A stretch of 64,000 nt of DNA from Flavobacteriia bacterium (lineage in GTDB: Bacteria > Bacteroidota > Bacteroidia > Flavobacteriales_D > Crocinitomicaceae): assembly GCA_947446925.1 (NCBI GenBank), contig CANFHU010000013.1, positions 1 to 64,000 of the forward strand. The letters are read 5' to 3'. The notes beneath the pieces were generated by a model that ran no database searches, had not been told where the DNA came from, and worked only from the letters and a program-made list of their open reading frames with translations. Shown piece by piece: positions 1 to 64,000 of the stretch. The translations under genes and the position numbers were made by a program. Position 1 is the stretch's first letter; each line of letters starts with the position of its first letter.

Positions 1-142
1 GAAGATTTGAAGATTTGAAGATTTGAAGATTTGAAGATTTGAAGATTTGAAGATTTGAAGATTTGAAGATTTGAAGATTTGAAGATTTGAAGATTTGAAG
101 ATTTGAAGATTTGAAGATTTGAAGATTTGAAGATTTGAAGAT
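1..142. repeat. 8-nt tandem repeat array (GAAGATTT)
   Basis: The unit GAAGATTT repeats without visible interruption from the first base to about 142, nearly 18 copies; the array may continue to the left of the window. I see no credible gene across it. A period of 8 is not a multiple of three, so copy-number changes would shift any reading frame or promoter spacing, but no gene end is visible here to be affected. Confidence 0.95.
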
Positions 143-155
143 GATGGTGGGAGGA

Positions 156-386
156 TTTCGCGGTGCGAAATGGAGGGTATTCTCTTACTTTTTTTTGGCC
201 AAAAAAGTAAGCAAAAAGGCCTTCGTCGCTGGAAAAGCATCGGTTTTTATTTCGAAACGTTCGCGACAAAAACAAAACTCCTCCTTCGTCGTCAAACAGT
301 TGTTTTTGATACGCTACCTTATTCGATAAAAACACGATTTACTTTTCTGAGGCGACAAACTTTCTATCGCTAATTGGGTGTTTCGG
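156..386. repeat. Dispersed intergenic repeat, copy A
   Basis: Non-coding block closely matching 6596-6870 in the same orientation. It opens with a small hairpin (tttcgcggtgcgaaa, 156-170), has an inner inverted repeat at 185-210 (ttactttttt / aaaaaagtaa around ttggcc), and ends in a 20-base stretch at 367-386 that is identical in copy B. Short ORFs inside it look like chance. The opening hairpin occurs again at 419-433. The rest of 387-489 shows nothing I can assign. Confidence 0.85.
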
Positions 387-489
387 TTGTAGTTTTATCC
401 GCATTGGCTGAGAGGGGATTTCGCGGTGCGAAATAGAGGGGGGTAGAAAATGAAAATTGCGAAGCAATGTTTTGAGAATTGCGATAATT

Positions 490-530
490 GAGCCGCAATG
501 CTTTACTTGAGCCGCACTGCATTGCGGCTC
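490..530 (-). terminator. Hairpin directly after topB
   Basis: Inverted repeat with 12-base arms (gagccgcaatgc at 490-501, gcattgcggctc at 519-530) and a 17-base loop. It starts at the last base of the topB stop codon. A clear T-run is missing, so it may be a 3'-end stabiliser or a repeat and not a canonical intrinsic terminator. Confidence 0.5.
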
Positions 531-2656
531 TACTGTTCGATTTCGATGCTGAAGTCTGGGGTGAGGATGAAGCGTGCGTCGATGGATTTTTCGGTGCCAG
601 GCATTTCGAGTCCTTTGATTTTGGCTGTTTTTCCCGTAGTAATGAGGTCTACAACTTGTTTGTCCGTAAGTTTTTTATTGAGTAATCCAAAAGGGATTTT
701 AAATCCACAGGTAGCAAAGTTAGCACATCCATATGCGGTTTTACCTTTACGCAGATTTACTTGTTTGCATTTAGGACACACTAATTCTTCGGGATTTTCA
801 GTTTTCTTTTCTTTTTTCTCGCGTGGTTTGGAAACTTTTGCTTTAACCACTTCCACTGGTTTTTCAGGAGCGATTGCAATAACACGTTTCGTATTAAAAA
901 TTACCTCTTCCGTTAATTCAGAGACCATTTGAACTAATTCCTGTTTGAACATATCTAATTCATATTCTCCTTTTTCAATTAAGCGAATTTTACGTTCCCA
1001 ATTTCCAGTTAGTTCTGGACTTTTCAATAATTCGTTTTGAATTGTATCGATCAAATCTACCCCTGTTTGGGTTGGGACAATATTTTTCTTTTTACGCTCG
1101 ATGTATTTTCTACGAAATAAGGTTTCGATAATATTAGCACGTGTGGATGGTCGGCCGATACCATTGTCTTTCAATAACTCTCGCATTTCTTCATCTTCCA
1201 CTTGTTTCCCAGCTGTTTCCATGGCACGTAACAACGTCGCTTCCGTATAATATTTCGGAGGGGAAGTTTTGCCTTGGTGCACTTTTGGTTCATGCGGTCC
1301 TGATTCTCCTTCTTCGAAATGCGGCATCACTGTTTCCTCTTCTCCTTTTTTCTCCGATTCCCCTTGTTTGTCATTAGTATAAACCTCTCGCCAACCTGGT
1401 TCAATAATCTGTTTACCTGTTGCTTTGAATTCAACCTGTCCTACTTTACCAAGCACTGTAGTATTCGACACTTTACATTCTGGGTAAAAAACAGCAATAA
1501 AACGTTTAGCGATTAGATCATAAATTTGTTTTTCATTCAGTGGTAATCCTTGCGGGAACTCCCCTGTCGGAATAATTGCGTGGTGATCTGTCACTTTTTT
1601 ATCGTCAAAAACTACTTTCGACTTTGGAATTGGTTTTTGTAATATAGGCGCTATTAAACGTTCGTATGGTTTCATCGCTTGTAAAATGCCAGGTACTTTA
1701 GGATGAATATCTTCCGAAAGGTAGGTTGTATCCACACGCGGATACGTCACCAATTTCTTTTCGTATAAGTTTTGGATTCCTCTCAACGTTTCATCCGCAG
1801 TAAACGCGTATTTACGATTGGCTTCTACTTGAAGAGCTGTCAAATCAAACAATCTAGGATTTCCCTCCTTTCCTTCTTTTTGTTCGAAGGAGGTCACCTC
1901 GAAATTATGTTGTTTTAAATATTCTAGTCCTTTTTCTGCTTTCTCTTTCGAGCGAATTCGGTCTATGGTTGCCGTAAATTCCGTTTCTCGGTAAGTAGTT
2001 TTTAACTCCCAATATTCATCCGTAACAAATGCTTCAATCTCCTTATGTCTTTGCACGATCATAGATAAGGTAGGTGTTTGTACACGACCAATAGAAAATG
2101 TTGCTTTACCACGACCAAATTTTACTGTAAATAAACGCGTAGCATTCATTCCTAACATCCAATCGCCGATAGCACGAGCACTTCCAGCTTTGTATAAATT
2201 ATCGTATTTGGTAGATTCTACCAATTTTAAAAACCCTTCTTTGATTGCTTCTTCTGTCAAAGAAGAAATCCATAAACGTTTGATCGGCACATTGCATTTT
2301 GCTTTCAACAATACCCAACGCTGAATTAATTCTCCCTCTTGCCCGGCATCCCCACAGTTTATAACCTCTGTACAGTTTTGAACCAAACGTTCGATGGTAT
2401 GAAATTGTTTTTTGGAGGATTGCTGGTCTATGAGTTTGATCCCAAAACTAGAAGGAACCATCGGTAAATCTTCTAATCGCCAGAACTTCCATTTTTCTGT
2501 ATAATCTTGTGGTTCTTTCAGTGTACACAAATGTCCGAAGGTCCACGTGACTTGGTATCCATTTCCTTCCATATAGCCGTCCTTCGCCTGTGTAGCACCG
2601 ATTATTTTGGCGATATCACGTGCGACACTTGGTTTCTCTGCTATACAAACAATCAT
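530..2656 (-). CDS. topB: DNA topoisomerase III (type IA)
   Basis: A 708-residue type IA topoisomerase that passes one DNA strand through a transient break in the other to decatenate and relax DNA. The N-terminus has the Toprim signature (AEKPSVA at 6-12; CGDAGQEGEL at 101-110). The catalytic tyrosine is Y305 in LVTYPRVDT. A cysteine-rich C-terminal module (CPKC...CANFATC) looks like a topoisomerase zinc ribbon. Length and motifs fit the TopB/TOP3 family and not TopA. It is the last gene of a minus-strand run with folA, thyA and a nuclease gene; the gap to folA is 78 bases. It probably works in recombination and replication-fork processing, as known for the family. Confidence 0.95.
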   Translation of the reverse strand: MIVCIAEKPSVARDIAKIIGATQAKDGYMEGNGYQVTWTFGHLCTLKEPQDYTEKWKFWRLEDLPMVPSSFGIKLIDQQSSKKQFHTIERLVQNCTEVINCGDAGQEGELIQRWVLLKAKCNVPIKRLWISSLTEEAIKEGFLKLVESTKYDNLYKAGSARAIGDWMLGMNATRLFTVKFGRGKATFSIGRVQTPTLSMIVQRHKEIEAFVTDEYWELKTTYRETEFTATIDRIRSKEKAEKGLEYLKQHNFEVTSFEQKEGKEGNPRLFDLTALQVEANRKYAFTADETLRGIQNLYEKKLVTYPRVDTTYLSEDIHPKVPGILQAMKPYERLIAPILQKPIPKSKVVFDDKKVTDHHAIIPTGEFPQGLPLNEKQIYDLIAKRFIAVFYPECKVSNTTVLGKVGQVEFKATGKQIIEPGWREVYTNDKQGESEKKGEEETVMPHFEEGESGPHEPKVHQGKTSPPKYYTEATLLRAMETAGKQVEDEEMRELLKDNGIGRPSTRANIIETLFRRKYIERKKKNIVPTQTGVDLIDTIQNELLKSPELTGNWERKIRLIEKGEYELDMFKQELVQMVSELTEEVIFNTKRVIAIAPEKPVEVVKAKVSKPREKKEKKTENPEELVCPKCKQVNLRKGKTAYGCANFATCGFKIPFGLLNKKLTDKQVVDLITTGKTAKIKGLEMPGTEKSIDARFILTPDFSIEIEQ

Positions 2657-2734
2657 AGAAAATTATTGGGAGAGCGAAGATACGGAAAATGTAAAGGAAG
2701 AAAAAATGATGTTAATAAGTCGTGAGAAAATAGC

Positions 2735-3238
2735 TTACCTCCAATAACGATATACAGTAAACCCATGTGGGTTTTTTTCATCCGATTCGTAACGTAGAAC
2801 TTCTTCTTTGTTCCAAGCTGATTCATCGAATTCGGGGAAGAACGTATCCGGTTCAAAGGCGTGATCAATGTAGGTGATAAACATTTCGTTTAAATCTGCA
2901 TGTGATAAAGCTTCACGGTAGATTTGTCCGCCACCGATAACAAATAATTTGCGTTCTGATTCCGTTTTAAAGTGTTCTATGCATTCATTCAACGAAGTAA
3001 ACACTTTACAATTCCCTGCATCAAAATTAGCATTACGACTAAGTACCACATTTTCTCTGTTTGGAAGTGGTCTGTATTTCTCAGGAATCGAATCGTAATT
3101 TTTTCTTCCCATCACAACAATTTGTTCTTTGGTGGTGGTTGTAAAAAAACGCATTTCAGCAGGTAAATGCCACATTAGGTCATTGTCTTTACCGATTCCT
3201 CGGTTGCTGTCCATGGCTACGATAAGGGAGAAATTCAT
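2735..3238 (-). CDS. folA: Dihydrofolate reductase
   Basis: A 167-residue DHFR that reduces dihydrofolate to tetrahydrofolate with NADPH. Visible family marks are the N-terminal MNFSLIVAMDSNRGIGKDN, the substrate loop WHLPAEM (W23 to M29, with E28 at the position of the catalytic acid), the VVMGRKNYDSIP segment and the NADPH glycine motif VIGGGQIYREA. It lies just downstream of thyA, which makes dihydrofolate, so the two steps are neighbours. This pairing is common in bacteria. Confidence 0.96.
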   Translation of the reverse strand: MNFSLIVAMDSNRGIGKDNDLMWHLPAEMRFFTTTTKEQIVVMGRKNYDSIPEKYRPLPNRENVVLSRNANFDAGNCKVFTSLNECIEHFKTESERKLFVIGGGQIYREALSHADLNEMFITYIDHAFEPDTFFPEFDESAWNKEEVLRYESDEKNPHGFTVYRYWR

Positions 3239-3328
3239 ACTGTATTAGATAAAAGACTTAAAGATAAAAGAAGAAAGACTGAGGTTAAAATTTGAAATAT
3301 AAAATATAAAAATTGTCATCCCCCTTTA

Positions 3329-3348
3329 TCCCCCTTCGAAGGGGGAGA
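3329..3348 (-). terminator. Hairpin after thyA
   Basis: tcccccttcgaagggggaga forms a GC-rich stem with a cgaa loop at the thyA stop codon. A weak T-rich tract follows about 25 bases later on the minus strand. Similar CCCTTCGAAGGG hairpins are frequent in Bacteroidota intergenic DNA. The role is uncertain. Confidence 0.5.
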
Positions 3349-4143
3349 CTAAACTGCGACCGCACCTTTTATATGTGGGTGTGGGTCGTAGTTGGATAAT
3401 TCAAAATCTTCCAATTTAAAATCAAAGATGTTTTTCACCTCTGGATTGATTTTCATAGTTGGAAGAGGTCTGAAATCGCGCGTCAACTGCAATTTCACTT
3501 GTTCTAAATGATTGTTGTACAAATGCGCGTCTCCAAATGTATGAATAAAATCTCCCACTTGCAGATCGCATACTTGCGCTACCATCATCGTTAATAAGGC
3601 GTAAGATGCAATGTTGAACGGTACACCAAGAAAAGTATCCGCACTACGTTGGTATAATTGACAACTTAATTTTCCATCCGCTACGTAGAATTGAAATAAA
3701 GAATGACATGGAGGTAAAGCCATGTTATCCACATCCGCAACATTCCAAGCAGAAACCATTAATCTACGAGAATTTGGATTTTTTTTAATTTGGTCAATTA
3801 AGTTTGTAATTTGGTCAATTGTTCCACCTTTACCATCCGGCCAAGATCTCCATTGATATCCATAAACAGGGCCTAAGTTTCCTTGTGCATCCGCCCATTC
3901 ATCCCAAATAGATACGTTGTTGTCTTTTAAGTATTTGATATTTGTATCCCCACGTAAGAACCACAATAATTCAACAATAATAGAGCGTAAATGCAATTTT
4001 TTTGTCGTAAGCAATGGAAAACCTTTACTTAAATCAAAACGCATTTGGTAACCAAAAGTAGAAATAGTACCAGTACCTGTTCTATCTCCTTTTTGTGTAC
4101 CGTTTTCAAGAATATGGTTTAGTAAATCGTGGTATTGTTTCAT
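3349..4143 (-). CDS. thyA: Thymidylate synthase
   Basis: A 264-residue ThyA, the same length as the E. coli enzyme. It methylates dUMP to dTMP using methylenetetrahydrofolate. The catalytic cysteine is C146 in [13 protein letters not shown], at the same number as in E. coli, and RTGTGT (21-26) is the phosphate-binding loop. Other conserved stretches are GPVYGYQWR and [20 protein letters not shown]. Only six bases separate it from the upstream nuclease gene, so they are probably co-transcribed. Confidence 0.98.
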
Positions 4144-4149
4144 GGTTAC

Positions 4150-4740
4150 TTAGGATTCAGAACGTTTATTAATTTCGTCGCGTAAACGAGAAGCTAACTC
4201 ATAATCTTCATTTTCAATTGCATCTTGTAATTGTTGCTCCAATTCCTCCACATTGTAGGTAGTAACTGGCTTTTCACTTGGAGTGGTAGAAACTTCAGAA
4301 GATGGTGTATCTTGCTGTAATTCTGCGTTTTCATCCAATAAAATACCTGCACTTGCAAGGATGTTTTCGTACGTATAAATTGGGCATTTGAATCGAACGC
4401 CTAGCGCGATTGCATCGGAAGTACGCGCGTCGATTTCGCTGAATTTTCCGTCTTTCGAACAAATCAATTTAGCATAAAAAACACCTTCTACCAGATTATA
4501 AATAATTACTTCAACTACTTCAATTTGAAAAGATTGCGCAAAACTTTTGAATAAGTCATGGGTTAATGGTCTTGTAGGCGTCATTTTTTCCAATTCAATG
4601 GCAATTGCTTGCGCTTCAAAGCCACCGATGATAATTGGTAAACTTCTTTTCCCTCCAGTTTCGGCAAGAACAAGCGCGTATGCTCCTGACTGTGTTTGGC
4701 TGTAGGATAGACCTACAATTTCCAATTTTACCTTTTCCAT
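4150..4740 (-). CDS. Bifunctional nuclease (DUF151) with UVR motif
   Basis: 196 residues. The first ~135 match the bifunctional nuclease/DUF151 fold: PIIIGGFEAQAIAIELEK followed by RPLTHDLF and DARTSDAIALGVRFKCPIY, all typical of the family. The C-terminus has a coiled UVR-like motif (LEQQLQDAIENEDYELASRL), as in UvrB/UvrC linkers and in most Bacteroidota members of this family. Plant and bacterial homologues have been reported to have RNase/DNase activity; the in vivo role here is unknown. It is the first gene of the run with thyA, folA and topB. Confidence 0.88.
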   Translation of the reverse strand: MEKVKLEIVGLSYSQTQSGAYALVLAETGGKRSLPIIIGGFEAQAIAIELEKMTPTRPLTHDLFKSFAQSFQIEVVEVIIYNLVEGVFYAKLICSKDGKFSEIDARTSDAIALGVRFKCPIYTYENILASAGILLDENAELQQDTPSSEVSTTPSEKPVTTYNVEELEQQLQDAIENEDYELASRLRDEINKRSES

Positions 4741-4764
4741 GTATTACTCAAGATATGAAAAAAA

Positions 4765-4798
4765 CAAAAACCAGTAGTGTTTCCACTACCAGTTTTTA
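4765..4798 (-). terminator. Intrinsic terminator after etfA
   Basis: aaaaaccagtagtg / cactaccagttttt forms a 14-base stem with a 4-base loop. Read on the minus strand, it follows the etfA stop codon and runs into a T-rich tract. It could act on both strands. Confidence 0.85.
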
Positions 4799-4819
4799 TT
4801 ATAAATTTATTTGATATTA

Positions 4820-5761
4820 TTAGTTTGCATTTTTGAAGTTCTTCAATGCTTCTGTTAATTTAGGTAATACCTCAAATGCATCTCCTACGATTCCATAATC
4901 TGCTGCTTTAAAGAAAGGAGCTTCCGAATCCGAGTTAATAACAACGATTACTTTAGAACCATTTACACCAGCTAAATGTTGAATAGCACCAGAAATTCCA
5001 GCAGCTATGTATAAGTTTGGACGAATTGCTACACCTGTTTGTCCTACGTGCTCATGGTGAGGTCTCCAACCGATATCTGCAACTGGACGCGAACACGCTG
5101 TTGCAGCACCCAATACATTTGCAAGATCTTCTACGATACCCCAGTTTTCAGGTCCTTTTAAACCACGTCCTGCAGATACTACTAAATCTGCTTCTGGCAA
5201 AGGAATACTACCTTCCGGTTTTTTTGTGTCCATTACTTTAATAGCAACAGCACCCATATTCCCGTTAAAAGTTTCAACAATTGCAGTTCCACCTACATTT
5301 TCAGGTTGGATAGAATTTGGCAATAAAGAAATAATTTTCACGGCTGTTTTCACAGCAACATTTCCAAATGCTTTTCCGGAGAACACGTTTACTTTACATG
5401 TAAAACCATTTCCAGTTTCAGGTAAAGCAATCGCTCCAGAGATTAATCCCGCTTTCAAACGAACAGATAAACGAGGGGCAACCGCTTTCGCAACAAGGTC
5501 GTGTGAAAAAATTACCACTTCCGCACCAGTTGCCTCCACAGCACTTGCTACTAAACGTGTAATTTGTTGGTTATCTGCTTCATTGATGGAAGATTCAACC
5601 AATACTTTGTTTGCTCCGTAAGCGCCTAATGCTTCCGCACCAGCAGCGTTTCCGTAAGCAACAACAGTAACTTCTCCTCCTAATTTTTTTGCATACGTAA
5701 CTGCTTCAAACGAAGCTTTTGCAGCAAAATGGTTTGTATTGATATATACTAATGCTTTCAT
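4820..5761 (-). CDS. etfA: Electron transfer flavoprotein alpha subunit
   Basis: About 314 residues from the ATG at 5761, chosen because it sits two bases past the etfB stop codon and gives the family N-terminus MKALVYINTNHF; a start 36 bases upstream would lie inside etfB. The C-terminal FAD-binding domain is clear: VSAGRGLKGPENWGIVEDLA, then ACSRPVADIGWRPHHEHVGQTG and YIAAGISGAIQHLAG. With EtfB it carries electrons from acyl-CoA and related dehydrogenases to the quinone pool via ETF:quinone oxidoreductase. Confidence 0.96.
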   Translation of the reverse strand: MKALVYINTNHFAAKASFEAVTYAKKLGGEVTVVAYGNAAGAEALGAYGANKVLVESSINEADNQQITRLVASAVEATGAEVVIFSHDLVAKAVAPRLSVRLKAGLISGAIALPETGNGFTCKVNVFSGKAFGNVAVKTAVKIISLLPNSIQPENVGGTAIVETFNGNMGAVAIKVMDTKKPEGSIPLPEADLVVSAGRGLKGPENWGIVEDLANVLGAATACSRPVADIGWRPHHEHVGQTGVAIRPNLYIAAGISGAIQHLAGVNGSKVIVVINSDSEAPFFKAADYGIVGDAFEVLPKLTEALKNFKNAN

Positions 5762-5762
5762 C

Positions 5763-6503
5763 TTAAATAACTTTTGCTTCGTTGTGTAACAAATCAACTA
5801 ATTCTGCCATGTTTGAAGGATCAATCATTCTACATGCTTTTTTCGCATCTGGTAATGAATAAGACTCAAAACTGGTGTAAACTTCCACAGCAGATGGAGC
5901 AATCACTTCTAGTGGTTTAGTTCTAGCTGCCATGATACCACGCATGTTAGGAATTCGTTGTTCCGCCATCCCTTTCGCGCAACTTACAACTGCAGGAGTT
6001 GAAACTTCAACAATTTGTAAACCTCCAACAATTTCTTGTTCCAAGGTCAAGGTTGTACCATTCACATCTAATTTAGAAGCTTGCGAAGCAAAAGGAACAT
6101 CTAGGAATTCAGCTACCATTCCAGCAACTTGTGAACCATTATAGTTGATAGTTTCTTTTCCTGTCAACACTAAATCAAAGTTGTTTTTCTTTGCATAATC
6201 TGCGATTTGAGTAGCAACAAAAAACGCATCTGTAGGTTCAGCATCAATACGAACTGCATTGTCAGCACCAATTGCTAATGCTTTACGAATGATCGATTCA
6301 TCCGCAGCATTTCCAACCGTAATGATTGTCACATTTCCTCCAATTGTTTCTTTTAACTCCAATGCACGAACAAGGGCATACCACTCGTCGTATGGGTTAA
6401 CAATATATTGCACGCCGTTCTCATCAAATTTTGTATTACCATCGGTAAACGCAATTTTAGAAGTTGTGTCTGGTGATTTACTGATACAAACTAAAATATT
6501 CAT
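5763..6503 (-). CDS. etfB: Electron transfer flavoprotein beta subunit
   Basis: 246 residues. It begins MNILVCISKSPDTTSKIAF and has the ETF-beta segments NPYDEWYALVRALELKE and the signature-like region VVSCAKGMAEQRIPNMRGIM. It binds AMP and forms the heterodimer with EtfA, whose gene follows after one base. A TAAATTTG box (minus strand, 6527-6534) just upstream is a likely promoter -7 element for the etfBA operon. Confidence 0.96.
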   Translation of the reverse strand: MNILVCISKSPDTTSKIAFTDGNTKFDENGVQYIVNPYDEWYALVRALELKETIGGNVTIITVGNAADESIIRKALAIGADNAVRIDAEPTDAFFVATQIADYAKKNNFDLVLTGKETINYNGSQVAGMVAEFLDVPFASQASKLDVNGTTLTLEQEIVGGLQIVEVSTPAVVSCAKGMAEQRIPNMRGIMAARTKPLEVIAPSAVEVYTSFESYSLPDAKKACRMIDPSNMAELVDLLHNEAKVI

Positions 6504-6526
6504 GCTAAAAATTTAAACTTAACAGA

Positions 6527-6534
6527 CAAATTTA
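6527..6534 (-). promoter_or_regulatory. Likely -7 box for etfBA
   Basis: Reads TAAATTTG on the minus strand, an exact match to the Bacteroidota TAnnTTTG -7 element, 24 bases upstream of the etfB ATG. No clear TTG is found 19-20 bases further upstream, so support is partial. Confidence 0.5.
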
Positions 6535-6595
6535 AGAAATATTAGTCAGTTAGCGGTGGTTTGTAGGAAAAATATTGAGGATGGATTTAGGGGTG

Positions 6596-6870
6596 TTTCG
6601 CTTTGCGAAACAGCGGTTTTTCTGTCACTTTTTTCTGGTCACACTTCGACAAGCTCAGCGTAAAAAAAGTAACCAAAAACTGCTTCGTCGCTGGAAAAGC
6701 ATCGGCTTTTATTTCGAAACGTTCGCTACAAAAACAAAACTTCCTTCGGAGCTACTTCGTGGTCCTCCTTCGTCGTCAAACACTTGTTTTTGTTACGCTA
6801 CCTTATTCGACAAAAGCACGATGCACTTTTCCTAGGCAACAGTGGTTCAATCGCTAATTGGGTGTTTCGG
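6596..6870. repeat. Dispersed intergenic repeat, copy B
   Basis: Same element as 156-386, same orientation, filling most of the 450-base gap between etfB and the hydrolase. It opens with tttcgctttgcgaaa (6596-6610) and ends with the 20 bases tcgctaattgggtgtttcgg, identical to copy A. It carries two extra short segments, one including cttcgacaagctcagc, which breaks the inner inverted repeat, and one around 6745. No gene is evident. The remaining 6871-6955 has only a cttcgacttcgctcag stretch, which also appears near 9663. Confidence 0.85.
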
Positions 6871-6955
6871 ATGTAATTTCAACCGTATATGGTGATGGGG
6901 TGACTTCGACTTCGCTCAGTAGGATGAAACTGAAATATGATAATTAGGAGGATTA

Positions 6956-7600
6956 TTACCGAAGAAAATTCAAAATGAGTTCTTCTAATTTTTGGGTTTC
7001 GGTGAGTGGAAGTAGGTGTCCGCCATTAGGTATAGGGACTGCGTTTTTGATATTAGAGAAATACAGAATACGGTCGTTGGTTCCGTGGATGTGGAGGAGA
7101 TTTTGTGTAATCGTTTCATTTTGCCAAGTACATACCGCATTTAGCGCCCAACGTAAGTAAGTTGGGGATGTGTCATTATAAATATCATCCAGTATTTTTC
7201 GGTCTTCTTGTGCGGAAACACCAAAAACAAAATAGGACAAGCGATTAGACTTTTTAAGCCATTCCATTGGAAAGAAAAGTGGAACTTTTAGTTTTCCGAG
7301 CACTCGATAAAAGAGCGGAATTTCCTGTTTTGATTTTGCTGAAGCAATCAAGACCAGTTTTTGAAACGGGAGAAATTTGGATACTTCTATTGCCATCATT
7401 CCTCCAAATGAAATACCGATCACTAAAGGATTTGGTTCTGTGATTTGTTGGGAAATACGCAAGGCGTAATCTTGTATTGTTTCATTTTTCATTGGCTCGA
7501 GCCAATGGATAAACACTGGCTCAAACTCATGAAAATTCATTTTATGAAATATACGATGGTCAGCACCAAGTCCGGAGAATATGAAGATTTTTTGTGGCAT
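6956..7600 (-). CDS. Alpha/beta hydrolase
   Basis: 214 residues with an alpha/beta-hydrolase pattern: N-terminal IFIFSGLGADHRIF (oxyanion region), nucleophile elbow GISFGG with the serine near residue 81, a late HIHGTNDRIL segment supplying the likely acid, and NGGHLLPL with the catalytic histidine. It is short for the family, with a small cap. Substrate cannot be read from sequence. It lies 32 bases downstream of mtnA on the same strand, but membership of the methionine salvage pathway is not established. Confidence 0.8.
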   Translation of the reverse strand: MPQKIFIFSGLGADHRIFHKMNFHEFEPVFIHWLEPMKNETIQDYALRISQQITEPNPLVIGISFGGMMAIEVSKFLPFQKLVLIASAKSKQEIPLFYRVLGKLKVPLFFPMEWLKKSNRLSYFVFGVSAQEDRKILDDIYNDTSPTYLRWALNAVCTWQNETITQNLLHIHGTNDRILYFSNIKNAVPIPNGGHLLPLTETQKLEELILNFLR

Positions 7601-7632
7601 AATTTATTTCATGAGCCCAATGCTTTGCGACT

Positions 7633-8718
7633 TTACAATTTATATTCTGGAAATAAGCTTAGTAAACCTTCTTCCGAAGCATCACACACACCTCTTTCGG
7701 TAATAATTTTAGTTACCAAACGTGCCGGGGTAACGTCAAATCCATAATTACTTGCAGGAGTTGTTTCCGGACAAATCAATACTGGTTCGATGTTTCCATT
7801 TGGGCCTTTACCAATCATGTAACGCACCTCATCTTGGTTTCGTTCTTCAATTGGAATTTCGGTTAAACCGTTATTGATGGTCATATCTAGGGTTGTAGAA
7901 GGTAATGCCACATAAAATGGAATTTTATTATCATATGCAGCTAATGCTTTTAAATATGTTCCAATTTTATTTGCCACATCCCCTTGACGTGTTGTGCGGT
8001 CTGTACCAACAATCACCATATCAACCATACCGTGTTGCATGAGGTGACCTCCAGCATTATCCACGATTAATGTATGTGGCACATTGTGACGTGTTAGTTC
8101 ATATGCTGTCAAATTGGAACCTTGGTTTCTTGGACGCGTTTCATCCACCCAAACATGTACTTTGATTCCTTTTTGGATTGCTTGATATATTGGTGAAGTG
8201 ATGGTTCCCCACTCTACACACCCTAACATACCTGCATTACAATGTGTTAAAATGTTTACCACTTCCCCATTTTTTCTATTTGCAATTTCTTCAATCAATG
8301 GCAAACCATGCACCCCAATCATACGACACGTTTCCACATCTTCCTCCACGATTGCTGCAGCTGCATTCCATGCTGTTTTTAAAAAATCATCGGCATTATC
8401 CATTGCTTCTCGCATTTTATCCAATGCCCAAAATAAGTTAACCGCCGTTGGGCGAGATGCACGTAACTCCGAAAAAGCTTGATCTAAGAAGGAGCCGTCT
8501 AATTCTTTTTCCACCATTTCTCGAACTGCAAGATAGATACCGTATGCTGCAGTAGCTCCAATTAAAGGTGCTCCTCGCACGGTCATTTCTTTGATTGCTA
8601 CCTCGGCATCTTTGTAGGTAATCAATTTTTCTGTTACAAATTCATGCGGAAGTTTACGTTGATCGATTACTTCTACGTAGTTGTCGGCTGTAGGCCAGAT
8701 GGTACGGAATTTTGACAT
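7633..8718 (-). CDS. mtnA: S-methyl-5-thioribose-1-phosphate isomerase
   Basis: 361 residues, eIF2B-like fold. It converts methylthioribose-1-phosphate to methylthioribulose-1-phosphate in methionine salvage. Conserved stretches are TVRGAPLIGATAAYG (46-60), THCNAGMLGC with catalytic C160, and VGTDR with catalytic D240; both residues carry the same numbers as in the B. subtilis enzyme. TRPRNQGSNLTAYEL and NKIGTYLKALAAY complete the signature. mtnC and mtnD lie upstream on the same strand, giving three salvage genes in 2.6 kb. Confidence 0.97.
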   Translation of the reverse strand: MSKFRTIWPTADNYVEVIDQRKLPHEFVTEKLITYKDAEVAIKEMTVRGAPLIGATAAYGIYLAVREMVEKELDGSFLDQAFSELRASRPTAVNLFWALDKMREAMDNADDFLKTAWNAAAAIVEEDVETCRMIGVHGLPLIEEIANRKNGEVVNILTHCNAGMLGCVEWGTITSPIYQAIQKGIKVHVWVDETRPRNQGSNLTAYELTRHNVPHTLIVDNAGGHLMQHGMVDMVIVGTDRTTRQGDVANKIGTYLKALAAYDNKIPFYVALPSTTLDMTINNGLTEIPIEERNQDEVRYMIGKGPNGNIEPVLICPETTPASNYGFDVTPARLVTKIITERGVCDASEEGLLSLFPEYKL

Positions 8719-8796
8719 GGGATATTAGATTATTGATAGATTAAATGGGGGATATTGCTGTGCAACATCCTTACGGATGGATATCAGGTATTAAGA

Positions 8797-8876
8797 GGAG
8801 ACGCGAGGTATCATGTGGAGACGCGAGGCATCACGTGGAGACGCGAGGCATCACGTGGAGACGCGAGGCATCGCGT
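8797..8876. repeat. 20-nt tandem repeat, four copies, entering mtnC
   Basis: Four successive 20-base units, ggagacgcgaggcatcacgt with one to three changes in the first and last, at 8797-8816, 8817-8836, 8837-8856 and 8857-8876. The core gagacgcgaggcatc resembles half of the perfect palindrome at 15921-15960. The last one and a quarter units lie inside the mtnC reading frame. It is too short, and lacks spacers, to be a CRISPR array. Confidence 0.9.
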
Positions 8877-9564
8877 CTGTACGGAGGATATCGGAAAAGG
8901 CATTGGCTGTATTTTTCCAATTTGCAATTGTTCCAGGTCTTGTAAGTTGCATGGTATGTAAGCCTGCTTGTTGCGCTGCTTCTAATTCTTCTACAATATC
9001 CGATAAAAATAAGATTTCAGACGGTTGTATTTTTAATTCTTGACTGATTTTGTTATAAGTTTCTACTTCCCTTTTTCCGCCGGTAGTTGTGTCAAAATAA
9101 GCAGAAAAATATGGTGTTAAGTCACCCGAAACACTGTATCCAAAGATTAATTTTTGCGCTGCAATAGAGCCAGAAGAAAAAACACCCAATTGGAGTCCAG
9201 CGTCTTTCCATGCTTTTAAAGCAGGAGCAACGTCATCGTATACATGTCCTTTTATTATGCCTGTTTCATAGGCTTCCTTCCAAAGAATTCCTTGTAAATC
9301 TTTCAGTGGGGTAATTTTTTTATCTTCGTTAGACCAGCGTATTAAGGTTTCGATCACCTCTTCTTCTGTTGCAATTATTTTGTTTTCTGTTTCCTGTGCC
9401 AAGCGAATTGTTTCCCGGAAAATTGCTTGAACTTCAGGTAAGTGGAGCATGGTACGTACTTTTTGCATATTTTCTCTGAAATAAGGAAAAAGCACATCGT
9501 ACACAAAAGAAACCGAAGTTGTTGTTCCTTCGATATCTGTAAGTATGAAAGTAGGTTTGGACAT
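8851..9564 (-). CDS. mtnC: Enolase-phosphatase E1
   Basis: 237 residues, HAD superfamily. It enolises and then dephosphorylates 2,3-diketo-5-methylthiopentyl-1-phosphate to acireductone. Motif I is LTDIEGTTT with D10 and E12 (the family has D-x-E where most HADs have D-x-D). GVFSSGS is motif II, and ILFLSDIVEELEAA carries the late acidic residues. The last eight or nine residues (TDAMPRVST) are encoded by the 20-nt repeat at 8797-8876, so the native C-terminus appears to have been replaced or extended by repeat DNA; the catalytic core is intact. Confidence 0.93.
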   Translation of the reverse strand: MSKPTFILTDIEGTTTSVSFVYDVLFPYFRENMQKVRTMLHLPEVQAIFRETIRLAQETENKIIATEEEVIETLIRWSNEDKKITPLKDLQGILWKEAYETGIIKGHVYDDVAPALKAWKDAGLQLGVFSSGSIAAQKLIFGYSVSGDLTPYFSAYFDTTTGGKREVETYNKISQELKIQPSEILFLSDIVEELEAAQQAGLHTMQLTRPGTIANWKNTANAFSDILRTDAMPRVST

Positions 9565-9592
9565 TAAAATAACTTTAGGTAATTCAAAAATA

Positions 9593-9615
9593 AAAAAATC
9601 CCTCCGAAGAGGGAT
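9593..9615 (-). terminator. Intrinsic terminator after mtnD
   Basis: On the minus strand, atccctcttcggagggat forms a short GC stem with a tight loop, followed by TTTTTTTATTTT. It lies between mtnD and mtnC, so mtnC may have its own promoter or depend on read-through. Just beyond, 9660-9692 contains two cttcgctca repeats of unknown role. Confidence 0.8.
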
Positions 9616-9698
9616 GAATAATTTGTTAAAGAAAAATGAAACGGATTAATAAATTGCTCTTCGACTTCGCTCACTCTTCGTCTTCGCTCAGAGTGGCT

Positions 9699-10238
9699 TT
9701 AATTCTTCACTGTTATATCTGCAAATTTATCTTCTAATTTAGATCCAGTATATTCAGGCACCCATCCAGACATATCTATGAAAATACGAATTGCCTTTAC
9801 GAAAGGATTTTCAGGGCCGGCATCAAACCAATGTTTAGTACCTGCAGGAACAGAAATTAAATCTCCTTGTTCACACAACAAATTAAAAACTGGTTCTGTT
9901 TCTAAGTTAAACCAAAACAAGCCTTTCCCATCCACGAAAAAACGAATTTCATCTTCGGAATGCGTATGTTCTGCTAAAAATTTAGCGCGAATGGCGTCGT
10001 AATTTTCTGTCAATTTATTGATTGAAATTACATCTGCTGTTTGATACCCACCTGCTTCCATAAATGGTTTTAGGTCTTTATCGTAGGCATGTAGTATTTC
10101 ATCTGGCGTTGCAGTATCTTCGAATACTATATCACACTGCCATTGGTCAAAAAACACACCTCTTTCTTGGAAAAATGCACGAATTTCACCTGCATCCGTG
10201 AGTTGTATATTTTTTTCAGGAATTGTTAAAATTGCCAT
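9699..10238 (-). CDS. mtnD: Acireductone dioxygenase
   Basis: 179 residues, cupin. It oxidises acireductone to 2-keto-4-methylthiobutyrate and formate (Fe form) or, off-pathway, to methylthiopropionate and CO (Ni form). Metal ligands are visible in EHTHSEDEIRFF (H91, H93, E97) and GTKHWFDAG (H136), with spacing matching characterised ARD enzymes. It is upstream of mtnC, the preceding enzyme. Which metal is used cannot be told from sequence. Confidence 0.95.
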   Translation of the reverse strand: MAILTIPEKNIQLTDAGEIRAFFQERGVFFDQWQCDIVFEDTATPDEILHAYDKDLKPFMEAGGYQTADVISINKLTENYDAIRAKFLAEHTHSEDEIRFFVDGKGLFWFNLETEPVFNLLCEQGDLISVPAGTKHWFDAGPENPFVKAIRIFIDMSGWVPEYTGSKLEDKFADITVKN

Positions 10239-10314
10239 AATCTGTTTTTTTAATACAAAAATATAAGATAAAACTTTTATTTCCTACTAAAACTATATGA
10301 ATAATATCCTAAAA

Positions 10315-10524
10315 TTATTTACGAATCCAAGCATCAAATTTTTTGTGCAATTTAGGAACAAAGAATCCTAGTAATGGTACTAAAATTAACGTAAGCACTA
10401 ATGTTTTTACCAACTGATGCGCATCTTTCACAAAAGGAAAAACAGTTAGAAATAAAATATTAATCACTGGATAAACAAATAACCAGGTAATTAACATCAT
10501 TTTCCATTTTTTTGGTGGCTGCAT
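10315..10524 (-). CDS. Small two-helix membrane protein
   Basis: 69 residues with two predicted membrane helices (about 10-30 and 38-58). The sequence WLFVYPVINILFLTVFP followed by LVKTLVLTLILVPLLGFFVP resembles the membrane tail found in some antibiotic-biosynthesis-monooxygenase proteins and in stand-alone Bacteroidota proteins. No catalytic residues are seen, and function is unknown. It lies 76 bases upstream of mtnD on the same strand and may be co-transcribed. Confidence 0.7.
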   Translation of the reverse strand: MQPPKKWKMMLITWLFVYPVINILFLTVFPFVKDAHQLVKTLVLTLILVPLLGFFVPKLHKKFDAWIRK

Positions 10525-10582
10525 GTGAATTAAGAATTAAAAGGTTCAAAAATAAATTACGTGTAAATTTAAAGGTTTGGGA

Positions 10583-10596
10583 CCAGGTGGGACCAC
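10583..10596 (+). repeat. Copy of the tRNA 3' end
   Basis: The 14 bases ccaggtgggaccac are identical to 10746-10759, the T-arm/acceptor end of the nearby tRNA. No other tRNA arm precedes it. It is probably the stub of a duplicated or rearranged tRNA gene. Confidence 0.8.
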
Positions 10597-10625
10597 TATT
10601 TATGGTATTTTTTTAAACATTCAAC

Positions 10626-10655
10626 TTGCATATTTAAGTTTCCTTCTTATATTTG
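10626..10655 (+). promoter_or_regulatory. Promoter of the CAU tRNA
   Basis: TTG at 10626-10628, a 19-base spacer, then TATATTTG at 10648-10655. This is an exact match to the Bacteroidota sigma-A pattern TTG-N19-TAnnTTTG. The tRNA begins 30 bases after the -7 box. Confidence 0.85.
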
Positions 10656-10684
10656 CAAACCAAAATAATTCAGTAGTGAATTAT

Positions 10685-10758
10685 GGTCCTATAGCTCAGT
10701 TGGTTAGAGCACCTGACTCATAATCAGGTGGTCCCTGGTTCGAGCCCAGGTGGGACCA
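10685..10758 (+). tRNA. tRNA with CAU anticodon (elongator Met or Ile2)
   Basis: 74 bases that fold into a full cloverleaf: acceptor GGTCCTA/TGGGACC with one T-G pair, D-stem GCTC/GAGC, anticodon stem CCTGA/TCAGG around loop CTCATAA, T-stem CCTGG/CCAGG with TTCGAGC, and discriminator A. The anticodon is CAU. The initiator features (three G:C pairs in the anticodon stem, 1-72 mismatch) are absent, so it is elongator Met or the lysidine-modified Ile2; sequence alone does not decide. CCA is not encoded. Confidence 0.97.
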
Positions 10759-10780
10759 CAATACTAAAGTATTAAAAATC

Positions 10781-10812
10781 AAAGCCTTACAGAAATGTAA
10801 GGCTTTTTTTAT
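10781..10812 (+). terminator. Terminator after the tRNA
   Basis: aaagccttac / gtaaggcttt hairpin with a 6-base loop followed by a run of T, 23 bases after the tRNA. The stretch from 10813 to 10918 shows nothing I can assign. Confidence 0.9.
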
Positions 10813-10918
10813 GTAACACTTTTGTAACAAATAATCAATTATGAAATGCTAAAATATTTAAGGGAATAATGATTGAAAAACAAAATTGGTCAAACATACT
10901 TAAGTAAACAAATGACAC

Positions 10919-10951
10919 AAAAAAGCCAGCATAAACAATGCTGGCTTTTTT
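10919..10951 (-). terminator. Terminator after the collagen-like gene
   Basis: aaaagccagcat / atgctggctttttt stem with a short loop, flanked by A and T runs on both sides, so it can work in both directions. On the minus strand it lies 18 bases beyond the stop codon of the gene ending at 10970. Confidence 0.88.
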
Positions 10952-10969
10952 GACAAATTAATTATCATT

Positions 10970-12628
10970 TTAATCTTTTAAGCAACGTATTGATAATCCC
11001 CAATACTTTTCGGTCGTATTTCGTTCTGAACCAACATAACTACTATTTAGTCGTCGAAACCAAGCAACATCTGAAGTTGTTTCTGTTGAACTCCACCAAT
11101 AACCCATACTACCAATGAAATCAAAATTTAATCCCCAACGAAACCTATAACCTCCAGGAAGACCAGTAAATAATGAAGAGTTTGTAACGTCTGTATTTGG
11201 ACTAATCCAACTAGTAGTTCCAACCTCTTTCATTTTAACACCTGCATATCCGTCACCACCAAGATAATCTGTTAAAATTGTCCATTCAACATCAGAAGGT
11301 ACATGCCATCCATATGGACAAACATTTTTATTACCATTTGAAGTTGTAGATACTGCATAACCATTATATAATTTTCCATACTTGGCATTGTAAGTTAAAT
11401 CGTTATTATAATAAACCCATGCTCCTGATGTATTGTTTTCCCATGAATTATCTGATACATTTGGTATTATTGTACCATCATTATATTTAGCAGTTTTTAA
11501 ATTTTCCGCCATCCATTGTTGAGTTCCAATATATACAGTTTTATATGTATTACCATCTATATCTGTTATATTTGCACCATAACCACTTGTTGGTTTTGTT
11601 TTAGGATTTGCTGAACTCAAGCCAGGAATAATTACAAATCCACCATTTTGTAAATACAAAGTATCACCAGTTGCTGAAACATATAGTTTTTGTTCATCTT
11701 TACTAGGGCCTGCGGGACCAATAGGCCCTTGTACTCCTGTATCTCCCTTTAAACCTTGAATCCCTTGTTGACCATTAATACCATCTTTTCCTGCTGCTCC
11801 TGTGTCTCCCTTATCTCCTTTTAAACCTTGAATCCCTTGTTGACCATCAACACCATCTTTTCCTGCCGCTCCTGTATCTCCTTTATCTCCCTTTAAACCT
11901 TGAATCCCTTGTTGACCATTAATACCGTCTTTTCCTGCTGCTCCTGTGTCTCCTTTATCTCCTTTTAAACCTTGAATACCTTGTTGACCATCAACACCAT
12001 CTTTTCCTGCCGCTCCTGTATCTCCCTTTAAACCTTGAATCCCTTGTTGACCACCAACACCATCTTTTCCTGCTGCTCCTGTGTCTCCTTTATCTCCTTT
12101 TAAACCTTGAATCCCTTGTTGACCATCAACACCATCTTTTCCTACCGCTCCTGTATCTCCTTTATCTCCCTTTAAACCTTGAATCCCTTGTTGACCATTA
12201 ATACCATCTTTTCCTGCTGGACCAACTGAATTATTTGCAGCAAATAAAGCATAAGGTACACTTAGCAATTGTGTTTCACCAGATATTGTATAATCTGTTC
12301 CGCCTTTAAGATCTGTCTCTGTACGAACATAATAAGGTCCTTTCGCCCAATCGATTTTTGAAAAATCTCCACTTGATACTGTTCCTCCACCAATTTCTAT
12401 TGATACCAAACCATTAGAATTTGTAGTTGGTTCATGTCTTTCAGAATAAGTAACAACGCCAGAAGCGGAAGTTTGCAATATACTAATCCTGATACCAACT
12501 TTCTGATTTGCAATTAATTCACTTGATGAATTTCTAATAACAGCCTGATAACTAAATTTTTGTGGCGTTTGAGCCCATAAACTTGCTGATAACAACAATA
12601 CAGAAACGAATGTAAATAATTTTCTCAT
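10970..12628 (-). CDS. Secreted collagen-like protein with FISUMP domain
   Basis: 552 residues. A signal peptide (MRKLFTFVSVLLLSASLWAQ) is followed by a ~115-residue domain common at the start of Bacteroidota surface proteins (PQKFSYQAVIRNSSSELI...LLSVPYALFA). Next comes an unbroken Gly-X-Y stretch, about residues 137-310, built of seven 21- or 24-residue units around GQQGIQGLKGD. The C-terminal ~200 residues carry the Fibrobacter-type FISUMP domain (TVYIGTQQWMAENLKTAKYN, CPYGWHVPSDVEW, GYWWSSTE, SIRCLKD). No T9SS sorting domain is visible in it. The start codon overlaps the stop of the upstream sorted protein by one base, so they are translationally coupled. Confidence 0.9.
   Translation of the reverse strand: MRKLFTFVSVLLLSASLWAQTPQKFSYQAVIRNSSSELIANQKVGIRISILQTSASGVVTYSERHEPTTNSNGLVSIEIGGGTVSSGDFSKIDWAKGPYYVRTETDLKGGTDYTISGETQLLSVPYALFAANNSVGPAGKDGINGQQGIQGLKGDKGDTGAVGKDGVDGQQGIQGLKGDKGDTGAAGKDGVGGQQGIQGLKGDTGAAGKDGVDGQQGIQGLKGDKGDTGAAGKDGINGQQGIQGLKGDKGDTGAAGKDGVDGQQGIQGLKGDKGDTGAAGKDGINGQQGIQGLKGDTGVQGPIGPAGPSKDEQKLYVSATGDTLYLQNGGFVIIPGLSSANPKTKPTSGYGANITDIDGNTYKTVYIGTQQWMAENLKTAKYNDGTIIPNVSDNSWENNTSGAWVYYNNDLTYNAKYGKLYNGYAVSTTSNGNKNVCPYGWHVPSDVEWTILTDYLGGDGYAGVKMKEVGTTSWISPNTDVTNSSLFTGLPGGYRFRWGLNFDFIGSMGYWWSSTETTSDVAWFRRLNSSYVGSERNTTEKYWGLSIRCLKD
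11710..12220. repeat. Tandem 63/72-nt repeats encoding Gly-X-Y units
   Basis: Seven highly similar DNA units, five of 72 and two of 63 bases, encode the collagen-like segment. The unit sizes keep the frame, and the short units lack exactly one GDK triplet. Near identity of neighbouring units suggests recent expansion by slippage or unequal recombination. Confidence 0.88.
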
Positions 12629-13107
12629 TAGATAACTTTTAGAATTTTAAATGTTTGAACTTTATTGTTTTCCTGATAGATTTCCATCAAATATGTAGCT
12701 GAAGGTAAAACAGACATATCAATAGTTGTTTGCTTTTGAATGACTTTACTCGTTTGTATTTGTTTACCATCCACATCAAACAAAACATAAGTCAAAACTT
12801 GATTATCGAACTTACTAACTTCCAGTGTAATCAAATTTGTTACAGGGTTTGGAAAAACGACCAATGAAAAGTCAATATTTGCAATTAATAAACCAGTAGT
12901 TTTAACTTGATAAGTTTGTTGTACGCCTAAACTTAAAGATCCATCTGTATTTGACATACTGTTATAATCGACTTGTCCAATACTATAACTAACAGAACCC
13001 GCATCACTTTTAAAATCACCTCCTGATGATAAAGTGGACGTTTGAGCATGTAGCGTAAAAGATTCTATCAAAAATAGACTCGAAAAAATAATTGCTTTTT
13101 TTCGCAT
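12628..13107 (-). CDS. Small T9SS type A sorting-domain protein
   Basis: 159 residues: signal peptide (ending near SFTLHAQ), about 55 residues of serine/glycine-rich sequence, then a type A T9SS sorting domain of ~75 residues with VVFPNPVTNLITLEV, YVLFDVDGKQI and the ending TFKILKVI. Export across the outer membrane by T9SS is inferred from that domain. There is almost no separate cargo domain, unusual for sorted proteins. First gene of a two-gene operon with the collagen-like protein. Confidence 0.85.
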   Translation of the reverse strand: MRKKAIIFSSLFLIESFTLHAQTSTLSSGGDFKSDAGSVSYSIGQVDYNSMSNTDGSLSLGVQQTYQVKTTGLLIANIDFSLVVFPNPVTNLITLEVSKFDNQVLTYVLFDVDGKQIQTSKVIQKQTTIDMSVLPSATYLMEIYQENNKVQTFKILKVI

Positions 13108-13237
13108 ATTTTAATTTTAAAACTCCTACTCTTTATAGATTTTCGGATACCTCTTTTAATTTATTACAAATTAAACCTAACTAACTGAAATATAAGTTCA
13201 GTTGAATTTTTTTTGTAAATATATCAAAAAACATAGA

Positions 13238-13251
13238 TATCATATATGATA
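13238..13251. promoter_or_regulatory. Candidate operator palindrome
   Basis: tatcatatatgata is a perfect 14-base palindrome, 35 bases upstream of the XRE-type regulator start and in the gap it shares with the divergent surface-protein operon. It is a plausible autoregulatory site, by position only. Confidence 0.35.
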
Positions 13252-13285
13252 CCTAAATAAAAAGATTAAATAATGATGTTTGAAT

Positions 13286-13525
13286 ATGGATAATCTTGAA
13301 TTGGACATATTCTTAAAAAATCTTGGTAAATCCATCAAGGATAAAAGAAAGACTTGTAAAATCACGCAACAAGAATTGGCTTATCGATGCGATATAGAAA
13401 AACCTAACATCGTTAGAATCGAAACTGGAAGAACAAATCCTACTACAAAAACACTCAAAATAATTGCAAAAGCACTGAATATTAAAGTAATGGATTTATT
13501 TGATTTTGAAGAAGAAAAGATTTAA
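13286..13525 (+). CDS. XRE-family DNA-binding regulator
   Basis: 79 residues from the ATG at 13286; a TTG two codons earlier is the alternative. A single HTH_3 domain fills the protein: LGKSIKDKRKTCKITQQELA (first helices), RCDIEKPNIVRIETGRTNP (recognition helix region) and TLKIIAKALNIKVMDLFDF. There is no effector domain. It is divergent from the collagen-like operon, and 86 bases lie between it and a lipoprotein gene. Its targets are unknown; either neighbour is possible. Confidence 0.85.
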   Translation: MDNLELDIFLKNLGKSIKDKRKTCKITQQELAYRCDIEKPNIVRIETGRTNPTTKTLKIIAKALNIKVMDLFDFEEEKI

Positions 13526-13611
13526 GATTTAAAAACCAACCAGAATTTTTACTCCAACCACACTAAACCTTAAGTATCCGCGTTTTTATAGTATTCTACC
13601 ATCCCGAAACT

Positions 13612-13977
13612 ATGAAAACTTATATTGCCATTTCGCTCCTGCTTGGAGGGTTAGTTTCATGTACCCCTGCGAGTCATGTATCCTACACAGTAAAAAATGG
13701 AAGTTCCAATCCATTTACCTTTCAACTATCTTACGATCAGAGAGATACTTCCATCGTTATTCAACCCAATGAAGAGAAGAAAGTGGCCTACTTTCATCGT
13801 TCGGAAGTCAAACCATCTTTTTTCCATAAATTACAAGTACTTGGTATGCGTAAAAAGAAGTTTTTAGTGAATTTGAAAGATGAGAATTCCTGGCGATTTT
13901 CACTAAAAAGTAAAGACTATTTTAAGTCTACACGCGGTGAGTATCGGGTGGAGGTATTGGATACTGACTTTAAATAA
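13612..13977 (+). CDS. Small lipoprotein of unknown function
   Basis: 121 residues. Lipoprotein signal MKTYIAISLLLGGLVSC with the lipidated cysteine at 17. The mature part is short, rich in Lys/Ser/Phe and beta-prone (YTVKNGSSNPFTFQLSYDQR). I do not recognise a family. It stands alone, convergent with the downstream transporter. Confidence 0.65.
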   Translation: MKTYIAISLLLGGLVSCTPASHVSYTVKNGSSNPFTFQLSYDQRDTSIVIQPNEEKKVAYFHRSEVKPSFFHKLQVLGMRKKKFLVNLKDENSWRFSLKSKDYFKSTRGEYRVEVLDTDFK

Positions 13978-14006
13978 ACCAATTTCTATAATTCGTTTAT
14001 TCGCAT

Positions 14007-14897
14007 TTAATTTGAAACAATTTCGGATTTAGAATTTAGAAAGTTGTACATAATTAATCCTAGCACAATTGCCAATCCACCAATAATTTCAAGCAAAGAA
14101 AGGCTTTCCTGAAATACGATAAAACTTGTCGTTGCAGCAAAAACAGGTTCGAGCGAGAGAATCATTGCGGTTGTAATTGTAGTTACAAACTTTTGTGCCC
14201 AAACAGTAACAAAAAAACAAAGTAAGGTACCTAAAAACCCAAGATATAAAACGTTATTAATAACCGTTGGGGAAAAATTAATTTCAGTGTGACTAATTCC
14301 TTTATTAATTAGTAATCCCAAAAAGGAAATAATCATTGCGAATAGAAACTGATAAAAAATTAGCCCTAAAAATTCTGTTTTACGCACGTAATGACCAGAT
14401 AAAATAATATGTGAAGCACAAACCATAGCTCCAAAAAAAGTAATTATATCTCCAACATTATACGGTTGACTATCCTTGGGATTTGTTAAAAAATATAAAC
14501 CGGAAGCGATTAATACAATACACGCTATTTGTGTAAAATGGAGCTTTTGTTTTCCTGATACCACTAATATTAAAGGAACCATAATTACTGCTGAACTCGT
14601 TATAAACGCACTATGATTCGAGCTAGTAAATTGCATTCCTATTGTTTGGATTACGTATATACCCCCTAATATAAGTCCAGTAATAAACCCATATTTTATG
14701 GCCTGTTTATTAAACAAAACATGCTTTTTTTTGGTAACTATCAGTATTGGAAATAATACTAAAACCGCCAACAAACTGCGTAAAGTTGCTAATAAATAGG
14801 GGTCAATTAAATGCGAAATTTTTTTGATTGCTACAAATGTGGTTCCCCAAATCATACAGCAAATTAAAAGCGATAGATGGGGAATCCATTTTTTCAT
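14007..14897 (-). CDS. DMT-family (EamA) transporter
   Basis: 296 residues, about ten membrane helices in two EamA repeats. The first opens LLICCMIWGTTFVAIKKI and ends near LYFLTNP; the second runs from DIITFFGAMVCASHIILSG to LAIVLGLIMYNFL, with the typical MILSLEPVFAATTSFIVFQE segment. Drug/metabolite exporters of this family move small molecules out of the cell; substrate is not predictable. It has no obvious operon partner. Confidence 0.88.
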   Translation of the reverse strand: MKKWIPHLSLLICCMIWGTTFVAIKKISHLIDPYLLATLRSLLAVLVLFPILIVTKKKHVLFNKQAIKYGFITGLILGGIYVIQTIGMQFTSSNHSAFITSSAVIMVPLILVVSGKQKLHFTQIACIVLIASGLYFLTNPKDSQPYNVGDIITFFGAMVCASHIILSGHYVRKTEFLGLIFYQFLFAMIISFLGLLINKGISHTEINFSPTVINNVLYLGFLGTLLCFFVTVWAQKFVTTITTAMILSLEPVFAATTSFIVFQESLSLLEIIGGLAIVLGLIMYNFLNSKSEIVSN

Positions 14898-15020
14898 AAA
14901 ATAAGCGTTACTAGTAAATTGATACGATTGAAAACGGATATATTTCTTTTTCTGTTTTCATGAAAACCTAAAATTAACAACTATTCTCCAATAATTAATT
15001 TTCCCCCTTTAGAAGGAAAA

Positions 15021-15827
15021 TTATACTTTTATCAATCGCTCCAACAGACCTTTGTACCCACTCAACTCCATTTTAATGGATCCGACCATTAATTTTGCTT
15101 CGATTAATAATGGAATTTTGTTGGCATCTGCAGTGATGTAGAAATTACAATCTTCTTCGTGTTTGAAAATACGACCAGTTTGTACAACCGGATTAAATAA
15201 ATAGCATTTATATTTTCCTGTTCGGATCGAGATAGTTTTGATTCCTTTGTATTTAATTTTTATCGGAAATACTTTTTCATCCACATAGGAGTTGATTACA
15301 AACACATCTCCTTTTTTAGCGTTTTCATAATCAAATGTACGCGCATAATAAAAGGAAGAAAGCATGTCTTGCACATAACTTGGTGCATCTTTCACTTTTT
15401 CTTTCCCATTATCAATCACATTGGCATGTTGGTAGAATTTGTATTCTTGGTTGATTTTATACCCTCCTTCATCCACGTCACGTTTGAACATATGCGGAAA
15501 GACTCCTTCCTCATCGATAAATGTTTCATATTTATCACGCACTTTAAAAAACCAATCAAATGCCCCTAAACTTCTACCGGTTCCTACACTATGTAGTACT
15601 TCCCTTCCATTCAATTTTACATCTTCTTTTTTTAATTCTAATCGTGCAGTTCCAGCATCGATAATACCGTAGTGAATGACATAATCTAATTGCTCGCCGG
15701 CACGAAACGATTGATTTTCAATTTTACGTAACTCTTTTGGGGAAATTCCAGCAGAAATTGGATCTATAGTAGCGGTTGTAAATGATAACAAACCGGTGAT
15801 TGCGGATAGAAGGATTATCTTTTTCAT
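15021..15827 (-). CDS. DUF3108 exported protein
   Basis: 268 residues with a signal peptide (MKKIILLSAITGLLSFTTAT). The mature protein matches DUF3108: FRAGEQLDYVIHYGIIDAGTARLEL near the start, FYYARTFDYENAKKGDVFVIN in the middle, and a tail of beta strands (IPLLIEAKLMVGSIKMELSGYKG). The family is common next to outer-membrane lipid genes, but its function is not established. A possible weak hairpin follows the stop codon (about 15000-15020). Confidence 0.8.
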   Translation of the reverse strand: MKKIILLSAITGLLSFTTATIDPISAGISPKELRKIENQSFRAGEQLDYVIHYGIIDAGTARLELKKEDVKLNGREVLHSVGTGRSLGAFDWFFKVRDKYETFIDEEGVFPHMFKRDVDEGGYKINQEYKFYQHANVIDNGKEKVKDAPSYVQDMLSSFYYARTFDYENAKKGDVFVINSYVDEKVFPIKIKYKGIKTISIRTGKYKCYLFNPVVQTGRIFKHEEDCNFYITADANKIPLLIEAKLMVGSIKMELSGYKGLLERLIKV

Positions 15828-15875
15828 GGCAAATTAAATTAAAATTCTTACTTACAATATAATCAAAATAAGTGC

Positions 15876-15901
15876 CAAAAAAAAGGGGCCTAAGCCCCTT
15901 A
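15876..15901 (-). terminator. Terminator of the RND efflux operon
   Basis: On the minus strand, ggggcttaggcccc forms a stem followed by eight T. It lies about 60 bases past the RND pump stop codon, just after a perfect 40-bp palindrome. Confidence 0.88.
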
Positions 15902-15920
15902 ATGAAATATATATTTTGTG

Positions 15921-15960
15921 TGCCCCGTAGAGACGCGATGCATCGCGTCTCTACGGGGCA
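15921..15960. repeat. 40-bp perfect palindrome
   Basis: tgccccgtagagacgcgatg followed at once by its exact reverse complement, with no loop, four bases from the RND pump stop codon. The inner gagacgcgatgcatcgcgtctc is related to the 20-nt units at 8797-8876. It looks like a small palindromic repetitive element; as RNA it would form a very stable hairpin. Confidence 0.95.
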
Positions 15961-15964
15961 AATA

Positions 15965-18900
15965 TTATTTACGTTTTTCAATTCTGTATTTCACTGCATC
16001 CACGACATAATACATCATCGGAACTAAAATGATGGTTAAGAACATGGAACTTAATAATCCGCCGATTAATACCCATGCCAATCCATTCTTCCATTCTGCA
16101 CCAGAACCTTTTGCGATTGCAATTGGAACCATTCCTATCACCATGGCAATGGTAGTCATTAAGATAGGACGCATACGTTCTTTCACCGCTTCTAAAAGTG
16201 ACTCTGTTGTGTTTTTACCTGTCACTTTTAAATGATTGGTAAAATCGACAATTAAAATCGCATTTTTAGCCACCAAACCTAATAACATAATCATCCCTAA
16301 CATTGTGAAAATACCGATATTAGAAGAAGAGAAGTTTAAGGCTAACAAAGCACCAATTAACGCCACTGGAATCGAGAATAATACCACAAATGGATAGACG
16401 AAATTATCGTATAAAGCGACCATGATAAGGTAAACAAGAATCAAACCGATTAACATGGCTGTACCCATTGCACCAAAACCTTCTTTTTGACGTTTTACTT
16501 CCCCACCCCACGTCAATTTTACATTTTCATTCAATGGTTCTTTCTCCAAATATTCATTAATTTTTTGAGCTAAAGTTCCACCTGCAGTTCCAAGTACATA
16601 TGCACGAATGGTAGTAGAACTTAAACGGTTTTTACGTTCCAAAGAACCAAAGCCATTTTCAATGACAATATTTGCAAATTCTTCCAGTTCTACCACATTT
16701 CCTTTCGTGGTTGTAAAACTCATGTTTTTAATATCATCCACATTCTTACGGTCCCCTTGGTCTAACATAACACGAATGTCATACTCATTGGCATTTTCCG
16801 AAAAATTAGAAGACGAGTTTCCAGAAAGCGCATTTTGTAATTGCATACCTACCACGGCAATTGGCAATCCTAATTGTCCCATTTTCTCACGGTCTAATTC
16901 TACGCGAATCTCGGGCGTAATATCGTCTGTTGAAATGGTTGGATCTTTCGCTCCGGGCATCAATAATATTGCTGCTTTTAAACGTCTTGCTTCTTCCATT
17001 AACAAATCCGTATCATTACTTGAAAGGAAAATTTCAATCGGTGCTTCTTCCGATTCCACCATCCCAATATTGATCGTTTTCACTTCAATACCAGGAAATT
17101 TATGCTCAATTTTCTCCCGGATTTTGCTCATATATACAGCCGTTGGGAATTGATCCTGTACATGATCATTTAACTTAACGGTTAATTCAGAACGCGATTC
17201 ATTTCCGAAAGATGCTGCCCCCATCCCTGCGCTTGGTCCACCTACGTTAGAGAATACCATTTTCACATCTTTTTGCGCTAAAATAAATTGCTCGATGGCA
17301 TAGGTTGTAGCGTTATTTTCTTCGAAAGGCGTACTCTTATCGTACTTCAATTTGACCATGAATTTACCTTGATCTCCCTGTGCAACGAATTCTTGTCCTA
17401 CGATACCGGTTGACATCACCGCACCTGTAGCAACAAACAATAGTAAAATACCAACAAGTGTAATTAACTTATGTTTCAATACCCATGCAACTAACAATAC
17501 ATATTGATCCGTAAAAATCGTAATTCTACGTTCTACCCACATCAATACACGGTGCAACGGATTAGTATGTTTCAACACGGTTTCTTTGGCAAAACGAGAA
17601 GCCAACCACGGCGTTAATGTAAAACATACAAATAAAGACATCAAGGTAGAAATTACAACCACGATAGAGAATTGGTGTAAGATATCCGAAATAGTTCCTT
17701 GTACAAATACTACCGGTGTAAATACTACGACATCCACAAAGGTTATTGCAAGTGCAGTAAATCCAATTTCGTTTCGTCCATCTAATGCAGCTTGACGTTT
17801 ATTTTTACCCATACCCAAGTGGCGATAGATATTCTCCAACACCACAATCGAGTCATCCACAAGAATACCAATTACCAAAGACATTGCTAACAAAGTCATT
17901 AAGTTTAAGGTATACCCCAATAAATACATCGCTATAAAGGTAGAAATCAACGAAGCAGGAATAGAAACTAATACGATAAATGCATTACGCAAACTATGTA
18001 AGAAAAGAATCATTACCAATGCTACCAGAAAAACTGCTAATTCTAAGTCATGGAATACCGCATCAACCGCTTGAATAGTAGGTACAGAAGTATCTGTGGC
18101 AACTTCAAATTTTAAGCCTTCTTTCTTATATTTTTTCTCCAAGGACTTAAACTTCTCTTGTGTCAATTTAGAAAGAATCACTGCATTCGCATCTGACTGT
18201 TTTTTGATACGTAAACCAATACCATTGATTCCATTATATCTACTGATTGTCAATTGGTCTTTGATACCATCGTACACCTCCGCTACATCTTTTAATTTGA
18301 TGGTAGAAGAACCATTAGAACCTAACACCAAATTTTGCAATTCCGCAACTGTTTTATATTTCCCAGCCAAACGAACAGTCATTTGCTCATTTAAATCTTT
18401 TACTTTACCTGTAGGGAATTCGATATTCGCAGAAGCAATTGCCTGATTAATAGCCGCTAATGAAAGTCCTGCTAATTTTGCTTTTTGTTTATCAATATTA
18501 ACGCGTACTTCACGTTCGTCACCACCTAACACATTGATTTCACCTACCCCTTGCGTTTGTTTCAGCATCGGCAAGATATCTTCCTTCATTAATTCGAAGA
18601 AAGTACGATCTTCCAAGTTTTTGGCTGTAACACTTACTTGTAAAACAGGAGAAGCATTTGGTTCAATTTTAGAAATAACAGGTGTTTCAGCATCATTTGG
18701 TAGGTTCTTTTTTAACCCTTCAATTTTACGCTGCGCATCCTGCATGACTTGTTCTAGGTCTGTAGAATGTTCAAATTCTAAAAGAACCATCGATGCATTT
18801 TCTAAAGAGAAAGAAGTAACCTCTTTGATTCCCTCTAAACCACTTAAAGCATCCTCCATCGGTTCAGAAACTTGACTTTCCACAATAGAGGGAGAAGCAC

Positions 18901-19057
18901 CAGGATAAGGAGTTGTGATTGTTAATAAGGGAGGAGAAAAATCTGGTAATAATTGATAACTAAGTTGATTATAACTTAGCATACCTCCCCCAATAAGAAT
19001 TGTAAAAATTACAATAATTAAGGAAGGTCTTTTAATAGCAATTTCCGTAATAGTCAT
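15965..19057 (-). CDS. RND efflux pump inner-membrane permease
   Basis: 1030 residues, AcrB/MdtB-like HAE1 class. TM1 is followed by LLPDFSPPLLTITTPYPGASP; the proton-relay acidic pair is in VIGILVDDSIVVLENIYRHL; the second half repeats the pattern (MLGMIMLLGLVAKNAILIVDF). Full family length with two large periplasmic loops. It exports toxic compounds with the adaptor and TolC-family proteins encoded directly upstream (9-base gap to the adaptor). Specificity is not readable. No local regulator is visible. Confidence 0.95.
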   Translation of the reverse strand: MTITEIAIKRPSLIIVIFTILIGGGMLSYNQLSYQLLPDFSPPLLTITTPYPGASPSIVESQVSEPMEDALSGLEGIKEVTSFSLENASMVLLEFEHSTDLEQVMQDAQRKIEGLKKNLPNDAETPVISKIEPNASPVLQVSVTAKNLEDRTFFELMKEDILPMLKQTQGVGEINVLGGDEREVRVNIDKQKAKLAGLSLAAINQAIASANIEFPTGKVKDLNEQMTVRLAGKYKTVAELQNLVLGSNGSSTIKLKDVAEVYDGIKDQLTISRYNGINGIGLRIKKQSDANAVILSKLTQEKFKSLEKKYKKEGLKFEVATDTSVPTIQAVDAVFHDLELAVFLVALVMILFLHSLRNAFIVLVSIPASLISTFIAMYLLGYTLNLMTLLAMSLVIGILVDDSIVVLENIYRHLGMGKNKRQAALDGRNEIGFTALAITFVDVVVFTPVVFVQGTISDILHQFSIVVVISTLMSLFVCFTLTPWLASRFAKETVLKHTNPLHRVLMWVERRITIFTDQYVLLVAWVLKHKLITLVGILLLFVATGAVMSTGIVGQEFVAQGDQGKFMVKLKYDKSTPFEENNATTYAIEQFILAQKDVKMVFSNVGGPSAGMGAASFGNESRSELTVKLNDHVQDQFPTAVYMSKIREKIEHKFPGIEVKTINIGMVESEEAPIEIFLSSNDTDLLMEEARRLKAAILLMPGAKDPTISTDDITPEIRVELDREKMGQLGLPIAVVGMQLQNALSGNSSSNFSENANEYDIRVMLDQGDRKNVDDIKNMSFTTTKGNVVELEEFANIVIENGFGSLERKNRLSSTTIRAYVLGTAGGTLAQKINEYLEKEPLNENVKLTWGGEVKRQKEGFGAMGTAMLIGLILVYLIMVALYDNFVYPFVVLFSIPVALIGALLALNFSSSNIGIFTMLGMIMLLGLVAKNAILIVDFTNHLKVTGKNTTESLLEAVKERMRPILMTTIAMVIGMVPIAIAKGSGAEWKNGLAWVLIGGLLSSMFLTIILVPMMYYVVDAVKYRIEKRK

Positions 19058-19066
19058 GATACTAAA

Positions 19067-20122
19067 TTATTTAATAAGTACGTTTGAATTATTTTGTAAA
19101 TTAATTTGTCCTTTCACGATTACTACATCTGATGCCGATAATCCGTCTACCACTTCGATAAATTCAGCATCGCTAGTACCAGCAGTAAAGGAGACTAATT
19201 TTGCCTTACCACTTCTTACTACATATAATTGTGGGTGTTTTGTAGAACCTACTAATGCCTTACGCGAAATAGATAGTGCATTTTTTGCTGTAGCATTCGC
19301 TAATTTAACCGAACCGTACATTCCTGCCATAATACGGTTTTTACCTGCATTTCTAACAGCAATTTCTACTTTAAAATTGTGACTTGCATCTGCTTTTACA
19401 CCAATAGAAGAAACCGTACCTTGAAAATCGATGTTATCATACACATCTACATTGATGATTACTTTTTGTCCGTCTTTAAATTTTAGGATGTCACGTTCAG
19501 GAACCGAAATGCTTAATTTTACAGAAGAAATGTCTGTGATTTCAAATAATGGTGTCCCAATTCCGATAACACTACCAAGATCCACTAACTTTTTGGTGAT
19601 AACCCCCGAAAATGGAGAAGCAATTGCTGTATTTTTAAACTGTTTTTTAATTAGTTTGTAATTCGCCTCCGCTGCTTTAAGTGCCAGTTTTGTTTTCTCA
19701 TTTTGCACACCAGTTATTGCGTTTTCTTTAATTAAAAAATTGTTTCTAGCATCATCATTTTTTTGACTTTCTACTTGAATTGCAGCATTTTCCAATTGTA
19801 ATTCTAACATTTCATCGTCTAACTTTGCTAAAATTTGTCCTTTAGAAACCTTATCCCCATCTTGTACATTCATACGAATGATTTTTCCAGCAACATCCGA
19901 ACCAATTAAGTTTTGTTTATTTGGATCGAAGGTACCTAAATACGAAAAGGAATTTTCGAAAGAATGAAATTTAGGTTTTGCTACGTTAACCAAGATAGCG
20001 GTAGTTGTATCGTGAATGTATAATTTGGCTTGTACTTTTTGCTTGTTACTTTTTAATTTAACAACACTGATTACCACTAATACAATTGCAATTCCAATAA
20101 TAGTTAATACTCTCTTATTCAT
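19067..20122 (-). CDS. RND periplasmic adaptor (membrane fusion protein)
   Basis: 351 residues. An N-terminal helix (VLTIIGIAIVLVVISVV) anchors it; then come a lipoyl-like half (GKIIRMNVQDGDKVSKGQILAKLDD), a coiled-coil hairpin around 110-160, the second lipoyl half (AIASPFSGVITKKLVDLGSV) and beta-barrel domains. It bridges the inner-membrane pump and the outer-membrane channel. It sits between the two partner genes; the TolC-family stop is one base away. Confidence 0.94.
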   Translation of the reverse strand: MNKRVLTIIGIAIVLVVISVVKLKSNKQKVQAKLYIHDTTTAILVNVAKPKFHSFENSFSYLGTFDPNKQNLIGSDVAGKIIRMNVQDGDKVSKGQILAKLDDEMLELQLENAAIQVESQKNDDARNNFLIKENAITGVQNEKTKLALKAAEANYKLIKKQFKNTAIASPFSGVITKKLVDLGSVIGIGTPLFEITDISSVKLSISVPERDILKFKDGQKVIINVDVYDNIDFQGTVSSIGVKADASHNFKVEIAVRNAGKNRIMAGMYGSVKLANATAKNALSISRKALVGSTKHPQLYVVRSGKAKLVSFTAGTSDAEFIEVVDGLSASDVVIVKGQINLQNNSNVLIK

Positions 20123-20123
20123 C

Positions 20124-21422
20124 TTATTTTATGTTACCGGTTAATTTTAATACTTCTAATTCTGCTTGACGTAATTGCACAAAAGCAACGACTACATTTG
20201 TTTGTGCCTGATACAAATCATTTTCACTTTTCAATAAATCATTTGAACTGATAACTCCTTGTTCAAACGAAAATTTTGCTTGCTTTTGAATTTTTTCCGC
20301 CAAAACTAATTGGTCTTGGGATATTTGTAAGGATTGTGTTTGAATCTCTACTTGTTTTTGTGCGTTGATGATATTTACATCTAGTTGTTTTTTTGAAAAA
20401 TCTAATTGATCCTCCATTTTAGCACGTTGGTACATATTCACTTTTAATTTATGGTGTTTTTCCCTACCATCGAATAATGTCCAATCTAATTTTAATCCAA
20501 CAAACGCTCCGTCGATTCCTTTACCAAATTTATTTTCTGGTCGGTAGTTGTAGCTATATAGGTAAGTTCCATACATGGATAAAACTGGTAGGTATGCCAT
20601 TTTAATCCCTTTTCTTTCTACAAAGTTCAAACGTTGTTGCGCTTGTAATAGTTTAATTTCATGTGCATTAACAGATTTTATTTCGTTTAATATAGAGCGT
20701 TGTACAGCACCTTCTTGTTGAAATTCCACTTTGTCATTAATTGTTTTACCAATCATTAACTTTAAGTAATTCTCCGTTTTTTCTTTCGTAGAAATCAAGG
20801 TTTGTTCTTGGTTTTTTAAGGTTAAACGCGTAATATTTAACTTGTCTAACTCCGTAGCAATCACCAACTTTTGCGCCACCATGGCTTTCATATTGGCAAT
20901 CATTTTATCCATGTTCGTACTATTTTCTTGTACAAACGCTAATTGTTTATGAATTGCTTGTAGGTTGTAATAAGTTTGAATCAATTGGTACTTCACATTT
21001 TGTTCCGTTAATCCAGCTTGAATTTCAGAAACTTCTTGATTGATTTTAAGCGTTTTAATCGCTGCATTTAACTGCGGATTAAACAATACTTGGTTCAATT
21101 GAATCGTGTTACTCAAGTTTACCGGAACACCAAACTGAACTGCGACATACGTTCCTGGTGCGCCTCCAGCAATTTGTCCTGGAATTAACTGTCCTGGAAT
21201 AATTGCATTGTATTTGAAATCCCCAGCATAGAAAATCTTCGGTAATAATGCAGATTGATACGCGTCAATTTGACTTGCACTCATTGCAACATCTACCCGA
21301 GCATTTCGGATAATCACATTGGCAGTATCTGCCATTTTTAGGCATTGCTCTAGGTTTAAAACCTGCGATTTAGCACCGTAGGTTACAAGCAAAATGAATA
21401 GTAATAATATTCTGTTTTTCAT
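20124..21422 (-). CDS. TolC-family outer-membrane efflux channel
   Basis: 432 residues with signal peptide (MKNRILLLFILLVTYGAKSQ). Two OEP-type repeats rich in long amphipathic helices (for example LEQCLKMADTANVIIRNARV at the start and SFEQGVISSNDLLKSENDLY near the end). It forms the outer-membrane tunnel for the RND complex. First gene of the three-gene operon; a TATCTTTG -7 box lies 44 bases upstream. Confidence 0.93.
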   Translation of the reverse strand: MKNRILLLFILLVTYGAKSQVLNLEQCLKMADTANVIIRNARVDVAMSASQIDAYQSALLPKIFYAGDFKYNAIIPGQLIPGQIAGGAPGTYVAVQFGVPVNLSNTIQLNQVLFNPQLNAAIKTLKINQEVSEIQAGLTEQNVKYQLIQTYYNLQAIHKQLAFVQENSTNMDKMIANMKAMVAQKLVIATELDKLNITRLTLKNQEQTLISTKEKTENYLKLMIGKTINDKVEFQQEGAVQRSILNEIKSVNAHEIKLLQAQQRLNFVERKGIKMAYLPVLSMYGTYLYSYNYRPENKFGKGIDGAFVGLKLDWTLFDGREKHHKLKVNMYQRAKMEDQLDFSKKQLDVNIINAQKQVEIQTQSLQISQDQLVLAEKIQKQAKFSFEQGVISSNDLLKSENDLYQAQTNVVVAFVQLRQAELEVLKLTGNIK

Positions 21423-21465
21423 GTATTTACATTTAATTAGTAAAAAATATATGAATTAATGAGAA

Positions 21466-21473
21466 CAAAGATA
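21466..21473 (-). promoter_or_regulatory. Likely -7 box for the RND operon
   Basis: Reads TATCTTTG on the minus strand, an exact TAnnTTTG match 44 bases before the TolC-family start codon. The expected TTG is not clear in the -33 region. Confidence 0.5.
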
Positions 21474-21530
21474 AATATTAAATAACGGAATAAATATTTA
21501 CCTAGGAAATAATCGACAAATGAAGATAAC

Positions 21531-21702
21531 GAGGGGGTGAGTGAGGGGTGATGAGTGACGAGTGAGGGGGAGTGAGGGGGAGTGAGGGGGGTGAGGGGGA
21601 GTGAGGGGGGTGAGGGGTTAGTCGCGACTAACCCGAACTAACCCGAACTAACCCGAGTTGGCCGGAATTGGCGGGGCGTAACAGGGCGTAATAAGGCGTA
21701 AC
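21531..21702. repeat. G-rich minisatellite with three repeat motifs
   Basis: Fills much of the 379-base gap between the RND operon and the ALDH gene. 21531-21617 is gtgaggggg-type sequence with at least eight runs of four to six G. 21615-21632 is the perfect palindrome ggttagtcgcgactaacc, leading into three actaacccga units up to about 21655. 21671-21702 has three degenerate ggcgtaac units. No gene is seen. The G-runs could form G-quadruplexes on the plus strand. Confidence 0.9.
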
Positions 21703-21751
21703 AAAAAATAGAGCGTAAAAATGCAGAATTAAAACAAAGGTTGTTGGAAAT

Positions 21752-21781
21752 AAAAAAGGCGATTGCTATGCAATCGCCTTA
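21752..21781 (-). terminator. Terminator after the ALDH gene
   Basis: aaggcgattgc / gcaatcgcctt stem with a very short loop, followed on the minus strand by TTTTTTATTT. It lies 20 bases beyond the dehydrogenase stop codon. Confidence 0.9.
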
Positions 21782-21801
21782 GAAAGAGTATAATTGATTG
21801 A

Positions 21802-23358
21802 CTATAAATCAAACTTAATCCCTTGTGCTAACGGCAAACTATCGGAATAATTTATCGTATTTGTTTGTCTACGCATGTATACTTTCCAAGCATCTGATCC
21901 AGACTCACGTCCACCACCAGTTTCTTTTTCACCTCCGAAAGCACCACCAATTTCAGCACCAGAAGTACCGATATTAACGTTCGCGATACCACAATCCGAA
22001 CCGGAAGCAGCTAAAAATGCTTCTGCTTCTTTCAAATTATTCGTCATAATTGCAGAAGATAAACCTTGTGGTACTGCATTTTGAATTTCAATTGCATTTT
22101 CAACACCACCCGAATATTTTGTTAAATATAAAATTGGCGCAAATGTTTCGTGTTGTACGATTTTAAAGGAGTTATCTGCTTCAGCAATCGCTGGGCGAAC
22201 GTAACATCCAGATTCATATCCTTCTCCAGAAAGTACTTCTCCTTCAACCAAAACTTTACCACCTTCTGCAACAACTTGTTTCAAAGCATGTTCGTATGCA
22301 GCAACCGCATCTTTATCGATAAGTGGTCCAACGTGATTATTTGTATCTAATGGATTTCCAATTTTTAACTGGCCATATGCTTTCACAATTGCATCTCTAA
22401 CAACATCGTATACATCCTCATGGATAATTAAACGACGTGTAGAAGTACAACGTTGACCAGCAGTACCAACAGCGCCAAATACAGCACCAGGAACCACTAC
22501 TTTTAGGTCTGCAGTTGGCGTAATGATAATTGCATTGTTACCACCTAATTCTAATAAGGATTTTCCTAAACGAGCACCTACCACTTTCCCTACAGATTTA
22601 CCCATGCGTGTGGAACCAGTTGCAGAAATTAATGGAACGCGTGTATCTGCCGTTAATAATTTTCCGATTTCAGCACCACCAATAATTAAGTTGGATACCC
22701 CTTCTGGAACATCGTTATCGGTAAATACTTCTTCCGTGATTTTTTGACAAGCAATAGCAGTTAATGGCGTTTTTTCGGATGGTTTCCAAATACAAACGTC
22801 TCCACACACCCAAGCTAAAGCGGTATTCCAATTCCAAACGGCAACTGGGAAGTTAAATGCAGAAATAATCCCTACTAATCCAAGTGGGTGGTATTGTTCA
22901 TACATTCTGTGTCCAGCGCGCTCAGAGTGCATCGTCAAACCATATAATTGACGGGATAAACCTACTGCGAAATCACAGATGTCAATCATTTCTTGTACTT
23001 CCCCTAACCCTTCTTGTAAGGATTTACCCATTTCGTAAGAAACCAATTTTCCAAGTGGTTCTTTATATTCACGTAATTTCTCTGCTAATTGACGAACAAC
23101 TTCACCACGTTTCGGTGCAGGAACTTGTCTCCATTGTTTGAACGCTTTTTGCGCTTTGTCTACAATTTTTTGGTATTCTGCTTCAGTTGCAGCAGTAACG
23201 GATGCGATTAATCTTCCATCTACTGGAGAATAAGAATCAATGGTTTCACCTTTGGTTTCGTACCAAAAACTACCAGTTGATGCACCACTATTCGTAGCTT
23301 CAATTCCTAATTGATCTAATATTTCTTGTATTTCTAATCCTGCTTGTACTTCAGCCAT
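21802..23358 (-). CDS. ALDH7-type semialdehyde dehydrogenase
   Basis: 518 residues. Aldehyde dehydrogenase with NAD-binding and catalytic motifs: GIISAFNFPVAVWNWNTALA, WKPSEKTPLTA, ISATGSTRMGKSVG, general base E270 in LLELGGNN, and nucleophile C304 in GTAGQRCTSTRRL. These stretches match the ALDH7/antiquitin group, which oxidises alpha-aminoadipate semialdehyde (piperideine-6-carboxylate) in lysine catabolism. That substrate is inferred from family resemblance. Monocistronic, with its own promoter (23380-23410) and terminator. Confidence 0.92.
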   Translation of the reverse strand: MAEVQAGLEIQEILDQLGIEATNSGASTGSFWYETKGETIDSYSPVDGRLIASVTAATEAEYQKIVDKAQKAFKQWRQVPAPKRGEVVRQLAEKLREYKEPLGKLVSYEMGKSLQEGLGEVQEMIDICDFAVGLSRQLYGLTMHSERAGHRMYEQYHPLGLVGIISAFNFPVAVWNWNTALAWVCGDVCIWKPSEKTPLTAIACQKITEEVFTDNDVPEGVSNLIIGGAEIGKLLTADTRVPLISATGSTRMGKSVGKVVGARLGKSLLELGGNNAIIITPTADLKVVVPGAVFGAVGTAGQRCTSTRRLIIHEDVYDVVRDAIVKAYGQLKIGNPLDTNNHVGPLIDKDAVAAYEHALKQVVAEGGKVLVEGEVLSGEGYESGCYVRPAIAEADNSFKIVQHETFAPILYLTKYSGGVENAIEIQNAVPQGLSSAIMTNNLKEAEAFLAASGSDCGIANVNIGTSGAEIGGAFGGEKETGGGRESGSDAWKVYMRRQTNTINYSDSLPLAQGIKFDL

Positions 23359-23379
23359 AATTTTGTTTTTTAGTTAAAA

Positions 23380-23410
23380 CAAAGTTATACCTTTTGGTTT
23401 AGAATATCAA
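23380..23410 (-). promoter_or_regulatory. Promoter of the ALDH gene
   Basis: On the minus strand: TTG (plus-strand caa at 23408-23410), a 20-base spacer, then TAACTTTG (23380-23387). It closely fits the Bacteroidota consensus, 22 bases before the start codon. Confidence 0.75.
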
Positions 23411-23431
23411 AAAGTAAAGCCTTAAAATATT

Positions 23432-23461
23432 TTGAAAAAAATAATCTATTTTGTAAATTTG
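23432..23461 (+). promoter_or_regulatory. Promoter of the toxin-antitoxin pair
   Basis: TTG at 23432-23434, a 19-base spacer, then TAAATTTG at 23454-23461, 15 bases before the antitoxin ATG. This is a full consensus match. It shows that a TTG at 23432 in the antitoxin frame is the -33 element and not a start codon. Confidence 0.8.
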
Positions 23462-23476
23462 ATTAAAATAGAAATC

Positions 23477-23704
23477 ATGGCCTTCACTCTTCATATAACC
23501 GACTCTACAAATCCTAAAGTACTTGCTTTTATGGAATATGTTAAGTCTTTAGATTTTGTTAATGTAATAGAAGAAGAAATTGTTAATTATCCTACTTTAA
23601 GTGATCAAGAAATAATTGATCGTGTTTTAATTACCCGTCAAGAAATCAAAGAAGATAAACTTATCACACAAGAAGCATTGATAGAAAAAATCAAAAAGTG
23701 GTAA
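23477..23704 (+). CDS. Putative antitoxin
   Basis: 75 residues from ATG 23477 (MAFTLHITDSTNPKVLAFME). Acidic, with a helical C-terminus; it resembles the short uncharacterised proteins that precede RelE/ParE toxins in Bacteroidota. A DNA-binding fold is not obvious. One base separates it from the toxin gene. Role as antitoxin is inferred from size, order and spacing. Confidence 0.72.
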   Translation: MAFTLHITDSTNPKVLAFMEYVKSLDFVNVIEEEIVNYPTLSDQEIIDRVLITRQEIKEDKLITQEALIEKIKKW

Positions 23705-23705
23705 C

Positions 23706-24008
23706 ATGCTAATTAAATGGTCTTATTCTGCTGAAAAAGATTTAGAAATTATATTTCAATTTTATCTAAAAACTTCCAATAATAAAGTAGCAAAACAAAT
23801 TGTTAATGATATCATCTATGCTTCAAACACCCTAAAATTGGGATTGTATCTAGGCCAAATTGAACCATTACTATCTCATTATGAAGAAGGTTTTAGATAT
23901 CTTATCTGTAACCATAACAAAATTATTTACATAATTAAAGATGATTACATCTTAATTACACATGTTTTTGACTCACGTAGAAATCCAATTAAATTAAAAA
24001 AAAGATAG
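23706..24008 (+). CDS. RelE/ParE-family toxin
   Basis: 100 residues with the RelE/ParE fold pattern: IKWSYSAEKDLEIIFQFYLK at the start, a middle helix (NKVAKQIVNDIIYASNTL), then beta strands GFRYLICNHNKIIYIIKDDY and the typical ending ILITHVFDSRRNP. ParE members poison gyrase and RelE members cut ribosome-bound mRNA; the sequence does not decide which. It ends two bases from the convergent DUF3109 gene. Confidence 0.85.
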   Translation: MLIKWSYSAEKDLEIIFQFYLKTSNNKVAKQIVNDIIYASNTLKLGLYLGQIEPLLSHYEEGFRYLICNHNKIIYIIKDDYILITHVFDSRRNPIKLKKR

Positions 24009-24010
24009 AA

Positions 24011-24613
24011 TTATCCCTGAGGAAATTCCCCGTTTTTCTTTTGTTCTTCGATGTCTTTATCTACCACTTCTAATTCTTGGTAAAATTCTTCCCCATACGC
24101 GCGAATTAGTGGTTCTCTTAAAAACTTGTAAACCTTCACGTCTAACTGTTCCCCGCAAGCACAAGCAGGTGAACAAATATCCCACGTATTGTAATTTAGG
24201 GCTTCAAACTCTTTAAATTTCTTTGCGCGAATTGGATATAAATGACACGAAATAGGTTTTTTGAAATCTAACTTTCCATCTTTATGCGCTTGTTCAATAG
24301 CACATAAAGCGGTCCCTTTTTCATCAAAAGCAACAAAAGCACATTCCTTTTCGTTCACTAATGTCGTCACTGGTTCGTTATCCCAATCCATATAGAACAC
24401 ACCTGTTTCGTCCACTGCATCTAATCCTTCTTGACGCATGTATGGTTTAATCGCTTCCAGATTATCCTCTATTATCGAAACTTCTTCGAAGGTCAAAGGG
24501 GCTCCAGAATCTCCTTCGATACAACAAGCGCCTTTACAAGCACTTAAGTCGCACACGAATTTTTTTTCGAAAAGGTCTAGGGAAACGATTTTATCTTGAA
24601 TTTCTAGGAGCAT
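24011..24613 (-). CDS. DUF3109 cysteine-rich protein
   Basis: 200 residues. It matches DUF3109 with many conserved cysteines: FVCDLSACKGACCIEGD at 19-35, ECAFVAFDEKGTALCAIEQA, ISCHLYPIRA and CSPACACGEQ. The pattern is like the zinc/iron-chelating YkgJ cysteine-cluster group, so metal or Fe-S binding is plausible. Function is unknown. Widely present in Bacteroidota. Confidence 0.85.
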   Translation of the reverse strand: MLLEIQDKIVSLDLFEKKFVCDLSACKGACCIEGDSGAPLTFEEVSIIEDNLEAIKPYMRQEGLDAVDETGVFYMDWDNEPVTTLVNEKECAFVAFDEKGTALCAIEQAHKDGKLDFKKPISCHLYPIRAKKFKEFEALNYNTWDICSPACACGEQLDVKVYKFLREPLIRAYGEEFYQELEVVDKDIEEQKKNGEFPQG

Positions 24614-24652
24614 AATGAAGATCGATTTTTTGTAAAATTAATAAAATAAAAA

Positions 24653-25327
24653 TTAGGTGTTTTTCAATTGATTTAACATCTCCTCCATCGTATCAAAGGT
24701 GTAATCTGCAAGTATTAATTTGGGGTTTGGATAATGTGTTTTTTCAGGAATACAAACTACTTTCATGCGCGCAGCCTTTCCAGAAATAACACCATTGATA
24801 CTATCCTCGATTACTAAACATTTTAACGGATTTACCCCTAAATTTTCTGCCGTTGTTAAGTAGACTGCTGGATGCGGTTTCCCATACGATTCGTGTTCTG
24901 CTGAATGCGTAAAATCGAAAAACGGTTTTATTGCTAAAGTTTCTAACACACAATCAATTAACACCGAATAGGAGGAAGTTGCTAAGCCTATCTTTAGTCC
25001 TTTGTTTTGTAAGAATTGTAATGTTTCAACCACACCTATTAACGGTTTTCCTTGCAATGTAATTAATTCCACCATTTTGGCTACAATGCGCTGCTCCACT
25101 TCTTGTGGCGTACCATTTTCCCAAGGAGAATGCTTGTACCAAAACGCAATCACCTCATCAATCCGCAATCCAACGGTTTGTTGAAAATCTTTGACTGTTA
25201 ATGGGCATCCAACGGCATGAAACACTTCCCCCATCGCAATTTTCCACACTGGCTCCGAATCTATTAAAACTCCATCCATATCAAAAATTACCGCCTCAAA
25301 ATCACTTATTCGTAATTGCTCATTCAT
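24653..25327 (-). CDS. HAD-family sugar phosphatase (HxpB-like)
   Basis: 224 residues, HAD subfamily with a helical cap. Motif I AVIFDMDGVLIDSEPVW has the nucleophile and general-acid aspartates, GLATSSYSVLID is motif II, KPHPAVYL contains the lysine, and CLVIEDSINGV is motif IV. The closest family by pattern is hexitol/2-deoxyglucose-6-phosphatase (YniC/HxpB). Its start overlaps the upstream gene by four bases, so it is the last gene of a coupled run. Confidence 0.88.
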   Translation of the reverse strand: MNEQLRISDFEAVIFDMDGVLIDSEPVWKIAMGEVFHAVGCPLTVKDFQQTVGLRIDEVIAFWYKHSPWENGTPQEVEQRIVAKMVELITLQGKPLIGVVETLQFLQNKGLKIGLATSSYSVLIDCVLETLAIKPFFDFTHSAEHESYGKPHPAVYLTTAENLGVNPLKCLVIEDSINGVISGKAARMKVVCIPEKTHYPNPKLILADYTFDTMEEMLNQLKNT

Positions 25328-26166
25328 TGCATTTCCATTTTATACAGTTTTCCTCCTCCTACAATTTTTTGTACTTCATCCGTTAAATAAATTGTATGAT
25401 TATTTTTTGTTGTAATTGCTTCTTTTTGAGAATATGGTTTGGTATAATGTTGTTCTTTATAGGTCCATTTGCCCTCTACCAATTGATAAATCAAAAAACG
25501 ATTATAGGTCAAGAGATACAAGCGATTCGAACAAATTGAAGCAGAAGTTACCGCATCTTTTGTAAAACCCTTGTTGCCTATGTACAATTGAAAACTTCTA
25601 TGAAGCTTGTAGTTACCTGGTTTTGCTGGGATTTTATAACAATAGGTATTTCCATGAAAAGGATTCGCCCGACATTTGGTAAAAATCAACAACGAATCTT
25701 GGTGAAATACAAGTCCCTCTGCATCAAAATTCAACAAGGAATCGGATGGTGGAAACGCATTTTGTTCCAAATAGGAAAAAGTTATTACCTCCGCCATTAC
25801 TTTCTGTTTCGTATGCAAATTAGCTAAAGCAACCTTATATATTTTTAAATCCCGACGATCGTTATTATTGTTGCCTATGTCTGCTATAAATAAATTTCCT
25901 TGTCCATCAATACATAGATCTTCCCAATCTACATTACTTGCATTTTCAATAAGTACTTGATGTACTAATTTACCCTTTAAATTGATGAAGTAAATAATGG
26001 GTTTATCCCCACTGTCATTATGGGTAATCAGGGTGGAATCATTGTAAAATGCGATTCCAGAGGATTCTTCTATACTACTTGGTAAAGAAGCGATTCGCGC
26101 TAAATTTTGGGCGTAATTTGTCCCTGAAACCAATAAGAGAAAAAAGAGGCATACATATTTTATCAT
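25324..26166 (-). CDS. Secreted beta-propeller-like protein
   Basis: 280 residues with a signal peptide (MIKYVCLFFLLLVSGTNYAQ). Repeated strands such as ESSGIAFYNDSTLITHNDSG, NVDWEDLCIDGQGNLFIADIG and FDAEGLVFHQDSLLIFTKC fit a beta-propeller of the kind seen in Bacteroidota exported proteins. No enzyme motif. Start and stop overlap its neighbours by four bases on both sides (LETM1-like gene upstream, HAD gene downstream). Confidence 0.68.
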   Translation of the reverse strand: MIKYVCLFFLLLVSGTNYAQNLARIASLPSSIEESSGIAFYNDSTLITHNDSGDKPIIYFINLKGKLVHQVLIENASNVDWEDLCIDGQGNLFIADIGNNNNDRRDLKIYKVALANLHTKQKVMAEVITFSYLEQNAFPPSDSLLNFDAEGLVFHQDSLLIFTKCRANPFHGNTYCYKIPAKPGNYKLHRSFQLYIGNKGFTKDAVTSASICSNRLYLLTYNRFLIYQLVEGKWTYKEQHYTKPYSQKEAITTKNNHTIYLTDEVQKIVGGGKLYKMEMQ

Positions 26167-27311
26167 CGATCTGTTTTTAGTGAATTATCTCTAAAAGCAC
26201 TTGGACATAGTGCTGGAACATACATTAATGCTATCGGTAGAATCACTGAACCACCAGGTATAATAAAAATAATTGCAGAAGGAATAACCATGGCTAAATC
26301 GATGGATTGTTGTTTTACTTTCGCACGTTCATCCGTGGTTAAATCGGATTTGAATGATTTTGAAACAAGGGAAAAAAACTCGCCTGTCTCTCTACATTCA
26401 ACCCGAAATTTATCCGCATTTCGCTTCCTAATTTTACTCCATTTAAACCCGGATTCACTTCTCCATTTCGCATAATGATCCTCACAGCGGTCGTAACGAG
26501 AAATACCTTGTTCTCCTTTTTTGATAGATCCATTCGTGTAGTGAACAGTATCTGCATTCGCAAATGTTTTTCGCCAAGTTCGTCGTTCCTTTGGTTTAAT
26601 ACGAGCAGATGCGAGATAATAATTAAATAGTTCCTTTTCTTTACATTGAAGTATATAATCCTTTCTTGCCTCTGCCACCACAAACGCAATTGTCTGATTT
26701 GCGAGTGAATCCTCCACCGCTTTCGAAAATACCCTTCCAGTTCTTAAAAAAGAATGAAATTGAGTGGTTTCATTTAAGAGTAAAGCATTTACCTCAGAAC
26801 GGTACCACATTGGGTTTCGGAACCAATTTCGCGGAATTTGAATTTTATGTGCAATTTTCAATTCCAAAAAATGTGTTTTGAGTAATTTATTTATGAGTTT
26901 ACTTGTATCTCCATGGTAAAATACACTCAAAGCATTGATGAAATCATCTAGATTATCGCTTGGTACTATTTTTGATTGCTTGTAAACAGCCAACAAATAT
27001 TCAAATACTAATAGTTTTGTTTTATCTTTTTTAGTCCAATGAATGTCTGAAATATGAGTGGCATAAAGTAATGTTGGGAAGGATTCAGGGAGATGTGTTC
27101 GTTCTAATGCTAAGGTTTTAGAATAAATAGATGGAACTTGCAAACTATCTGCAAGGATAATTTTCCCTTGTATATATAAATCTTCGTATTTATTGATCCA
27201 TCCGCGTGTACTTGGATATAGGGAGGTCATTGTTGTTCCTTGTGCATTGGTGAAAAAACCAATAACCGTACATAGAACACTAACAATCGTAACCTTAATC
27301 TTCAATTTCAT
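26163..27311 (-). CDS. LETM1-related paralogue with signal-like N-terminus
   Basis: 382 residues. The C-terminus (residues ~320-375: VIPSAIIFIIPGGSVILPIA, then CPSAFRDN) is the LETM1-like hallmark, and residues 28-45 (MTSLYPSTRGWINKYEDL) match the start of the neighbouring paralogue. It differs by a hydrophobic leader (MKLKIKVTIVSVLCTVIGFF, then TNAQ) that looks like a signal peptide, and by a rewritten middle. Translation from M28 (27230) would give a cytosolic form. It overlaps the upstream paralogue by 17 bases. Probably a diverged tandem duplicate; function unknown. Confidence 0.75.
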   Translation of the reverse strand: MKLKIKVTIVSVLCTVIGFFTNAQGTTMTSLYPSTRGWINKYEDLYIQGKIILADSLQVPSIYSKTLALERTHLPESFPTLLYATHISDIHWTKKDKTKLLVFEYLLAVYKQSKIVPSDNLDDFINALSVFYHGDTSKLINKLLKTHFLELKIAHKIQIPRNWFRNPMWYRSEVNALLLNETTQFHSFLRTGRVFSKAVEDSLANQTIAFVVAEARKDYILQCKEKELFNYYLASARIKPKERRTWRKTFANADTVHYTNGSIKKGEQGISRYDRCEDHYAKWRSESGFKWSKIRKRNADKFRVECRETGEFFSLVSKSFKSDLTTDERAKVKQQSIDLAMVIPSAIIFIIPGGSVILPIALMYVPALCPSAFRDNSLKTDR

Positions 27312-28551
27312 TATCTCTAAATGCAGAAGGAATTAAATCTGGAATTATTTTAAGGACAATTGGCAATAATAAAGCGCCTCCAGGCAACATAAAAATGGTA
27401 ACCGCAGGCATCGTTTTTAACAAATCTAGGAATTGCGTTTTCACCTTTTCCTTCTCCTCTTTGGTCAATTCTTGATTAGTAGATTTTTTAATGAGCAATA
27501 CCAATTCTTTGCTTTGTTTTAATTCTAAGGCTAATTTATCTTTATTTCTTCCTAAAATCTTGATCCAACGTTTGGAAACATTGCCATATAAATGTTCTAC
27601 TGCATTTTTATTTTGTAGGAAGGAAATTTTATCGGTATGATTTAAAACAAATTGTTCGATAGAAACGATCGTTTCGTTTAATTCTTCCCTAGGAATATGC
27701 AAGAAATCACAGAATTTCAGCAAAAATTCTTTTTCATGCACTAAGGTTTCTTGGTTGGTGTAAATAGTAAGTACTGAAATATCAATGAGGAAACGTTTAA
27801 ATATCCAAATATGGGAAAAGATGGCGGACAAATCGGTTAACGATGCTCCGTTCTTCACGTAATAGAGGGCTTGTTTTTTACGGTGTTCGTGTAAATTTGC
27901 AGAAGCCAAAAAAACGTCAAACATTGCTCTCTCTGAGGGTTGAATTTCCCCATCGGAATACCCTGTAAACACGATTGTTTTAAGGACGTCCAATGCTAAT
28001 TCTTCGTAATTAGACTCCACAATCGTTTTTTTCGTCTTGATGTACTCGTGGTATAAAATCACATCTAAATAAACGAATGAATTACTTAAATAATTTACCC
28101 ATAACGCATTCTCCAACAAATTCAGTTTGATATCTGTCCGTTTTTCTAAAATATTCTCCAATTTTTCAACTGCAGATTCTTTTTTGAAAAACCCCATTAA
28201 TTTACTGATTGTAGGCGCATTATGTTTTCCATAAAATGCGAGTAAAGAAGCGATAAAATTATCGAAGTCTTGTACAGCATCTCCCCCATTTAACACGAAG
28301 ATAAACAGGTGCGATTCAAACAAGAGTAAGGTTAATTTTTCTTCGGTAGTCCAGGAATTACCATCCACTTCGGTAGCGAATAATACTTCGGTTGGAAATC
28401 CAAATACAATCCCAGACTGAGAAAGATGTAAATGCGCGAAATGCTCTAAACTCAAGCCTTTTGGTTTTTCCACCGATACAATAATTTCCCCTTTGTTGAG
28501 TAAATCTTCGTATTTGGTTATCCAACCTTTTGCACCAGGAGCAAGCAACAT
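27295..28551 (-). CDS. LETM1-related protein
   Basis: 418 residues from the ATG at 28551 (MLLAPGAKGWITKYEDLLNK), chosen because longer starts run back through lspA. The C-terminal motif TMPAVTIFMLPGGALLLPIV with PDLIPSAFRDN is that of the LETM1-related proteins annotated in Flavobacteria, sometimes as biofilm-associated. Mostly helical, with one hydrophobic segment near the end. The family's biochemical role is not established; eukaryotic LETM1 is a mitochondrial cation-exchange protein, but only the short C-terminal motif is shared. It lies 11 bases after lspA. Confidence 0.82.
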   Translation of the reverse strand: MLLAPGAKGWITKYEDLLNKGEIIVSVEKPKGLSLEHFAHLHLSQSGIVFGFPTEVLFATEVDGNSWTTEEKLTLLLFESHLFIFVLNGGDAVQDFDNFIASLLAFYGKHNAPTISKLMGFFKKESAVEKLENILEKRTDIKLNLLENALWVNYLSNSFVYLDVILYHEYIKTKKTIVESNYEELALDVLKTIVFTGYSDGEIQPSERAMFDVFLASANLHEHRKKQALYYVKNGASLTDLSAIFSHIWIFKRFLIDISVLTIYTNQETLVHEKEFLLKFCDFLHIPREELNETIVSIEQFVLNHTDKISFLQNKNAVEHLYGNVSKRWIKILGRNKDKLALELKQSKELVLLIKKSTNQELTKEEKEKVKTQFLDLLKTMPAVTIFMLPGGALLLPIVLKIIPDLIPSAFRDNEIED

Positions 28552-28562
28552 CGTCGTAGGGA

Positions 28563-29249
28563 TTAATCTTCGGAAGTTTCCAAACGTTCTTCCTTTTTTT
28601 CCTTTGGAAAATAGGTGCGTTGACGAATCAATACCATAACTACACCAATAGTTATCGATCCATCTGCTAAATTCCAAATAGCAGGGAAAATCTCTTTGCC
28701 TCCTAGAAAAGGAACCCAAGTCGGCCAAATGCCATTAAATTGAAACATATCTACCACATTTCCAAGTAAAAATCCTTGGTGGCGCACTTCTAACTCTACT
28801 GGGTTCGTTCCGAAATAATTACAAACAGCTTTCACTCCGGATCCAGGGAATTGGTTGTAACTAGAACAAGCGTCGAAAGGAAAAATAAAGTCGTAGAACA
28901 TAGAATCAATCAAATTGCCCAAGGCACCAGCAAAGATGAACCCAACAGCAATTAAAAATTCGATTCGTGCATTTTCTTTTGCTTGTTTCACCCAATACCA
29001 AGCAATACCAACAATTGCAATAATTCTAAAAATACTTAAGGATAATTTTGCTAACATACCACTACCGAAAGTAGTACCAAATGCCATTCCAGGGTTTTCA
29101 ATGTATTGTAAACGCAACCAAGAACCAAGAAGATTAATAGGTTCAGCTGCCGCAACCATCGATGACTTCATGTATATTTTCATCGCTTGGTCTAAAAACA
29201 AAATAAGGGCCACGATAGCCCCTACAATGATTAATCTTTTACGAAACAT
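28563..29249 (-). CDS. lspA: Lipoprotein signal peptidase (signal peptidase II)
   Basis: 228 residues from the ATG at 29249 (MFRKRLIIVGAIVAL), one base beyond the upstream stop; a start 27 bases earlier would overlap the DksA-like gene. Membrane aspartyl protease that cleaves prolipoproteins before the lipidated cysteine. Catalytic aspartates are in GNLIDS and NLADGSITIGV; IENPGMAFG is also conserved. It carries the ~60-residue insertion (FIFPFDACSSY...RHQGFLLGN) usual for Bacteroidota LspA. Clients in this window would be the lipoproteins at 13612, 29925 and 38648. Confidence 0.93.
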   Translation of the reverse strand: MFRKRLIIVGAIVALILFLDQAMKIYMKSSMVAAAEPINLLGSWLRLQYIENPGMAFGTTFGSGMLAKLSLSIFRIIAIVGIAWYWVKQAKENARIEFLIAVGFIFAGALGNLIDSMFYDFIFPFDACSSYNQFPGSGVKAVCNYFGTNPVELEVRHQGFLLGNVVDMFQFNGIWPTWVPFLGGKEIFPAIWNLADGSITIGVVMVLIRQRTYFPKEKKEERLETSED

Positions 29250-29250
29250 A

Positions 29251-29631
29251 TTATTTCTGACTGTTTTTAGCTTCAATACTTAAGGTTGCATGTGGAACTA
29301 AACGTAAACGTTCTTTTTGAATTAATTTACCTGTTTCACGGCAAACACCATACGTTTTGTTTTCAATACGTACCAAGGCATTACGTAAATTTTGGATAAA
29401 TTGTTCTTGACGTGCCGCTAATTGGGCAACTTCCTCTCTAGATAATGTCTCTGAACCATCTTCCATCATATTGAAGGTACGGCCTGTATCATCTGTACCA
29501 TGATCATCCGATAAAGAAAGTGATTTGCTTAATAAGGAGTAATCATGATCTGCCTCTTTTAATTTTTCTAAAATCAACTCCTTAAACTCCTGAAGTTCAG
29601 TGTCTGAATATCTATTTTTTTCTTTTTCCAT
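29251..29631 (-). CDS. TraR/DksA-type protein with a reduced zinc finger
   Basis: 126 residues from the ATG at 29631 (MEKEKNRYSDTELQEFKELI). Coiled-coil N-terminus, then the DksA/TraR C-terminal region YGVCRETGKLIQKERLRLVP with HATLS. Only one cysteine of the usual C4 finger is present, as in many Bacteroidota members. DksA-family proteins bind the RNA polymerase secondary channel; whether this form does is unknown. First gene of the lspA run. Confidence 0.86.
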   Translation of the reverse strand: MEKEKNRYSDTELQEFKELILEKLKEADHDYSLLSKSLSLSDDHGTDDTGRTFNMMEDGSETLSREEVAQLAARQEQFIQNLRNALVRIENKTYGVCRETGKLIQKERLRLVPHATLSIEAKNSQK

Positions 29632-29751
29632 CGGAATATTGTTTTCAATTTTGAAAAACAAATATAAATGAATTTTTTGTTTTAAAGTCGTTTTTTCAAA
29701 CAACTATTTTAATGGTAAATAATAAAAAAGAAGTATAAATTGATTAAATAC

Positions 29752-29788
29752 AAATATCCCAATCAATTGGAATTAATTGGGATATTTA
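29752..29788 (-). terminator. Hairpin downstream of the 29925 lipoprotein gene
   Basis: aaatatcccaat (29752-29763) pairs with attgggatattt (29776-29787), a 12-base stem with a 12-base loop. T-tracts are weak on both sides. It resembles the hairpin at 30832-30868, including the cccaatca core. Confidence 0.5.
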
Positions 29789-29847
29789 TTTAAAAAATAA
29801 TTTGAATTATAAAAATGTATTCTCCTTACTTAATTACTTGTAAATCA

Positions 29848-29900
29848 TTTAAAAATTAGCAGAAATACCTGCATTATCAATACATCTTTGGCTAACTACA
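29848..29900 (-). pseudogene. Remnant of a beta-barrel gene 3' end
   Basis: On the minus strand this reads as the last codons of the beta-barrel gene at 30920-31552: DNAGISANF-stop here against VNAGITAKF-stop there, with clear base-level similarity over about 50 bases. It lies just past the lipoprotein stop codon and has no start or body. It is best read as the tail of a second beta-barrel copy whose body has been lost or replaced. Confidence 0.65.
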
Positions 29901-29924
29901 AACCATTATTTTCAGTTGAAAATA

Positions 29925-30722
29925 CTATTTTGACCAAGTGTATTTGTAAGTTATAATATCTGATGCATCCTTTTCATTTTGGACTGACATTTCGATAACT
30001 CTATTGTAAGCATCAAATTTGTAGTTATACAAATAGGTGTCAACACTTTTATCATTATTAGTTGTGATTCGTTTTTTGACTAAATTTTTAGTACGAAAAC
30101 CTTCTAGATAACTAAAATCACTTAAATGGGATTCGTCAATATATTGAAAAATTGAAATCCAGTTATTTTGTTTATCTAAATAATATTCATAAGTTGATTC
30201 ATTATAAGAATTTAGATTTCCATCTTTCCATGAAAAAACTAATGTGTCTGTCTTATCAACTTCAAAAATTTTCGAAAGATAATTTGAACTATATTCAAAA
30301 GAGAATTTATTATCATCACAAACTAATTGTTTGATTGTTCCATTCGTGTTTAAGTCTACATTAAATTTAAGTTTTGTTGTATCAACAGTCTGATTATTAA
30401 ATTGATCATTATTATAATAATCTATATTCTCAACATCAATTAAAATACTGTTTTCAACCCAAATTAGATTCCATTTATGAGTATGGTTATTTGTAAATGA
30501 ATTTAATTTTTTTATTTCATATTCATCTACAAATACCTTAACTAATTTATTGTTTTCGTAGACATACTTTACAGTATCTGCAGCCATACCGTCGAATCTT
30601 GTCACCATCGTCACTCTTTCCCCATCCACATTGGTTGGACTAGGGTTATTTGGTGTTGGTTTATCTTTTATACACGCAACTGCTAGTAATACAATACTAA
30701 CTAATGCAATAATCTTTTTCAT
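29925..30722 (-). CDS. Lipoprotein with RHS-like tail
   Basis: 265 residues. Lipoprotein signal MKKIIALVSIVLLAVAC with C17, then a Pro/Asn linker. The rest is strand-rich with Tyr/Asn-dense repeats and ends like an RHS-type strand (YNYKFDAYNRVIEMSVQN). I do not recognise a defined family. Its upstream DNA and downstream remnant match those of the neighbouring beta-barrel gene, suggesting it occupies a duplicated expression cassette. Confidence 0.72.
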   Translation of the reverse strand: MKKIIALVSIVLLAVACIKDKPTPNNPSPTNVDGERVTMVTRFDGMAADTVKYVYENNKLVKVFVDEYEIKKLNSFTNNHTHKWNLIWVENSILIDVENIDYYNNDQFNNQTVDTTKLKFNVDLNTNGTIKQLVCDDNKFSFEYSSNYLSKIFEVDKTDTLVFSWKDGNLNSYNESTYEYYLDKQNNWISIFQYIDESHLSDFSYLEGFRTKNLVKKRITTNNDKSVDTYLYNYKFDAYNRVIEMSVQNEKDASDIITYKYTWSK

Positions 30723-30747
30723 ATTATTTATTTTTAAAGTTAAATGA

Positions 30748-30755
30748 CAAATCTA
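30748..30755 (-). promoter_or_regulatory. Likely -7 box of the 29925 lipoprotein gene
   Basis: Reads TAGATTTG on the minus strand, matching TAnnTTTG, 26 bases before the start codon. The surrounding ~100 bases, including a dyad gtgtttcgaacac at 30791-30803, align with the region upstream of the beta-barrel gene. Confidence 0.6.
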
Positions 30756-30831
30756 AAGTCAAAGAATCTTTAAGAACCTATTCAAAATCCGTGTTTCGAA
30801 CACATATTAAATCTAAAACAGGTATCTATTT

Positions 30832-30868
30832 GAAAATCCCAATCAACAAATGCTGATTGGGATTTTCT
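30832..30868 (-). terminator. Terminator after the beta-barrel gene
   Basis: gaaaatcccaatca (30832-30845) pairs with tgattgggattttc (30854-30867): a 14-base stem with an 8-base loop, 50 bases past the stop codon. T-rich on both sides, probably bidirectional. Confidence 0.8.
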
Positions 30869-30919
30869 TAGTTTTTGAACTTTTATGGATTAACCAGTCT
30901 TTAGTTAAACGTAATTAAA

Positions 30920-31552
30920 TTAAAACTTAGCTGTTATACCTGCATTAACAAGACCTCCTTGGCCTACACCTAATGCTAAATTCATACCAATATTGTCTGT
31001 AAAGAAATATCTAAAACCAAAACCTAGTTTAGACGCTACAGGGAATGTAGATTTAGTAGTTGGTGAAACATACCCAACGTAATCAGATTTAGCCGTAAAA
31101 GTTCTAGATCCATAACCCAAGCCAAAAACAAAATAAGAATCAAACTTACTATTATTGATAAAGTGATAATTAAAAGTAAGCATTGTTCCTAATTTGGATG
31201 TAAGTAAACTTGCATCATATTTAACTAAGTTCATGTCCGCATCGAAATCTGATTCTTTATATTGAATTTTAGATGAATTAAACCCAATATCAATTCCTAA
31301 ACCAATTTTATCGGAAAGTAAATACTCTCCACGAATTCCTAATGGACCAATACTTGAGAAAGTAGATTCAGAATTATTAGATACAATTGCTTTAAAAATT
31401 GCATTGTATAAATTACCATATCCATAGTAGCCATCCAATAGAATAGTACCTTCACTTAATCCTTTAGATTTACCTCCTTTTTTTTGCGCATTTGATTCAA
31501 ATGCAAACAATGTAATAGTCATTATTAGTAACGGCAATACAATTTTTTTCAT
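30920..31552 (-). CDS. Outer-membrane beta-barrel protein
   Basis: 210 residues with a signal peptide (ending near AFESNAQ), then alternating strands typical of an 8-10 strand OmpW/OmpX-like barrel: GIRGEYLLSDKIGLGIDIGF, YFVFGLGYGSR, LGFGFRYFFTDNIGMNLALG, and a C-terminal aromatic (ITAKF). It sits in the outer membrane; ligand unknown. Monocistronic with a -7 box at 31578-31585. Confidence 0.85.
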   Translation of the reverse strand: MKKIVLPLLIMTITLFAFESNAQKKGGKSKGLSEGTILLDGYYGYGNLYNAIFKAIVSNNSESTFSSIGPLGIRGEYLLSDKIGLGIDIGFNSSKIQYKESDFDADMNLVKYDASLLTSKLGTMLTFNYHFINNSKFDSYFVFGLGYGSRTFTAKSDYVGYVSPTTKSTFPVASKLGFGFRYFFTDNIGMNLALGVGQGGLVNAGITAKF

Positions 31553-31577
31553 ACTATTTATTTTTAAAGTTATAGAG

Positions 31578-31585
31578 CAAATCTA
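31578..31585 (-). promoter_or_regulatory. Likely -7 box of the beta-barrel gene
   Basis: TAGATTTG on the minus strand, 26 bases before the start codon, the same sequence and distance as at 30748-30755. A dyad gtacctgtttcgggtac lies at 31616-31632, in the position of the dyad upstream of the lipoprotein gene. Confidence 0.6.
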
Positions 31586-31696
31586 CATTCAAAGAAGTTT
31601 AAAAACCTATTCAAAGTACCTGTTTCGGGTACAAATACCACTAAAAACAGGTATTTATACCTATATTTTTGAAGTGTTAAATCTTAAAATGCTTGG

Positions 31697-31704
31697 TATC
31701 TTTG
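31697..31704 (+). promoter_or_regulatory. Likely -7 box of the DUF7793/two-component operon
   Basis: TATCTTTG, an exact TAnnTTTG match 13 bases before the first ATG of the plus-strand operon. No perfect TTG is found 19 bases further upstream. Confidence 0.5.
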
Positions 31705-31717
31705 TAACAAAAATACG

Positions 31718-32122
31718 ATGCGAGAAGCTTCAAATCATTTCGTGAAATTTTGGATGGAAGACGGTATCATGTATTCCCGTTTCCTAAAAGAGGTGCAGCT
31801 AGATTTAGAATGCATCCAAGAATTTATACAATTTAGACATGAATTCTCCCAAGGAGAAAAACAATATTGGTTACACGATTTGAACGGATTAAAAATAATG
31901 ACAAAAGATGCAAAAGAATATGGCGATAAATATGGTCAGGAATTCCTGCATGCTGGAGCCATTATTGTGCATAATCACCTGCAAAAATTTCTCTTAAACA
32001 CCTTTATCATCGTAAAAAAACCAAGTGTTAAAACATCTATTTTTACCAATAAAGAAAGTGCTAAAAAATGGTTATTCGAACAAAAACAGAAATCATTTCA
32101 CCAAAAAAATAAGTTACCCTAA
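31718..32122 (+). CDS. DUF7793-like protein, copy 1
   Basis: 134 residues, no signal peptide. It begins ASNHFVKFWMEDGIMYSRF and contains WLHDLNGLKIMTKDAKEYGD and FLHAGAIIVHNHLQKFLLN, the pattern of small STAS/SpoIIAA-like (DUF7793) proteins in Bacteroidota. About half its residues match copy 2 downstream. The ending SVKTSIFTNKESAKKWLFEQ is typical of the fold. Likely a cytosolic signalling or regulatory protein; no phosphosite is established. First gene of a four-gene operon with a kinase and response regulator. Confidence 0.75.
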   Translation: MREASNHFVKFWMEDGIMYSRFLKEVQLDLECIQEFIQFRHEFSQGEKQYWLHDLNGLKIMTKDAKEYGDKYGQEFLHAGAIIVHNHLQKFLLNTFIIVKKPSVKTSIFTNKESAKKWLFEQKQKSFHQKNKLP

Positions 32123-32124
32123 CG

Positions 32125-32520
32125 ATGCAAGAAACTTCAAATCATTTTACAAAATTTTGGATGGAAGATGGAATCATGCATTCGATATTCTTACACGATG
32201 TTCAATTAGACCTTGATTATTGTATTGCTTTAATCAATTTGCGACATACATTTTCAAACGAGGAAAGTCAATATTGGTTGTATGATCTAAATAATCTGCA
32301 ATCCATGTCGAAAGATGCGAAAGATTATGCAGCAAAATACGGGGATAACTATTTACATGCGGCAGCAATTATCGTTCATTCCCATTTACAAAAATTTATA
32401 ATCAATACTTTTATCACCGTTAAAAAACCGAATGTAAAGACACGGATTTTTACAGACAAAACAAAAGCAAAAAACTGGTTGTTAAAACATAAAAAAGCAA
32501 ATGAATCAAAAAGCAATTGA
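32125..32520 (+). CDS. DUF7793-like protein, copy 2
   Basis: 131 residues, tandem paralogue of the preceding gene two bases away: SNHFTKFWMEDGIMHSIF, WLYDLNNLQSMSKDAKDYAA and YLHAAAIIVHSHLQKFIINT align throughout. Its 3' end overlaps the histidine kinase start by 20 bases, so translation is coupled. The operon suggests that these two proteins act with the kinase, but the mechanism is unknown. Confidence 0.76.
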   Translation: MQETSNHFTKFWMEDGIMHSIFLHDVQLDLDYCIALINLRHTFSNEESQYWLYDLNNLQSMSKDAKDYAAKYGDNYLHAAAIIVHSHLQKFIINTFITVKKPNVKTRIFTDKTKAKNWLLKHKKANESKSN

Positions 32521-33778
32521 TGCAATTATAGGTAGACTTCGTGCGTTGAACAAGGATGAATTTGTTCCGCCATTAACAACCGAAAATTCCCTTGAAAATC
32601 TTTTAGAAGAGTTACATCTGCTTGAATCCAAAAATCAAGAAGAGAAAAAACTTCGAAATGCAATCGTAGATCATTTGCATCATAATATGGCAGGTAACCT
32701 CTATGAAAAATTTCCAACGGAACAATTTAATTACGAATTTCAAATATTAGGGGAGGGAATAAATGCCTATATCGATGAACTTGAAATTAATACCATCAAT
32801 AAAGAAAATTTCAATTTAATCTTAACAACACTACCAGAACGCATCTTTGTATTCGATTTCAAAAATTATATTTTTTATTCCAATTGTGAAGGAGAGCCTT
32901 TTTTAAACGAAAAAGTAATTAAAAAATACTTCCAATTGGACGAATTTATTCCCAAAGGTTTATTAGATAAAATTGAAGTATTTAAAGTAAAACAAACATC
33001 CAATTTTGAATTTCATTTTTCTTACAAAAACCAACTCCAAGAAACGATACATTTAGAAATCAACTTAATTCACATAGATTTCGAACAAAAAAAACAAATA
33101 TTACTCATTGCGAAAGACATAACTTTACAAAAAAATGCAGAATTAGATCGTTTAAAAGCCATCATTTTAGGGCAAGACCAAGAACGAAAACGATTAGCTT
33201 CTGATTTACATGATTCCCTCGGGCAAGAATTAGGTGCAATTAAATTTTTCATAGGATCTCTGTCTTTAATGCAAAAAGATTCTGCTGAATATTTAGAATG
33301 TTTAGAAGAAATTGACCGTATGGTGAACGATTCCATTTCTTCGGTGCGAGAAATTACTTTTGACCTAATGCCTTTTGTACTTGAAAACAAGACCTTAAAC
33401 AAAGCAATTGAACAACTGTGTAACCAAACAAATACCATCCATCCTTTACACGTACATTTTTCCGAAAATGCAAAAAAAATAGAAAGAAAAGACAAAAAAG
33501 AAGAAGCAATTATCTATCGTATTGTACAAGAGTTTTTTAATAATACGATTAAACATGCGCATGCCGAACATCTGTATGTCAAATTAGAACAAACCAAAGA
33601 ACAATTGACCATTCAACTCATCGATGATGGGACCGGATTTGAATTGCATGCTGTACAAAAAAACAACGGCTTGCGAAACATTACACAACGTTTAGAAGTG
33701 CTTCAAGCAGAATATGCATGGGAAAGCAACGCAACGGACGGTACCTCTTTAACTTTTACCCTGTATGAAAAAAATTAA
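32501..33778 (+). CDS. Cytosolic HisKA_3-type sensor histidine kinase
   Basis: 425 residues without membrane helices. A helical N-terminus (1-100) is followed by a PAS-like region (about 105-210, ending LLIAKDITLQK). The NarX/DesK-type dimerisation helix has H237 in QERKRLASDLHDSLGQELGA, and the HATPase_c domain shows EFFNNTIKHAHA, DDGTGFELH and GLRNITQRLEVL. It phosphorylates the NarL-type regulator encoded next, which it overlaps by 14 bases. It senses an internal cue by inference from the missing membrane segments. Confidence 0.92.
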   Translation: MNQKAIDAIIGRLRALNKDEFVPPLTTENSLENLLEELHLLESKNQEEKKLRNAIVDHLHHNMAGNLYEKFPTEQFNYEFQILGEGINAYIDELEINTINKENFNLILTTLPERIFVFDFKNYIFYSNCEGEPFLNEKVIKKYFQLDEFIPKGLLDKIEVFKVKQTSNFEFHFSYKNQLQETIHLEINLIHIDFEQKKQILLIAKDITLQKNAELDRLKAIILGQDQERKRLASDLHDSLGQELGAIKFFIGSLSLMQKDSAEYLECLEEIDRMVNDSISSVREITFDLMPFVLENKTLNKAIEQLCNQTNTIHPLHVHFSENAKKIERKDKKEEAIIYRIVQEFFNNTIKHAHAEHLYVKLEQTKEQLTIQLIDDGTGFELHAVQKNNGLRNITQRLEVLQAEYAWESNATDGTSLTFTLYEKN

Positions 33779-34409
33779 CTTATTACTAGTCGATGATCAT
33801 GAATTGGTTCGCAAAGGACTCACCCTGATGCTGCAAACCCAGAAAAAAATCGATGTACATATCACGCAAGCGAATCATGGTAAAGAGGCTATTAAACTAG
33901 CAAAAGAACAACATTTTGATTTAATTATTTTGGATGTGAATATGCCTGTCTTAGATGGTATTTCTACACTAAAAAAATTGAAAGAACTAGCAATTACGAT
34001 TCCAGTATTGATGTTATCCATGCACAAAGAAGAGGATTTAATTCGTGATGCATTGTCCAATGGTGCAGCTGGTTATATACTAAAAAACTCTAGTCTTGAC
34101 GAAATCACTAAAGCGATGATTTCGACGATGAAACGCGACCGATATTTATCCAATGAAGTCGCTGAAATTTTAATTAATCACACCAACGAAGAGATTCCAA
34201 GCCTTATACAAAATGAGTTTAATTTAACCCTGCGTGAAATTCAAATTATTTCCATGTTGGTAAAAGAAATGACCTCCAAAGAAATTGGGGACTATTTATT
34301 TATTAGCAAACGAACTGTCGATGGGCATCGTAATAAAATCATGGAAAAAATTGGTGCTAAATCAGCAGTAGGGTTAGTGAAATTTGCGGTGAAATATGGC
34401 ATAGAATAG
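33765..34409 (+). CDS. NarL/LuxR-family response regulator
   Basis: 214 residues. Receiver domain with acidic pocket VDDHELVRKG, phospho-acceptor D57 in LIILDVNMPVLDG, S85 and the lysine in GYILKNSS. C-terminal LuxR helix-turn-helix (LTLREIQIISMLVKEMTSKE followed by IGDYLFISKRTVDGHRNKIM). Cognate partner of the kinase directly upstream. Regulon unknown; the operon's own promoter is an obvious candidate target. Confidence 0.94.
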   Translation: MKKINLLLVDDHELVRKGLTLMLQTQKKIDVHITQANHGKEAIKLAKEQHFDLIILDVNMPVLDGISTLKKLKELAITIPVLMLSMHKEEDLIRDALSNGAAGYILKNSSLDEITKAMISTMKRDRYLSNEVAEILINHTNEEIPSLIQNEFNLTLREIQIISMLVKEMTSKEIGDYLFISKRTVDGHRNKIMEKIGAKSAVGLVKFAVKYGIE

Positions 34410-34453
34410 AAAGTATAAAATCTTCCATTCAATTATTTTCGTATTTTTGAAAT

Positions 34454-35077
34454 ATGGACATTTCAGCAAAATCAGCATCCCTCTCCCTTCCTATCATGGA
34501 GCATTTTTATACCATTCAGGGAGAAGGAAATTATACCGGACGTGCCGCTTATTTCATACGTATCGCTGGGTGTGATGTTGGTTGTGTTTGGTGTGATGTG
34601 AAAGAAAGTTGGGAAGCACAAAAACACAAACTTTTATCTATCGCCACCCTACTCGACGCAATAAAACAAACACCTACCGATTTTGTTGTTATCACCGGTG
34701 GAGAACCAGCCATGTATGATCTACATGCACTAATAGATGTATTACATGCCAATAAATACGAAGTTGCCATAGAAACTTCTGGATGTTATCCCTTAAAAGG
34801 CAATATCGATTGGTACTGTTTTTCCCCGAAAAAATTTAAAGACCCAGTTTTAGAAGCATACGAAAAGGCAGACGAACTTAAAGTGGTGATTTTTCACCCT
34901 TCCGATATTGAATGGGCAGAGAAACACGCCGAAAAAGTGAAGCCTTCGTGCAAACTTTATTTACAAACCGAATGGTCTAAACAAAATAAAAACCTACCGC
35001 TTATCGTTGACTATGTGAAGAATAACCCAAAATGGAAAATTTCTTTGCAAACACATAAATATTTAGACATTCCATGA
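34454..35077 (+). CDS. queE: 7-carboxy-7-deazaguanine synthase
   Basis: 207 residues, radical SAM enzyme. It converts CPH4 to CDG in queuosine/7-deazaguanine biosynthesis. The [4Fe-4S] cysteines are C40, C44 and C47 in GCDVGCVWCDV; the spacing C-x3-C-x2-C is within QueE variants. ITGGEPAMYDLHALIDVL is the GGE SAM motif, and HFYTIQGEGNYTGRAAYFIR is the typical N-terminus. A TATTTTTG box lies just before the start. Other que genes are not in the window. Confidence 0.94.
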   Translation: MDISAKSASLSLPIMEHFYTIQGEGNYTGRAAYFIRIAGCDVGCVWCDVKESWEAQKHKLLSIATLLDAIKQTPTDFVVITGGEPAMYDLHALIDVLHANKYEVAIETSGCYPLKGNIDWYCFSPKKFKDPVLEAYEKADELKVVIFHPSDIEWAEKHAEKVKPSCKLYLQTEWSKQNKNLPLIVDYVKNNPKWKISLQTHKYLDIP

Positions 35078-35117
35078 TGCTTTGACTTCGCTGATTCTGA
35101 CTAAAAAAACGACACTT

Positions 35118-37121
35118 ATGAAATTATTACTTCTTTTACTACTTGTTGCTTCAGCGACTTTCGCCCAACAAAAATATTCTTCCAAAAGCAAAAAAGCGAT
35201 TTCTCTTTTTGAAGAAGGAATGGATGCGCCAAGACTCAATAAAGACCAATATGGAAGAGAAAATTATACTTTAGGGCTGGAAATTTTAAATAAAGCCATT
35301 GCTAAAGACCCTACTTTTTGGGAGGCATATCTATTGGCTGGCGAATATGCAGAATATACCAATCAACCCAAATTAGCAATCGATTTTTACGAAAAGGCAA
35401 TCCAAATAAACCCTTTTCATAATAGTACAGGAAGTACCTATTTCTTTTTAGGAATGCTTTATTTTGAAGTTGGCGACTACCCAAAGTGTATCCAAACCTT
35501 GGATATGTATACGAAAAATAAACAAGCAAATCCTCAAAATATTCCGTTAGCAAATCAGAAGGTTCAATCTTCCTATTTTGCCATCGAATCGATGAAAAAT
35601 CCGAACAACTTTAAACCTATCAACCTTGGTCCTGCCATAAATACGGAAGCGCCAGAATATTTCCCAACAATAACCGTAGATGGAAAAACCATCCTTTTCA
35701 CAAGACGAATAAAAGATACACGTGTTTCTGGACCAGTGAAAGAACAAGAAGATTTTTACATCTCGCACTTAAAAGGAAATGCTTGGTCTAAAGCCGAACC
35801 AATGCCAAGTCATATTAATACCACAAATAATGAAGGTGCTCCAACAATTGCTGCAGATGGTAGATCCTTAATTTTTATTGCTTGTCCCGATCCAGCAGGA
35901 GAATATGGTGCTGGAAGATTAGGAAGAGGAAGTTGCGATATGTTTGTCACTAAAAGAATTGGATCTTCTTGGGGACAAGTAATCAATTTGCCTGGTTTAC
36001 CTAACTCGCAAAATTGGGAGACACAACCGTCGCTCTCAGCGGATGGAAAAACGTTGTATTTTATTCGTGGTGTGCGTTTACCGAATGGCACGAGAAGTTC
36101 AGACATCTATGTTTCTACCTTGCAAGAAAATGGAACCTGGGGACCAGGAGTCAAACTACCTAACACGATCAATTCTTCCCAAGAAGAAGAGTCTGTACTA
36201 ATTCATCCTGATGGTAAAACTTTATACTTCGCGTCGAAAGGGCATATTGGATTAGGCGGATCGGATTTATTTGTTTCACGCATGGACGAGCAAGGAAATT
36301 GGTCTACTCCAGTCAATTTAGGGTATCCAATCAACACCAAAAATGATGAAAACTCCTTAATGGTGAGTCCAGATGGAGAAATTGGATTTTTCGCATCTGA
36401 CCGTGAGGGTGGATTTGGAGATTTAGATATTTACTTTTTTGAAATGCCAAAAACAGTTCAACCAATCAAAACCCTTTATTTTGAAGGTTTAGTTATGGAT
36501 GCAACTACCAAAAAACCAATCCCAGGTAAATTTCAGTTAGTAGATGTTAAAACCGGAAAAGAAGTTATTCGATCCGAAGCAGATCAAGTTACTGGTGAAT
36601 TTTTAGTGTCCTTACCGATTAACCAAGAGTATGCATTAAGCGTTTCCTATCCCGGCTATAACTTTTATTCGTCGAATTTTAATATGCTACCTGGTCAGGA
36701 CCAAGAAGCAGTACACATGGATATTGAGTTAGTACCAATTGGAAGTGATATTCCAGTGGTATTAGCCAATGTATTCTTTGATTTAAACAAAACAGAATTA
36801 CGTTCGGAATCGTTTATGGAGTTAAATAAATTGCGCGATTTATTGGTAAAAAATACGAATTTACGCATCGAGATTGGAGGTCATACCGATACTAGAGGGG
36901 ATGCTATTGAAAATCAAGTATTATCCGACGGACGTGCTAATTCTGTTCGCAATTATTTGATCCAACAAGGAATTGATGGCACGCGATTAGTTGCAAAAGG
37001 ATATGGGGAGAGTCAACCAAAAGTTAGCGATGCGCAAATTGCGAAATTAACTTCTCCTAAAGAAATCGAAAAAGCGCATCAATCTAACCGTAGAACCGAA
37101 TATAAATTTTTAGCTCAATGA
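35118..37121 (+). CDS. PorE-like OmpA-family envelope protein
   Basis: 667 residues from the ATG at 35118, which gives the signal peptide MKLLLLLLLVASATFAQ; a start 36 bases upstream lacks a sensible leader. Domains: TPR-like helices (50-170), PD40/WD40-like propeller with repeats such as EAPTIAADGRSLIFIA and SQPSLSADGKTLYFIRG (about 180-460), a carboxypeptidase-regulatory-like fold (465-545, FEGLVMDATTKKPIPGKFQL), and an OmpA peptidoglycan-binding domain (550-667, GGHTDTRGDAIEN). This order and length match PorE of Porphyromonas gingivalis, which links the T9SS ring to peptidoglycan. Confidence 0.87.
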   Translation: MKLLLLLLLVASATFAQQKYSSKSKKAISLFEEGMDAPRLNKDQYGRENYTLGLEILNKAIAKDPTFWEAYLLAGEYAEYTNQPKLAIDFYEKAIQINPFHNSTGSTYFFLGMLYFEVGDYPKCIQTLDMYTKNKQANPQNIPLANQKVQSSYFAIESMKNPNNFKPINLGPAINTEAPEYFPTITVDGKTILFTRRIKDTRVSGPVKEQEDFYISHLKGNAWSKAEPMPSHINTTNNEGAPTIAADGRSLIFIACPDPAGEYGAGRLGRGSCDMFVTKRIGSSWGQVINLPGLPNSQNWETQPSLSADGKTLYFIRGVRLPNGTRSSDIYVSTLQENGTWGPGVKLPNTINSSQEEESVLIHPDGKTLYFASKGHIGLGGSDLFVSRMDEQGNWSTPVNLGYPINTKNDENSLMVSPDGEIGFFASDREGGFGDLDIYFFEMPKTVQPIKTLYFEGLVMDATTKKPIPGKFQLVDVKTGKEVIRSEADQVTGEFLVSLPINQEYALSVSYPGYNFYSSNFNMLPGQDQEAVHMDIELVPIGSDIPVVLANVFFDLNKTELRSESFMELNKLRDLLVKNTNLRIEIGGHTDTRGDAIENQVLSDGRANSVRNYLIQQGIDGTRLVAKGYGESQPKVSDAQIAKLTSPKEIEKAHQSNRRTEYKFLAQ

Positions 37122-38107
37122 TACACTTCTTGCGATTAATCCGCATAAAAAATCTAATCATCATCGCATTAACGATGTATGCAGTACGCTTTTTTTATTT
37201 TACCATTGGCGGAAAAATAGATGTCCATCTGTTTTTTGAACAAATTCATTTTTTCTTACTTATGTTTTCCACTGTGTGTATTGCTGCAGGTGGAAATATA
37301 ATCAACGACTACTTTGATGTAAAAGCAGACAAAATTAATCGTCCAGAAAAATTGATTGTTACCAAGCATATTTCTAAACGCAAAGCAATTATATGGCATT
37401 GGACACTTAACGGAATTGGATTTATCATTGCTTGTTATTTAAGTGTTTTTTACCAAACCTTTTGGTACGCATTTATACACCTCATTTCTATCAATGTTTT
37501 GTGGTTATACTCTGTCTATTTCAAACGAAAATTTGTACTTGGAAATGTAATAATTGCTTCTTTAACCGCCTTGGTGGTACTTCTGAGCGGCTTTCACTTT
37601 TACCATGTTTGTAGTTATGAATTGCATCCCGTTTTAGAAGCAAAAATTACCATTCCGGAATCTTTAAATCAAGCCATTATCTATTGGAAAAACCTGTTTT
37701 TGGATGCAGGGAATTTTATTTTTATACTCTGCTTTTTCGCGTTTGCACTCAATTTAGGTCGCGAAATTGTGAAAGACATGGAAGACGTAGAAGGAGATAA
37801 ACTATTACATGCACAAACCATTCCTATTGTATTGGGAAATACAGCAGCAAAATGGATTGCATTATGTATTTTAAGTACAGTACCTCTGTTTTACATTTTA
37901 TTTTTAGCACTTCACATAGCTGAACATCAATTCACCCACATTCTTGCCACATTACCCGTATTTGTTGCTTCCTTACTTGTTATTATCGCGCTAATTCTTC
38001 TTTTATTTGTTCAAACTACACCAAAGAACTTAAAAATAGTAGACCAGTTAATTAAACTTGCAATGTTAGTGGGAATTATGACTCCTTTTTACTGGTGGGT
38101 GCTTTAA
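37118..38107 (+). CDS. UbiA-family prenyltransferase
   Basis: 329 residues, about eight membrane helices. The first aspartate motif is NDYFDVKADKINRP (N63, D64, D67, D71) and the second is REIVKDMEDVEGD. Closest by pattern to the geranylgeranylglycerol-phosphate geranylgeranyltransferase-like branch of UbiA enzymes found in Bacteroidota; menaquinone or heme O functions are less likely but not excluded. It overlaps the PorE-like gene by four bases. Confidence 0.88.
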   Translation: MIHFLRLIRIKNLIIIALTMYAVRFFYFTIGGKIDVHLFFEQIHFFLLMFSTVCIAAGGNIINDYFDVKADKINRPEKLIVTKHISKRKAIIWHWTLNGIGFIIACYLSVFYQTFWYAFIHLISINVLWLYSVYFKRKFVLGNVIIASLTALVVLLSGFHFYHVCSYELHPVLEAKITIPESLNQAIIYWKNLFLDAGNFIFILCFFAFALNLGREIVKDMEDVEGDKLLHAQTIPIVLGNTAAKWIALCILSTVPLFYILFLALHIAEHQFTHILATLPVFVASLLVIIALILLLFVQTTPKNLKIVDQLIKLAMLVGIMTPFYWWVL

Positions 38108-38109
38108 CT

Positions 38110-38469
38110 TTAATTTAAAGCATACGTTTCATACAAAGCGCGCTGAATTCGGTTGGTAAAATCACCCGAGAATAATAAGTTTGCAGATAAGGATTTCACT
38201 TGTTTTTCAGAAACTAAACGAACCAAAAACGTATATTTTTCATTGTCCAAACGGTCATGAATAAAATAATGTTTTAGATAATTAAAAACGACCATAGCAT
38301 GTATAGTCGATTCTAAAAACTCACCATATTTATTTACACAGGTATCTTTATTCGCAGCGATATACGCATATAATTCTTCTAAAAACTGCTCGTTTACTGG
38401 TACATTTCTATCACTAAATATGGATTTAACATAGGTAGATAAAAAATCGGAATATAAATAAGGTCTCAT
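38110..38469 (-). CDS. Hypothetical helical protein
   Basis: 119 residues, mostly helical, soluble, no signal peptide (MRPYLYSDFLSTYVKSIFSD). I do not recognise a family. It converges with the prenyltransferase gene two bases away. Codon use looks like that of its neighbours, and the frame is open over its full length, so I accept it as a gene. Confidence 0.65.
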   Translation of the reverse strand: MRPYLYSDFLSTYVKSIFSDRNVPVNEQFLEELYAYIAANKDTCVNKYGEFLESTIHAMVVFNYLKHYFIHDRLDNEKYTFLVRLVSEKQVKSLSANLLFSGDFTNRIQRALYETYALN

Positions 38470-38554
38470 GGCTTTCGGTATTATCTGTTACTACATCCTT
38501 CTTATCAATTAGACGTATCTATTCCTATTAACGTTGCTTTTTATCCTTTTAGTA

Positions 38555-38592
38555 TAAAAAAAAATCGGATGATATAAAAGTCATCCGATTCA
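38555..38592 (-). terminator. Terminator of the 38648-40011 gene pair
   Basis: aatcggatgat / tcatccgatt stem with a short loop, followed on the minus strand by nine T. It lies beyond the palindrome at 38608-38643 and has the better intrinsic-terminator form of the two hairpins. Confidence 0.82.
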
Positions 38593-38607
38593 AAAAAGTA
38601 TTTTCTA

Positions 38608-38643
38608 TTAAGTAGGTATTTGGCATGCTAAATACCTACTTAA
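38608..38643. terminator. 36-base near-perfect palindrome after the lipoprotein gene
   Basis: ttaagtaggtattt / aaatacctacttaa, 14-base arms around ggcatgct, starting five bases past the stop codon at 38648. No T-run follows directly on the minus strand. It may act with the terminator at 38555-38592 or protect the 3' end. Confidence 0.6.
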
Positions 38644-38647
38644 TTTA

Positions 38648-39550
38648 TTATTTCAATAAATCCGTTCTTACAGATTCTACCAACGCTGTAATTTCAGTTA
38701 ATTGTGCATCTGTCATGATAATTTTAGAAGTAGAACTATCTTCAATAATCATTTGACCATCGACAATTTTCGTCACTGGTTCCCCTTGGATGTACTCGAT
38801 TTTCACTTTTGCAAATAAGTCATTTAATTTTTCGTATTTCGTTAAGACATTTTTTACATAATCGATTTTATCACACATCTTTAAGACTTTCAATAGACTT
38901 TCCAATACAATTTTTTGCTCCCCGATTTTTTCACGCAACTCATCGTTTGCTTTTGCTTTCATGGTTTGTGTTGCAATATGTAATCCTTCTAACCATGCTC
39001 CAGAAACAATTAAAACACTTAATTCACCTCTATTTTGAGAACGTAAATAAGCATCCATTTTATTGAAACTATTGATACTAATGTATTGCAGCGAATCTAC
39101 ATTGTTACTGTTTTTGGAAAGACGTTGTAAAGCATCAAAATCAAAGAATTGACCAACTTGAATTGCATCGGATAATTGTTTCACTGCAGTGATACACGAA
39201 ATGGAATACATCGTTTTGTCATACGCATTAATATACCCCATGTCTGCAGTATACACACCAACGTTGAATGCTTGTTGGTAGTTTGTAGTGTACTTTTTGG
39301 CATCTGCGGTTTTATGCATAATATTTGCATTAAAAGCAGCACCGGTGGATTTAATTACTGTATTCATTTCTATTGGCGAAGGAATAGACTGAATTAATTC
39401 ATCTAACATTTTCGCCTGTTTTTTGGAATTCACTTGCAACGTTGTATCTCCTAATTCTGCATCTAAGGAATTTCCTTTTCCACCACATGCAACTAACATT
39501 GCAGCGGCAAGAAATGACGGTAAGTATATTTTTAAAAATTTATTTTTCAT
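38648..39550 (-). CDS. Lipoprotein of unknown function
   Basis: 300 residues from the ATG at 39550, which gives a lipoprotein signal (MKNKFLKIYLPSFLAAAMLVAC, C22); longer starts run into the upstream gene. The mature part is helical, with segments such as FNVGVYTADMGYINAYDKTM and VSGAWLEGLHIATQTMKAK, a pattern I associate with uncharacterised Bacteroidota lipoproteins. It lies 11 bases after the next gene upstream, so the two are co-transcribed. Confidence 0.76.
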   Translation of the reverse strand: MKNKFLKIYLPSFLAAAMLVACGGKGNSLDAELGDTTLQVNSKKQAKMLDELIQSIPSPIEMNTVIKSTGAAFNANIMHKTADAKKYTTNYQQAFNVGVYTADMGYINAYDKTMYSISCITAVKQLSDAIQVGQFFDFDALQRLSKNSNNVDSLQYISINSFNKMDAYLRSQNRGELSVLIVSGAWLEGLHIATQTMKAKANDELREKIGEQKIVLESLLKVLKMCDKIDYVKNVLTKYEKLNDLFAKVKIEYIQGEPVTKIVDGQMIIEDSSTSKIIMTDAQLTEITALVESVRTDLLK

Positions 39551-39561
39551 CCGATTTATTA

Positions 39562-40011
39562 TTAATTTTTTGTAAACCCTAAAATATTTATACCACATTT
39601 TGCTTTATCGCCCTGAAACGAATATTCGATGTAGTAAACTCCAGTTGCAGAACATGGGTATGTTAATGCTGGAAACACTTTTTTGGAAGCCTTATCAAAA
39701 TTAGAAGCAATCAATTTATGGTTACGATCATACAGGGAAATAATCATTTTATTACCTGCAATATTCTCATCACAAACAACAATACGATAGGTAGATCCTT
39801 TCGAAAACACATAGGAGTATTCTGCTTTTGCTCCTCCTTTTGGATTAGTATACTCAAATGATTTAATAAAATTAAAATCATCCAAGGCATTCGAACAATT
39901 ATCCATAAAAGCATCGGAACTACATTGTGCACTTAATCCACTAGTTACAATAACAAAAGTGAAGGCAATAATTCCCTTCAGACAGGATGCATAGTTAGTA
40001 ATATGTTTCAT
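39562..40011 (-). CDS. Small secreted protein
   Basis: 149 residues from the ATG at 40011 (a start four codons earlier is possible). Signal peptide ends near SGLSAQC. The mature domain has strands and four cysteines (CSSDAFMDNCSNALDDF, YPCSATGVYYIEYSFQGDKAKCG) and resembles small pre-peptidase-like beta-sandwiches, but this is not firm. Probably in one transcript with the lipoprotein gene downstream. Confidence 0.68.
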   Translation of the reverse strand: MKHITNYASCLKGIIAFTFVIVTSGLSAQCSSDAFMDNCSNALDDFNFIKSFEYTNPKGGAKAEYSYVFSKGSTYRIVVCDENIAGNKMIISLYDRNHKLIASNFDKASKKVFPALTYPCSATGVYYIEYSFQGDKAKCGINILGFTKN

Positions 40012-40127
40012 TTTGTTTATCATATACGATACTTTGAGAGATTAACGAAATATTTATCCTTACAAAAATAACATACTGCTTGCAGTATACAATTTTTCCA
40101 TCTCTTTTTTTCCACGTTAAATCACTA

Positions 40128-42956
40128 CTATAAACCTATAATTTTAATTTCAGTTCGACGATTTTTTTGATGTTCCTCTTCCGATTGGGCATTTTTTATC
40201 AATAACATTGACTCACCATAACCTTTCGAAATAATACGTTTTTTATCTATTCTACCTTCTTCTAATAAATAATTCATCACATTTCTAGCTCTTTCTTTCG
40301 ATAGATTCATATTGTAGGCATCGGTTCCTTTTTCATCCGTATGCGCACTTATTTCAATCTGAACATTTGGATTTATTTTCATAAAAGCGATGAATTTATC
40401 TAATTCTAATTCCGAAGCATGTTTAATATCCGATTTGTCAAATTCGTAATAAATATTCATCGTTAAGACCTCATCTACTTTGATCGAATCCATTTCAATC
40501 GCAAGATCTAAATCGCCATTTTCCCCAATATTTTCCATCGCAATATCTACTTTTTTCGGTAGCATTCCTTTTTTATTTACGGTCATACTATATTCCCCAT
40601 CTGGATTTAAAGAAAATTTAAACGCTCCATTATTATCCGTCAACTGGGTTTTCATTTCTTCCATATTGGAATATAAATCAATTTGCGCGTTTACAACCAC
40701 TGTATCCCGCGACTTGATTACTCCATTGACATCTAATCGTTCTTTTTCAATCATTTCAATCCGAACAATAGCGGTATTTGTATTCTTATAATCACTTGTT
40801 TTAATCGTAATTTCTTTACTTTCATAGCCTGGTTTGGAGGCGAAAATGGTGTATTCAGGAACTTGTGTATTTAACGTAAATTGAAACAAACCCATGCCAT
40901 CGGATTTTGCACTTTGTTGCAACGAATCGCCGTTATAAAGTTTTAACGCCACATTACTCATCTTCTTACCGTCGGAATTCAATATGCCTTTGAAAAGTAC
41001 ATTTTCAGCAACGATATTAGTGTCAATTTTATACACTTTTGGTAAAGGTAGTATTTGCAAAGAATCCGTTTTTTGGGAAATATCTTGCGCGACAACTCCT
41101 CCTAAACTATCTGTAATTAAAGCAACACTATCCAATACTTGCGTAGAATCAGCGGTCACTGGAAGTTGTATACTCTCATTGTCAATCAATAAATAGGAGT
41201 TCCCAGACGTTAATTCATAATTAAATGCAAAATGTGCTGTTGTATCCGTTCGTTTATTCGAAATTTCGGTTTCATTTTCTAATAAACTAATCGGAGCATC
41301 TGGCATTTTAGCGACAACCGAAGTTTGCGTACTATCTAATTTTAATAAGGTTCCAGCAACCTTAACTGTCTTATCCATTGGACGCAATAAAAAAGAAATT
41401 TGATTTCCTATTGGGGGTATTTGGCGAATCAACGTCACTTTTGCGTATCTAAAACCATTTTTACGTGCTACTAGCGTATAACTTGTATTTGGCTCTAAAT
41501 TGGCTGAATAATAACCGTTTTCCGTTGGTAATACTTGCTCTACTTTGGAACTGTCATTGACTAATTTATAAATCACACCATCGTAAAACGTTTGATCTAA
41601 AATTTGAATTTTTGGCCCTTCTACCTGAATTTCAAATGGATCATGGTGACTGAAGGTATAGATATCATCCGCACCTTTTCCATTAAATCTATCTGAACTT
41701 AATAAGCCTCTATTTCCTTTACTATCTTTTACAAAAGCAAAGTCATCCCCTATGGTATTTATTGGTGGACGCATATTTGCTGGTTCCGCCCAAAGGGAAT
41801 CGGATACTTGACGTGTTGAAAAAATATCTAATTTACCCATTCCTGGGTGCATATTCGATGAAAAGTACAACACCGAATCATCGCTAATAAATGGAAACAA
41901 CTCATTACCAATAGTATTTACTGGTTTTCCAACATTTACTGGTTTTCCCCACGTACCATTTTTTTGTTTTTGGGTATAATAGATGTCTGTACCGCCAATT
42001 CCTCCTGGCATATCCGACATAAAATAAATCCTATTTCCATCTTTTGAGATAGATGGATGACCTGTAGAATACTGAAAACTATTGAAATTAAAAGCGCTTA
42101 TCGGTGCTTTCCAATTTCCAGAAGAATCTTTTTTAGTAACAAAAATTTGAAGTGTTTTTAATCGTTTTTGGGATTTTGATTTTGCACTTGTTACCGTTTT
42201 GGTAATGTATAAAGTACTAAAATCTTTCGTGAAAGATCCTGGTCCTTCGTGGGAAATGGTATTTAAAAGCCCGGGAAATTGAATAGGTTCTTTGATGGAA
42301 TCTAGCGGCCCTGAGATATCCATGAAATAATAATCTAGCGCAGCACTCGCATCTCCTCCATTAAAATTTATCCAAGGTTTTATACTTCCTTCCCGCGAAG
42401 AACAAATAAAAATACCGTTCTCGTAATAATTTGCAGCAAAATCTGGCGCTGTAGTATTTAACTTCTCTACTAAATTTACATCGTATTCGATTTCTTCGTC
42501 TAACCATCGCTGTGCTAACAAACAAGATTGTATCATCCGATTTGCGTTAACAGAATCAGCAGGGTTTTTCGTACGATATTTCACAAAACTTTCGATGGCC
42601 TCTGTATATTTTGAACTGGCTTTTAAAGCCAATGCATAATTTAAATAACTAGCTGCAGGTGTCTTTTTATTCTTCAGAATCTTTTGAAATGTTTTTTCAG
42701 CCTCCTCAAATTGTCCAGTAATCCGGTAGCAATTTCCTAACTGAATCATTGCTGCTTCTTTTTCTTGTGGTTTACCTTCTTGTGAAGCTTCTAAATAAAA
42801 TGGAATTGCTTCTGAAAATAAATTTAAATCAAAGTAACGGTCTCCCTTTTCCATATTTCCCTTTTGAGAAAAACTAGAAAACACAAAACACAAAGCAAAC
42901 ACGAAACCTAAAAGGAGATGTTTACTATATTTTATATGTTGGTTGTTGGTTTTCAA
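40128..42956 (-). CDS. Large OmpA-family protein of the PorP/SprF operon
   Basis: 942 residues: signal peptide (ending FSSFSQ), TPR-like helices (30-140, YFDLNLFSEAIPFYLEASQE), a PD40-type propeller (170-435, HPSISKDGNRIYFMSDMPGG), several carboxypeptidase-regulatory/Cna-B-like repeats (450-815), and a C-terminal OmpA domain (about 830-942, YEFDKSDIKHASELELDKFI, AHTDEKGTDAYN). Built like PorE but longer. Two bases after PorP/SprF, which follows a giant T9SS-sorted protein; the trio probably forms a surface complex tethered to peptidoglycan. Confidence 0.88.
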   Translation of the reverse strand: MKTNNQHIKYSKHLLLGFVFALCFVFSSFSQKGNMEKGDRYFDLNLFSEAIPFYLEASQEGKPQEKEAAMIQLGNCYRITGQFEEAEKTFQKILKNKKTPAASYLNYALALKASSKYTEAIESFVKYRTKNPADSVNANRMIQSCLLAQRWLDEEIEYDVNLVEKLNTTAPDFAANYYENGIFICSSREGSIKPWINFNGGDASAALDYYFMDISGPLDSIKEPIQFPGLLNTISHEGPGSFTKDFSTLYITKTVTSAKSKSQKRLKTLQIFVTKKDSSGNWKAPISAFNFNSFQYSTGHPSISKDGNRIYFMSDMPGGIGGTDIYYTQKQKNGTWGKPVNVGKPVNTIGNELFPFISDDSVLYFSSNMHPGMGKLDIFSTRQVSDSLWAEPANMRPPINTIGDDFAFVKDSKGNRGLLSSDRFNGKGADDIYTFSHHDPFEIQVEGPKIQILDQTFYDGVIYKLVNDSSKVEQVLPTENGYYSANLEPNTSYTLVARKNGFRYAKVTLIRQIPPIGNQISFLLRPMDKTVKVAGTLLKLDSTQTSVVAKMPDAPISLLENETEISNKRTDTTAHFAFNYELTSGNSYLLIDNESIQLPVTADSTQVLDSVALITDSLGGVVAQDISQKTDSLQILPLPKVYKIDTNIVAENVLFKGILNSDGKKMSNVALKLYNGDSLQQSAKSDGMGLFQFTLNTQVPEYTIFASKPGYESKEITIKTSDYKNTNTAIVRIEMIEKERLDVNGVIKSRDTVVVNAQIDLYSNMEEMKTQLTDNNGAFKFSLNPDGEYSMTVNKKGMLPKKVDIAMENIGENGDLDLAIEMDSIKVDEVLTMNIYYEFDKSDIKHASELELDKFIAFMKINPNVQIEISAHTDEKGTDAYNMNLSKERARNVMNYLLEEGRIDKKRIISKGYGESMLLIKNAQSEEEHQKNRRTEIKIIGL

Positions 42957-42958
42957 GA

Positions 42959-43918
42959 TTAGAAATAGTAACGCGGATTGATTTCTTTAATTTGTTGTGG
43001 AGGTAATAATTTTATACCATAACGCACCATAAATTCATGTGCAGCACTAGAATAGGTAGCAATTTGTGAAATTCTAAAATCATAGGAATAGGAAACCCTA
43101 ATCGCATCGGTAATATGAACTTTTGCAGCAAATGTTAATGCATCTCCAGTTCGGTAACCGATACCCAAGGTATATTTTTCTTGGTAGATAAAATTAGCAT
43201 ATAGATCTAATTGCATTGGTGCTCCTGCCACTTTTTTGAGTAAAACACAAGGTTGTACAGAGAGTGTTTTCGACAGATCTTTCACATAACCACCAGAAAT
43301 AAACCAATGACGATGCAAATTCGCCACGATAGATCGATCATAGTCCGTGAAATTTAATGACCCACCAAATAAATGTTGCACGGATAATCCAACAAAGTAA
43401 TTTTTCGTTTGGTATTGTAATCCAAATGCGCCATCTAATTTCGTTTTTGCAGTTTTTCCTGGCGGAATCGCATTATCTATTTTATCATTTTTAAATAGCA
43501 TTGAAAAATCAATTGCTTGATTAAAAATTCCAAATTCTAACCCAACCGACATTTTACCTTTCCCTAAACCAATGTGGTAAGAACCAATGGCATTTACCGT
43601 AGTTTGTGTCGTTGCTCCCAAACGATCCGAGACTATTTTACCTCCATACCCCACCGAACGCGCCTGCCAAGGAGCATGAATTGTTATAATATCGGTTGCC
43701 GGTCCCCCTTCTAATCCAACAAATTGGCTTCGATGTTTTACGGAACTAACAATCCAATTCGAACTCCCTGCGTACGCAGGATTAAACATTAATCGATCAA
43801 AATTATTTTGCGTATACATTGGCTCTTGCTGTCCAAACACTTCAAAAACAAGAAATAACATGCCTAGTAGCAAAACATTTTGCTTTAAAAACCAGTTATT
43901 TCTTTTTTGTTTACTCAT
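42959..43918 (-). CDS. PorP/SprF-family outer-membrane protein
   Basis: 319 residues with signal peptide and the PorP/SprF hallmark near the mature start (PMYTQNNFDRLMFNPAYAGS). The rest is beta-barrel-like strands (GLSVQHLFGGSLNFTD, YTLGIGYRTGDALTFAAKVH). SprF of Flavobacterium is needed to secrete the adhesin SprB, and PorP/SprF proteins serve as outer-membrane anchors for type B sorted proteins. Its start overlaps the sorted protein's stop by four bases, making that protein the likely client. Confidence 0.93.
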   Translation of the reverse strand: MSKQKRNNWFLKQNVLLLGMLFLVFEVFGQQEPMYTQNNFDRLMFNPAYAGSSNWIVSSVKHRSQFVGLEGGPATDIITIHAPWQARSVGYGGKIVSDRLGATTQTTVNAIGSYHIGLGKGKMSVGLEFGIFNQAIDFSMLFKNDKIDNAIPPGKTAKTKLDGAFGLQYQTKNYFVGLSVQHLFGGSLNFTDYDRSIVANLHRHWFISGGYVKDLSKTLSVQPCVLLKKVAGAPMQLDLYANFIYQEKYTLGIGYRTGDALTFAAKVHITDAIRVSYSYDFRISQIATYSSAAHEFMVRYGIKLLPPQQIKEINPRYYF

Positions 43919-46900
43919 CGTGTAATTACTACAAAACCTTTGTATGGATCATTTCCATTTCCTAAATCTAATGAATAATAATAGGTGCCATCTGGCAACT
44001 CATCCCCATGCTCATTTTTACCATCCCACGTATTCAAATAAGGTGCTGCTTGGTATATTATATTCCCCCAACGATTAAAAACGATCAAACTACTTTTAGT
44101 AAAGTAATCCACATCTGTAATCGTAAAAGCATCATTCGCATTATCCCCATTCGGGGTATAAATTTGTGGAATTTTGGTTGGTAATTCTTTCAAACAACGA
44201 TCAATTATTACTTCTATCTCGTCAACCGATTCACAATAATCATTGATAACATGTACTTTATAGGTAGTTGTTACTACTGGTGCTACTTTAGGCGTTGCTG
44301 AAGTTTTGTTTACTATCCCAAGTTGATCCTCCCATACATACGATTTACCTCCAGTTGCCTCTAAAGTTGCTGTGTCGTACCTACATAATACAAAATCTTT
44401 CCCTGCATTTGCCTTTGGAACATTTACATCTACTTCCACATGGATAGTATCTGAAATACTTGTACAACCATTACTTGATACATTTAATATATAATCGGTC
44501 GTACTCGTTGGTTTAACTGTTATGTTCTTTTTCTTTTGTCCATCATTCCAAACATATACGGTATTAGGAAAGTTTGCTTCATCCAATACAGTCGAAATTT
44601 GTACGGAAGACCCTTTACAAATTCCGTAAAGATCTGCACTAACAGATGGATTTGGAACCGGATGTACCGATACATTCACTGTAAAATCTTTACCTATACA
44701 TCCTCCAACATCCCCAGAAATTGGGGTAATAGTATAGGTAACTGTTCCAGACAAGGAAGAGGTTTTCAATTGTTGTGCCAAACGCAAGATTGGTGTATTT
44801 GATGCTTTTGATCCGAGGATTGAATCCACTGGGGTAACTATTGGGGTTGGCCAAGTATACGTAGTTTTAATTGGAACTATGTCTCCACCTACCAATTGTA
44901 CTGGTTGAATTAGTAATGAATCCTCCGAACATAACGATTTAGTGATATCCGAAATTACCGGTTTTGGATATACGGTTATTGTAATGGGTACTTTAGCACC
45001 TATGCAATTATAATTAGACGTTGGAGTCACAAAATAATTAACCGTTTGCACACTGTTTGATTGATTGGTTAATTTATCTGCCAAAGTCAGACTACTTTGA
45101 CTGGAAGTTGTTTCTCCGAGTATAGCACTATTTTCATCTGCATACCAATTGAGGCGCGATGGTACAGAAGGTGTTAAAGTTATATCTACCATGTTATCAC
45201 TACAAAAACTTTTTGTTGTAGGATTCGTCATCGTAGGTACGGGTTTCACAATCAAAGGAATTGAAAAATTAGGCCCGATACAATTTCCTGCTTTTGGAGT
45301 TACAACATAGGTAATAGACGCTAAATTCAAGGTAGTATTTACGAGTGTTTGTGCGATGTTTTTTTGTCCAACTACTTGTGCACTTGCTCCACTAATGGCT
45401 CCGTTAGGCAAAATAACTGGATCACTCCAAGTATACGCTATTGCTGCTGGAACAATCGTTGATTTCGATGGTACACCATTCAAAGGCAACTTATTGAACG
45501 TACTATTACTACACAATGAGTCTGACGTGTACGACGCGATAGCAGGTGTTGGATTAACATACACATCCAAGGTAAAAACTTTGCCTGTGCACCCAGTAAT
45601 TATCCCTGATTTTGGCGTAATAGAATAGGATACTTTTGTGGCTGTATTTGTTACGTTACTTAATGTTTGTGCAATTTTTGAAACTCCAGTTGCTTGTGCA
45701 CTTGCACCGCTTATTGAACTAGGAACTGAAATAACTGGTGACGTCCAAGTATAGGTAGTATTTGCTGGAACTATAGTTCCTAATGGTAGCCCATTTTGTG
45801 GTTGTACATCCAATAAGACTCCACTACAGACAGTCTCTAATTGATTAGCAATTTCAGGAGTTGGATTGACAGAAATTGTTACTGTTTGTGGTTGGCCAAC
45901 ACATCCTGGAATAGAAGTAGGAACTACAGAATACAGGATGCTTTCTTTTAGAATTCCTTTGTTTTTAAGGGAATCTTTTAAAGTTGCCGTAGTTTGTAGT
46001 GTTACACTCTCTCCTACTACATTTGGGTTATTTGTTGCTTGCCACGTAAACGTTGCAGGTAAATTACTTTTTAAAGGTATATTCACTTCAAATCCACTAC
46101 ACAAAGTTAAAGAGGAAGTACTCGTCATCGCAGGGATTGGGTTTACAACGACTTTTAGTGTATCAGAACTTTTACTTACACACGTATTTATATCCGTAGC
46201 AACTACATGTACCGATTTGTTTACGTGTAAAGAACTATAGGTTTTTATATTGGATCCGGAAGTTTGTACTGGTGAAGCATCCTCATAAAATACATATTTT
46301 GGTAAATTACTAGGAGATGCCGTAATTGAATACGTATCACCATCACAGATACTATTATCCACATCCGAAGAAAGTATCGTAACCTTTGGTAATTGAAATA
46401 ATTCAATTGGTAATGCATTAGTCTTATCTCCAACACAACCAAAAGGATGAATCGCATTTGCACTTATGGAATACCCTGAATTAATTGCAAATTGTGCGTA
46501 TACATTACTATTGCTAGATTGTACTTGTACGCCACTTGTATAAAAATTATATTTTTTATAGGTATTTGGACTTGCGGAAACCATCAAATCATTTCCGATA
46601 CAAATACCTCCATTAATTGCATTACTCGTAAGCGTGATTACTGGTTTTGGCACCACCGTCATTTTATAAACATCACTGGTCGCCGTACAACCAATATCAT
46701 CTTTCACTAATACGGTCAGATTCAACGAAGAAGTAATTGGAGACAAAGCATATTCATTTCCATTGGAAGATTGTAGTAAGGTCGCATTGTGTTTAAAGTC
46801 ATATAATGCATACCCATTTGGCATTGCAGAAAATGTAATTGCATCTCCTGCACAAATACTATCATTAATAATAGATGCGATTATGTCCACTACTGGTTTA

Positions 46901-49900
46901 GGGTTCACTGTAACTTTAATAAACTTAGTTACCGCAGGGCATAAAGGTTCATCTGTTCGGTATACACTTACTGAAACGGTATCCGTAATAATTGGTGCAA
47001 AACGATACGAATTAATGGTATCTTTTACTCCATTTTCCCAAGAAATTGAATAGGAGGTTGTGTTAATCGAATTTATGGAAATGATCGAACTGTCCCCTTC
47101 ACAAATCGAAGGATTCGCTATTTTGTTAAATGTAATTGCGGTACAAATAGAATCCTTGTCGAATGTTGTATGTCGTATAATCGTATCCGATTCTGGACTA
47201 TCACCACAAGCGGTACTTCCTAATGCAATTACTTTAAAAATACGTGATTGTCCTTTCGCTAAACCAGTAACCGTGTGGTGAAGTCCTAAATTTCCAGCAC
47301 TTGGAACCATATAAGGTGCATTATTGATACTTACGCGATATCCTGCAGCATTTGGAATTGGGTCCCAAACAAAATCAATCGAAGTAGAATCGATGAATCC
47401 AGAATTGGCAACTGGTTTTTCAAGGGGAACTGATACAACTAACGGAACAATATTCGATGTATCAATACACGATCCATTTCGAGCAACCACTTTTAATTGT
47501 GCTCCAGATTTTAATTTATCTGACTTGAATGTGCTCTTGTATCCAGCATATAACAAAGCAGAGCCATTATAAAACCGATAGGATTCATAGTTTACTGGCG
47601 TAGCAATCAAACTTAAAGAATCTCCAAAACAATTCGTAGTTGGAGAAATGGATAGAGAAACAATAGGTTGTTCTATGACATCAATACGAATATATTTTGT
47701 TGCATATGGACAATTTAACTCATTCGAATTACGGACATTTACAGTAATATTTGTATCTTTTGTTGGCTTCACTTGAAATGTAGTTGCTTTGGAATACGAG
47801 ACCTTATTCCAGGATACATCGTATTTTGGTATCGTAATATCTGTTACAGCTAAACTTGTTTTTGTCCCTTGACAAATCGTCACGTTCGTAGGTGTTGCGA
47901 AAGAAATTGCTGTACAAGGATTCGTAAAACAACTTGCTTGTACAGATACTTTTGAATTACCACATACCGTTGCTCCCAAAGCCCTTACAGACACATAAGC
48001 TGCTGTACCAGGAGTTAATCCATTCAACAAATGTTTTAAGCCAGAAGTACCAGCAGATGGCGTTTTCCAATTACCACCATCCACACTAATTTCATAGCCA
48101 ATGGCATTTGGAATTGGATCCCACGTAAATTCCATCGAAGAAGTTGTAGAACCACCACAATTGACTACAGGTTGTGCCAAAGGTTGAATCACGGTATTAG
48201 TGATTGTATTTAGCGAACTTGCTGTACACCCAAAATTTTCAGCAACCACCGTAAGTGGAACGCCGTTTTTTACATTTTTTAAAGTATAATAATTTTTCCA
48301 CCCAGATTGTAATAATTGATTACCACTGTAAAAAGAATAGAAATCATAATTCGCTGGAGTAGCTGTTAATTTAGCCACATCTCCTTGACAATTAATTACT
48401 GGTAAACTAGAATTTAGTGTAACTAAAGGTAAAGGATGTACTTTGATTCTAAATGTCGCATCAAATGTTGAACAGTACGATAATTGTGCAGAATCTTTAA
48501 TTACAGCAGTAATTTCGGTATCAATAGTTGGTTTAAAAGTAAATGTAGTATCCTTTCCAGGTGTACCTCCATTCCAAGCAACCGAATAATTAGTTGCAGA
48601 AATATTATCCACCCGTAGCTTAACTGTTTCGCCGTTACAAATTGTATCAAAAGGAACATATTTCATCGAAAATGGAGAACAAACCTTTGATACACATGCC
48701 TTTTCTTTGGAAACCAAACTCGTTGCACACGAAAATGAACCAAGTGCTTTTACAACAATTTTTGTGGAATCTCCACTAGATAAGCCTCCAAAGACATGAC
48801 TTAAACCATTTATCCCTGTACTTGGATCCTGAAATGCGCCACCGTTTACACTTACTTGATATCCAGCAGCACCAGCAATCGCTCCCCACACAAAAGAAAC
48901 TTGACTATCTGTAGAAGCACCACAATTCACAATTGGTTTTGGTAATGGTGGTTTTACATGCATTACAAAAGCGTTACTAGACATTTTTGCACAGCCATTA
49001 AAATTTGTTGCTTCAACAAAAACAGAATCATTATCTGTCAATGAAGTAGTATTAAATGTAGTGGAAACGCCTATTTGAAGGGGTTGACTAAAATTATAAA
49101 ACGTATAACTCGAATAATTGGTTGGTGTGCCGTTAAACGTGACTAAATCTCCTGAACAAATTATATCATCCACATCCGAACTTAACAAGGATACAGATGG
49201 TCGTGTTTTAACAATTAATTTTTCAATATTACTTTTTTTAGACTTACAACCTTTTATATCACTTGCTACAACATAAAAAGCATCCCCAGAGGCTAAGGTA
49301 GTAGTTGCAAAACTATTTTCCTCCATGGTCTGGTACAAGGTTCCATTTTTATAGACCTTGTAATCCACTAAAGATGCTGGTGTGGTCGTAAAAGTAACTT
49401 CATCCCCTGTACAAATAGTATCATTGGAAGCAGCAAAAGTTATTACGGGACTTACTAATACGGTTGCTTGTTTACTTAAACTGGATGAACAAGTACTATC
49501 CGTGACAGTTAAATTCAGTGTTTTAACACCCCCTTTTTCCCAATTAATCCAATGTGGCCCTCTTCCTACTCCTGGATTTCCAACACCGCCATTCAAACTC
49601 CATACAAAATTAGCATTCACTCCAGCACTCCCAGCATAAGTAACTAATAATGAGTCACTAGAGCAAATTTCTACTGGAGTAATTGTAAAATCAGGTGTTG
49701 GGGATGATATTGCGCTTACTTGAATAGAAGAACTGCTTTTACACCCAAGAATACTGGTAGCAGTTAAAGTCAATAACTTAGTTCCAGGTATTATATAATT
49801 GGTTGAACCCGGTGTAAAACTATTATCAATACCAGAACCATTACTTAAATTCCATTCCCATTTTTTTATTTGTACAATAGAGGTGTCTGTTGTATTCTTG

Positions 49901-50562
49901 AAAGTAACTGCTAATGGAACACATCCAGAATATTTATTTAGCGTAAAATCTGGACTAGGAAGCGAATTTACAGTCATGTACTTCACTTTTGTTTTAGTGT
50001 CCTCACAACCATGAATATTGGTTACTTTCAATGAAACAGTATAATTTCCACCTGTATTATATGTTTTTATTGGATTTTGTGTAGTAGAAGAAGTATTATC
50101 TCCAAAATTCCATAAATAAACTCCTGGGTCAGACAATGCTTTATATTTTACCTGATCATAGATAGCACATACAGAAGTAGTATCTGAGTTAAAATTTACT
50201 TTAGGTTTTGCAAAAACGGTAATGACAATATCGGTAGACACTCCTCCATTACAATTTTTGGTTAAGGTTACTATATACGTAGTATCTCCCAATTTACCTG
50301 CATCAAAATCATGCGTCGGATTTTGAGAACCAGAAGTTTTACCATCCCCAAAATCCCACAAACGGGTAGAAGTATTATTCGGATCTTTAAAAGAAACTGT
50401 AAATGGAGCACAACCACTCAATGTTCCAGATGTGGTAGTGTATTCAATAATTGGTGTGCATTGAGAAAAAACGCTATTACAACTAAATAACAAAGCACAT
50501 AAAACTACTAGAAAAGCAAATTTCCTTTTCAAAATAAAGTTATGTAATTGATTAAAAGTCAT
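43915..50562 (-). CDS. Giant PKD/Ig-repeat adhesin-like protein with CHU_C sorting domain
   Basis: 2215 residues. Signal region, then PKD domains at the N-terminus (RLWDFGDGKTSGSQNPTHDF, YLWNFGDNTSSTTQNPIKTY), then alternating repeats: seven or so ~80-residue Ig-like units with a Cys-Gly-Asp mark (ICSGDLVTF, NCFGDSLSL, SICAGDAITF), Fn3-like units (IPNAIGYEISVDGGNW), and PKD-like units with AQTL-type segments. The C-terminal ~90 residues form the gliding-motility-associated type B sorting domain (IYTPNGDNANDAF, VFNRWGNIIYQ). Secretion by T9SS and a surface adhesion role are inferred. PorP/SprF follows with four bases of overlap. Confidence 0.92.
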   Translation of the reverse strand: MTFNQLHNFILKRKFAFLVVLCALLFSCNSVFSQCTPIIEYTTTSGTLSGCAPFTVSFKDPNNTSTRLWDFGDGKTSGSQNPTHDFDAGKLGDTTYIVTLTKNCNGGVSTDIVITVFAKPKVNFNSDTTSVCAIYDQVKYKALSDPGVYLWNFGDNTSSTTQNPIKTYNTGGNYTVSLKVTNIHGCEDTKTKVKYMTVNSLPSPDFTLNKYSGCVPLAVTFKNTTDTSIVQIKKWEWNLSNGSGIDNSFTPGSTNYIIPGTKLLTLTATSILGCKSSSSIQVSAISSPTPDFTITPVEICSSDSLLVTYAGSAGVNANFVWSLNGGVGNPGVGRGPHWINWEKGGVKTLNLTVTDSTCSSSLSKQATVLVSPVITFAASNDTICTGDEVTFTTTPASLVDYKVYKNGTLYQTMEENSFATTTLASGDAFYVVASDIKGCKSKKSNIEKLIVKTRPSVSLLSSDVDDIICSGDLVTFNGTPTNYSSYTFYNFSQPLQIGVSTTFNTTSLTDNDSVFVEATNFNGCAKMSSNAFVMHVKPPLPKPIVNCGASTDSQVSFVWGAIAGAAGYQVSVNGGAFQDPSTGINGLSHVFGGLSSGDSTKIVVKALGSFSCATSLVSKEKACVSKVCSPFSMKYVPFDTICNGETVKLRVDNISATNYSVAWNGGTPGKDTTFTFKPTIDTEITAVIKDSAQLSYCSTFDATFRIKVHPLPLVTLNSSLPVINCQGDVAKLTATPANYDFYSFYSGNQLLQSGWKNYYTLKNVKNGVPLTVVAENFGCTASSLNTITNTVIQPLAQPVVNCGGSTTSSMEFTWDPIPNAIGYEISVDGGNWKTPSAGTSGLKHLLNGLTPGTAAYVSVRALGATVCGNSKVSVQASCFTNPCTAISFATPTNVTICQGTKTSLAVTDITIPKYDVSWNKVSYSKATTFQVKPTKDTNITVNVRNSNELNCPYATKYIRIDVIEQPIVSLSISPTTNCFGDSLSLIATPVNYESYRFYNGSALLYAGYKSTFKSDKLKSGAQLKVVARNGSCIDTSNIVPLVVSVPLEKPVANSGFIDSTSIDFVWDPIPNAAGYRVSINNAPYMVPSAGNLGLHHTVTGLAKGQSRIFKVIALGSTACGDSPESDTIIRHTTFDKDSICTAITFNKIANPSICEGDSSIISINSINTTSYSISWENGVKDTINSYRFAPIITDTVSVSVYRTDEPLCPAVTKFIKVTVNPKPVVDIIASIINDSICAGDAITFSAMPNGYALYDFKHNATLLQSSNGNEYALSPITSSLNLTVLVKDDIGCTATSDVYKMTVVPKPVITLTSNAINGGICIGNDLMVSASPNTYKKYNFYTSGVQVQSSNSNVYAQFAINSGYSISANAIHPFGCVGDKTNALPIELFQLPKVTILSSDVDNSICDGDTYSITASPSNLPKYVFYEDASPVQTSGSNIKTYSSLHVNKSVHVVATDINTCVSKSSDTLKVVVNPIPAMTSTSSLTLCSGFEVNIPLKSNLPATFTWQATNNPNVVGESVTLQTTATLKDSLKNKGILKESILYSVVPTSIPGCVGQPQTVTISVNPTPEIANQLETVCSGVLLDVQPQNGLPLGTIVPANTTYTWTSPVISVPSSISGASAQATGVSKIAQTLSNVTNTATKVSYSITPKSGIITGCTGKVFTLDVYVNPTPAIASYTSDSLCSNSTFNKLPLNGVPSKSTIVPAAIAYTWSDPVILPNGAISGASAQVVGQKNIAQTLVNTTLNLASITYVVTPKAGNCIGPNFSIPLIVKPVPTMTNPTTKSFCSDNMVDITLTPSVPSRLNWYADENSAILGETTSSQSSLTLADKLTNQSNSVQTVNYFVTPTSNYNCIGAKVPITITVYPKPVISDITKSLCSEDSLLIQPVQLVGGDIVPIKTTYTWPTPIVTPVDSILGSKASNTPILRLAQQLKTSSLSGTVTYTITPISGDVGGCIGKDFTVNVSVHPVPNPSVSADLYGICKGSSVQISTVLDEANFPNTVYVWNDGQKKKNITVKPTSTTDYILNVSSNGCTSISDTIHVEVDVNVPKANAGKDFVLCRYDTATLEATGGKSYVWEDQLGIVNKTSATPKVAPVVTTTYKVHVINDYCESVDEIEVIIDRCLKELPTKIPQIYTPNGDNANDAFTITDVDYFTKSSLIVFNRWGNIIYQAAPYLNTWDGKNEHGDELPDGTYYYSLDLGNGNDPYKGFVVITR

Positions 50563-50577
50563 AATTTATTGTTCACA

Positions 50578-53500
50578 TTAATGATTTTTATGCGCAAATA
50601 ATTGCATTACTTTTTTCAGTCCGTCATAATATAAAACGACATAAAGTATTCCTGTAAAACACCAAATAATGAAAATATTAAATCCATACGTGCCAATTAG
50701 CGTTCCGAAAAAGTTTTTTGTTGGTGCATAGAAATGCGTTCTAAAACTAAACGTACTTTCCTGACTTGCGTCCATGAAAATCGGATCTTTTTTCTGAATG
50801 ATTTGATGATTTTGTATGCTTATTTTATCCTTTTCAGTAGATTTTGTAACGATTTCTGTCAGATAATCATTCAGATAATCGTCTTTTGCTTGCACAAATG
50901 CTTTTTGTTTACTCGGTGTATCTTGCAATTTGGCTAAAAACAACATTTTTTTACCATTAACTACATTAAATATTTCCGAATAGTAATTTAACAAATCATC
51001 TAAAATTTCTTTTAATCGTTCTCCTTCTGCTTCATTAAACTCATTGAAATTGAATTTTTCAATGTTGTCAATCGCTACTCTAGGAACCAATTTTTTCTCT
51101 GATTCCAACGCTTTACGAATTACCCACAAACGATCTTTCATTACCTCAACTACAGAATCTTTTTTAATACCAATGATTGATATACATTCATCTGTGTATT
51201 CTTGTAGTTTAGGAATAAAAAATGCTTGTTTATAACTACACATACTTTCTTTTTGATCAAAGTCAAACACTTCGCGCTCTAATGGATTGTTTTTAAATTG
51301 ATCGACCATTAATCCTTCATACGCCCAACGGGAAACCATTACCTCTGCAATCATTGGAGGCACCTGTTTTCCTCCACCAATGGAATCATTTAATTTATCA
51401 AAACTAAACATTGCACCACCCAATATCATCTGCGGAATTACGATGATTGGAATTAAAATGTAGATAGTTACTGCCGAATTAAAACTTGCAGAAATATTAA
51501 GTCCTAACAAGTTTGCGAAACAAGAAACCGTGAACAACATCCACCAATAATCCCAGTACATTCCTGAAATTCCAACGATACTATTTCCAATCAATACAAA
51601 TAAGAAGGATTGTACTGCAGATAAAGTAAATAATATACCAAGTTTAGAAATTAAATAACTTGATTTACTTAAATTCAAGAATTTTTCACGCTTCAAAATT
51701 TTCTGATCTCTAAAAATTTCTTCCGCAGAAACAGTTAAACCAATAAAAAGCATGACAATGATACTCATGAAAATAAAAGCAGGAATATTTTCATTGGTTC
51801 TAAAAATATAGTCAGTTCCAGGAATTTCTACGTAACGAATAATGTAAGAAAGTACGAGCGCCAACAATGGTGCTTCTAACAAGTTAATCCATAGGTATTG
51901 TTTGTTACTAATCTTGGAAAATAAATCCCTAGTAGCAAAAATTTTTGTCTGTTTCAACCATGTTGGAATACTTAAACTAAATGAAGGTAATTCTTTAATA
52001 TCCTCAGAACGTGTATACATCGCATGTTTATCATACAATTGCTTCCATTGTTCTGGGGTAACTTTTCGGTTCTTTGTGTAATTACCATAATCATCGACGA
52101 TTTTCGCTTCGATGATATTGAAAATAATTTCTGGGTTTACGTTACCGCAAATTAAACATTGTCCTTGATCTGCATTTACTTGATGGTCCGCTTTTTTAAA
52201 GTATACAACTGCCTCAACTGGATTACCATAGTAAATTTGATACCCACCTACATCTAAGAAAATTATTTTATCAAACATTTTATAAATATCCGAAGAAGGC
52301 TGATGTATGACCACAAAAATTAACTTTCCTTTCAAGGTAAGTTCGCGCAATAAATCCATTACATTCTCCGAATCACGGGAGGATAATCCAGAAGTTGGTT
52401 CATCGACAAATAAAACTGCTGGTTCACGAATTAATTCTAATGCGATGTTTAATCGTTTACGTTGTCCACCTGAAATCGTTTTTTGAAGTGGAGATCCAAC
52501 CTTCAAATCTTTACGTTCTGCTAAACCAAGGTTATTTAACACCTTCATTACCAAATCCGTAATTTCCGAATCTGTTAGGTCTTTAAAACATAATTTTGCG
52601 TTGTAAAATAAGTTTTCAAAAACGGTTAATTCTTCAATTAACAAATCATCCTGTGGAATATAACCGATTAAGCCTTTTACCTTTTCTTTTTCGGTATGAA
52701 TATTAATCCCGTTGATTAATACTTGTCCTTCAGTCACCGGTTCTATTGCAGAAAGTACATTTAACAAGGTAGTTTTCCCTGCTCCTGAAGCACCCATTAA
52801 TCCGATCAGTTTACCAGATCCTTCCGAAATATTGATATCTCGTAATCCAACGGTACCATTTGGAAATGTGAATGCAACATTATCCGCGTGAAATGATAAT
52901 TTAAGTCCATCATTATCGGCCATAAAATTAGCAACCACATCCGAATAGAAGATTGGTTTACCTCCAGGTACTTTTACCGTACTACCAGCAGCGAATAAAT
53001 ACATCCGCATTGGATTTACCGGTAATCCATTTAAGAAAATATCGCTTTTTCCCGTATATTTTAAGAAGTATAAATCTTCTGAAATAACTTTTAGAATAAC
53101 AATATTTCCGTCTAATTTGGACGAAATATGTTTACAAGTAAAGTTCCAAGTTTCATCCGAACTATCAATAACCATGATTTCTGGTACCGATTTAAGTTCT
53201 TCCGTTTCTTTCACGCAGAAATTTACAATTGCCTGGAATTCTGAATCTTCAAATTTAAACACTTCCGAAACTGTATGGATAATTGCCATACGTTGTTCTG
53301 AAAACGAACGATCCGCGGCAATCAATTCTAACAAACGGACGAGTACAATTACTTTTTGTTTTTGCGTTAGTGTTTTGTTAATCTTTTTACAGATGCCTAA
53401 TGTTCGCACAGAATCTTTCACGGAAGTTAATTTCTTCACATGATTTCCATCTTCATCCAACTCAACCGGACCAACAAATTCATCATATTGTGCAAGGTAT

Positions 53501-53637
53501 TCCTTTACTAAATCTTCACTTAATTGAAAAACTAAAAATTCTTCTACAAATTTTCGTTCACTTTGTGAAGCGCCATCATCTTGCTTTGCGATGATAGCAA
53601 ATAATTGCATTAGTGCTTTTAATATTTCTTCAGACAT
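50578..53637 (-). CDS. ABCG-type transporter with TerB-like and FHA-like N-terminus
   Basis: 1019 residues. Residues 1-145 are a TerB-like helical domain (AIIAKQDDGASQSERKF), 175-240 look FHA-like (FLKYTGKSDIFLNG). The ATPase has Walker A GASGAGKTT (282-290), signature ISGGQRKRL (388-396) and Walker B LFVDEPTSGL. CLICGNVNPE (494-503) follows. ABC2-type membrane helices occupy roughly 575-800, then a ~170-residue soluble insertion and a last helix near 995. Substrate unknown. It ends 15 bases before the giant T9SS protein, so it probably leads that operon. Confidence 0.88.
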   Translation of the reverse strand: MSEEILKALMQLFAIIAKQDDGASQSERKFVEEFLVFQLSEDLVKEYLAQYDEFVGPVELDEDGNHVKKLTSVKDSVRTLGICKKINKTLTQKQKVIVLVRLLELIAADRSFSEQRMAIIHTVSEVFKFEDSEFQAIVNFCVKETEELKSVPEIMVIDSSDETWNFTCKHISSKLDGNIVILKVISEDLYFLKYTGKSDIFLNGLPVNPMRMYLFAAGSTVKVPGGKPIFYSDVVANFMADNDGLKLSFHADNVAFTFPNGTVGLRDINISEGSGKLIGLMGASGAGKTTLLNVLSAIEPVTEGQVLINGINIHTEKEKVKGLIGYIPQDDLLIEELTVFENLFYNAKLCFKDLTDSEITDLVMKVLNNLGLAERKDLKVGSPLQKTISGGQRKRLNIALELIREPAVLFVDEPTSGLSSRDSENVMDLLRELTLKGKLIFVVIHQPSSDIYKMFDKIIFLDVGGYQIYYGNPVEAVVYFKKADHQVNADQGQCLICGNVNPEIIFNIIEAKIVDDYGNYTKNRKVTPEQWKQLYDKHAMYTRSEDIKELPSFSLSIPTWLKQTKIFATRDLFSKISNKQYLWINLLEAPLLALVLSYIIRYVEIPGTDYIFRTNENIPAFIFMSIIVMLFIGLTVSAEEIFRDQKILKREKFLNLSKSSYLISKLGILFTLSAVQSFLFVLIGNSIVGISGMYWDYWWMLFTVSCFANLLGLNISASFNSAVTIYILIPIIVIPQMILGGAMFSFDKLNDSIGGGKQVPPMIAEVMVSRWAYEGLMVDQFKNNPLEREVFDFDQKESMCSYKQAFFIPKLQEYTDECISIIGIKKDSVVEVMKDRLWVIRKALESEKKLVPRVAIDNIEKFNFNEFNEAEGERLKEILDDLLNYYSEIFNVVNGKKMLFLAKLQDTPSKQKAFVQAKDDYLNDYLTEIVTKSTEKDKISIQNHQIIQKKDPIFMDASQESTFSFRTHFYAPTKNFFGTLIGTYGFNIFIIWCFTGILYVVLYYDGLKKVMQLFAHKNH

Positions 53638-53664
53638 TCCTTAAAATTGTATTAACTTACTGTA

Positions 53665-53672
53665 CAAAAGTA
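53665..53672 (-). promoter_or_regulatory. Likely -7 box of the ABC/PKD/PorP/OmpA operon
   Basis: Reads TACTTTTG on the minus strand, an exact TAnnTTTG match 28 bases before the transporter start. No clear TTG at the usual distance. Confidence 0.5.
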
Positions 53673-53723
53673 GTTTAGTAAACACTTGCTTTGGTTAACG
53701 TAACAAAAGCTCTAATATACAGG

Positions 53724-53757
53724 AAATGCTAGATCGTTTTGAAACCATCTAGCATTA
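53724..53757 (-). terminator. Hairpin after siaC
   Basis: aatgctagat / atctagcatt stem with a 12-base loop, about 22 bases past the siaC stop codon. A second small inverted repeat (aataacaa / ttgttatt) covers the stop itself (53761-53780). No long T-run; probable end of the chemosensory operon transcript. Confidence 0.5.
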
Positions 53758-53778
53758 TCCAATAACAAGTAGTTGTTA

Positions 53779-54153
53779 TTAATCTTCGATAAACGAAAAC
53801 GGTACTTCCACGATTTCGGAATATTCCTCGCCCGCTTCTTGCATATCTTCATCATCTTCTTCATAATGCCATTCAATCAATATTTCATTCCCAGCTTCTT
53901 GGATCTCTTCTAATTTCATTAAAATATCTAAGATAATTTTAGAAGAAGCGGTATTAAAGTAAGTCATTTTAAAAACCACTTTAGTGGTAGTATTTGGTGC
54001 TTCGCCATATTGTGCGATCCAATCAAATACTGGTCCGTAAAAAGAAGTAACATCTTCTGGTAAAGATTTTCCCGAAAATTCAAATACTCCTTCATTTTTA
54101 TCTAAGTGTACTGCTGGAGTATCTTCTGTTTTTTTAATAATTAATGCTTCCAT
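53779..54153 (-). CDS. siaC: SiaC-like protein (DUF1987)
   Basis: 124 residues. DUF1987/SiaC family: VFEFSGKSLPEDVTSFYGPV at the start and FKMTYFNTASSKIILDILMK in the middle. T68 in YFNTASS has the position reported, as I recall, for the SiaB-phosphorylated threonine of P. aeruginosa SiaC. In that species unphosphorylated SiaC activates the diguanylate cyclase SiaD; no GGDEF gene is present here, so the target must differ or lie elsewhere. Last gene of the operon, 21 bases after the SiaB-like gene. Confidence 0.9.
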   Translation of the reverse strand: MEALIIKKTEDTPAVHLDKNEGVFEFSGKSLPEDVTSFYGPVFDWIAQYGEAPNTTTKVVFKMTYFNTASSKIILDILMKLEEIQEAGNEILIEWHYEEDDEDMQEAGEEYSEIVEVPFSFIED

Positions 54154-54174
54154 AGCGATATATAAAATTTAATA

Positions 54175-54792
54175 TTATTGTTCGTTTGAATTTCTACTAA
54201 TAATGGTTTTCAACAAGAAAAAAGAATTATTCTCATCAATTGGCTCAAAATGATATTCCAACGGATTTCCTGTTTTACGTGCAATATCAATAAATCCTAA
54301 TCCTGCTCCACCTTTATCCGATATAGCAGTTTCGCGCATTTTTTCTTTGTGTAATTGTTTTAATTCATCTTGGTTTAATGAATTAATATTATCAATTAGG
54401 CTTTTTAAAGCTGGAATGTTATCATTCGAAATTCCATTTCCGGAAGTGATAAAATATTGGTTTTGGTCATTTCCAATTAGGAAAATACCTGTTTTTGCCA
54501 ATCCTTCTTCCAAACTATCGGATGCAGTTTGTGCATCATCGTCCGCATGTTTCGAAATGTTTTGTAAACACTCTACCATCACATGGTACACTTTTTTCTT
54601 GATTTTGCCATCCTCTTCTACTTTATCCAGATTTTTTTCTGTCATCGAAGTAAAAGCCTTCGTAATTTCTTGTGTTACTTCTCCTTCATATACTAATGTT
54701 ATTTTTTTGTCTAACATCATTTTATGAAAATTCACAACAAAGTTCATATACTCTGATTTGTTTGTTGCTCCTGTATTTTTCAAATCTTCCAT
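54175..54792 (-). CDS. siaB: SiaB-family protein kinase (DUF6272)
   Basis: 205 residues with a GHKL-type ATPase fold: N-box VMVECLQNISKHADDD (about 71-86) and G-box AISDKGGAGLGFIDIARKTG. Family members phosphorylate SiaC on a threonine. The phosphatase needed to reverse this is most likely the SpoIIE protein encoded 24 bases upstream. Together the three genes make a Sia-type kinase/phosphatase/substrate set. Confidence 0.9.
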   Translation of the reverse strand: MEDLKNTGATNKSEYMNFVVNFHKMMLDKKITLVYEGEVTQEITKAFTSMTEKNLDKVEEDGKIKKKVYHVMVECLQNISKHADDDAQTASDSLEEGLAKTGIFLIGNDQNQYFITSGNGISNDNIPALKSLIDNINSLNQDELKQLHKEKMRETAISDKGGAGLGFIDIARKTGNPLEYHFEPIDENNSFFLLKTIISRNSNEQ

Positions 54793-54816
54793 ACCCTATT
54801 ATTTTAATTCGTTCGG

Positions 54817-56142
54817 CTAATACTCTATCCCTATAAATAAAACGTCGTCCATTTGTTTATGCACACCTTGCCAAGATTCAAAGAAATTAGACAAAGCATC
54901 TTGTACAACATTCATTTTAGCATCTTTATTTTCAACTAATATTTGTCGAATTCGTTTTGGACCTATTTTTTTTAAATCCGTATCATCTGGTCCACCAAAT
55001 TGATCTGGGTAACCATCCGAACATACAAAAACGCGATCGCCTTTTTCTAATTTCGTGCTTACATTCGTAAATGATTCTCTGCCTCTATACTGTACACCAC
55101 CAATTGGATATTTATCGCCTTTTAATTCCTCTAATTCTTCCTCTGCTTGCGCGTTTTTACGAATTATATATAAAGGTCGATGTGCACCTGAAAATTGGAA
55201 TTCACCAGTTACACGATTAAATAAACACATACCGACATCCATTCCATCACGTTCATTTTCTCCTCCTTCTTGCCCTTGTCTTAAAGTTTTCACCACCGCA
55301 TCGTGTAATTTATCGAGCAAAACAGCTGGAGTAGGATTTCCATAATGTACAATCTCTTGAATTAATAGCGAACCTATGAGTGACAATAATGCTCCAGGAA
55401 CACCATGGCCTGTGCAATCTACTGCTGCCACATACACCATATCGTCTTTCGCATAAATAAATGGAAAGTCACCACTTACGATGTCTTTAGGACGAAACAA
55501 TAAAAAAGAATCTGGGAATAAATCTTTCAAAACTAACTCTTTAGGAAGAATAGAGTTTTGAATACTCTTCGCATAATTGATACTGTCTTTAATCTTTTTC
55601 GCTTGGGCTTCAATCAATATTTTGGTAGCTTCTAACTCTTGTTTTAATGCTCTTTCTCTAAACGTAGCGGTTATTAAATGTGCATTCGTTTCGGTCAATT
55701 CTTGAATCTGCATCGAGGACATCTCTAGTTCTCCATGCATTTTTTGCACTTTCGTATTCCAAACCAAATATGTGTTCCATGCGGCTTCTATTGTATTTTT
55801 TACAACCGTTGGTTCAAGAGGTAGGTGAATAAATCCATTTGGATGTAAAGTACTTAATTCAGTTATTACTGTTTCTTTTGTTGGGTCAACCACGAAGAAA
55901 ATTAACGCATCGGAGGTTTTACGAATAGTTTCCACCAATTCTTTCGCTTCGATTGCACCACCAATTTCAGCATCAATAAATAGCGTATTTGGGTGTGTTA
56001 ATTCAATCGCTTCGCGTGCATTTTGACCATCCGTTGCTACATGAAGTACTTCAAATCCCCAACTTGTTGCATATTCCGTGAGTAACGTAGAAACCGTTAG
56101 GTCATCTTCTACAATTACTACTTTTAATACTTCTTGATTCAT
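54817..56142 (-). CDS. REC-SpoIIE (PP2C-type) phosphatase
   Basis: 441 residues. N-terminal receiver-like domain (1-125) with VIVEDDL and D57 in LFIDAE, but the conserved Ser/Thr position is V85 and the lysine position is L107, so it is degenerate. A coiled coil (about 135-185) links to the SpoIIE phosphatase domain, with metal ligands in AAVDCTGHGVPGAL and CSDGYPDQFGG. Takes the place of SiaA; unlike SiaA it has no membrane or HAMP part. Twelve bases after cheC. Control by the receiver may not use normal phosphorylation. Confidence 0.9.
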   Translation of the reverse strand: MNQEVLKVVIVEDDLTVSTLLTEYATSWGFEVLHVATDGQNAREAIELTHPNTLFIDAEIGGAIEAKELVETIRKTSDALIFFVVDPTKETVITELSTLHPNGFIHLPLEPTVVKNTIEAAWNTYLVWNTKVQKMHGELEMSSMQIQELTETNAHLITATFRERALKQELEATKILIEAQAKKIKDSINYAKSIQNSILPKELVLKDLFPDSFLLFRPKDIVSGDFPFIYAKDDMVYVAAVDCTGHGVPGALLSLIGSLLIQEIVHYGNPTPAVLLDKLHDAVVKTLRQGQEGGENERDGMDVGMCLFNRVTGEFQFSGAHRPLYIIRKNAQAEEELEELKGDKYPIGGVQYRGRESFTNVSTKLEKGDRVFVCSDGYPDQFGGPDDTDLKKIGPKRIRQILVENKDAKMNVVQDALSNFFESWQGVHKQMDDVLFIGIEY

Positions 56143-56154
56143 TGCCTGATTAAA

Positions 56155-56775
56155 TTAATTTGTTCCTTCTTCTTGATTTGATGCTAAGTTTTTTATGTTT
56201 TGAATGAATGAATCGTCAAACAACCAAACAAACTCAGGAGCAAAACTTACGTGGGAAGATTTGAAACTTGTTTTAAAACTAATCAAATATAATTCATTAC
56301 TTATTTCATGATGAATATATTCTTCCAACTCTGCATAATTTACTTTACGTAAAGCTGGTACACCTCCATGAATTTTCACTTTTAAGATGTTAGAAAACTG
56401 CGTAATTACGGATGCTGAAATAATATTATCCACTTCAAGCAAGATACCATCACTCATTTCAGCCATCATTTCAGGACTATTCAAAATTTCAGGTGGTAAC
56501 GCTGATTGACGTAATTGATTCGCTTCTTCTTCCGAAAAAATCAAACAGCAAACACCATTTAATTCTCCTATCACCTTGGTAATAAGCAATTGAATATTTG
56601 TCTGATCTTTTTTATTTATTTCAGGTGGAGGAGAACTTAATTGCTTCTCTTGGTCAAATTCTTGCAAGGTAATCGTTTCATTCATAAAGAAGGATAACGA
56701 TTCCGCTGCTTTGACAAGACCTTGAGAAATAATATCTCTTGCTAAGTCTAACTCTTTTGGTTTTAATTCTAACAT
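56155..56775 (-). CDS. cheC: CheC-like phosphatase
   Basis: 206 residues. One CheC/FliY/CheX-type active-site motif is clear: E114-x2-N117-x22-P140 in LLEVDNIISAS...HGGVP. The corresponding N-terminal site (RDIISQGLVKAAESLS) lacks the E/N pair, so it has one working site. CheC enzymes dephosphorylate CheY-P and, in many species, bind CheD. Both partners are encoded within 2.6 kb upstream. Confidence 0.82.
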   Translation of the reverse strand: MLELKPKELDLARDIISQGLVKAAESLSFFMNETITLQEFDQEKQLSSPPPEINKKDQTNIQLLITKVIGELNGVCCLIFSEEEANQLRQSALPPEILNSPEMMAEMSDGILLEVDNIISASVITQFSNILKVKIHGGVPALRKVNYAELEEYIHHEISNELYLISFKTSFKSSHVSFAPEFVWLFDDSFIQNIKNLASNQEEGTN

Positions 56776-56795
56776 CCGTATACCATGTTAATTGA

Positions 56796-57158
56796 TTAGG
56801 CGAACAAATTATCAACGCGTTCTACCAATATTTCAGGAGTAAATGGTTTAACTAAATAATCCTCTGCTCCATTATTTTTTCCTTCTTCTACCACGTCATC
56901 TTGTCCTACAGCACTCACCATTATAATTTTGGATGTAATTCCTTCTGCACGTAATTCCTTCACAATATCAATACCAATCATATCTGGTAGAATGTTATCC
57001 ATCGTGATTAAATCTGGTTCATGTTCCAATGCTAATTCAATACCTTGACTTCCTGTTCCAGCTTGACCAATTACTTCGTATCTTCCTGTTGCAGTTAATG
57101 CTGAATTAATTAACGTTCGCATATATAACGAATCATCTACAATTAACACTTTTCTCAT
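56796..57158 (-). CDS. cheY: CheY-like single-domain response regulator
   Basis: 120 residues, receiver domain only. All key residues are present: the acidic pair in VLIVDDS, phospho-acceptor D54 in LITMDNILPD, S82 in IIMVSAVG and K104 in YLVKPF. It probably carries the output of the chemosensory module. There is no local CheA to phosphorylate it. Between cheB and cheC with about 20-25 bases on each side. Confidence 0.92.
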   Translation of the reverse strand: MRKVLIVDDSLYMRTLINSALTATGRYEVIGQAGTGSQGIELALEHEPDLITMDNILPDMIGIDIVKELRAEGITSKIIMVSAVGQDDVVEEGKNNGAEDYLVKPFTPEILVERVDNLFA

Positions 57159-57183
57159 TTATAAATAGTTTTAAATAGTTAAT

Positions 57184-58269
57184 CTATAACACCTTAACTT
57201 TACTTAAGAGTGTTTTTGTTACTTCCGACAAAGGTACAATTTTTTCTACACCACCAAGTTTGATTGCCTCTTTTGGCATACCAAAAACAACACAAGTTTT
57301 TTCATCTTGTGCAACGGTATATGCTCCTGCATCTTTCATTTCTAACATACCTACAGCTCCATCGTCTCCCATCCCGGTTAAAATAGCACCTACCGCATTT
57401 TTTCCAGCGAAACGAGCAACGGATCTAAAGAGTACATCCACCGAAGGTCGATGACGATTTACTAGTGGTCCATCAATTATTTCTACATGGTACATTGCAC
57501 CACTTCGTTTCACTAACATGTGTTTACCACCTGGCGCAATCAAAACTTGACCACGTATTACTTTATCTCCGTTTTCTGCTTCTTTTACAGTCACTTTACA
57601 CAGGTCATTTAATCGTTTAGCAAATTGTTTTGTAAACATTTCTGGCATGTGTTGTACCACAACAATACCTGGACTATCTGCTGGAAATTCTTCTAACACG
57701 ACACGCAAAGCTTCTGTACCACCCGTAGATGCACCAATTGCAATTACAGATTCTGTCGTTTGAACCATACTAGCATATTTCGCTTTGCTTAAAATTGCAT
57801 CCGCGGATAATTTAGGTTCGACCCCATTGCTAGATCTTTCAGATGTTAAATTCAATTTTTTACGTAAATGCGCCTGTGCAGCAGCTTTCACTTTACCACA
57901 TAATTCTATTTTGGACTGTTCTAATAAAGCCTTTGTATTTACTTTCGGTTTAGCAATAACTTCTACTGCGCCATATTCTAAAGCCAACAAGGCAGAATCT
58001 GTCCCTTTTTCTGTCAATGTAGAAATAACAACGACTGGAATTGGATGTTGTGACATTAATTTTTTTAGAAAAGTCAATCCATCCATTCTAGGCATTTCAA
58101 TATCTAAAGTGATGACATCCGGTTTACACTCTTTGATTCTTTCCACAGCAATAAATGGATCTGCAGCAACACCTATGATTTCAATCATTGGATCTGTTTC
58201 TAAAATCGAAACCAAGGTTTGTCTTACCAATGCTGAATCATCTACTATAAGTACCTTCACTTTGTCCAT
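57184..58269 (-). CDS. cheB: Chemotaxis response regulator-methylesterase
   Basis: 361 residues. Receiver (1-120) with D56 in [13 protein letters not shown], a linker, then the methylesterase domain with catalytic S181 (AIGASTGG), H207 ([10 protein letters not shown]) and D303 ([12 protein letters not shown]). It demethylates or deamidates MCP glutamyl sites. Two bases after cheD. Confidence 0.96.
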
Positions 58270-58271
58270 AA

Positions 58272-58766
58272 TTACATACTTTTTGTCAAAAATTTCATCA
58301 TCACTTGTCCAGTACCTGTATTGTATTTTAATTTTCTTCCAACCGTACCTCCAACATTTTCTGCTACTATTTGAATTCCATGGTTTGCTAATACTTCTTT
58401 CGCGATTTCAATATTACGTGCACCAATATTCATAGAACTATTCATTTGGTTTGCACCACCGAAAACTTTTGCAATTAAGTCATTTACAGAAGAACCATTA
58501 CGTAGCATTTTTTCAATCAATTTTTCCGTAGCAATATTGCCAAATTTTGGAGATGCCAATCCATTACCATTCCACAATGGCAGCATGAAATGATTTATTC
58601 CTCCAATTTTTAAGCGTGTATCAAATAAACAAACCGCAACACAAGACCCCAAAACAGTATCCACTAAATACGGCTTCTTTTCTGCAAAAAGTGCAGAAGG
58701 ATATAAATAGTGTTTGCCTAACTCTTCGTCCATTTTTACCTTTTGTTTATTGAGTAAAAGTTCCAA
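58272..58766 (-). CDS. cheD: Chemoreceptor glutamine deamidase
   Basis: 164 residues. Catalytic C42 in [12 protein letters not shown] and H59 in GGINHFMLP, with the 17-residue spacing of characterised CheD; T37 lies before them. [20 protein letters not shown] is the conserved C-terminal region. It deamidates MCP glutamines and can be sequestered by CheC. Confidence 0.95.
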
Positions 58767-58790
58767 TTTGTAGTAATATTAATTATCAAA

Positions 58791-59699
58791 TTAAAATAAC
58801 ATATCGTCATCATCATTGTCAAATAGAAAATCATTTCCATCCGATGAAAAAGTTGCTTCGTTAGACGTATTTACATCCAAATTTGGAATTGTCAACGTAA
58901 ACTCTGTACCTTCTCCTAATTCACTTTTTAATTGAATCGTACCTTCCAGTATATCCAATAGTGCTTTTGTGATACTCAACCCTAATCCGTGCCCCCCATA
59001 CGTTTTTGTAGATCCTTCTTCTATTTGATAAAAACGATCATAAATTTTTTCTTGTTGGTCCTGACTAATTCCGATACCTGAATCACGTACTTTTAGAACT
59101 AACAGTTCATTTTCTAAAAAACTATCTATTCCGATTGTTCCACCTTCCGCATTAAATTGTATTGCATTGGCAAGCAAATTACTTAAAACCAAATGCAATT
59201 TTTCAGCATCTGTCTTAATTATTTGGTTTGCATCTAAGGTATTTTTCCACGTTAATTTCAATCCTTTTTTTTCAATTTTCTTTTGAAATTGATTTATTAA
59301 AGATTCTAGTAACTGATGAATTTTCACAGAAATTACGGACAATGGAGATTCTCCTGCTTCAATTTCAGCAGAAATGAAAATATTTCTCAATTGAAAATCC
59401 AAATCAAATGCTTCAGAAAAAATTAATGATGCAAAAGATTGCATCATCTCTGGAGACATTTCACCTTCCGAAATGTTTTTAGATAATTCCAATACAGAAG
59501 AAATAGGATTGTTTATTTCGTTGCGAATATTGGATAAAAAATTACTTTTTAATTTTTCGGAAGCAAGTAACTTTTCATTCACGGCGTTTAATTCTGCAGT
59601 CAATTTTCGTTCCTCAATTAAATTAGCAGCATTCTCATCGAGCCTTCTTTTAATTTCAATCAGCAACTCCTCATCTGTTAATTTCGGTGACTTCTTCAT
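58791..59699 (-). CDS. Kinase-like HATPase protein lacking the phospho-acceptor His
   Basis: 302 residues, soluble. A coiled coil (1-50) leads to a HisKA-like helix, FLSNIRNEINNPISSV, in which the usual H-E is N60-E61 (codon aac at 59520-59522). The HATPase_c domain is complete: N-box LVLSNLLANAIQFN, G1 VRDSGIGIS, F-box YDRFYQIEE and G2 GGHGLGLSITKAL. So it should bind ATP but cannot autophosphorylate at the normal site. It ends in an acidic tail (DNDDDDMLF). It sits between cheR and cheD in the place where a CheA might be expected. Confidence 0.9.
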   Translation of the reverse strand: MKKSPKLTDEELLIEIKRRLDENAANLIEERKLTAELNAVNEKLLASEKLKSNFLSNIRNEINNPISSVLELSKNISEGEMSPEMMQSFASLIFSEAFDLDFQLRNIFISAEIEAGESPLSVISVKIHQLLESLINQFQKKIEKKGLKLTWKNTLDANQIIKTDAEKLHLVLSNLLANAIQFNAEGGTIGIDSFLENELLVLKVRDSGIGISQDQQEKIYDRFYQIEEGSTKTYGGHGLGLSITKALLDILEGTIQLKSELGEGTEFTLTIPNLDVNTSNEATFSSDGNDFLFDNDDDDMLF

Positions 59700-59771
59700 T
59701 ATTATAGTTTTTTATCTTTATTAAGCGATGCCTAAATTAGGTAAGTTATTTTGTAAAAATTATGATATACA

Positions 59772-60611
59772 TTATATTTTCACAAACATAGTTGGTTTTA
59801 AAGGTTTTAAAGGTACATCAATCCCTGAAATAGATTCAGAATGTCCCAAGAAAAAATAACCTCCAGGTTTTAAATGCATGCATAATTTATTGATTACTTT
59901 CTCTTGGGTTTCACGATCAAAATAAATTAGGACATTTCTACAAAATATGATGTCAAAATCTTTTGGAACATTAAAACTCATGTCCATCAAATTCAAGCGT
60001 TGAAAACGTGTTTTTGCTCTTAAATGTGGAACTATTCGTACCATCGGATTTTCTTGATCTTTACTTCGAAGTAAGTATTTTTTTTTCTGTGATAAAGGAA
60101 TTACATCCACACGATCCATTGGATATATTCCCAATTTTGCTTTTTCTAAAATCCGTGCAGAAATATCGGTACCTAATATCTCAAAATCAATTTTTCGATT
60201 GTTTTCAATAAATTCACTGATAACCATCGCAATGGTATATGCCTCTTCTCCCGATGAACTTGCCGAACTCCAAATTTTTAATGGTTGACGCGAATCCGCA
60301 GTTAAAAAATCAGGCAGAACTACTTCCTTCATGAAATCAAAATGTGCAGATTCTCGGTAAAAATCCGTTTTATTGGTAGATACTAAATCAATCATATTGA
60401 CAATCTCACTCTCGCTCGCTTCACCGGATAATACATATTTAGTGTATTCTGCATACGACTTCATACCGTTTATCTTTAAACGCGAAGCTAAGCGAGATTG
60501 TAACATTATCTTTTTAGAAATAGGCAGTTTAATCCCGTAATTCACATAAATAAAGTTGCTCAATTTCGTGAAATCTGCATCATTTAAAGGAGTTATTTGA
60601 TTTTCAGACAT
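59772..60611 (-). CDS. cheR: Chemoreceptor methyltransferase
   Basis: 279 residues. CheR N-terminal helices, then VSTNKTDFYRESAHFDFM, the SAM-binding SSASSSGEEAYTIAMVI and FDIIFCRNVLIYFDRETQ. It methylates MCP glutamates using SAM. It lies 47 bases after the MCP gene, whose C-terminus has a possible tether for it. Confidence 0.96.
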   Translation of the reverse strand: MSENQITPLNDADFTKLSNFIYVNYGIKLPISKKIMLQSRLASRLKINGMKSYAEYTKYVLSGEASESEIVNMIDLVSTNKTDFYRESAHFDFMKEVVLPDFLTADSRQPLKIWSSASSSGEEAYTIAMVISEFIENNRKIDFEILGTDISARILEKAKLGIYPMDRVDVIPLSQKKKYLLRSKDQENPMVRIVPHLRAKTRFQRLNLMDMSFNVPKDFDIIFCRNVLIYFDRETQEKVINKLCMHLKPGGYFFLGHSESISGIDVPLKPLKPTMFVKI

Positions 60612-60658
60612 ATTTCTTTTACTTTATTGTGGTGTAATTATGTGCAAAATAATTACAA

Positions 60659-62881
60659 TTAAAAATCGATAAAAGCATCATCCATTTCGTCCTTTCCCCC
60701 AAGTTGGATATTTACCCCTTTGGTGATGGTTTTGGGAGCTGTATGAACAGATTTAAGTGCTGCTTTATTAGGAACTTTCATGGTGTTTTTTTCGGGTGCT
60801 TTCATTGTTTTTGGTGAATCTATATGCTCATATCCGTCTATTTTAAAAAAAGAAACAGCCTCTTTTAAAACTTCCGCTTGATTATTTAATTCTTCCGCAC
60901 TTGCTGCCATTTCCTCTGCTGTAGAAGCATTTTCTTGCACAACCACATTTAAATTTTGTATCGCACCATTAATTTGTTCAGCTCCAACACTTTGTTCGGT
61001 ACTAGATGCTGTTATTTCTTGAATTAAATCGGATGTTTTTTGAATGTTAGGTACAACTTCCGTAAGCATTTCACCGGATTTTAACGCTACATCCACACTT
61101 ATTCCTGAAACTTCATCAATTTCAGTTGCAGCAGCCTGAGAGCGCTCTGCTAATTTTCTAACTTCTGCTGCAACTACCGCAAAACCTCTTCCGTGTTCTC
61201 CAGCACGCGCAGCTTCCACAGCAGCATTTAATGCTAATAGATTTGTTTGACGTGAAATTTCACCAATAATGGAGATTTTAGAAGCAATTGTTTTCATGGA
61301 TTGTACCGTTTGAACAACGGATTCCTTACTCAACTGGATATCTATCGCTGCTTGCAAAGAAATTCGTTCCGTTTGTTTTGAATTGCTTGAATTTTGTTGA
61401 ATATTCGCCGTCATTTCCTCCATGGAAGAAGAAATTTCTTCTACTGAACTTGCTTGATTCGTTGCTCCAGCAGATAATTCTGTGGCAGCGGCAGCAATTT
61501 GGCTACTTGCTGAGACAATGTTTTCCGCATTTGCAACTACCGTTCCAATCAATTGATTAAGTGATTCTAATGTTTCATTTAATGCTTCTCCCATTACTTT
61601 CAAAGCACCGTTAGATTCAATGGAATAACGCTGTGTTAAATCACCTTCTGCCATTGCACCAATAACTCTGCTTACTTCATGTGCAGCTTGTTTAGTCTCA
61701 ATCTCTGTTTGTTTTTGAACGGTTATGTCTGTTGCAATTTTCACCACTTTAATAATTCTGCCCATCTCATCTTTAACCGGGGAATAAACTGCTTGTATCC
61801 ACACTTTTTTTCCACTTCTAGCAATGCGCATAAATTGACCTTTCTTCACGATACCTTTTGCTAAGTCTTCCCAGAACATTAAATAGTCGGATGAATTTAC
61901 AAACGATGAATCACAGAAAATGCGGTGGTGTTTGTTTTGAATATCTTGTAATGAATATTCTAATACATGTAAGAAATTAGCATTTGCAGTTAATACGTTT
62001 CCTTTCGTATCAAATTCAATAAATGCATACGAATTATCAATTGCATTTACGATTCCTTCCGCTGCTTGTTTTGCAAACGTTTGTTCCGTACTATCATATC
62101 TTACCCCAATGTATTTTACTGGTTTGCCATTTTCACCTAAAACAGGAGCAAATACACCATCTACATAATAAGGTGTTCCATCTTTCTTACGGTTTTTTAC
62201 TACACCTCTAAAAATTTCGCCTCTACCGATGGTTGACCATAATTCTTTAAATAGTTCTTTTGGCATATCTGGATGGCGCACAATATTTTGATTTGCACCT
62301 ATTAATTCTTCTCTTTTATATTGAGAAACCTCACAATGTTTATCGTTTACATAGGTAATGTATCCTTTTAAATCTACTTCTGAAACAATGCACATGATAT
62401 CTACAATTTTCATACGTGTTTCAATTTCACGTTTCATTTGCGCTACCTCTTTATGCATTTTATCCATGACATCCGCGATTGACTTAAGATGAGGATCTAC
62501 TATTAAATTTGCTTGAAATTCAAATGCATTATGGGTATTCGAATTTATTGCATGTGCAAAAGCATCTACCCGTTTAAATTCTTGATGTACGACATGAAGT
62601 GCCTCATAACAACCTGAAAAAATAGATTTCTTTTCATTTCCAAACGATACATTTGTTTCCTTACCAAGCGAGGAAATATATTTTTCTAGTGCCAGTGCAT
62701 CACGCTTGTTGGCACGTTGCATCGTAAACCCTACAAGCAATATCGTCAAAAAAGAAATAGACAAAAACATAAAAAACATCCATGTATGCATCGCTTTATT
62801 TACTAAAAAAACCTCGCTAAGACCTAAAAGTATCATTGAAATCAATGAAAAAACAATTAGGATTTTACTACTTTTTACCAT
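60659..62881 (-). CDS. Methyl-accepting chemotaxis protein with two PAS domains
   Basis: 740 residues. Two close membrane helices (about 7-27 and 34-54) leave almost no periplasmic loop, so sensing is likely internal. A linker (60-160), two PAS domains (about 160-275 and 277-390), a HAMP-like stretch ([20 protein letters not shown]), and the MCP signalling domain with the hairpin [20 protein letters not shown] follow. The last five residues, AFIDF, fit the x-[HFYW]-x2-[HFYW] form of CheR/CheB tethers such as NWETF. First gene of the operon. Confidence 0.94.
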
Positions 62882-62972
62882 TTTATAATTTTTATCAAAA
62901 TTCTTACTCTTTTAAATATACTTTTAATTGTTGTTTAATGCAACCTATTCTAATTATTTGGGTACTATTAAA

Positions 62973-64000
62973 TCAATAAAAAATCCCTTTGTGTGAAGCT
63001 ATTCGAAGCATAAAAACTACTTTTTCTATTCCTTTAGCTCCTCCAATATTCGCAAGGTATTGAATACAAGGTTGAAAATTAAAATAGTTAGATACAAAAT
63101 TATAATTCAATTCCAGTGCTTTTTCTGTTAATGAAAATTGATCAACTTTTACAATACCATTACTGTAAAAAGGTGTAGCTAATGCAAGTGAAATTACATC
63201 TGCATTTCTTTTTGGAAATAAACCAGTATACGATAAACCTCCGCCAGCATAGTAATTAAAGATATTGTAATCTCCGGGAGCCCAACCTAAATCAATAAAT
63301 GCATAGAGTCCTTGGGAGGAATCATTTACTTCTGCTTTAATTAATTTATCGGCAATGAAATACGCACCAAAATTAAAATGATTGCTTATAGTATCCGCTT
63401 TATTCGTATAGTTTCTGAAATGCATGGATTTTGAGCCTGTATGCCCCCAAACACCGAATTTACATTCGGATAGTAGTATGCCATTTTTGAAGTTACTTCT
63501 ACTAATTTCGGATATCATAAATAGACCACCATCCTTAAATGTCTCTACATATTTTGTAGAATGTGGATTTGTCAATTGATTACCCCCAACCCCTTGAGCA
63601 ACTGCAGCTCTGAACGCAACATTCTCGTTAATATCGTGTTCATAACGCATTGTAAGATTGGTAAATGGAAACGTAGAAAACGATGGGACGTTGTAGGATA
63701 ATGTTGGTTGTATTCCAAAGGAGGAATTAATAAAATTTAAACCAATATTAGAAAATGCAAAATCAAAATTCAAATCGTATTGCCCTACTAATAAACGTGA
63801 ATTTTTAAAAAAATGTTGGTAATATAGACTGTAAATAAACGTTCTGTAATTTAACTGCCCTTTTCCTATATGAATGTGATTATTCGTATCTGGAAATGAT
63901 TCAGCATTATCAAACATCTGATCATCCCCAACGAAATCTGTAGTAGGATTATCTCCAAAAGTATTTAATATATAGGTAGAAAACATACCGTTTTTCCACC
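62973..64000 (-). CDS. OprB-like outer-membrane porin (partial)
   Basis: The 3' part of a gene whose start lies beyond the window; at least 337 residues are visible from 63986 in an open frame. Strand-rich, with features of carbohydrate-selective (OprB-type) porins: NSRLLVGQYDLNFDFAFSNI, FTNLTMRYEHDINENVAFRA, LYAFIDLGWAPGDYNIFNYY, and an aromatic C-terminus (GIFY). It lies 91 bases upstream of the MCP gene on the same strand; shared transcription is possible but not shown. Confidence 0.72.
   Translation of the reverse strand, partial: WKNGMFSTYILNTFGDNPTTDFVGDDQMFDNAESFPDTNNHIHIGKGQLNYRTFIYSLYYQHFFKNSRLLVGQYDLNFDFAFSNIGLNFINSSFGIQPTLSYNVPSFSTFPFTNLTMRYEHDINENVAFRAAVAQGVGGNQLTNPHSTKYVETFKDGGLFMISEISRSNFKNGILLSECKFGVWGHTGSKSMHFRNYTNKADTISNHFNFGAYFIADKLIKAEVNDSSQGLYAFIDLGWAPGDYNIFNYYAGGGLSYTGLFPKRNADVISLALATPFYSNGIVKVDQFSLTEKALELNYNFVSNYFNFQPCIQYLANIGGAKGIEKVVFMLRIASHKGIFY

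Follow-up and report, generated by a model that had tools for sequence, protein, structure and literature searches.

Chemosensory genes joined to a Sia-type phospho-switch in a recurring gene run of Bacteroidota

We describe a run of 17 genes (contig positions 53779-71671) from a member of the Crocinitomicaceae that joins a chemosensory gene set to the genes of a Sia-type phospho-switch. The operon contained in the window, i.e., the 64-kb stretch of DNA that was analyzed, is the downstream half of this run. The run encodes, in this order, ParA, a STAS-like protein, CheY, CheA, CheW, an MCP, a porin, another MCP, CheR, a His-less HATPase, CheD, CheB, CheY, CheC, a REC-SpoIIE phosphatase, SiaB, and SiaC. 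The joined che and sia genes recur as a unit, which some CheA-bearing relatives nevertheless lack. What was observed directly is the gene content and order, the recurrence of this order, and the conservation of catalytic motifs, together with the absence of any GGDEF or FliG match from the genome. Judged from sequence, this is probably a chemosensory system with the SpoIIE/SiaB balance on Thr68 of SiaC as its output, which would act on surface machinery.

Gene content of the run

All ten genes of the first-pass annotation are present with the coordinates and strand it gave, spaced by 2 to 72 bases (Table 1), and Pfam (E 0.001) names nine of them, the exception being CheC. An OprB-type porin gene, cut by the window edge and absent from that annotation, separates the upstream che genes from the window operon. 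The statement that the operon lacks CheA and CheW is true of the 64-kb window only and proved to be an artifact of its edge: the gene for CheW (contig 67314-67832; family match 116.7 bits) is located 3.3 kb beyond it on the same contig and strand, and that for CheA (contig 67829-69943, same strand) adjoins it. The CheA domains Hpt, H-kinase_dim, HATPase, and CheW (PF01627, PF02895, PF02518, PF01584) all score over cut-off. Together with these two genes, another receptor, the second CheY, the STAS-like protein, and ParA are encoded beyond the window. The whole genome has one CheA and four MCP matches, three of them in the run. These three receptors carry ordinary MCP signaling domains, and the adaptation enzymes CheR, CheB, and CheD are all present in the run according to Pfam. 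The STAS-like protein was considered as a second phospho-switch substrate and rejected, since eight aligned sequences, inspected by eye, have no conserved Ser/Thr at the expected site.

Table 1. Features of the downstream half of the run and of its neighborhood (positions in the 64-kb window)
Feature	Position	Strand	Evidence
OprB-type porin, 420 aa	62973..64000, runs on to contig 64235	-	PF04966 104.1 bits (cut-off 22.9)
MCP, 740 aa	60659..62881	-	Pfam MCP signaling domain and PAS domains; hydrophobic N-terminus by eye
CheR methyltransferase, 279 aa	59772..60611	-	PF01739 198.8 bits
His-less histidine-kinase-like protein, 302 aa	58791..59699	-	HATPase_c; Asn at phospho-His position
CheD receptor deamidase, 164 aa, TTG start	58272..58766	-	PF03975 93.7 bits
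CheB (REC and methylesterase), 361 aa	57184..58269	-	PF01339 228.2 bits; PF00072 78.1 bits
CheY, 120 aa	56796..57158	-	PF00072 88.8 bits
CheC-like phosphatase, 206 aa	56155..56775	-	One ExxN motif; under Pfam and NCBIfam cut-offs
REC-coiled coil-SpoIIE phosphatase, 441 aa	54817..56142	-	Pfam SpoIIE; coiled coil by eye
SiaB-family kinase, 205 aa	54175..54792	-	NF038262 176.9 bits (cut-off 85); PF19788 (DUF6272)
SiaC-family phosphoprotein, 124 aa	53779..54153	-	PF09345 144.5 bits; 6kko_C/6k4f_U alignment
Gap after SiaC, 141 bases	53638..53778	-	9-bp inverted repeat (by eye) and TACTTTTG element
TerB/FHA-like/ABCG transporter, 1019 aa	50578..53637	-	PF05099, PF00005, PF01061 over cut-off
PKD/Ig repeat surface protein, 2215 aa	43915..50562	-	PF13585 and TIGR04131; type IX secretion C-terminus
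PorP/SprF-family type IX secretion membrane protein, 319 aa	42959..43918	-	TIGR03519 235 bits (cut-off 90.55)

The element TANNTTTG, which we take to be a Bacteroidota promoter element, does not occur in the gaps between ParA and SiaC; these total 465 bases, in which only about 0.3 sites would be expected by chance, and the test is therefore weak. Scanning 902 intergenic bases gave three sites, before MCP688, ParA, and ABC, and one more is located before an ALDH gene. The 141-base gap after SiaC is the likely end of the operon, given its 9-bp inverted repeat and the TACTTTTG element, which lies 28 bases upstream of the ABC gene. The transcript might be split by a 15-pair hairpin located between MCP991 and the porin. 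A general sigma-70 scan of L004 found 33 promoter-like sites compared to 38.0 expected in shuffles and is therefore uninformative.

Conserved motifs of the Sia, SpoIIE, and Che proteins

Thr68 of SiaC aligns with the Pseudomonas phosphosite (6kko_C/6k4f_U), and SiaB, which aligns with 6kko_A, has intact ATP-binding motifs. Both score below the cut-offs of their equivalog models (SiaC, NF038265, 93.4 bits, cut-off 150; SiaB, NF038264, 74.9 bits, cut-off 225). SpoIIE matches the SiaA model NF038263 in the phosphatase domain only (153.2 bits, E 9.9e-45), under the cut-off of 700, and its metal-binding Asp is intact by eye. In P. aeruginosa, SiaA and SiaB act on T68 of SiaC, as stated in the available part of PMC7647112.

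The REC domain of the window SpoIIE scores 30.1 bits in Pfam, just below the cut-off of 30.2. With motif positions assigned by eye, its acidic residues are kept and the conserved Lys is lost; Leu takes its place in the window protein and at L084-L086, and the window REC also lacks the conserved Thr by eye. With this Lys replaced, the canonical REC of the HsbR type is not present in the window SpoIIE. A canonical REC (acidic pair, Asp, Lys) was found on SpoIIE in G100 and at L087, L088, L089, L091, and L092, i.e., at five of the eight loci L087-L094, and SpoIIE would therefore be a direct CheA target there. G100 has the only full-length REC-SpoIIE relative found among the 149 other genomes of the order. 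At L110 (Persicobacter), one gene fuses CheC, REC, and SpoIIE; its REC is canonical by eye and over its cut-off (52.4 bits), and its CheC part scores 21.2 (cut-off 22). SpoIIE at L101-L104, L107, L108, L109, and L112 has no REC, and REC phosphorylation thus cannot be the general link. At the Cyclobacteriaceae loci, SpoIIE is REC-free.

CheC itself is a weak match both in Pfam (PF04509, 14.4 bits, cut-off 22; PF13690, 15.6 bits, cut-off 27) and in NCBIfam (NF041093, E 5.4e-8, 33 bits, cut-off 250). The E114 and N117 of its ExxN motif are invariant in all nine aligned sequences. The claim of a His-less HATPase was borne out: the H-box reads N-E-I-N-N-P, with Asn where His is expected. This Asn occurs in 18 of 18 box-spanning sequences of an alignment of 20. 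The aligned sequences had been picked for resembling the window protein at E below 1e-40, and those of L085 and L086 fall short of the H-box. The ATP-binding boxes are intact, an acidic C-terminal tail is conserved, and the gene sits between those for CheR and CheD in all 18.

Recurrence of the che-sia order

A lack of gene-order conservation in relatives, which the first-pass annotation had named as grounds for refutation, was not observed: the order recurs in other Bacteroidota. CheA was found in 13 of 395 genomes of the class and in 3 of 150 of the order. The CheA neighborhoods of 12 of the 13 class genomes were covered (the window genome included, G313 left out), and six have SpoIIE and/or SiaC near CheA: the window genome, G633, G700, G726, G734, and G751. 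In G633 the contig ends within this neighborhood, and the Sia genes of G700 and G726, though near CheA, lie outside its gene run. G827 has two SpoIIE-type ORFs near CheA, one on the same strand past an MCP and one on the opposite strand, and G638 has one about 13 kb from CheA; no SiaB or SiaC match was found in the stretches around CheA of these two genomes. G772 has a che block without Sia, and in G081, the order's third genome with CheA, a G100-like che run ends at the contig end in CheC.

Scanning named genomes for CheC, we found SpoIIE or SiaC after CheC in a same-strand run at 23 of 43 loci, a fraction that leans upward because most of the six query sequences were from Sia-linked loci. 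L119, which is among the 23, has a kinase-rich setting unlike the other loci. The window-type His-less HATPase is encoded at 16 of the 43, with SpoIIE after CheC at 15 and SiaC at 14 of these 16. At L101, L102, L103, and L108, the genes from ParA/STAS/CheY/CheA/CheW/MCP to SiaC form one run with gaps of -65 to 116 bases and a single exception of 281. By the rule used, neither SpoIIE nor SiaC was found after CheC at 20 of the 43 loci, some of which are on short contigs; L095 has a window-type che block and no Sia. All three Aureispira loci and the Chryseolinea-type clusters are among those without Sia. L105 has no Sia by the strict rule, and SpoIIE-SiaB-SiaB-SiaC-ABC is located there just past one opposite-strand ORF. 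Since L096, L100, and L106 apparently duplicate the records G734, G633, and G726, the two scans are not independent, and L084-L086 are nearly the window species (CheC identity 96-99%).

Trees of the Che and Sia proteins, compared for 12 of the 43 loci and the window, have seven of ten splits in common (2000 label shuffles: mean 0.23, maximum 3). The two trees disagree on L094, where each placement is strongly supported (0.998 and 1.0), and on L093, where the Che tree has weak support (0.645). In G005 and G126, which have no CheA, CheR and CheB are encoded beside SpoIIE-SiaB-SiaC-ABC. The SpoIIE of G005 carries GAF and PAS, and G126 has an extra receptor-like dCache-like/HAMP/GAF/PAS protein without a kinase or MCP domain.

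Output machinery and candidate target

Flagellar or type IV pilus output is not regarded as defining for all Che classes, and with one marker taken for each (FliG_C and T2SSE) neither was found in this genome. SiaD was not found in the genome, which has 0 GGDEF matches, so it cannot be the target, and the target of SiaC would be another protein. FliG_C has no match in the genome either, and an output via SiaD or a flagellum was rejected on these grounds. The type IV pilus marker T2SSE has three matches in the genome, none over cut-off, and GldJ is over its cut-off. These exclusions, together with the neighboring genes and the presence of GldJ, favor the gliding or surface output that had been proposed from the window.

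A gene for a TerB/FHA-like/ABCG transporter lies within 2 kb of SiaC in at least 43 of 105 genomes, a lower bound drawn from 150 of the SiaC matches, and the two genes are mostly convergent, not co-directional. Such pairs are thus common in an order with very few CheA genomes, which indicates that Sia works without che. The TerB/FHA-like/ABCG transporter is our leading candidate for the target of SiaC. For residues 150-240 of its model, Foldseek gave a best E of 0.033 with probability up to 1.00, and FHA names dominate the best 50 matches; VIA-align gave FHA Z values up to 6.4 with an rmsd of 4.5 over 89 residues, a range that the tool calls common. Pfam FHA has no match in the transporter at E 0.1, and the phosphothreonine-contacting Arg and Ser of FHA were not recognizable by eye in a 23-row alignment. 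The proposal that this domain reads phospho-Thr68 of SiaC is weakened accordingly, although the modeled fold is suggestive. In G700, a homologue of the PKD/Ig repeat surface protein comes after SiaC.

Proposed mechanism and alternatives

In the reading we favor, PAS-bearing receptors would control CheA through CheW and would be adapted by CheR, CheB, and CheD. CheA would pass phosphate to CheY and CheB, and also to REC-SpoIIE where the REC is intact, and under its signal SpoIIE as phosphatase and SiaB as kinase would oppose each other on Thr68 of SiaC; CheC would serve phosphate removal and reset. HsbR provides a precedent, its phosphatase being switched on by REC phosphorylation according to the accessible text of PMC5085249. 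Because the window REC lacks the conserved Lys, the input in the window species may be by binding, e.g., of CheY-P or CheC, and not by REC phosphorylation. Unphosphorylated SiaC would bind its target, most likely a protein of surface export or adhesion, the neighboring TerB/FHA-like/ABCG transporter being the first to consider.

A shared transcript could also serve two outputs, with CheA-CheY steering gliding or another surface process and SpoIIE-SiaB-SiaC being independent and merely co-expressed. The two stand-alone CheY proteins of the run, the REC-free SpoIIE of the Cyclobacteriaceae loci, the che blocks without Sia (L095, G772), the partial conflict between the trees, and GldJ would all fit, but SpoIIE follows CheC at nearly every window-type locus, is fused to it at L110, and carries a canonical REC in six relatives, and we regard two outputs as rather unlikely. 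The first-pass suggestion of a distant CheA feeding CheY, with Sia as a second output, came nearer to the gene content than its other proposal, but CheA is adjacent, not distant. The wiring might even be reversed, so that the Sia switch modulates the array, e.g., through binding of SiaC or SpoIIE to CheC or to the His-less kinase; this appears improbable, since the REC carried by SpoIIE is an input domain and the SiaC-ABC pairs speak for Sia working without che, even though CheC, CheD, and the His-less HATPase share the run with sia and CheC and SpoIIE are a single protein at L110. The other first-pass proposal, that receptors tuned by CheR, CheB, and CheD act on the SpoIIE/SiaB balance without CheA and CheW, agrees with G005 and G126 but is scarcely credible for the window genome, where both proteins are encoded in the same run and the receptors have ordinary MCP signaling domains.

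The favored chemosensory reading can be extended, quite tentatively, to an array in FliG-less, GldJ-bearing Bacteroidota acting on a Thr phospho-switch that would gate type IX surface proteins and the TerB/FHA-like/ABCG exporter. Sia-ABC would then be an older, portable core. CheA-less relatives would run it with CheR, CheB, and a SpoIIE that carries sensor domains, and the whole CheA system would have been plugged in later; we would not expect this scenario to hold in full. If true, chemotaxis methylation enzymes could tune a Ser/Thr phosphatase directly.

In the literature searched, most subscription journals being outside its scope, we found neither a join of a che set to Sia in Bacteroidota (including the available parts of PMC13070061, PMC7647112, PMC9239204, PMC11705866, PMC8457831, and PMC5085249) nor a role of SiaC in this phylum. 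That che genes run into a threonine on/off switch, also in relatives, points to a new kind of sensing output. Because CheA is rare in the class, the che-sia clusters are a small and well-bounded set, suited to studying what a bacterium with GldJ and no FliG does with a chemosensory system. The cluster provides both a candidate target and a chain that can be tested from the receptors down to SiaC, in a genome where GGDEF has no match.

Comparison with known systems

DivL is a His-less histidine kinase in which the phospho-His is replaced and the ATP boxes are kept, as in the kinase-like protein described here, which differs from DivL by Asn in place of His, its conserved acidic tail, and its place between CheR and CheD. 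The chemotaxis systems of Bacillus and Thermotoga have CheC and CheD alongside CheR, CheB, CheY, CheA, and CheW. The same proteins are encoded together here, but CheC is weak with one ExxN, FliG has no match, and the His-less HATPase, the STAS-like protein, and the Sia genes are added.

WspR makes c-di-GMP. It is tied to a chemotactic system that answers surface growth, as the available part of PMC5085249 describes. Like Wsp-type systems, the present one would combine a chemosensory set with an output other than the flagellar motor; unlike in Wsp, this output would be a Ser/Thr phospho-switch, and GGDEF has no match in the genome. The HptB-HsbR-HsbA system of P. aeruginosa, as covered by the same partial text (PMC5085249), likewise has a receiver-controlled phosphatase acting on a STAS-like protein, and the REC is canonical in six relatives. 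HsbR, however, is itself also a kinase and receives its input from HptB, whereas here SiaB is a separate kinase and the input would come from CheA with CheC, CheD, CheR, and CheB. With SiaABCD of P. aeruginosa, the run shares a SiaB-family kinase, a SiaC with Thr68, and a SiaA-type SpoIIE/PP2C phosphatase in one gene run. In contrast to SiaABCD, the phosphatase has REC and a linker where SiaA has its sensor part, there is no SiaD, and the Sia genes are placed behind a complete che set.

The chemosensory run continues past the window edge

The first-pass annotation had described ten minus-strand genes spaced by 2-72 bases, and reading of the ORFs in the window recovered all ten with exactly this spacing. 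Pfam names them SiaC, SiaB (DUF6272), SpoIIE with a borderline REC domain, CheY, CheB, CheD, HATPase_c, CheR and a PAS-bearing MCP, while CheC is a weak model match only. The accompanying claim that CheA and CheW are missing did not hold. A genome search for CheW and onward reading of the contig located both just past the window edge; their apparent absence results from this edge cutting the gene run. The source genome (3.15 Mb in 50 contigs, rated 100% complete; the window is C13:1-64000) contains two CheW family matches, both just outside the edge, one CheA match and four MCP matches, of which three lie at the chemosensory locus. From ParA to the 991-aa MCP, gene gaps range from -4 to 21 bases, and a hairpin is located between this MCP and an OprB-type porin. 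The porin gene thus sits within the chemosensory run, and porin ORFs also precede CheR in the neighbourhoods L087 and L088. Taken together, the locus holds a complete set of chemosensory genes in one run, and the Sia switch is its likely output.

Coordinates of genes at the locus, elsewhere in the window and in other gene neighbourhoods
Feature	Sequence	Position	Remark
Collagen-repeat protein	window	10970-12628	Fib_succ_major domain
RND efflux pump (AcrB family) and HlyD-type membrane fusion protein	window	15965-20122	
TerB/FHA-like/ABCG transporter (ABC gene)	window	50578-53637	adjoins SiaC
REC-SpoIIE	window	54817-56142	
His-less HATPase	window	58791-59699	conserved acidic C-terminal tail
OprB-type porin	contig	62973-64235	window part 62973-64000; between hairpin and the ten genes
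MCP, 991 aa	contig	64324-67299	
CheW	contig	67314-67832	
CheA	contig	67829-69943	
Upstream CheY	contig	69943-70311	
STAS-like protein	contig	70333-70920	
ParA	contig	70925-71671	
Further MCP, 688 aa	contig	71828-73894	upstream of ParA
CheC-REC-SpoIIE fusion	L110	9983-12025	680 aa
Degenerate SiaB	L087	11955-12488	directly precedes intact SiaB
CheA-less Sia set	L038 (G005)	4174-15087	
CheA-less Sia set	L039 (G126)	210-11574	

Elements of the type TANNTTTG, which we take to be the Bacteroidota promoter motif, precede the 688-aa MCP, ParA and the ABC gene, and none was found in the gaps between ParA and SiaC. By eye, a 9-bp inverted repeat follows 3' of SiaC. Therefore, a single transcript of 17 genes from ParA through SiaC is plausible.

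Distribution of the Che-Sia arrangement

CheA was found in 3/150 genomes of the order, 13/395 of the class and 107/395 of the phylum. A full-length relative of REC-SpoIIE was found in just one other of the 150 order genomes, G100. Few genomes therefore carry the hybrid, and the more telling measure is the share of CheA clusters that include Sia genes. G100 belongs to the same family and carries, in one run, ParA, an MCP judged by eye to be of the globin type, CheW, CheY, CheB, CheA, CheC, CheR, REC-SpoIIE, two SiaB, SiaC and the ABC gene. SpoIIE and/or SiaC lie near CheA in six of the 12 class neighbourhoods read (own, G633, G700, G726, G734, G751). A linked Sia set was not seen near CheA in G219, G534, G606, G638, G772 and G827; SpoIIE-type ORFs are located near CheA in G827 and farther away in G638. 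On the minus strand of G751, MCP, STAS, CheA, two CheW, CheR, HATPase, CheD, CheB and a PAS protein are continued by two CheR, CheB, a membrane protein (by eye), SpoIIE, SiaB, SiaC and ABC, interrupted by one opposite-strand ORF. In G726 (L072-L073), two differing che cluster types adjoin, with an inverted SpoIIE-SiaB-SiaB-SiaC before and CheR-CheB-SpoIIE after.

We also scanned named genomes for CheC, using six query sequences mostly from Sia-linked loci. This yielded 43 loci, and every record title names a Bacteroidota group. Among named records, the closest CheC proteins belong to MAGs whose labels conflict (96-99% identity), followed by a Fluviicola sp. MAG (75%); the source organism is a member of Bacteroidota and probably resembles Fluviicola. 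Counting up to six genes after CheC within a same-strand run, SpoIIE or SiaC occurs at 23/43 loci, a number to be read with the mostly Sia-linked query in mind and including the kinase-rich L119, which is unlike the others; SiaC occurs at 17/43. Where the window-type His-less HATPase lies upstream, 15/16 loci have SpoIIE and 14/16 SiaC (the outlier is L095; L107 stops within SpoIIE). Four Cyclobacteriaceae MAGs (L101, L102, L103, L108) show a single run from ParA, STAS, CheY, CheA and CheW on to SiaC. Among the scanned loci, no Sia genes were seen in Aureispira (L097-L099) or Chryseolinea-type clusters (e.g. L117, L120, L124). The conservation of gene order across Bacteroidota, which the first-pass annotation had proposed to check, was thus borne out in that the Che-Sia order recurs in several lineages. 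In Persicobacter (L110), CheC, REC and SpoIIE are fused in one ORF, with REC and SpoIIE above the Pfam cut-offs and the CheC part at 21.2 versus a cut-off of 22; this ORF is located between CheA and CheB, and its REC is canonical.

For 12 loci and the window, trees based on six Che and three Sia proteins had 7/10 splits in common, compared to a mean of 0.23 and a maximum of 3 for shuffled labels. The two trees disagree on the placement of L094, which each supports strongly, and more weakly on that of L093; this suggests that modules have been exchanged.

The CheA search in the 150 order genomes, run with the same settings as the other searches of this sample, matched only G000 (own), G081 and G100; the sample includes G005 and G126. 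These two encode, in one direction, CheR, CheB, a ~250-aa protein (GAF match below cut-off in G005), SpoIIE of 887-994 aa (with GAF and PAS in G005), SiaB, SiaC and ABC. G126 also encodes a protein of 817 aa in which HAMP, GAF and PAS exceed their cut-offs and dCache stays below (39.8 vs 45); it has no MCP or kinase match. These CheA-less sets suggest that a Sia-ABC core existed with other inputs, onto which che systems were joined.

Catalytic motifs

In the His-less HATPase, Asn replaces the phospho-His in 18/18 spanning sequences, and the ATP-binding boxes are retained. The gene also lies between CheR and CheD in two clusters in which we saw no Sia genes (L095, G772), and we assign it to the che part because it is kept there. 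The metal-binding residues of SpoIIE are intact in every complete row of the alignment. Its REC domain is canonical in L087, L088, L089, L091, L092 and G100, lacks the Lys in the window, L084-L086 and L090, and carries Asn at the phospho-Asp position in L100. REC is unrecognisable in the alignment for L093, L094 and L105, and absent from SpoIIE of the Cyclobacteriaceae loci, L107, L109 and L112. Thr68 of the window SiaC aligns with T68 of P. aeruginosa; in L096, apparently the same record as G734, this position is Ser. The window SiaB has retained its motifs. L087, L088, L090-L092, L094 and L105 carry an additional SiaB whose last ATP box is degenerate, immediately ahead of the intact one, and the two may form a pseudokinase pair.

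A candidate output

SiaC of P. aeruginosa, when unphosphorylated, binds the stalk of SiaD, and the authors of that work suggested that DUF1987 proteins modulate adjacent proteins (PMC8457831). Our genome has no GGDEF match, so SiaC cannot act via SiaD. FliG gave no match in this genome, T2SSE matches were all below cut-off, and GldJ was above cut-off. The protein adjoining SiaC in the window is the TerB/FHA-like/ABCG transporter. This gene lies ≤2 kb from SiaC in at least 43 of the 105 order genomes having an ABC match (threshold E 1e-100), and the chance of such adjacency is roughly 0.6% per ABC gene. Among the matches listed, 40 rows are convergent and four co-directional (own, G005, G100, G126). 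In a model of the first 262 residues (mean pLDDT 74.6), residues about 150-240 match FHA domains with weak E-values and middling Z, and phospho-Thr contacts were not seen in this region. In the 11 order neighbourhoods L038-L048, the ABC gene is accompanied, by eye, by a lipoprotein-like protein of ~300 aa and a secreted-looking one of ~145 aa. This pair was not seen beside the window ABC gene, and that of L087 had no Pfam match at E 0.01. Beyond the ABC gene, the window encodes a type IX-secreted PKD/Ig protein and then a PorP/SprF protein; in G700, a homologue of this PKD/Ig surface protein (BLASTP 7e-111) and PorP follow SiaC.

In the chain that we consider most likely, and which we infer from gene content onward, receptors, CheW and CheA would set CheY-P and CheB-P and, where REC is intact, also SpoIIE-P. 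SpoIIE and SiaB together would determine the state of SiaC Thr68, and SiaC would act on a surface or export protein encoded nearby. The sign to expect for REC-SpoIIE is indicated by HsbR, a phosphatase that REC phosphorylation activates (PMC5085249). The new aspect is the joining of two known kinds of system, which is recurrent in several Bacteroidota lineages.
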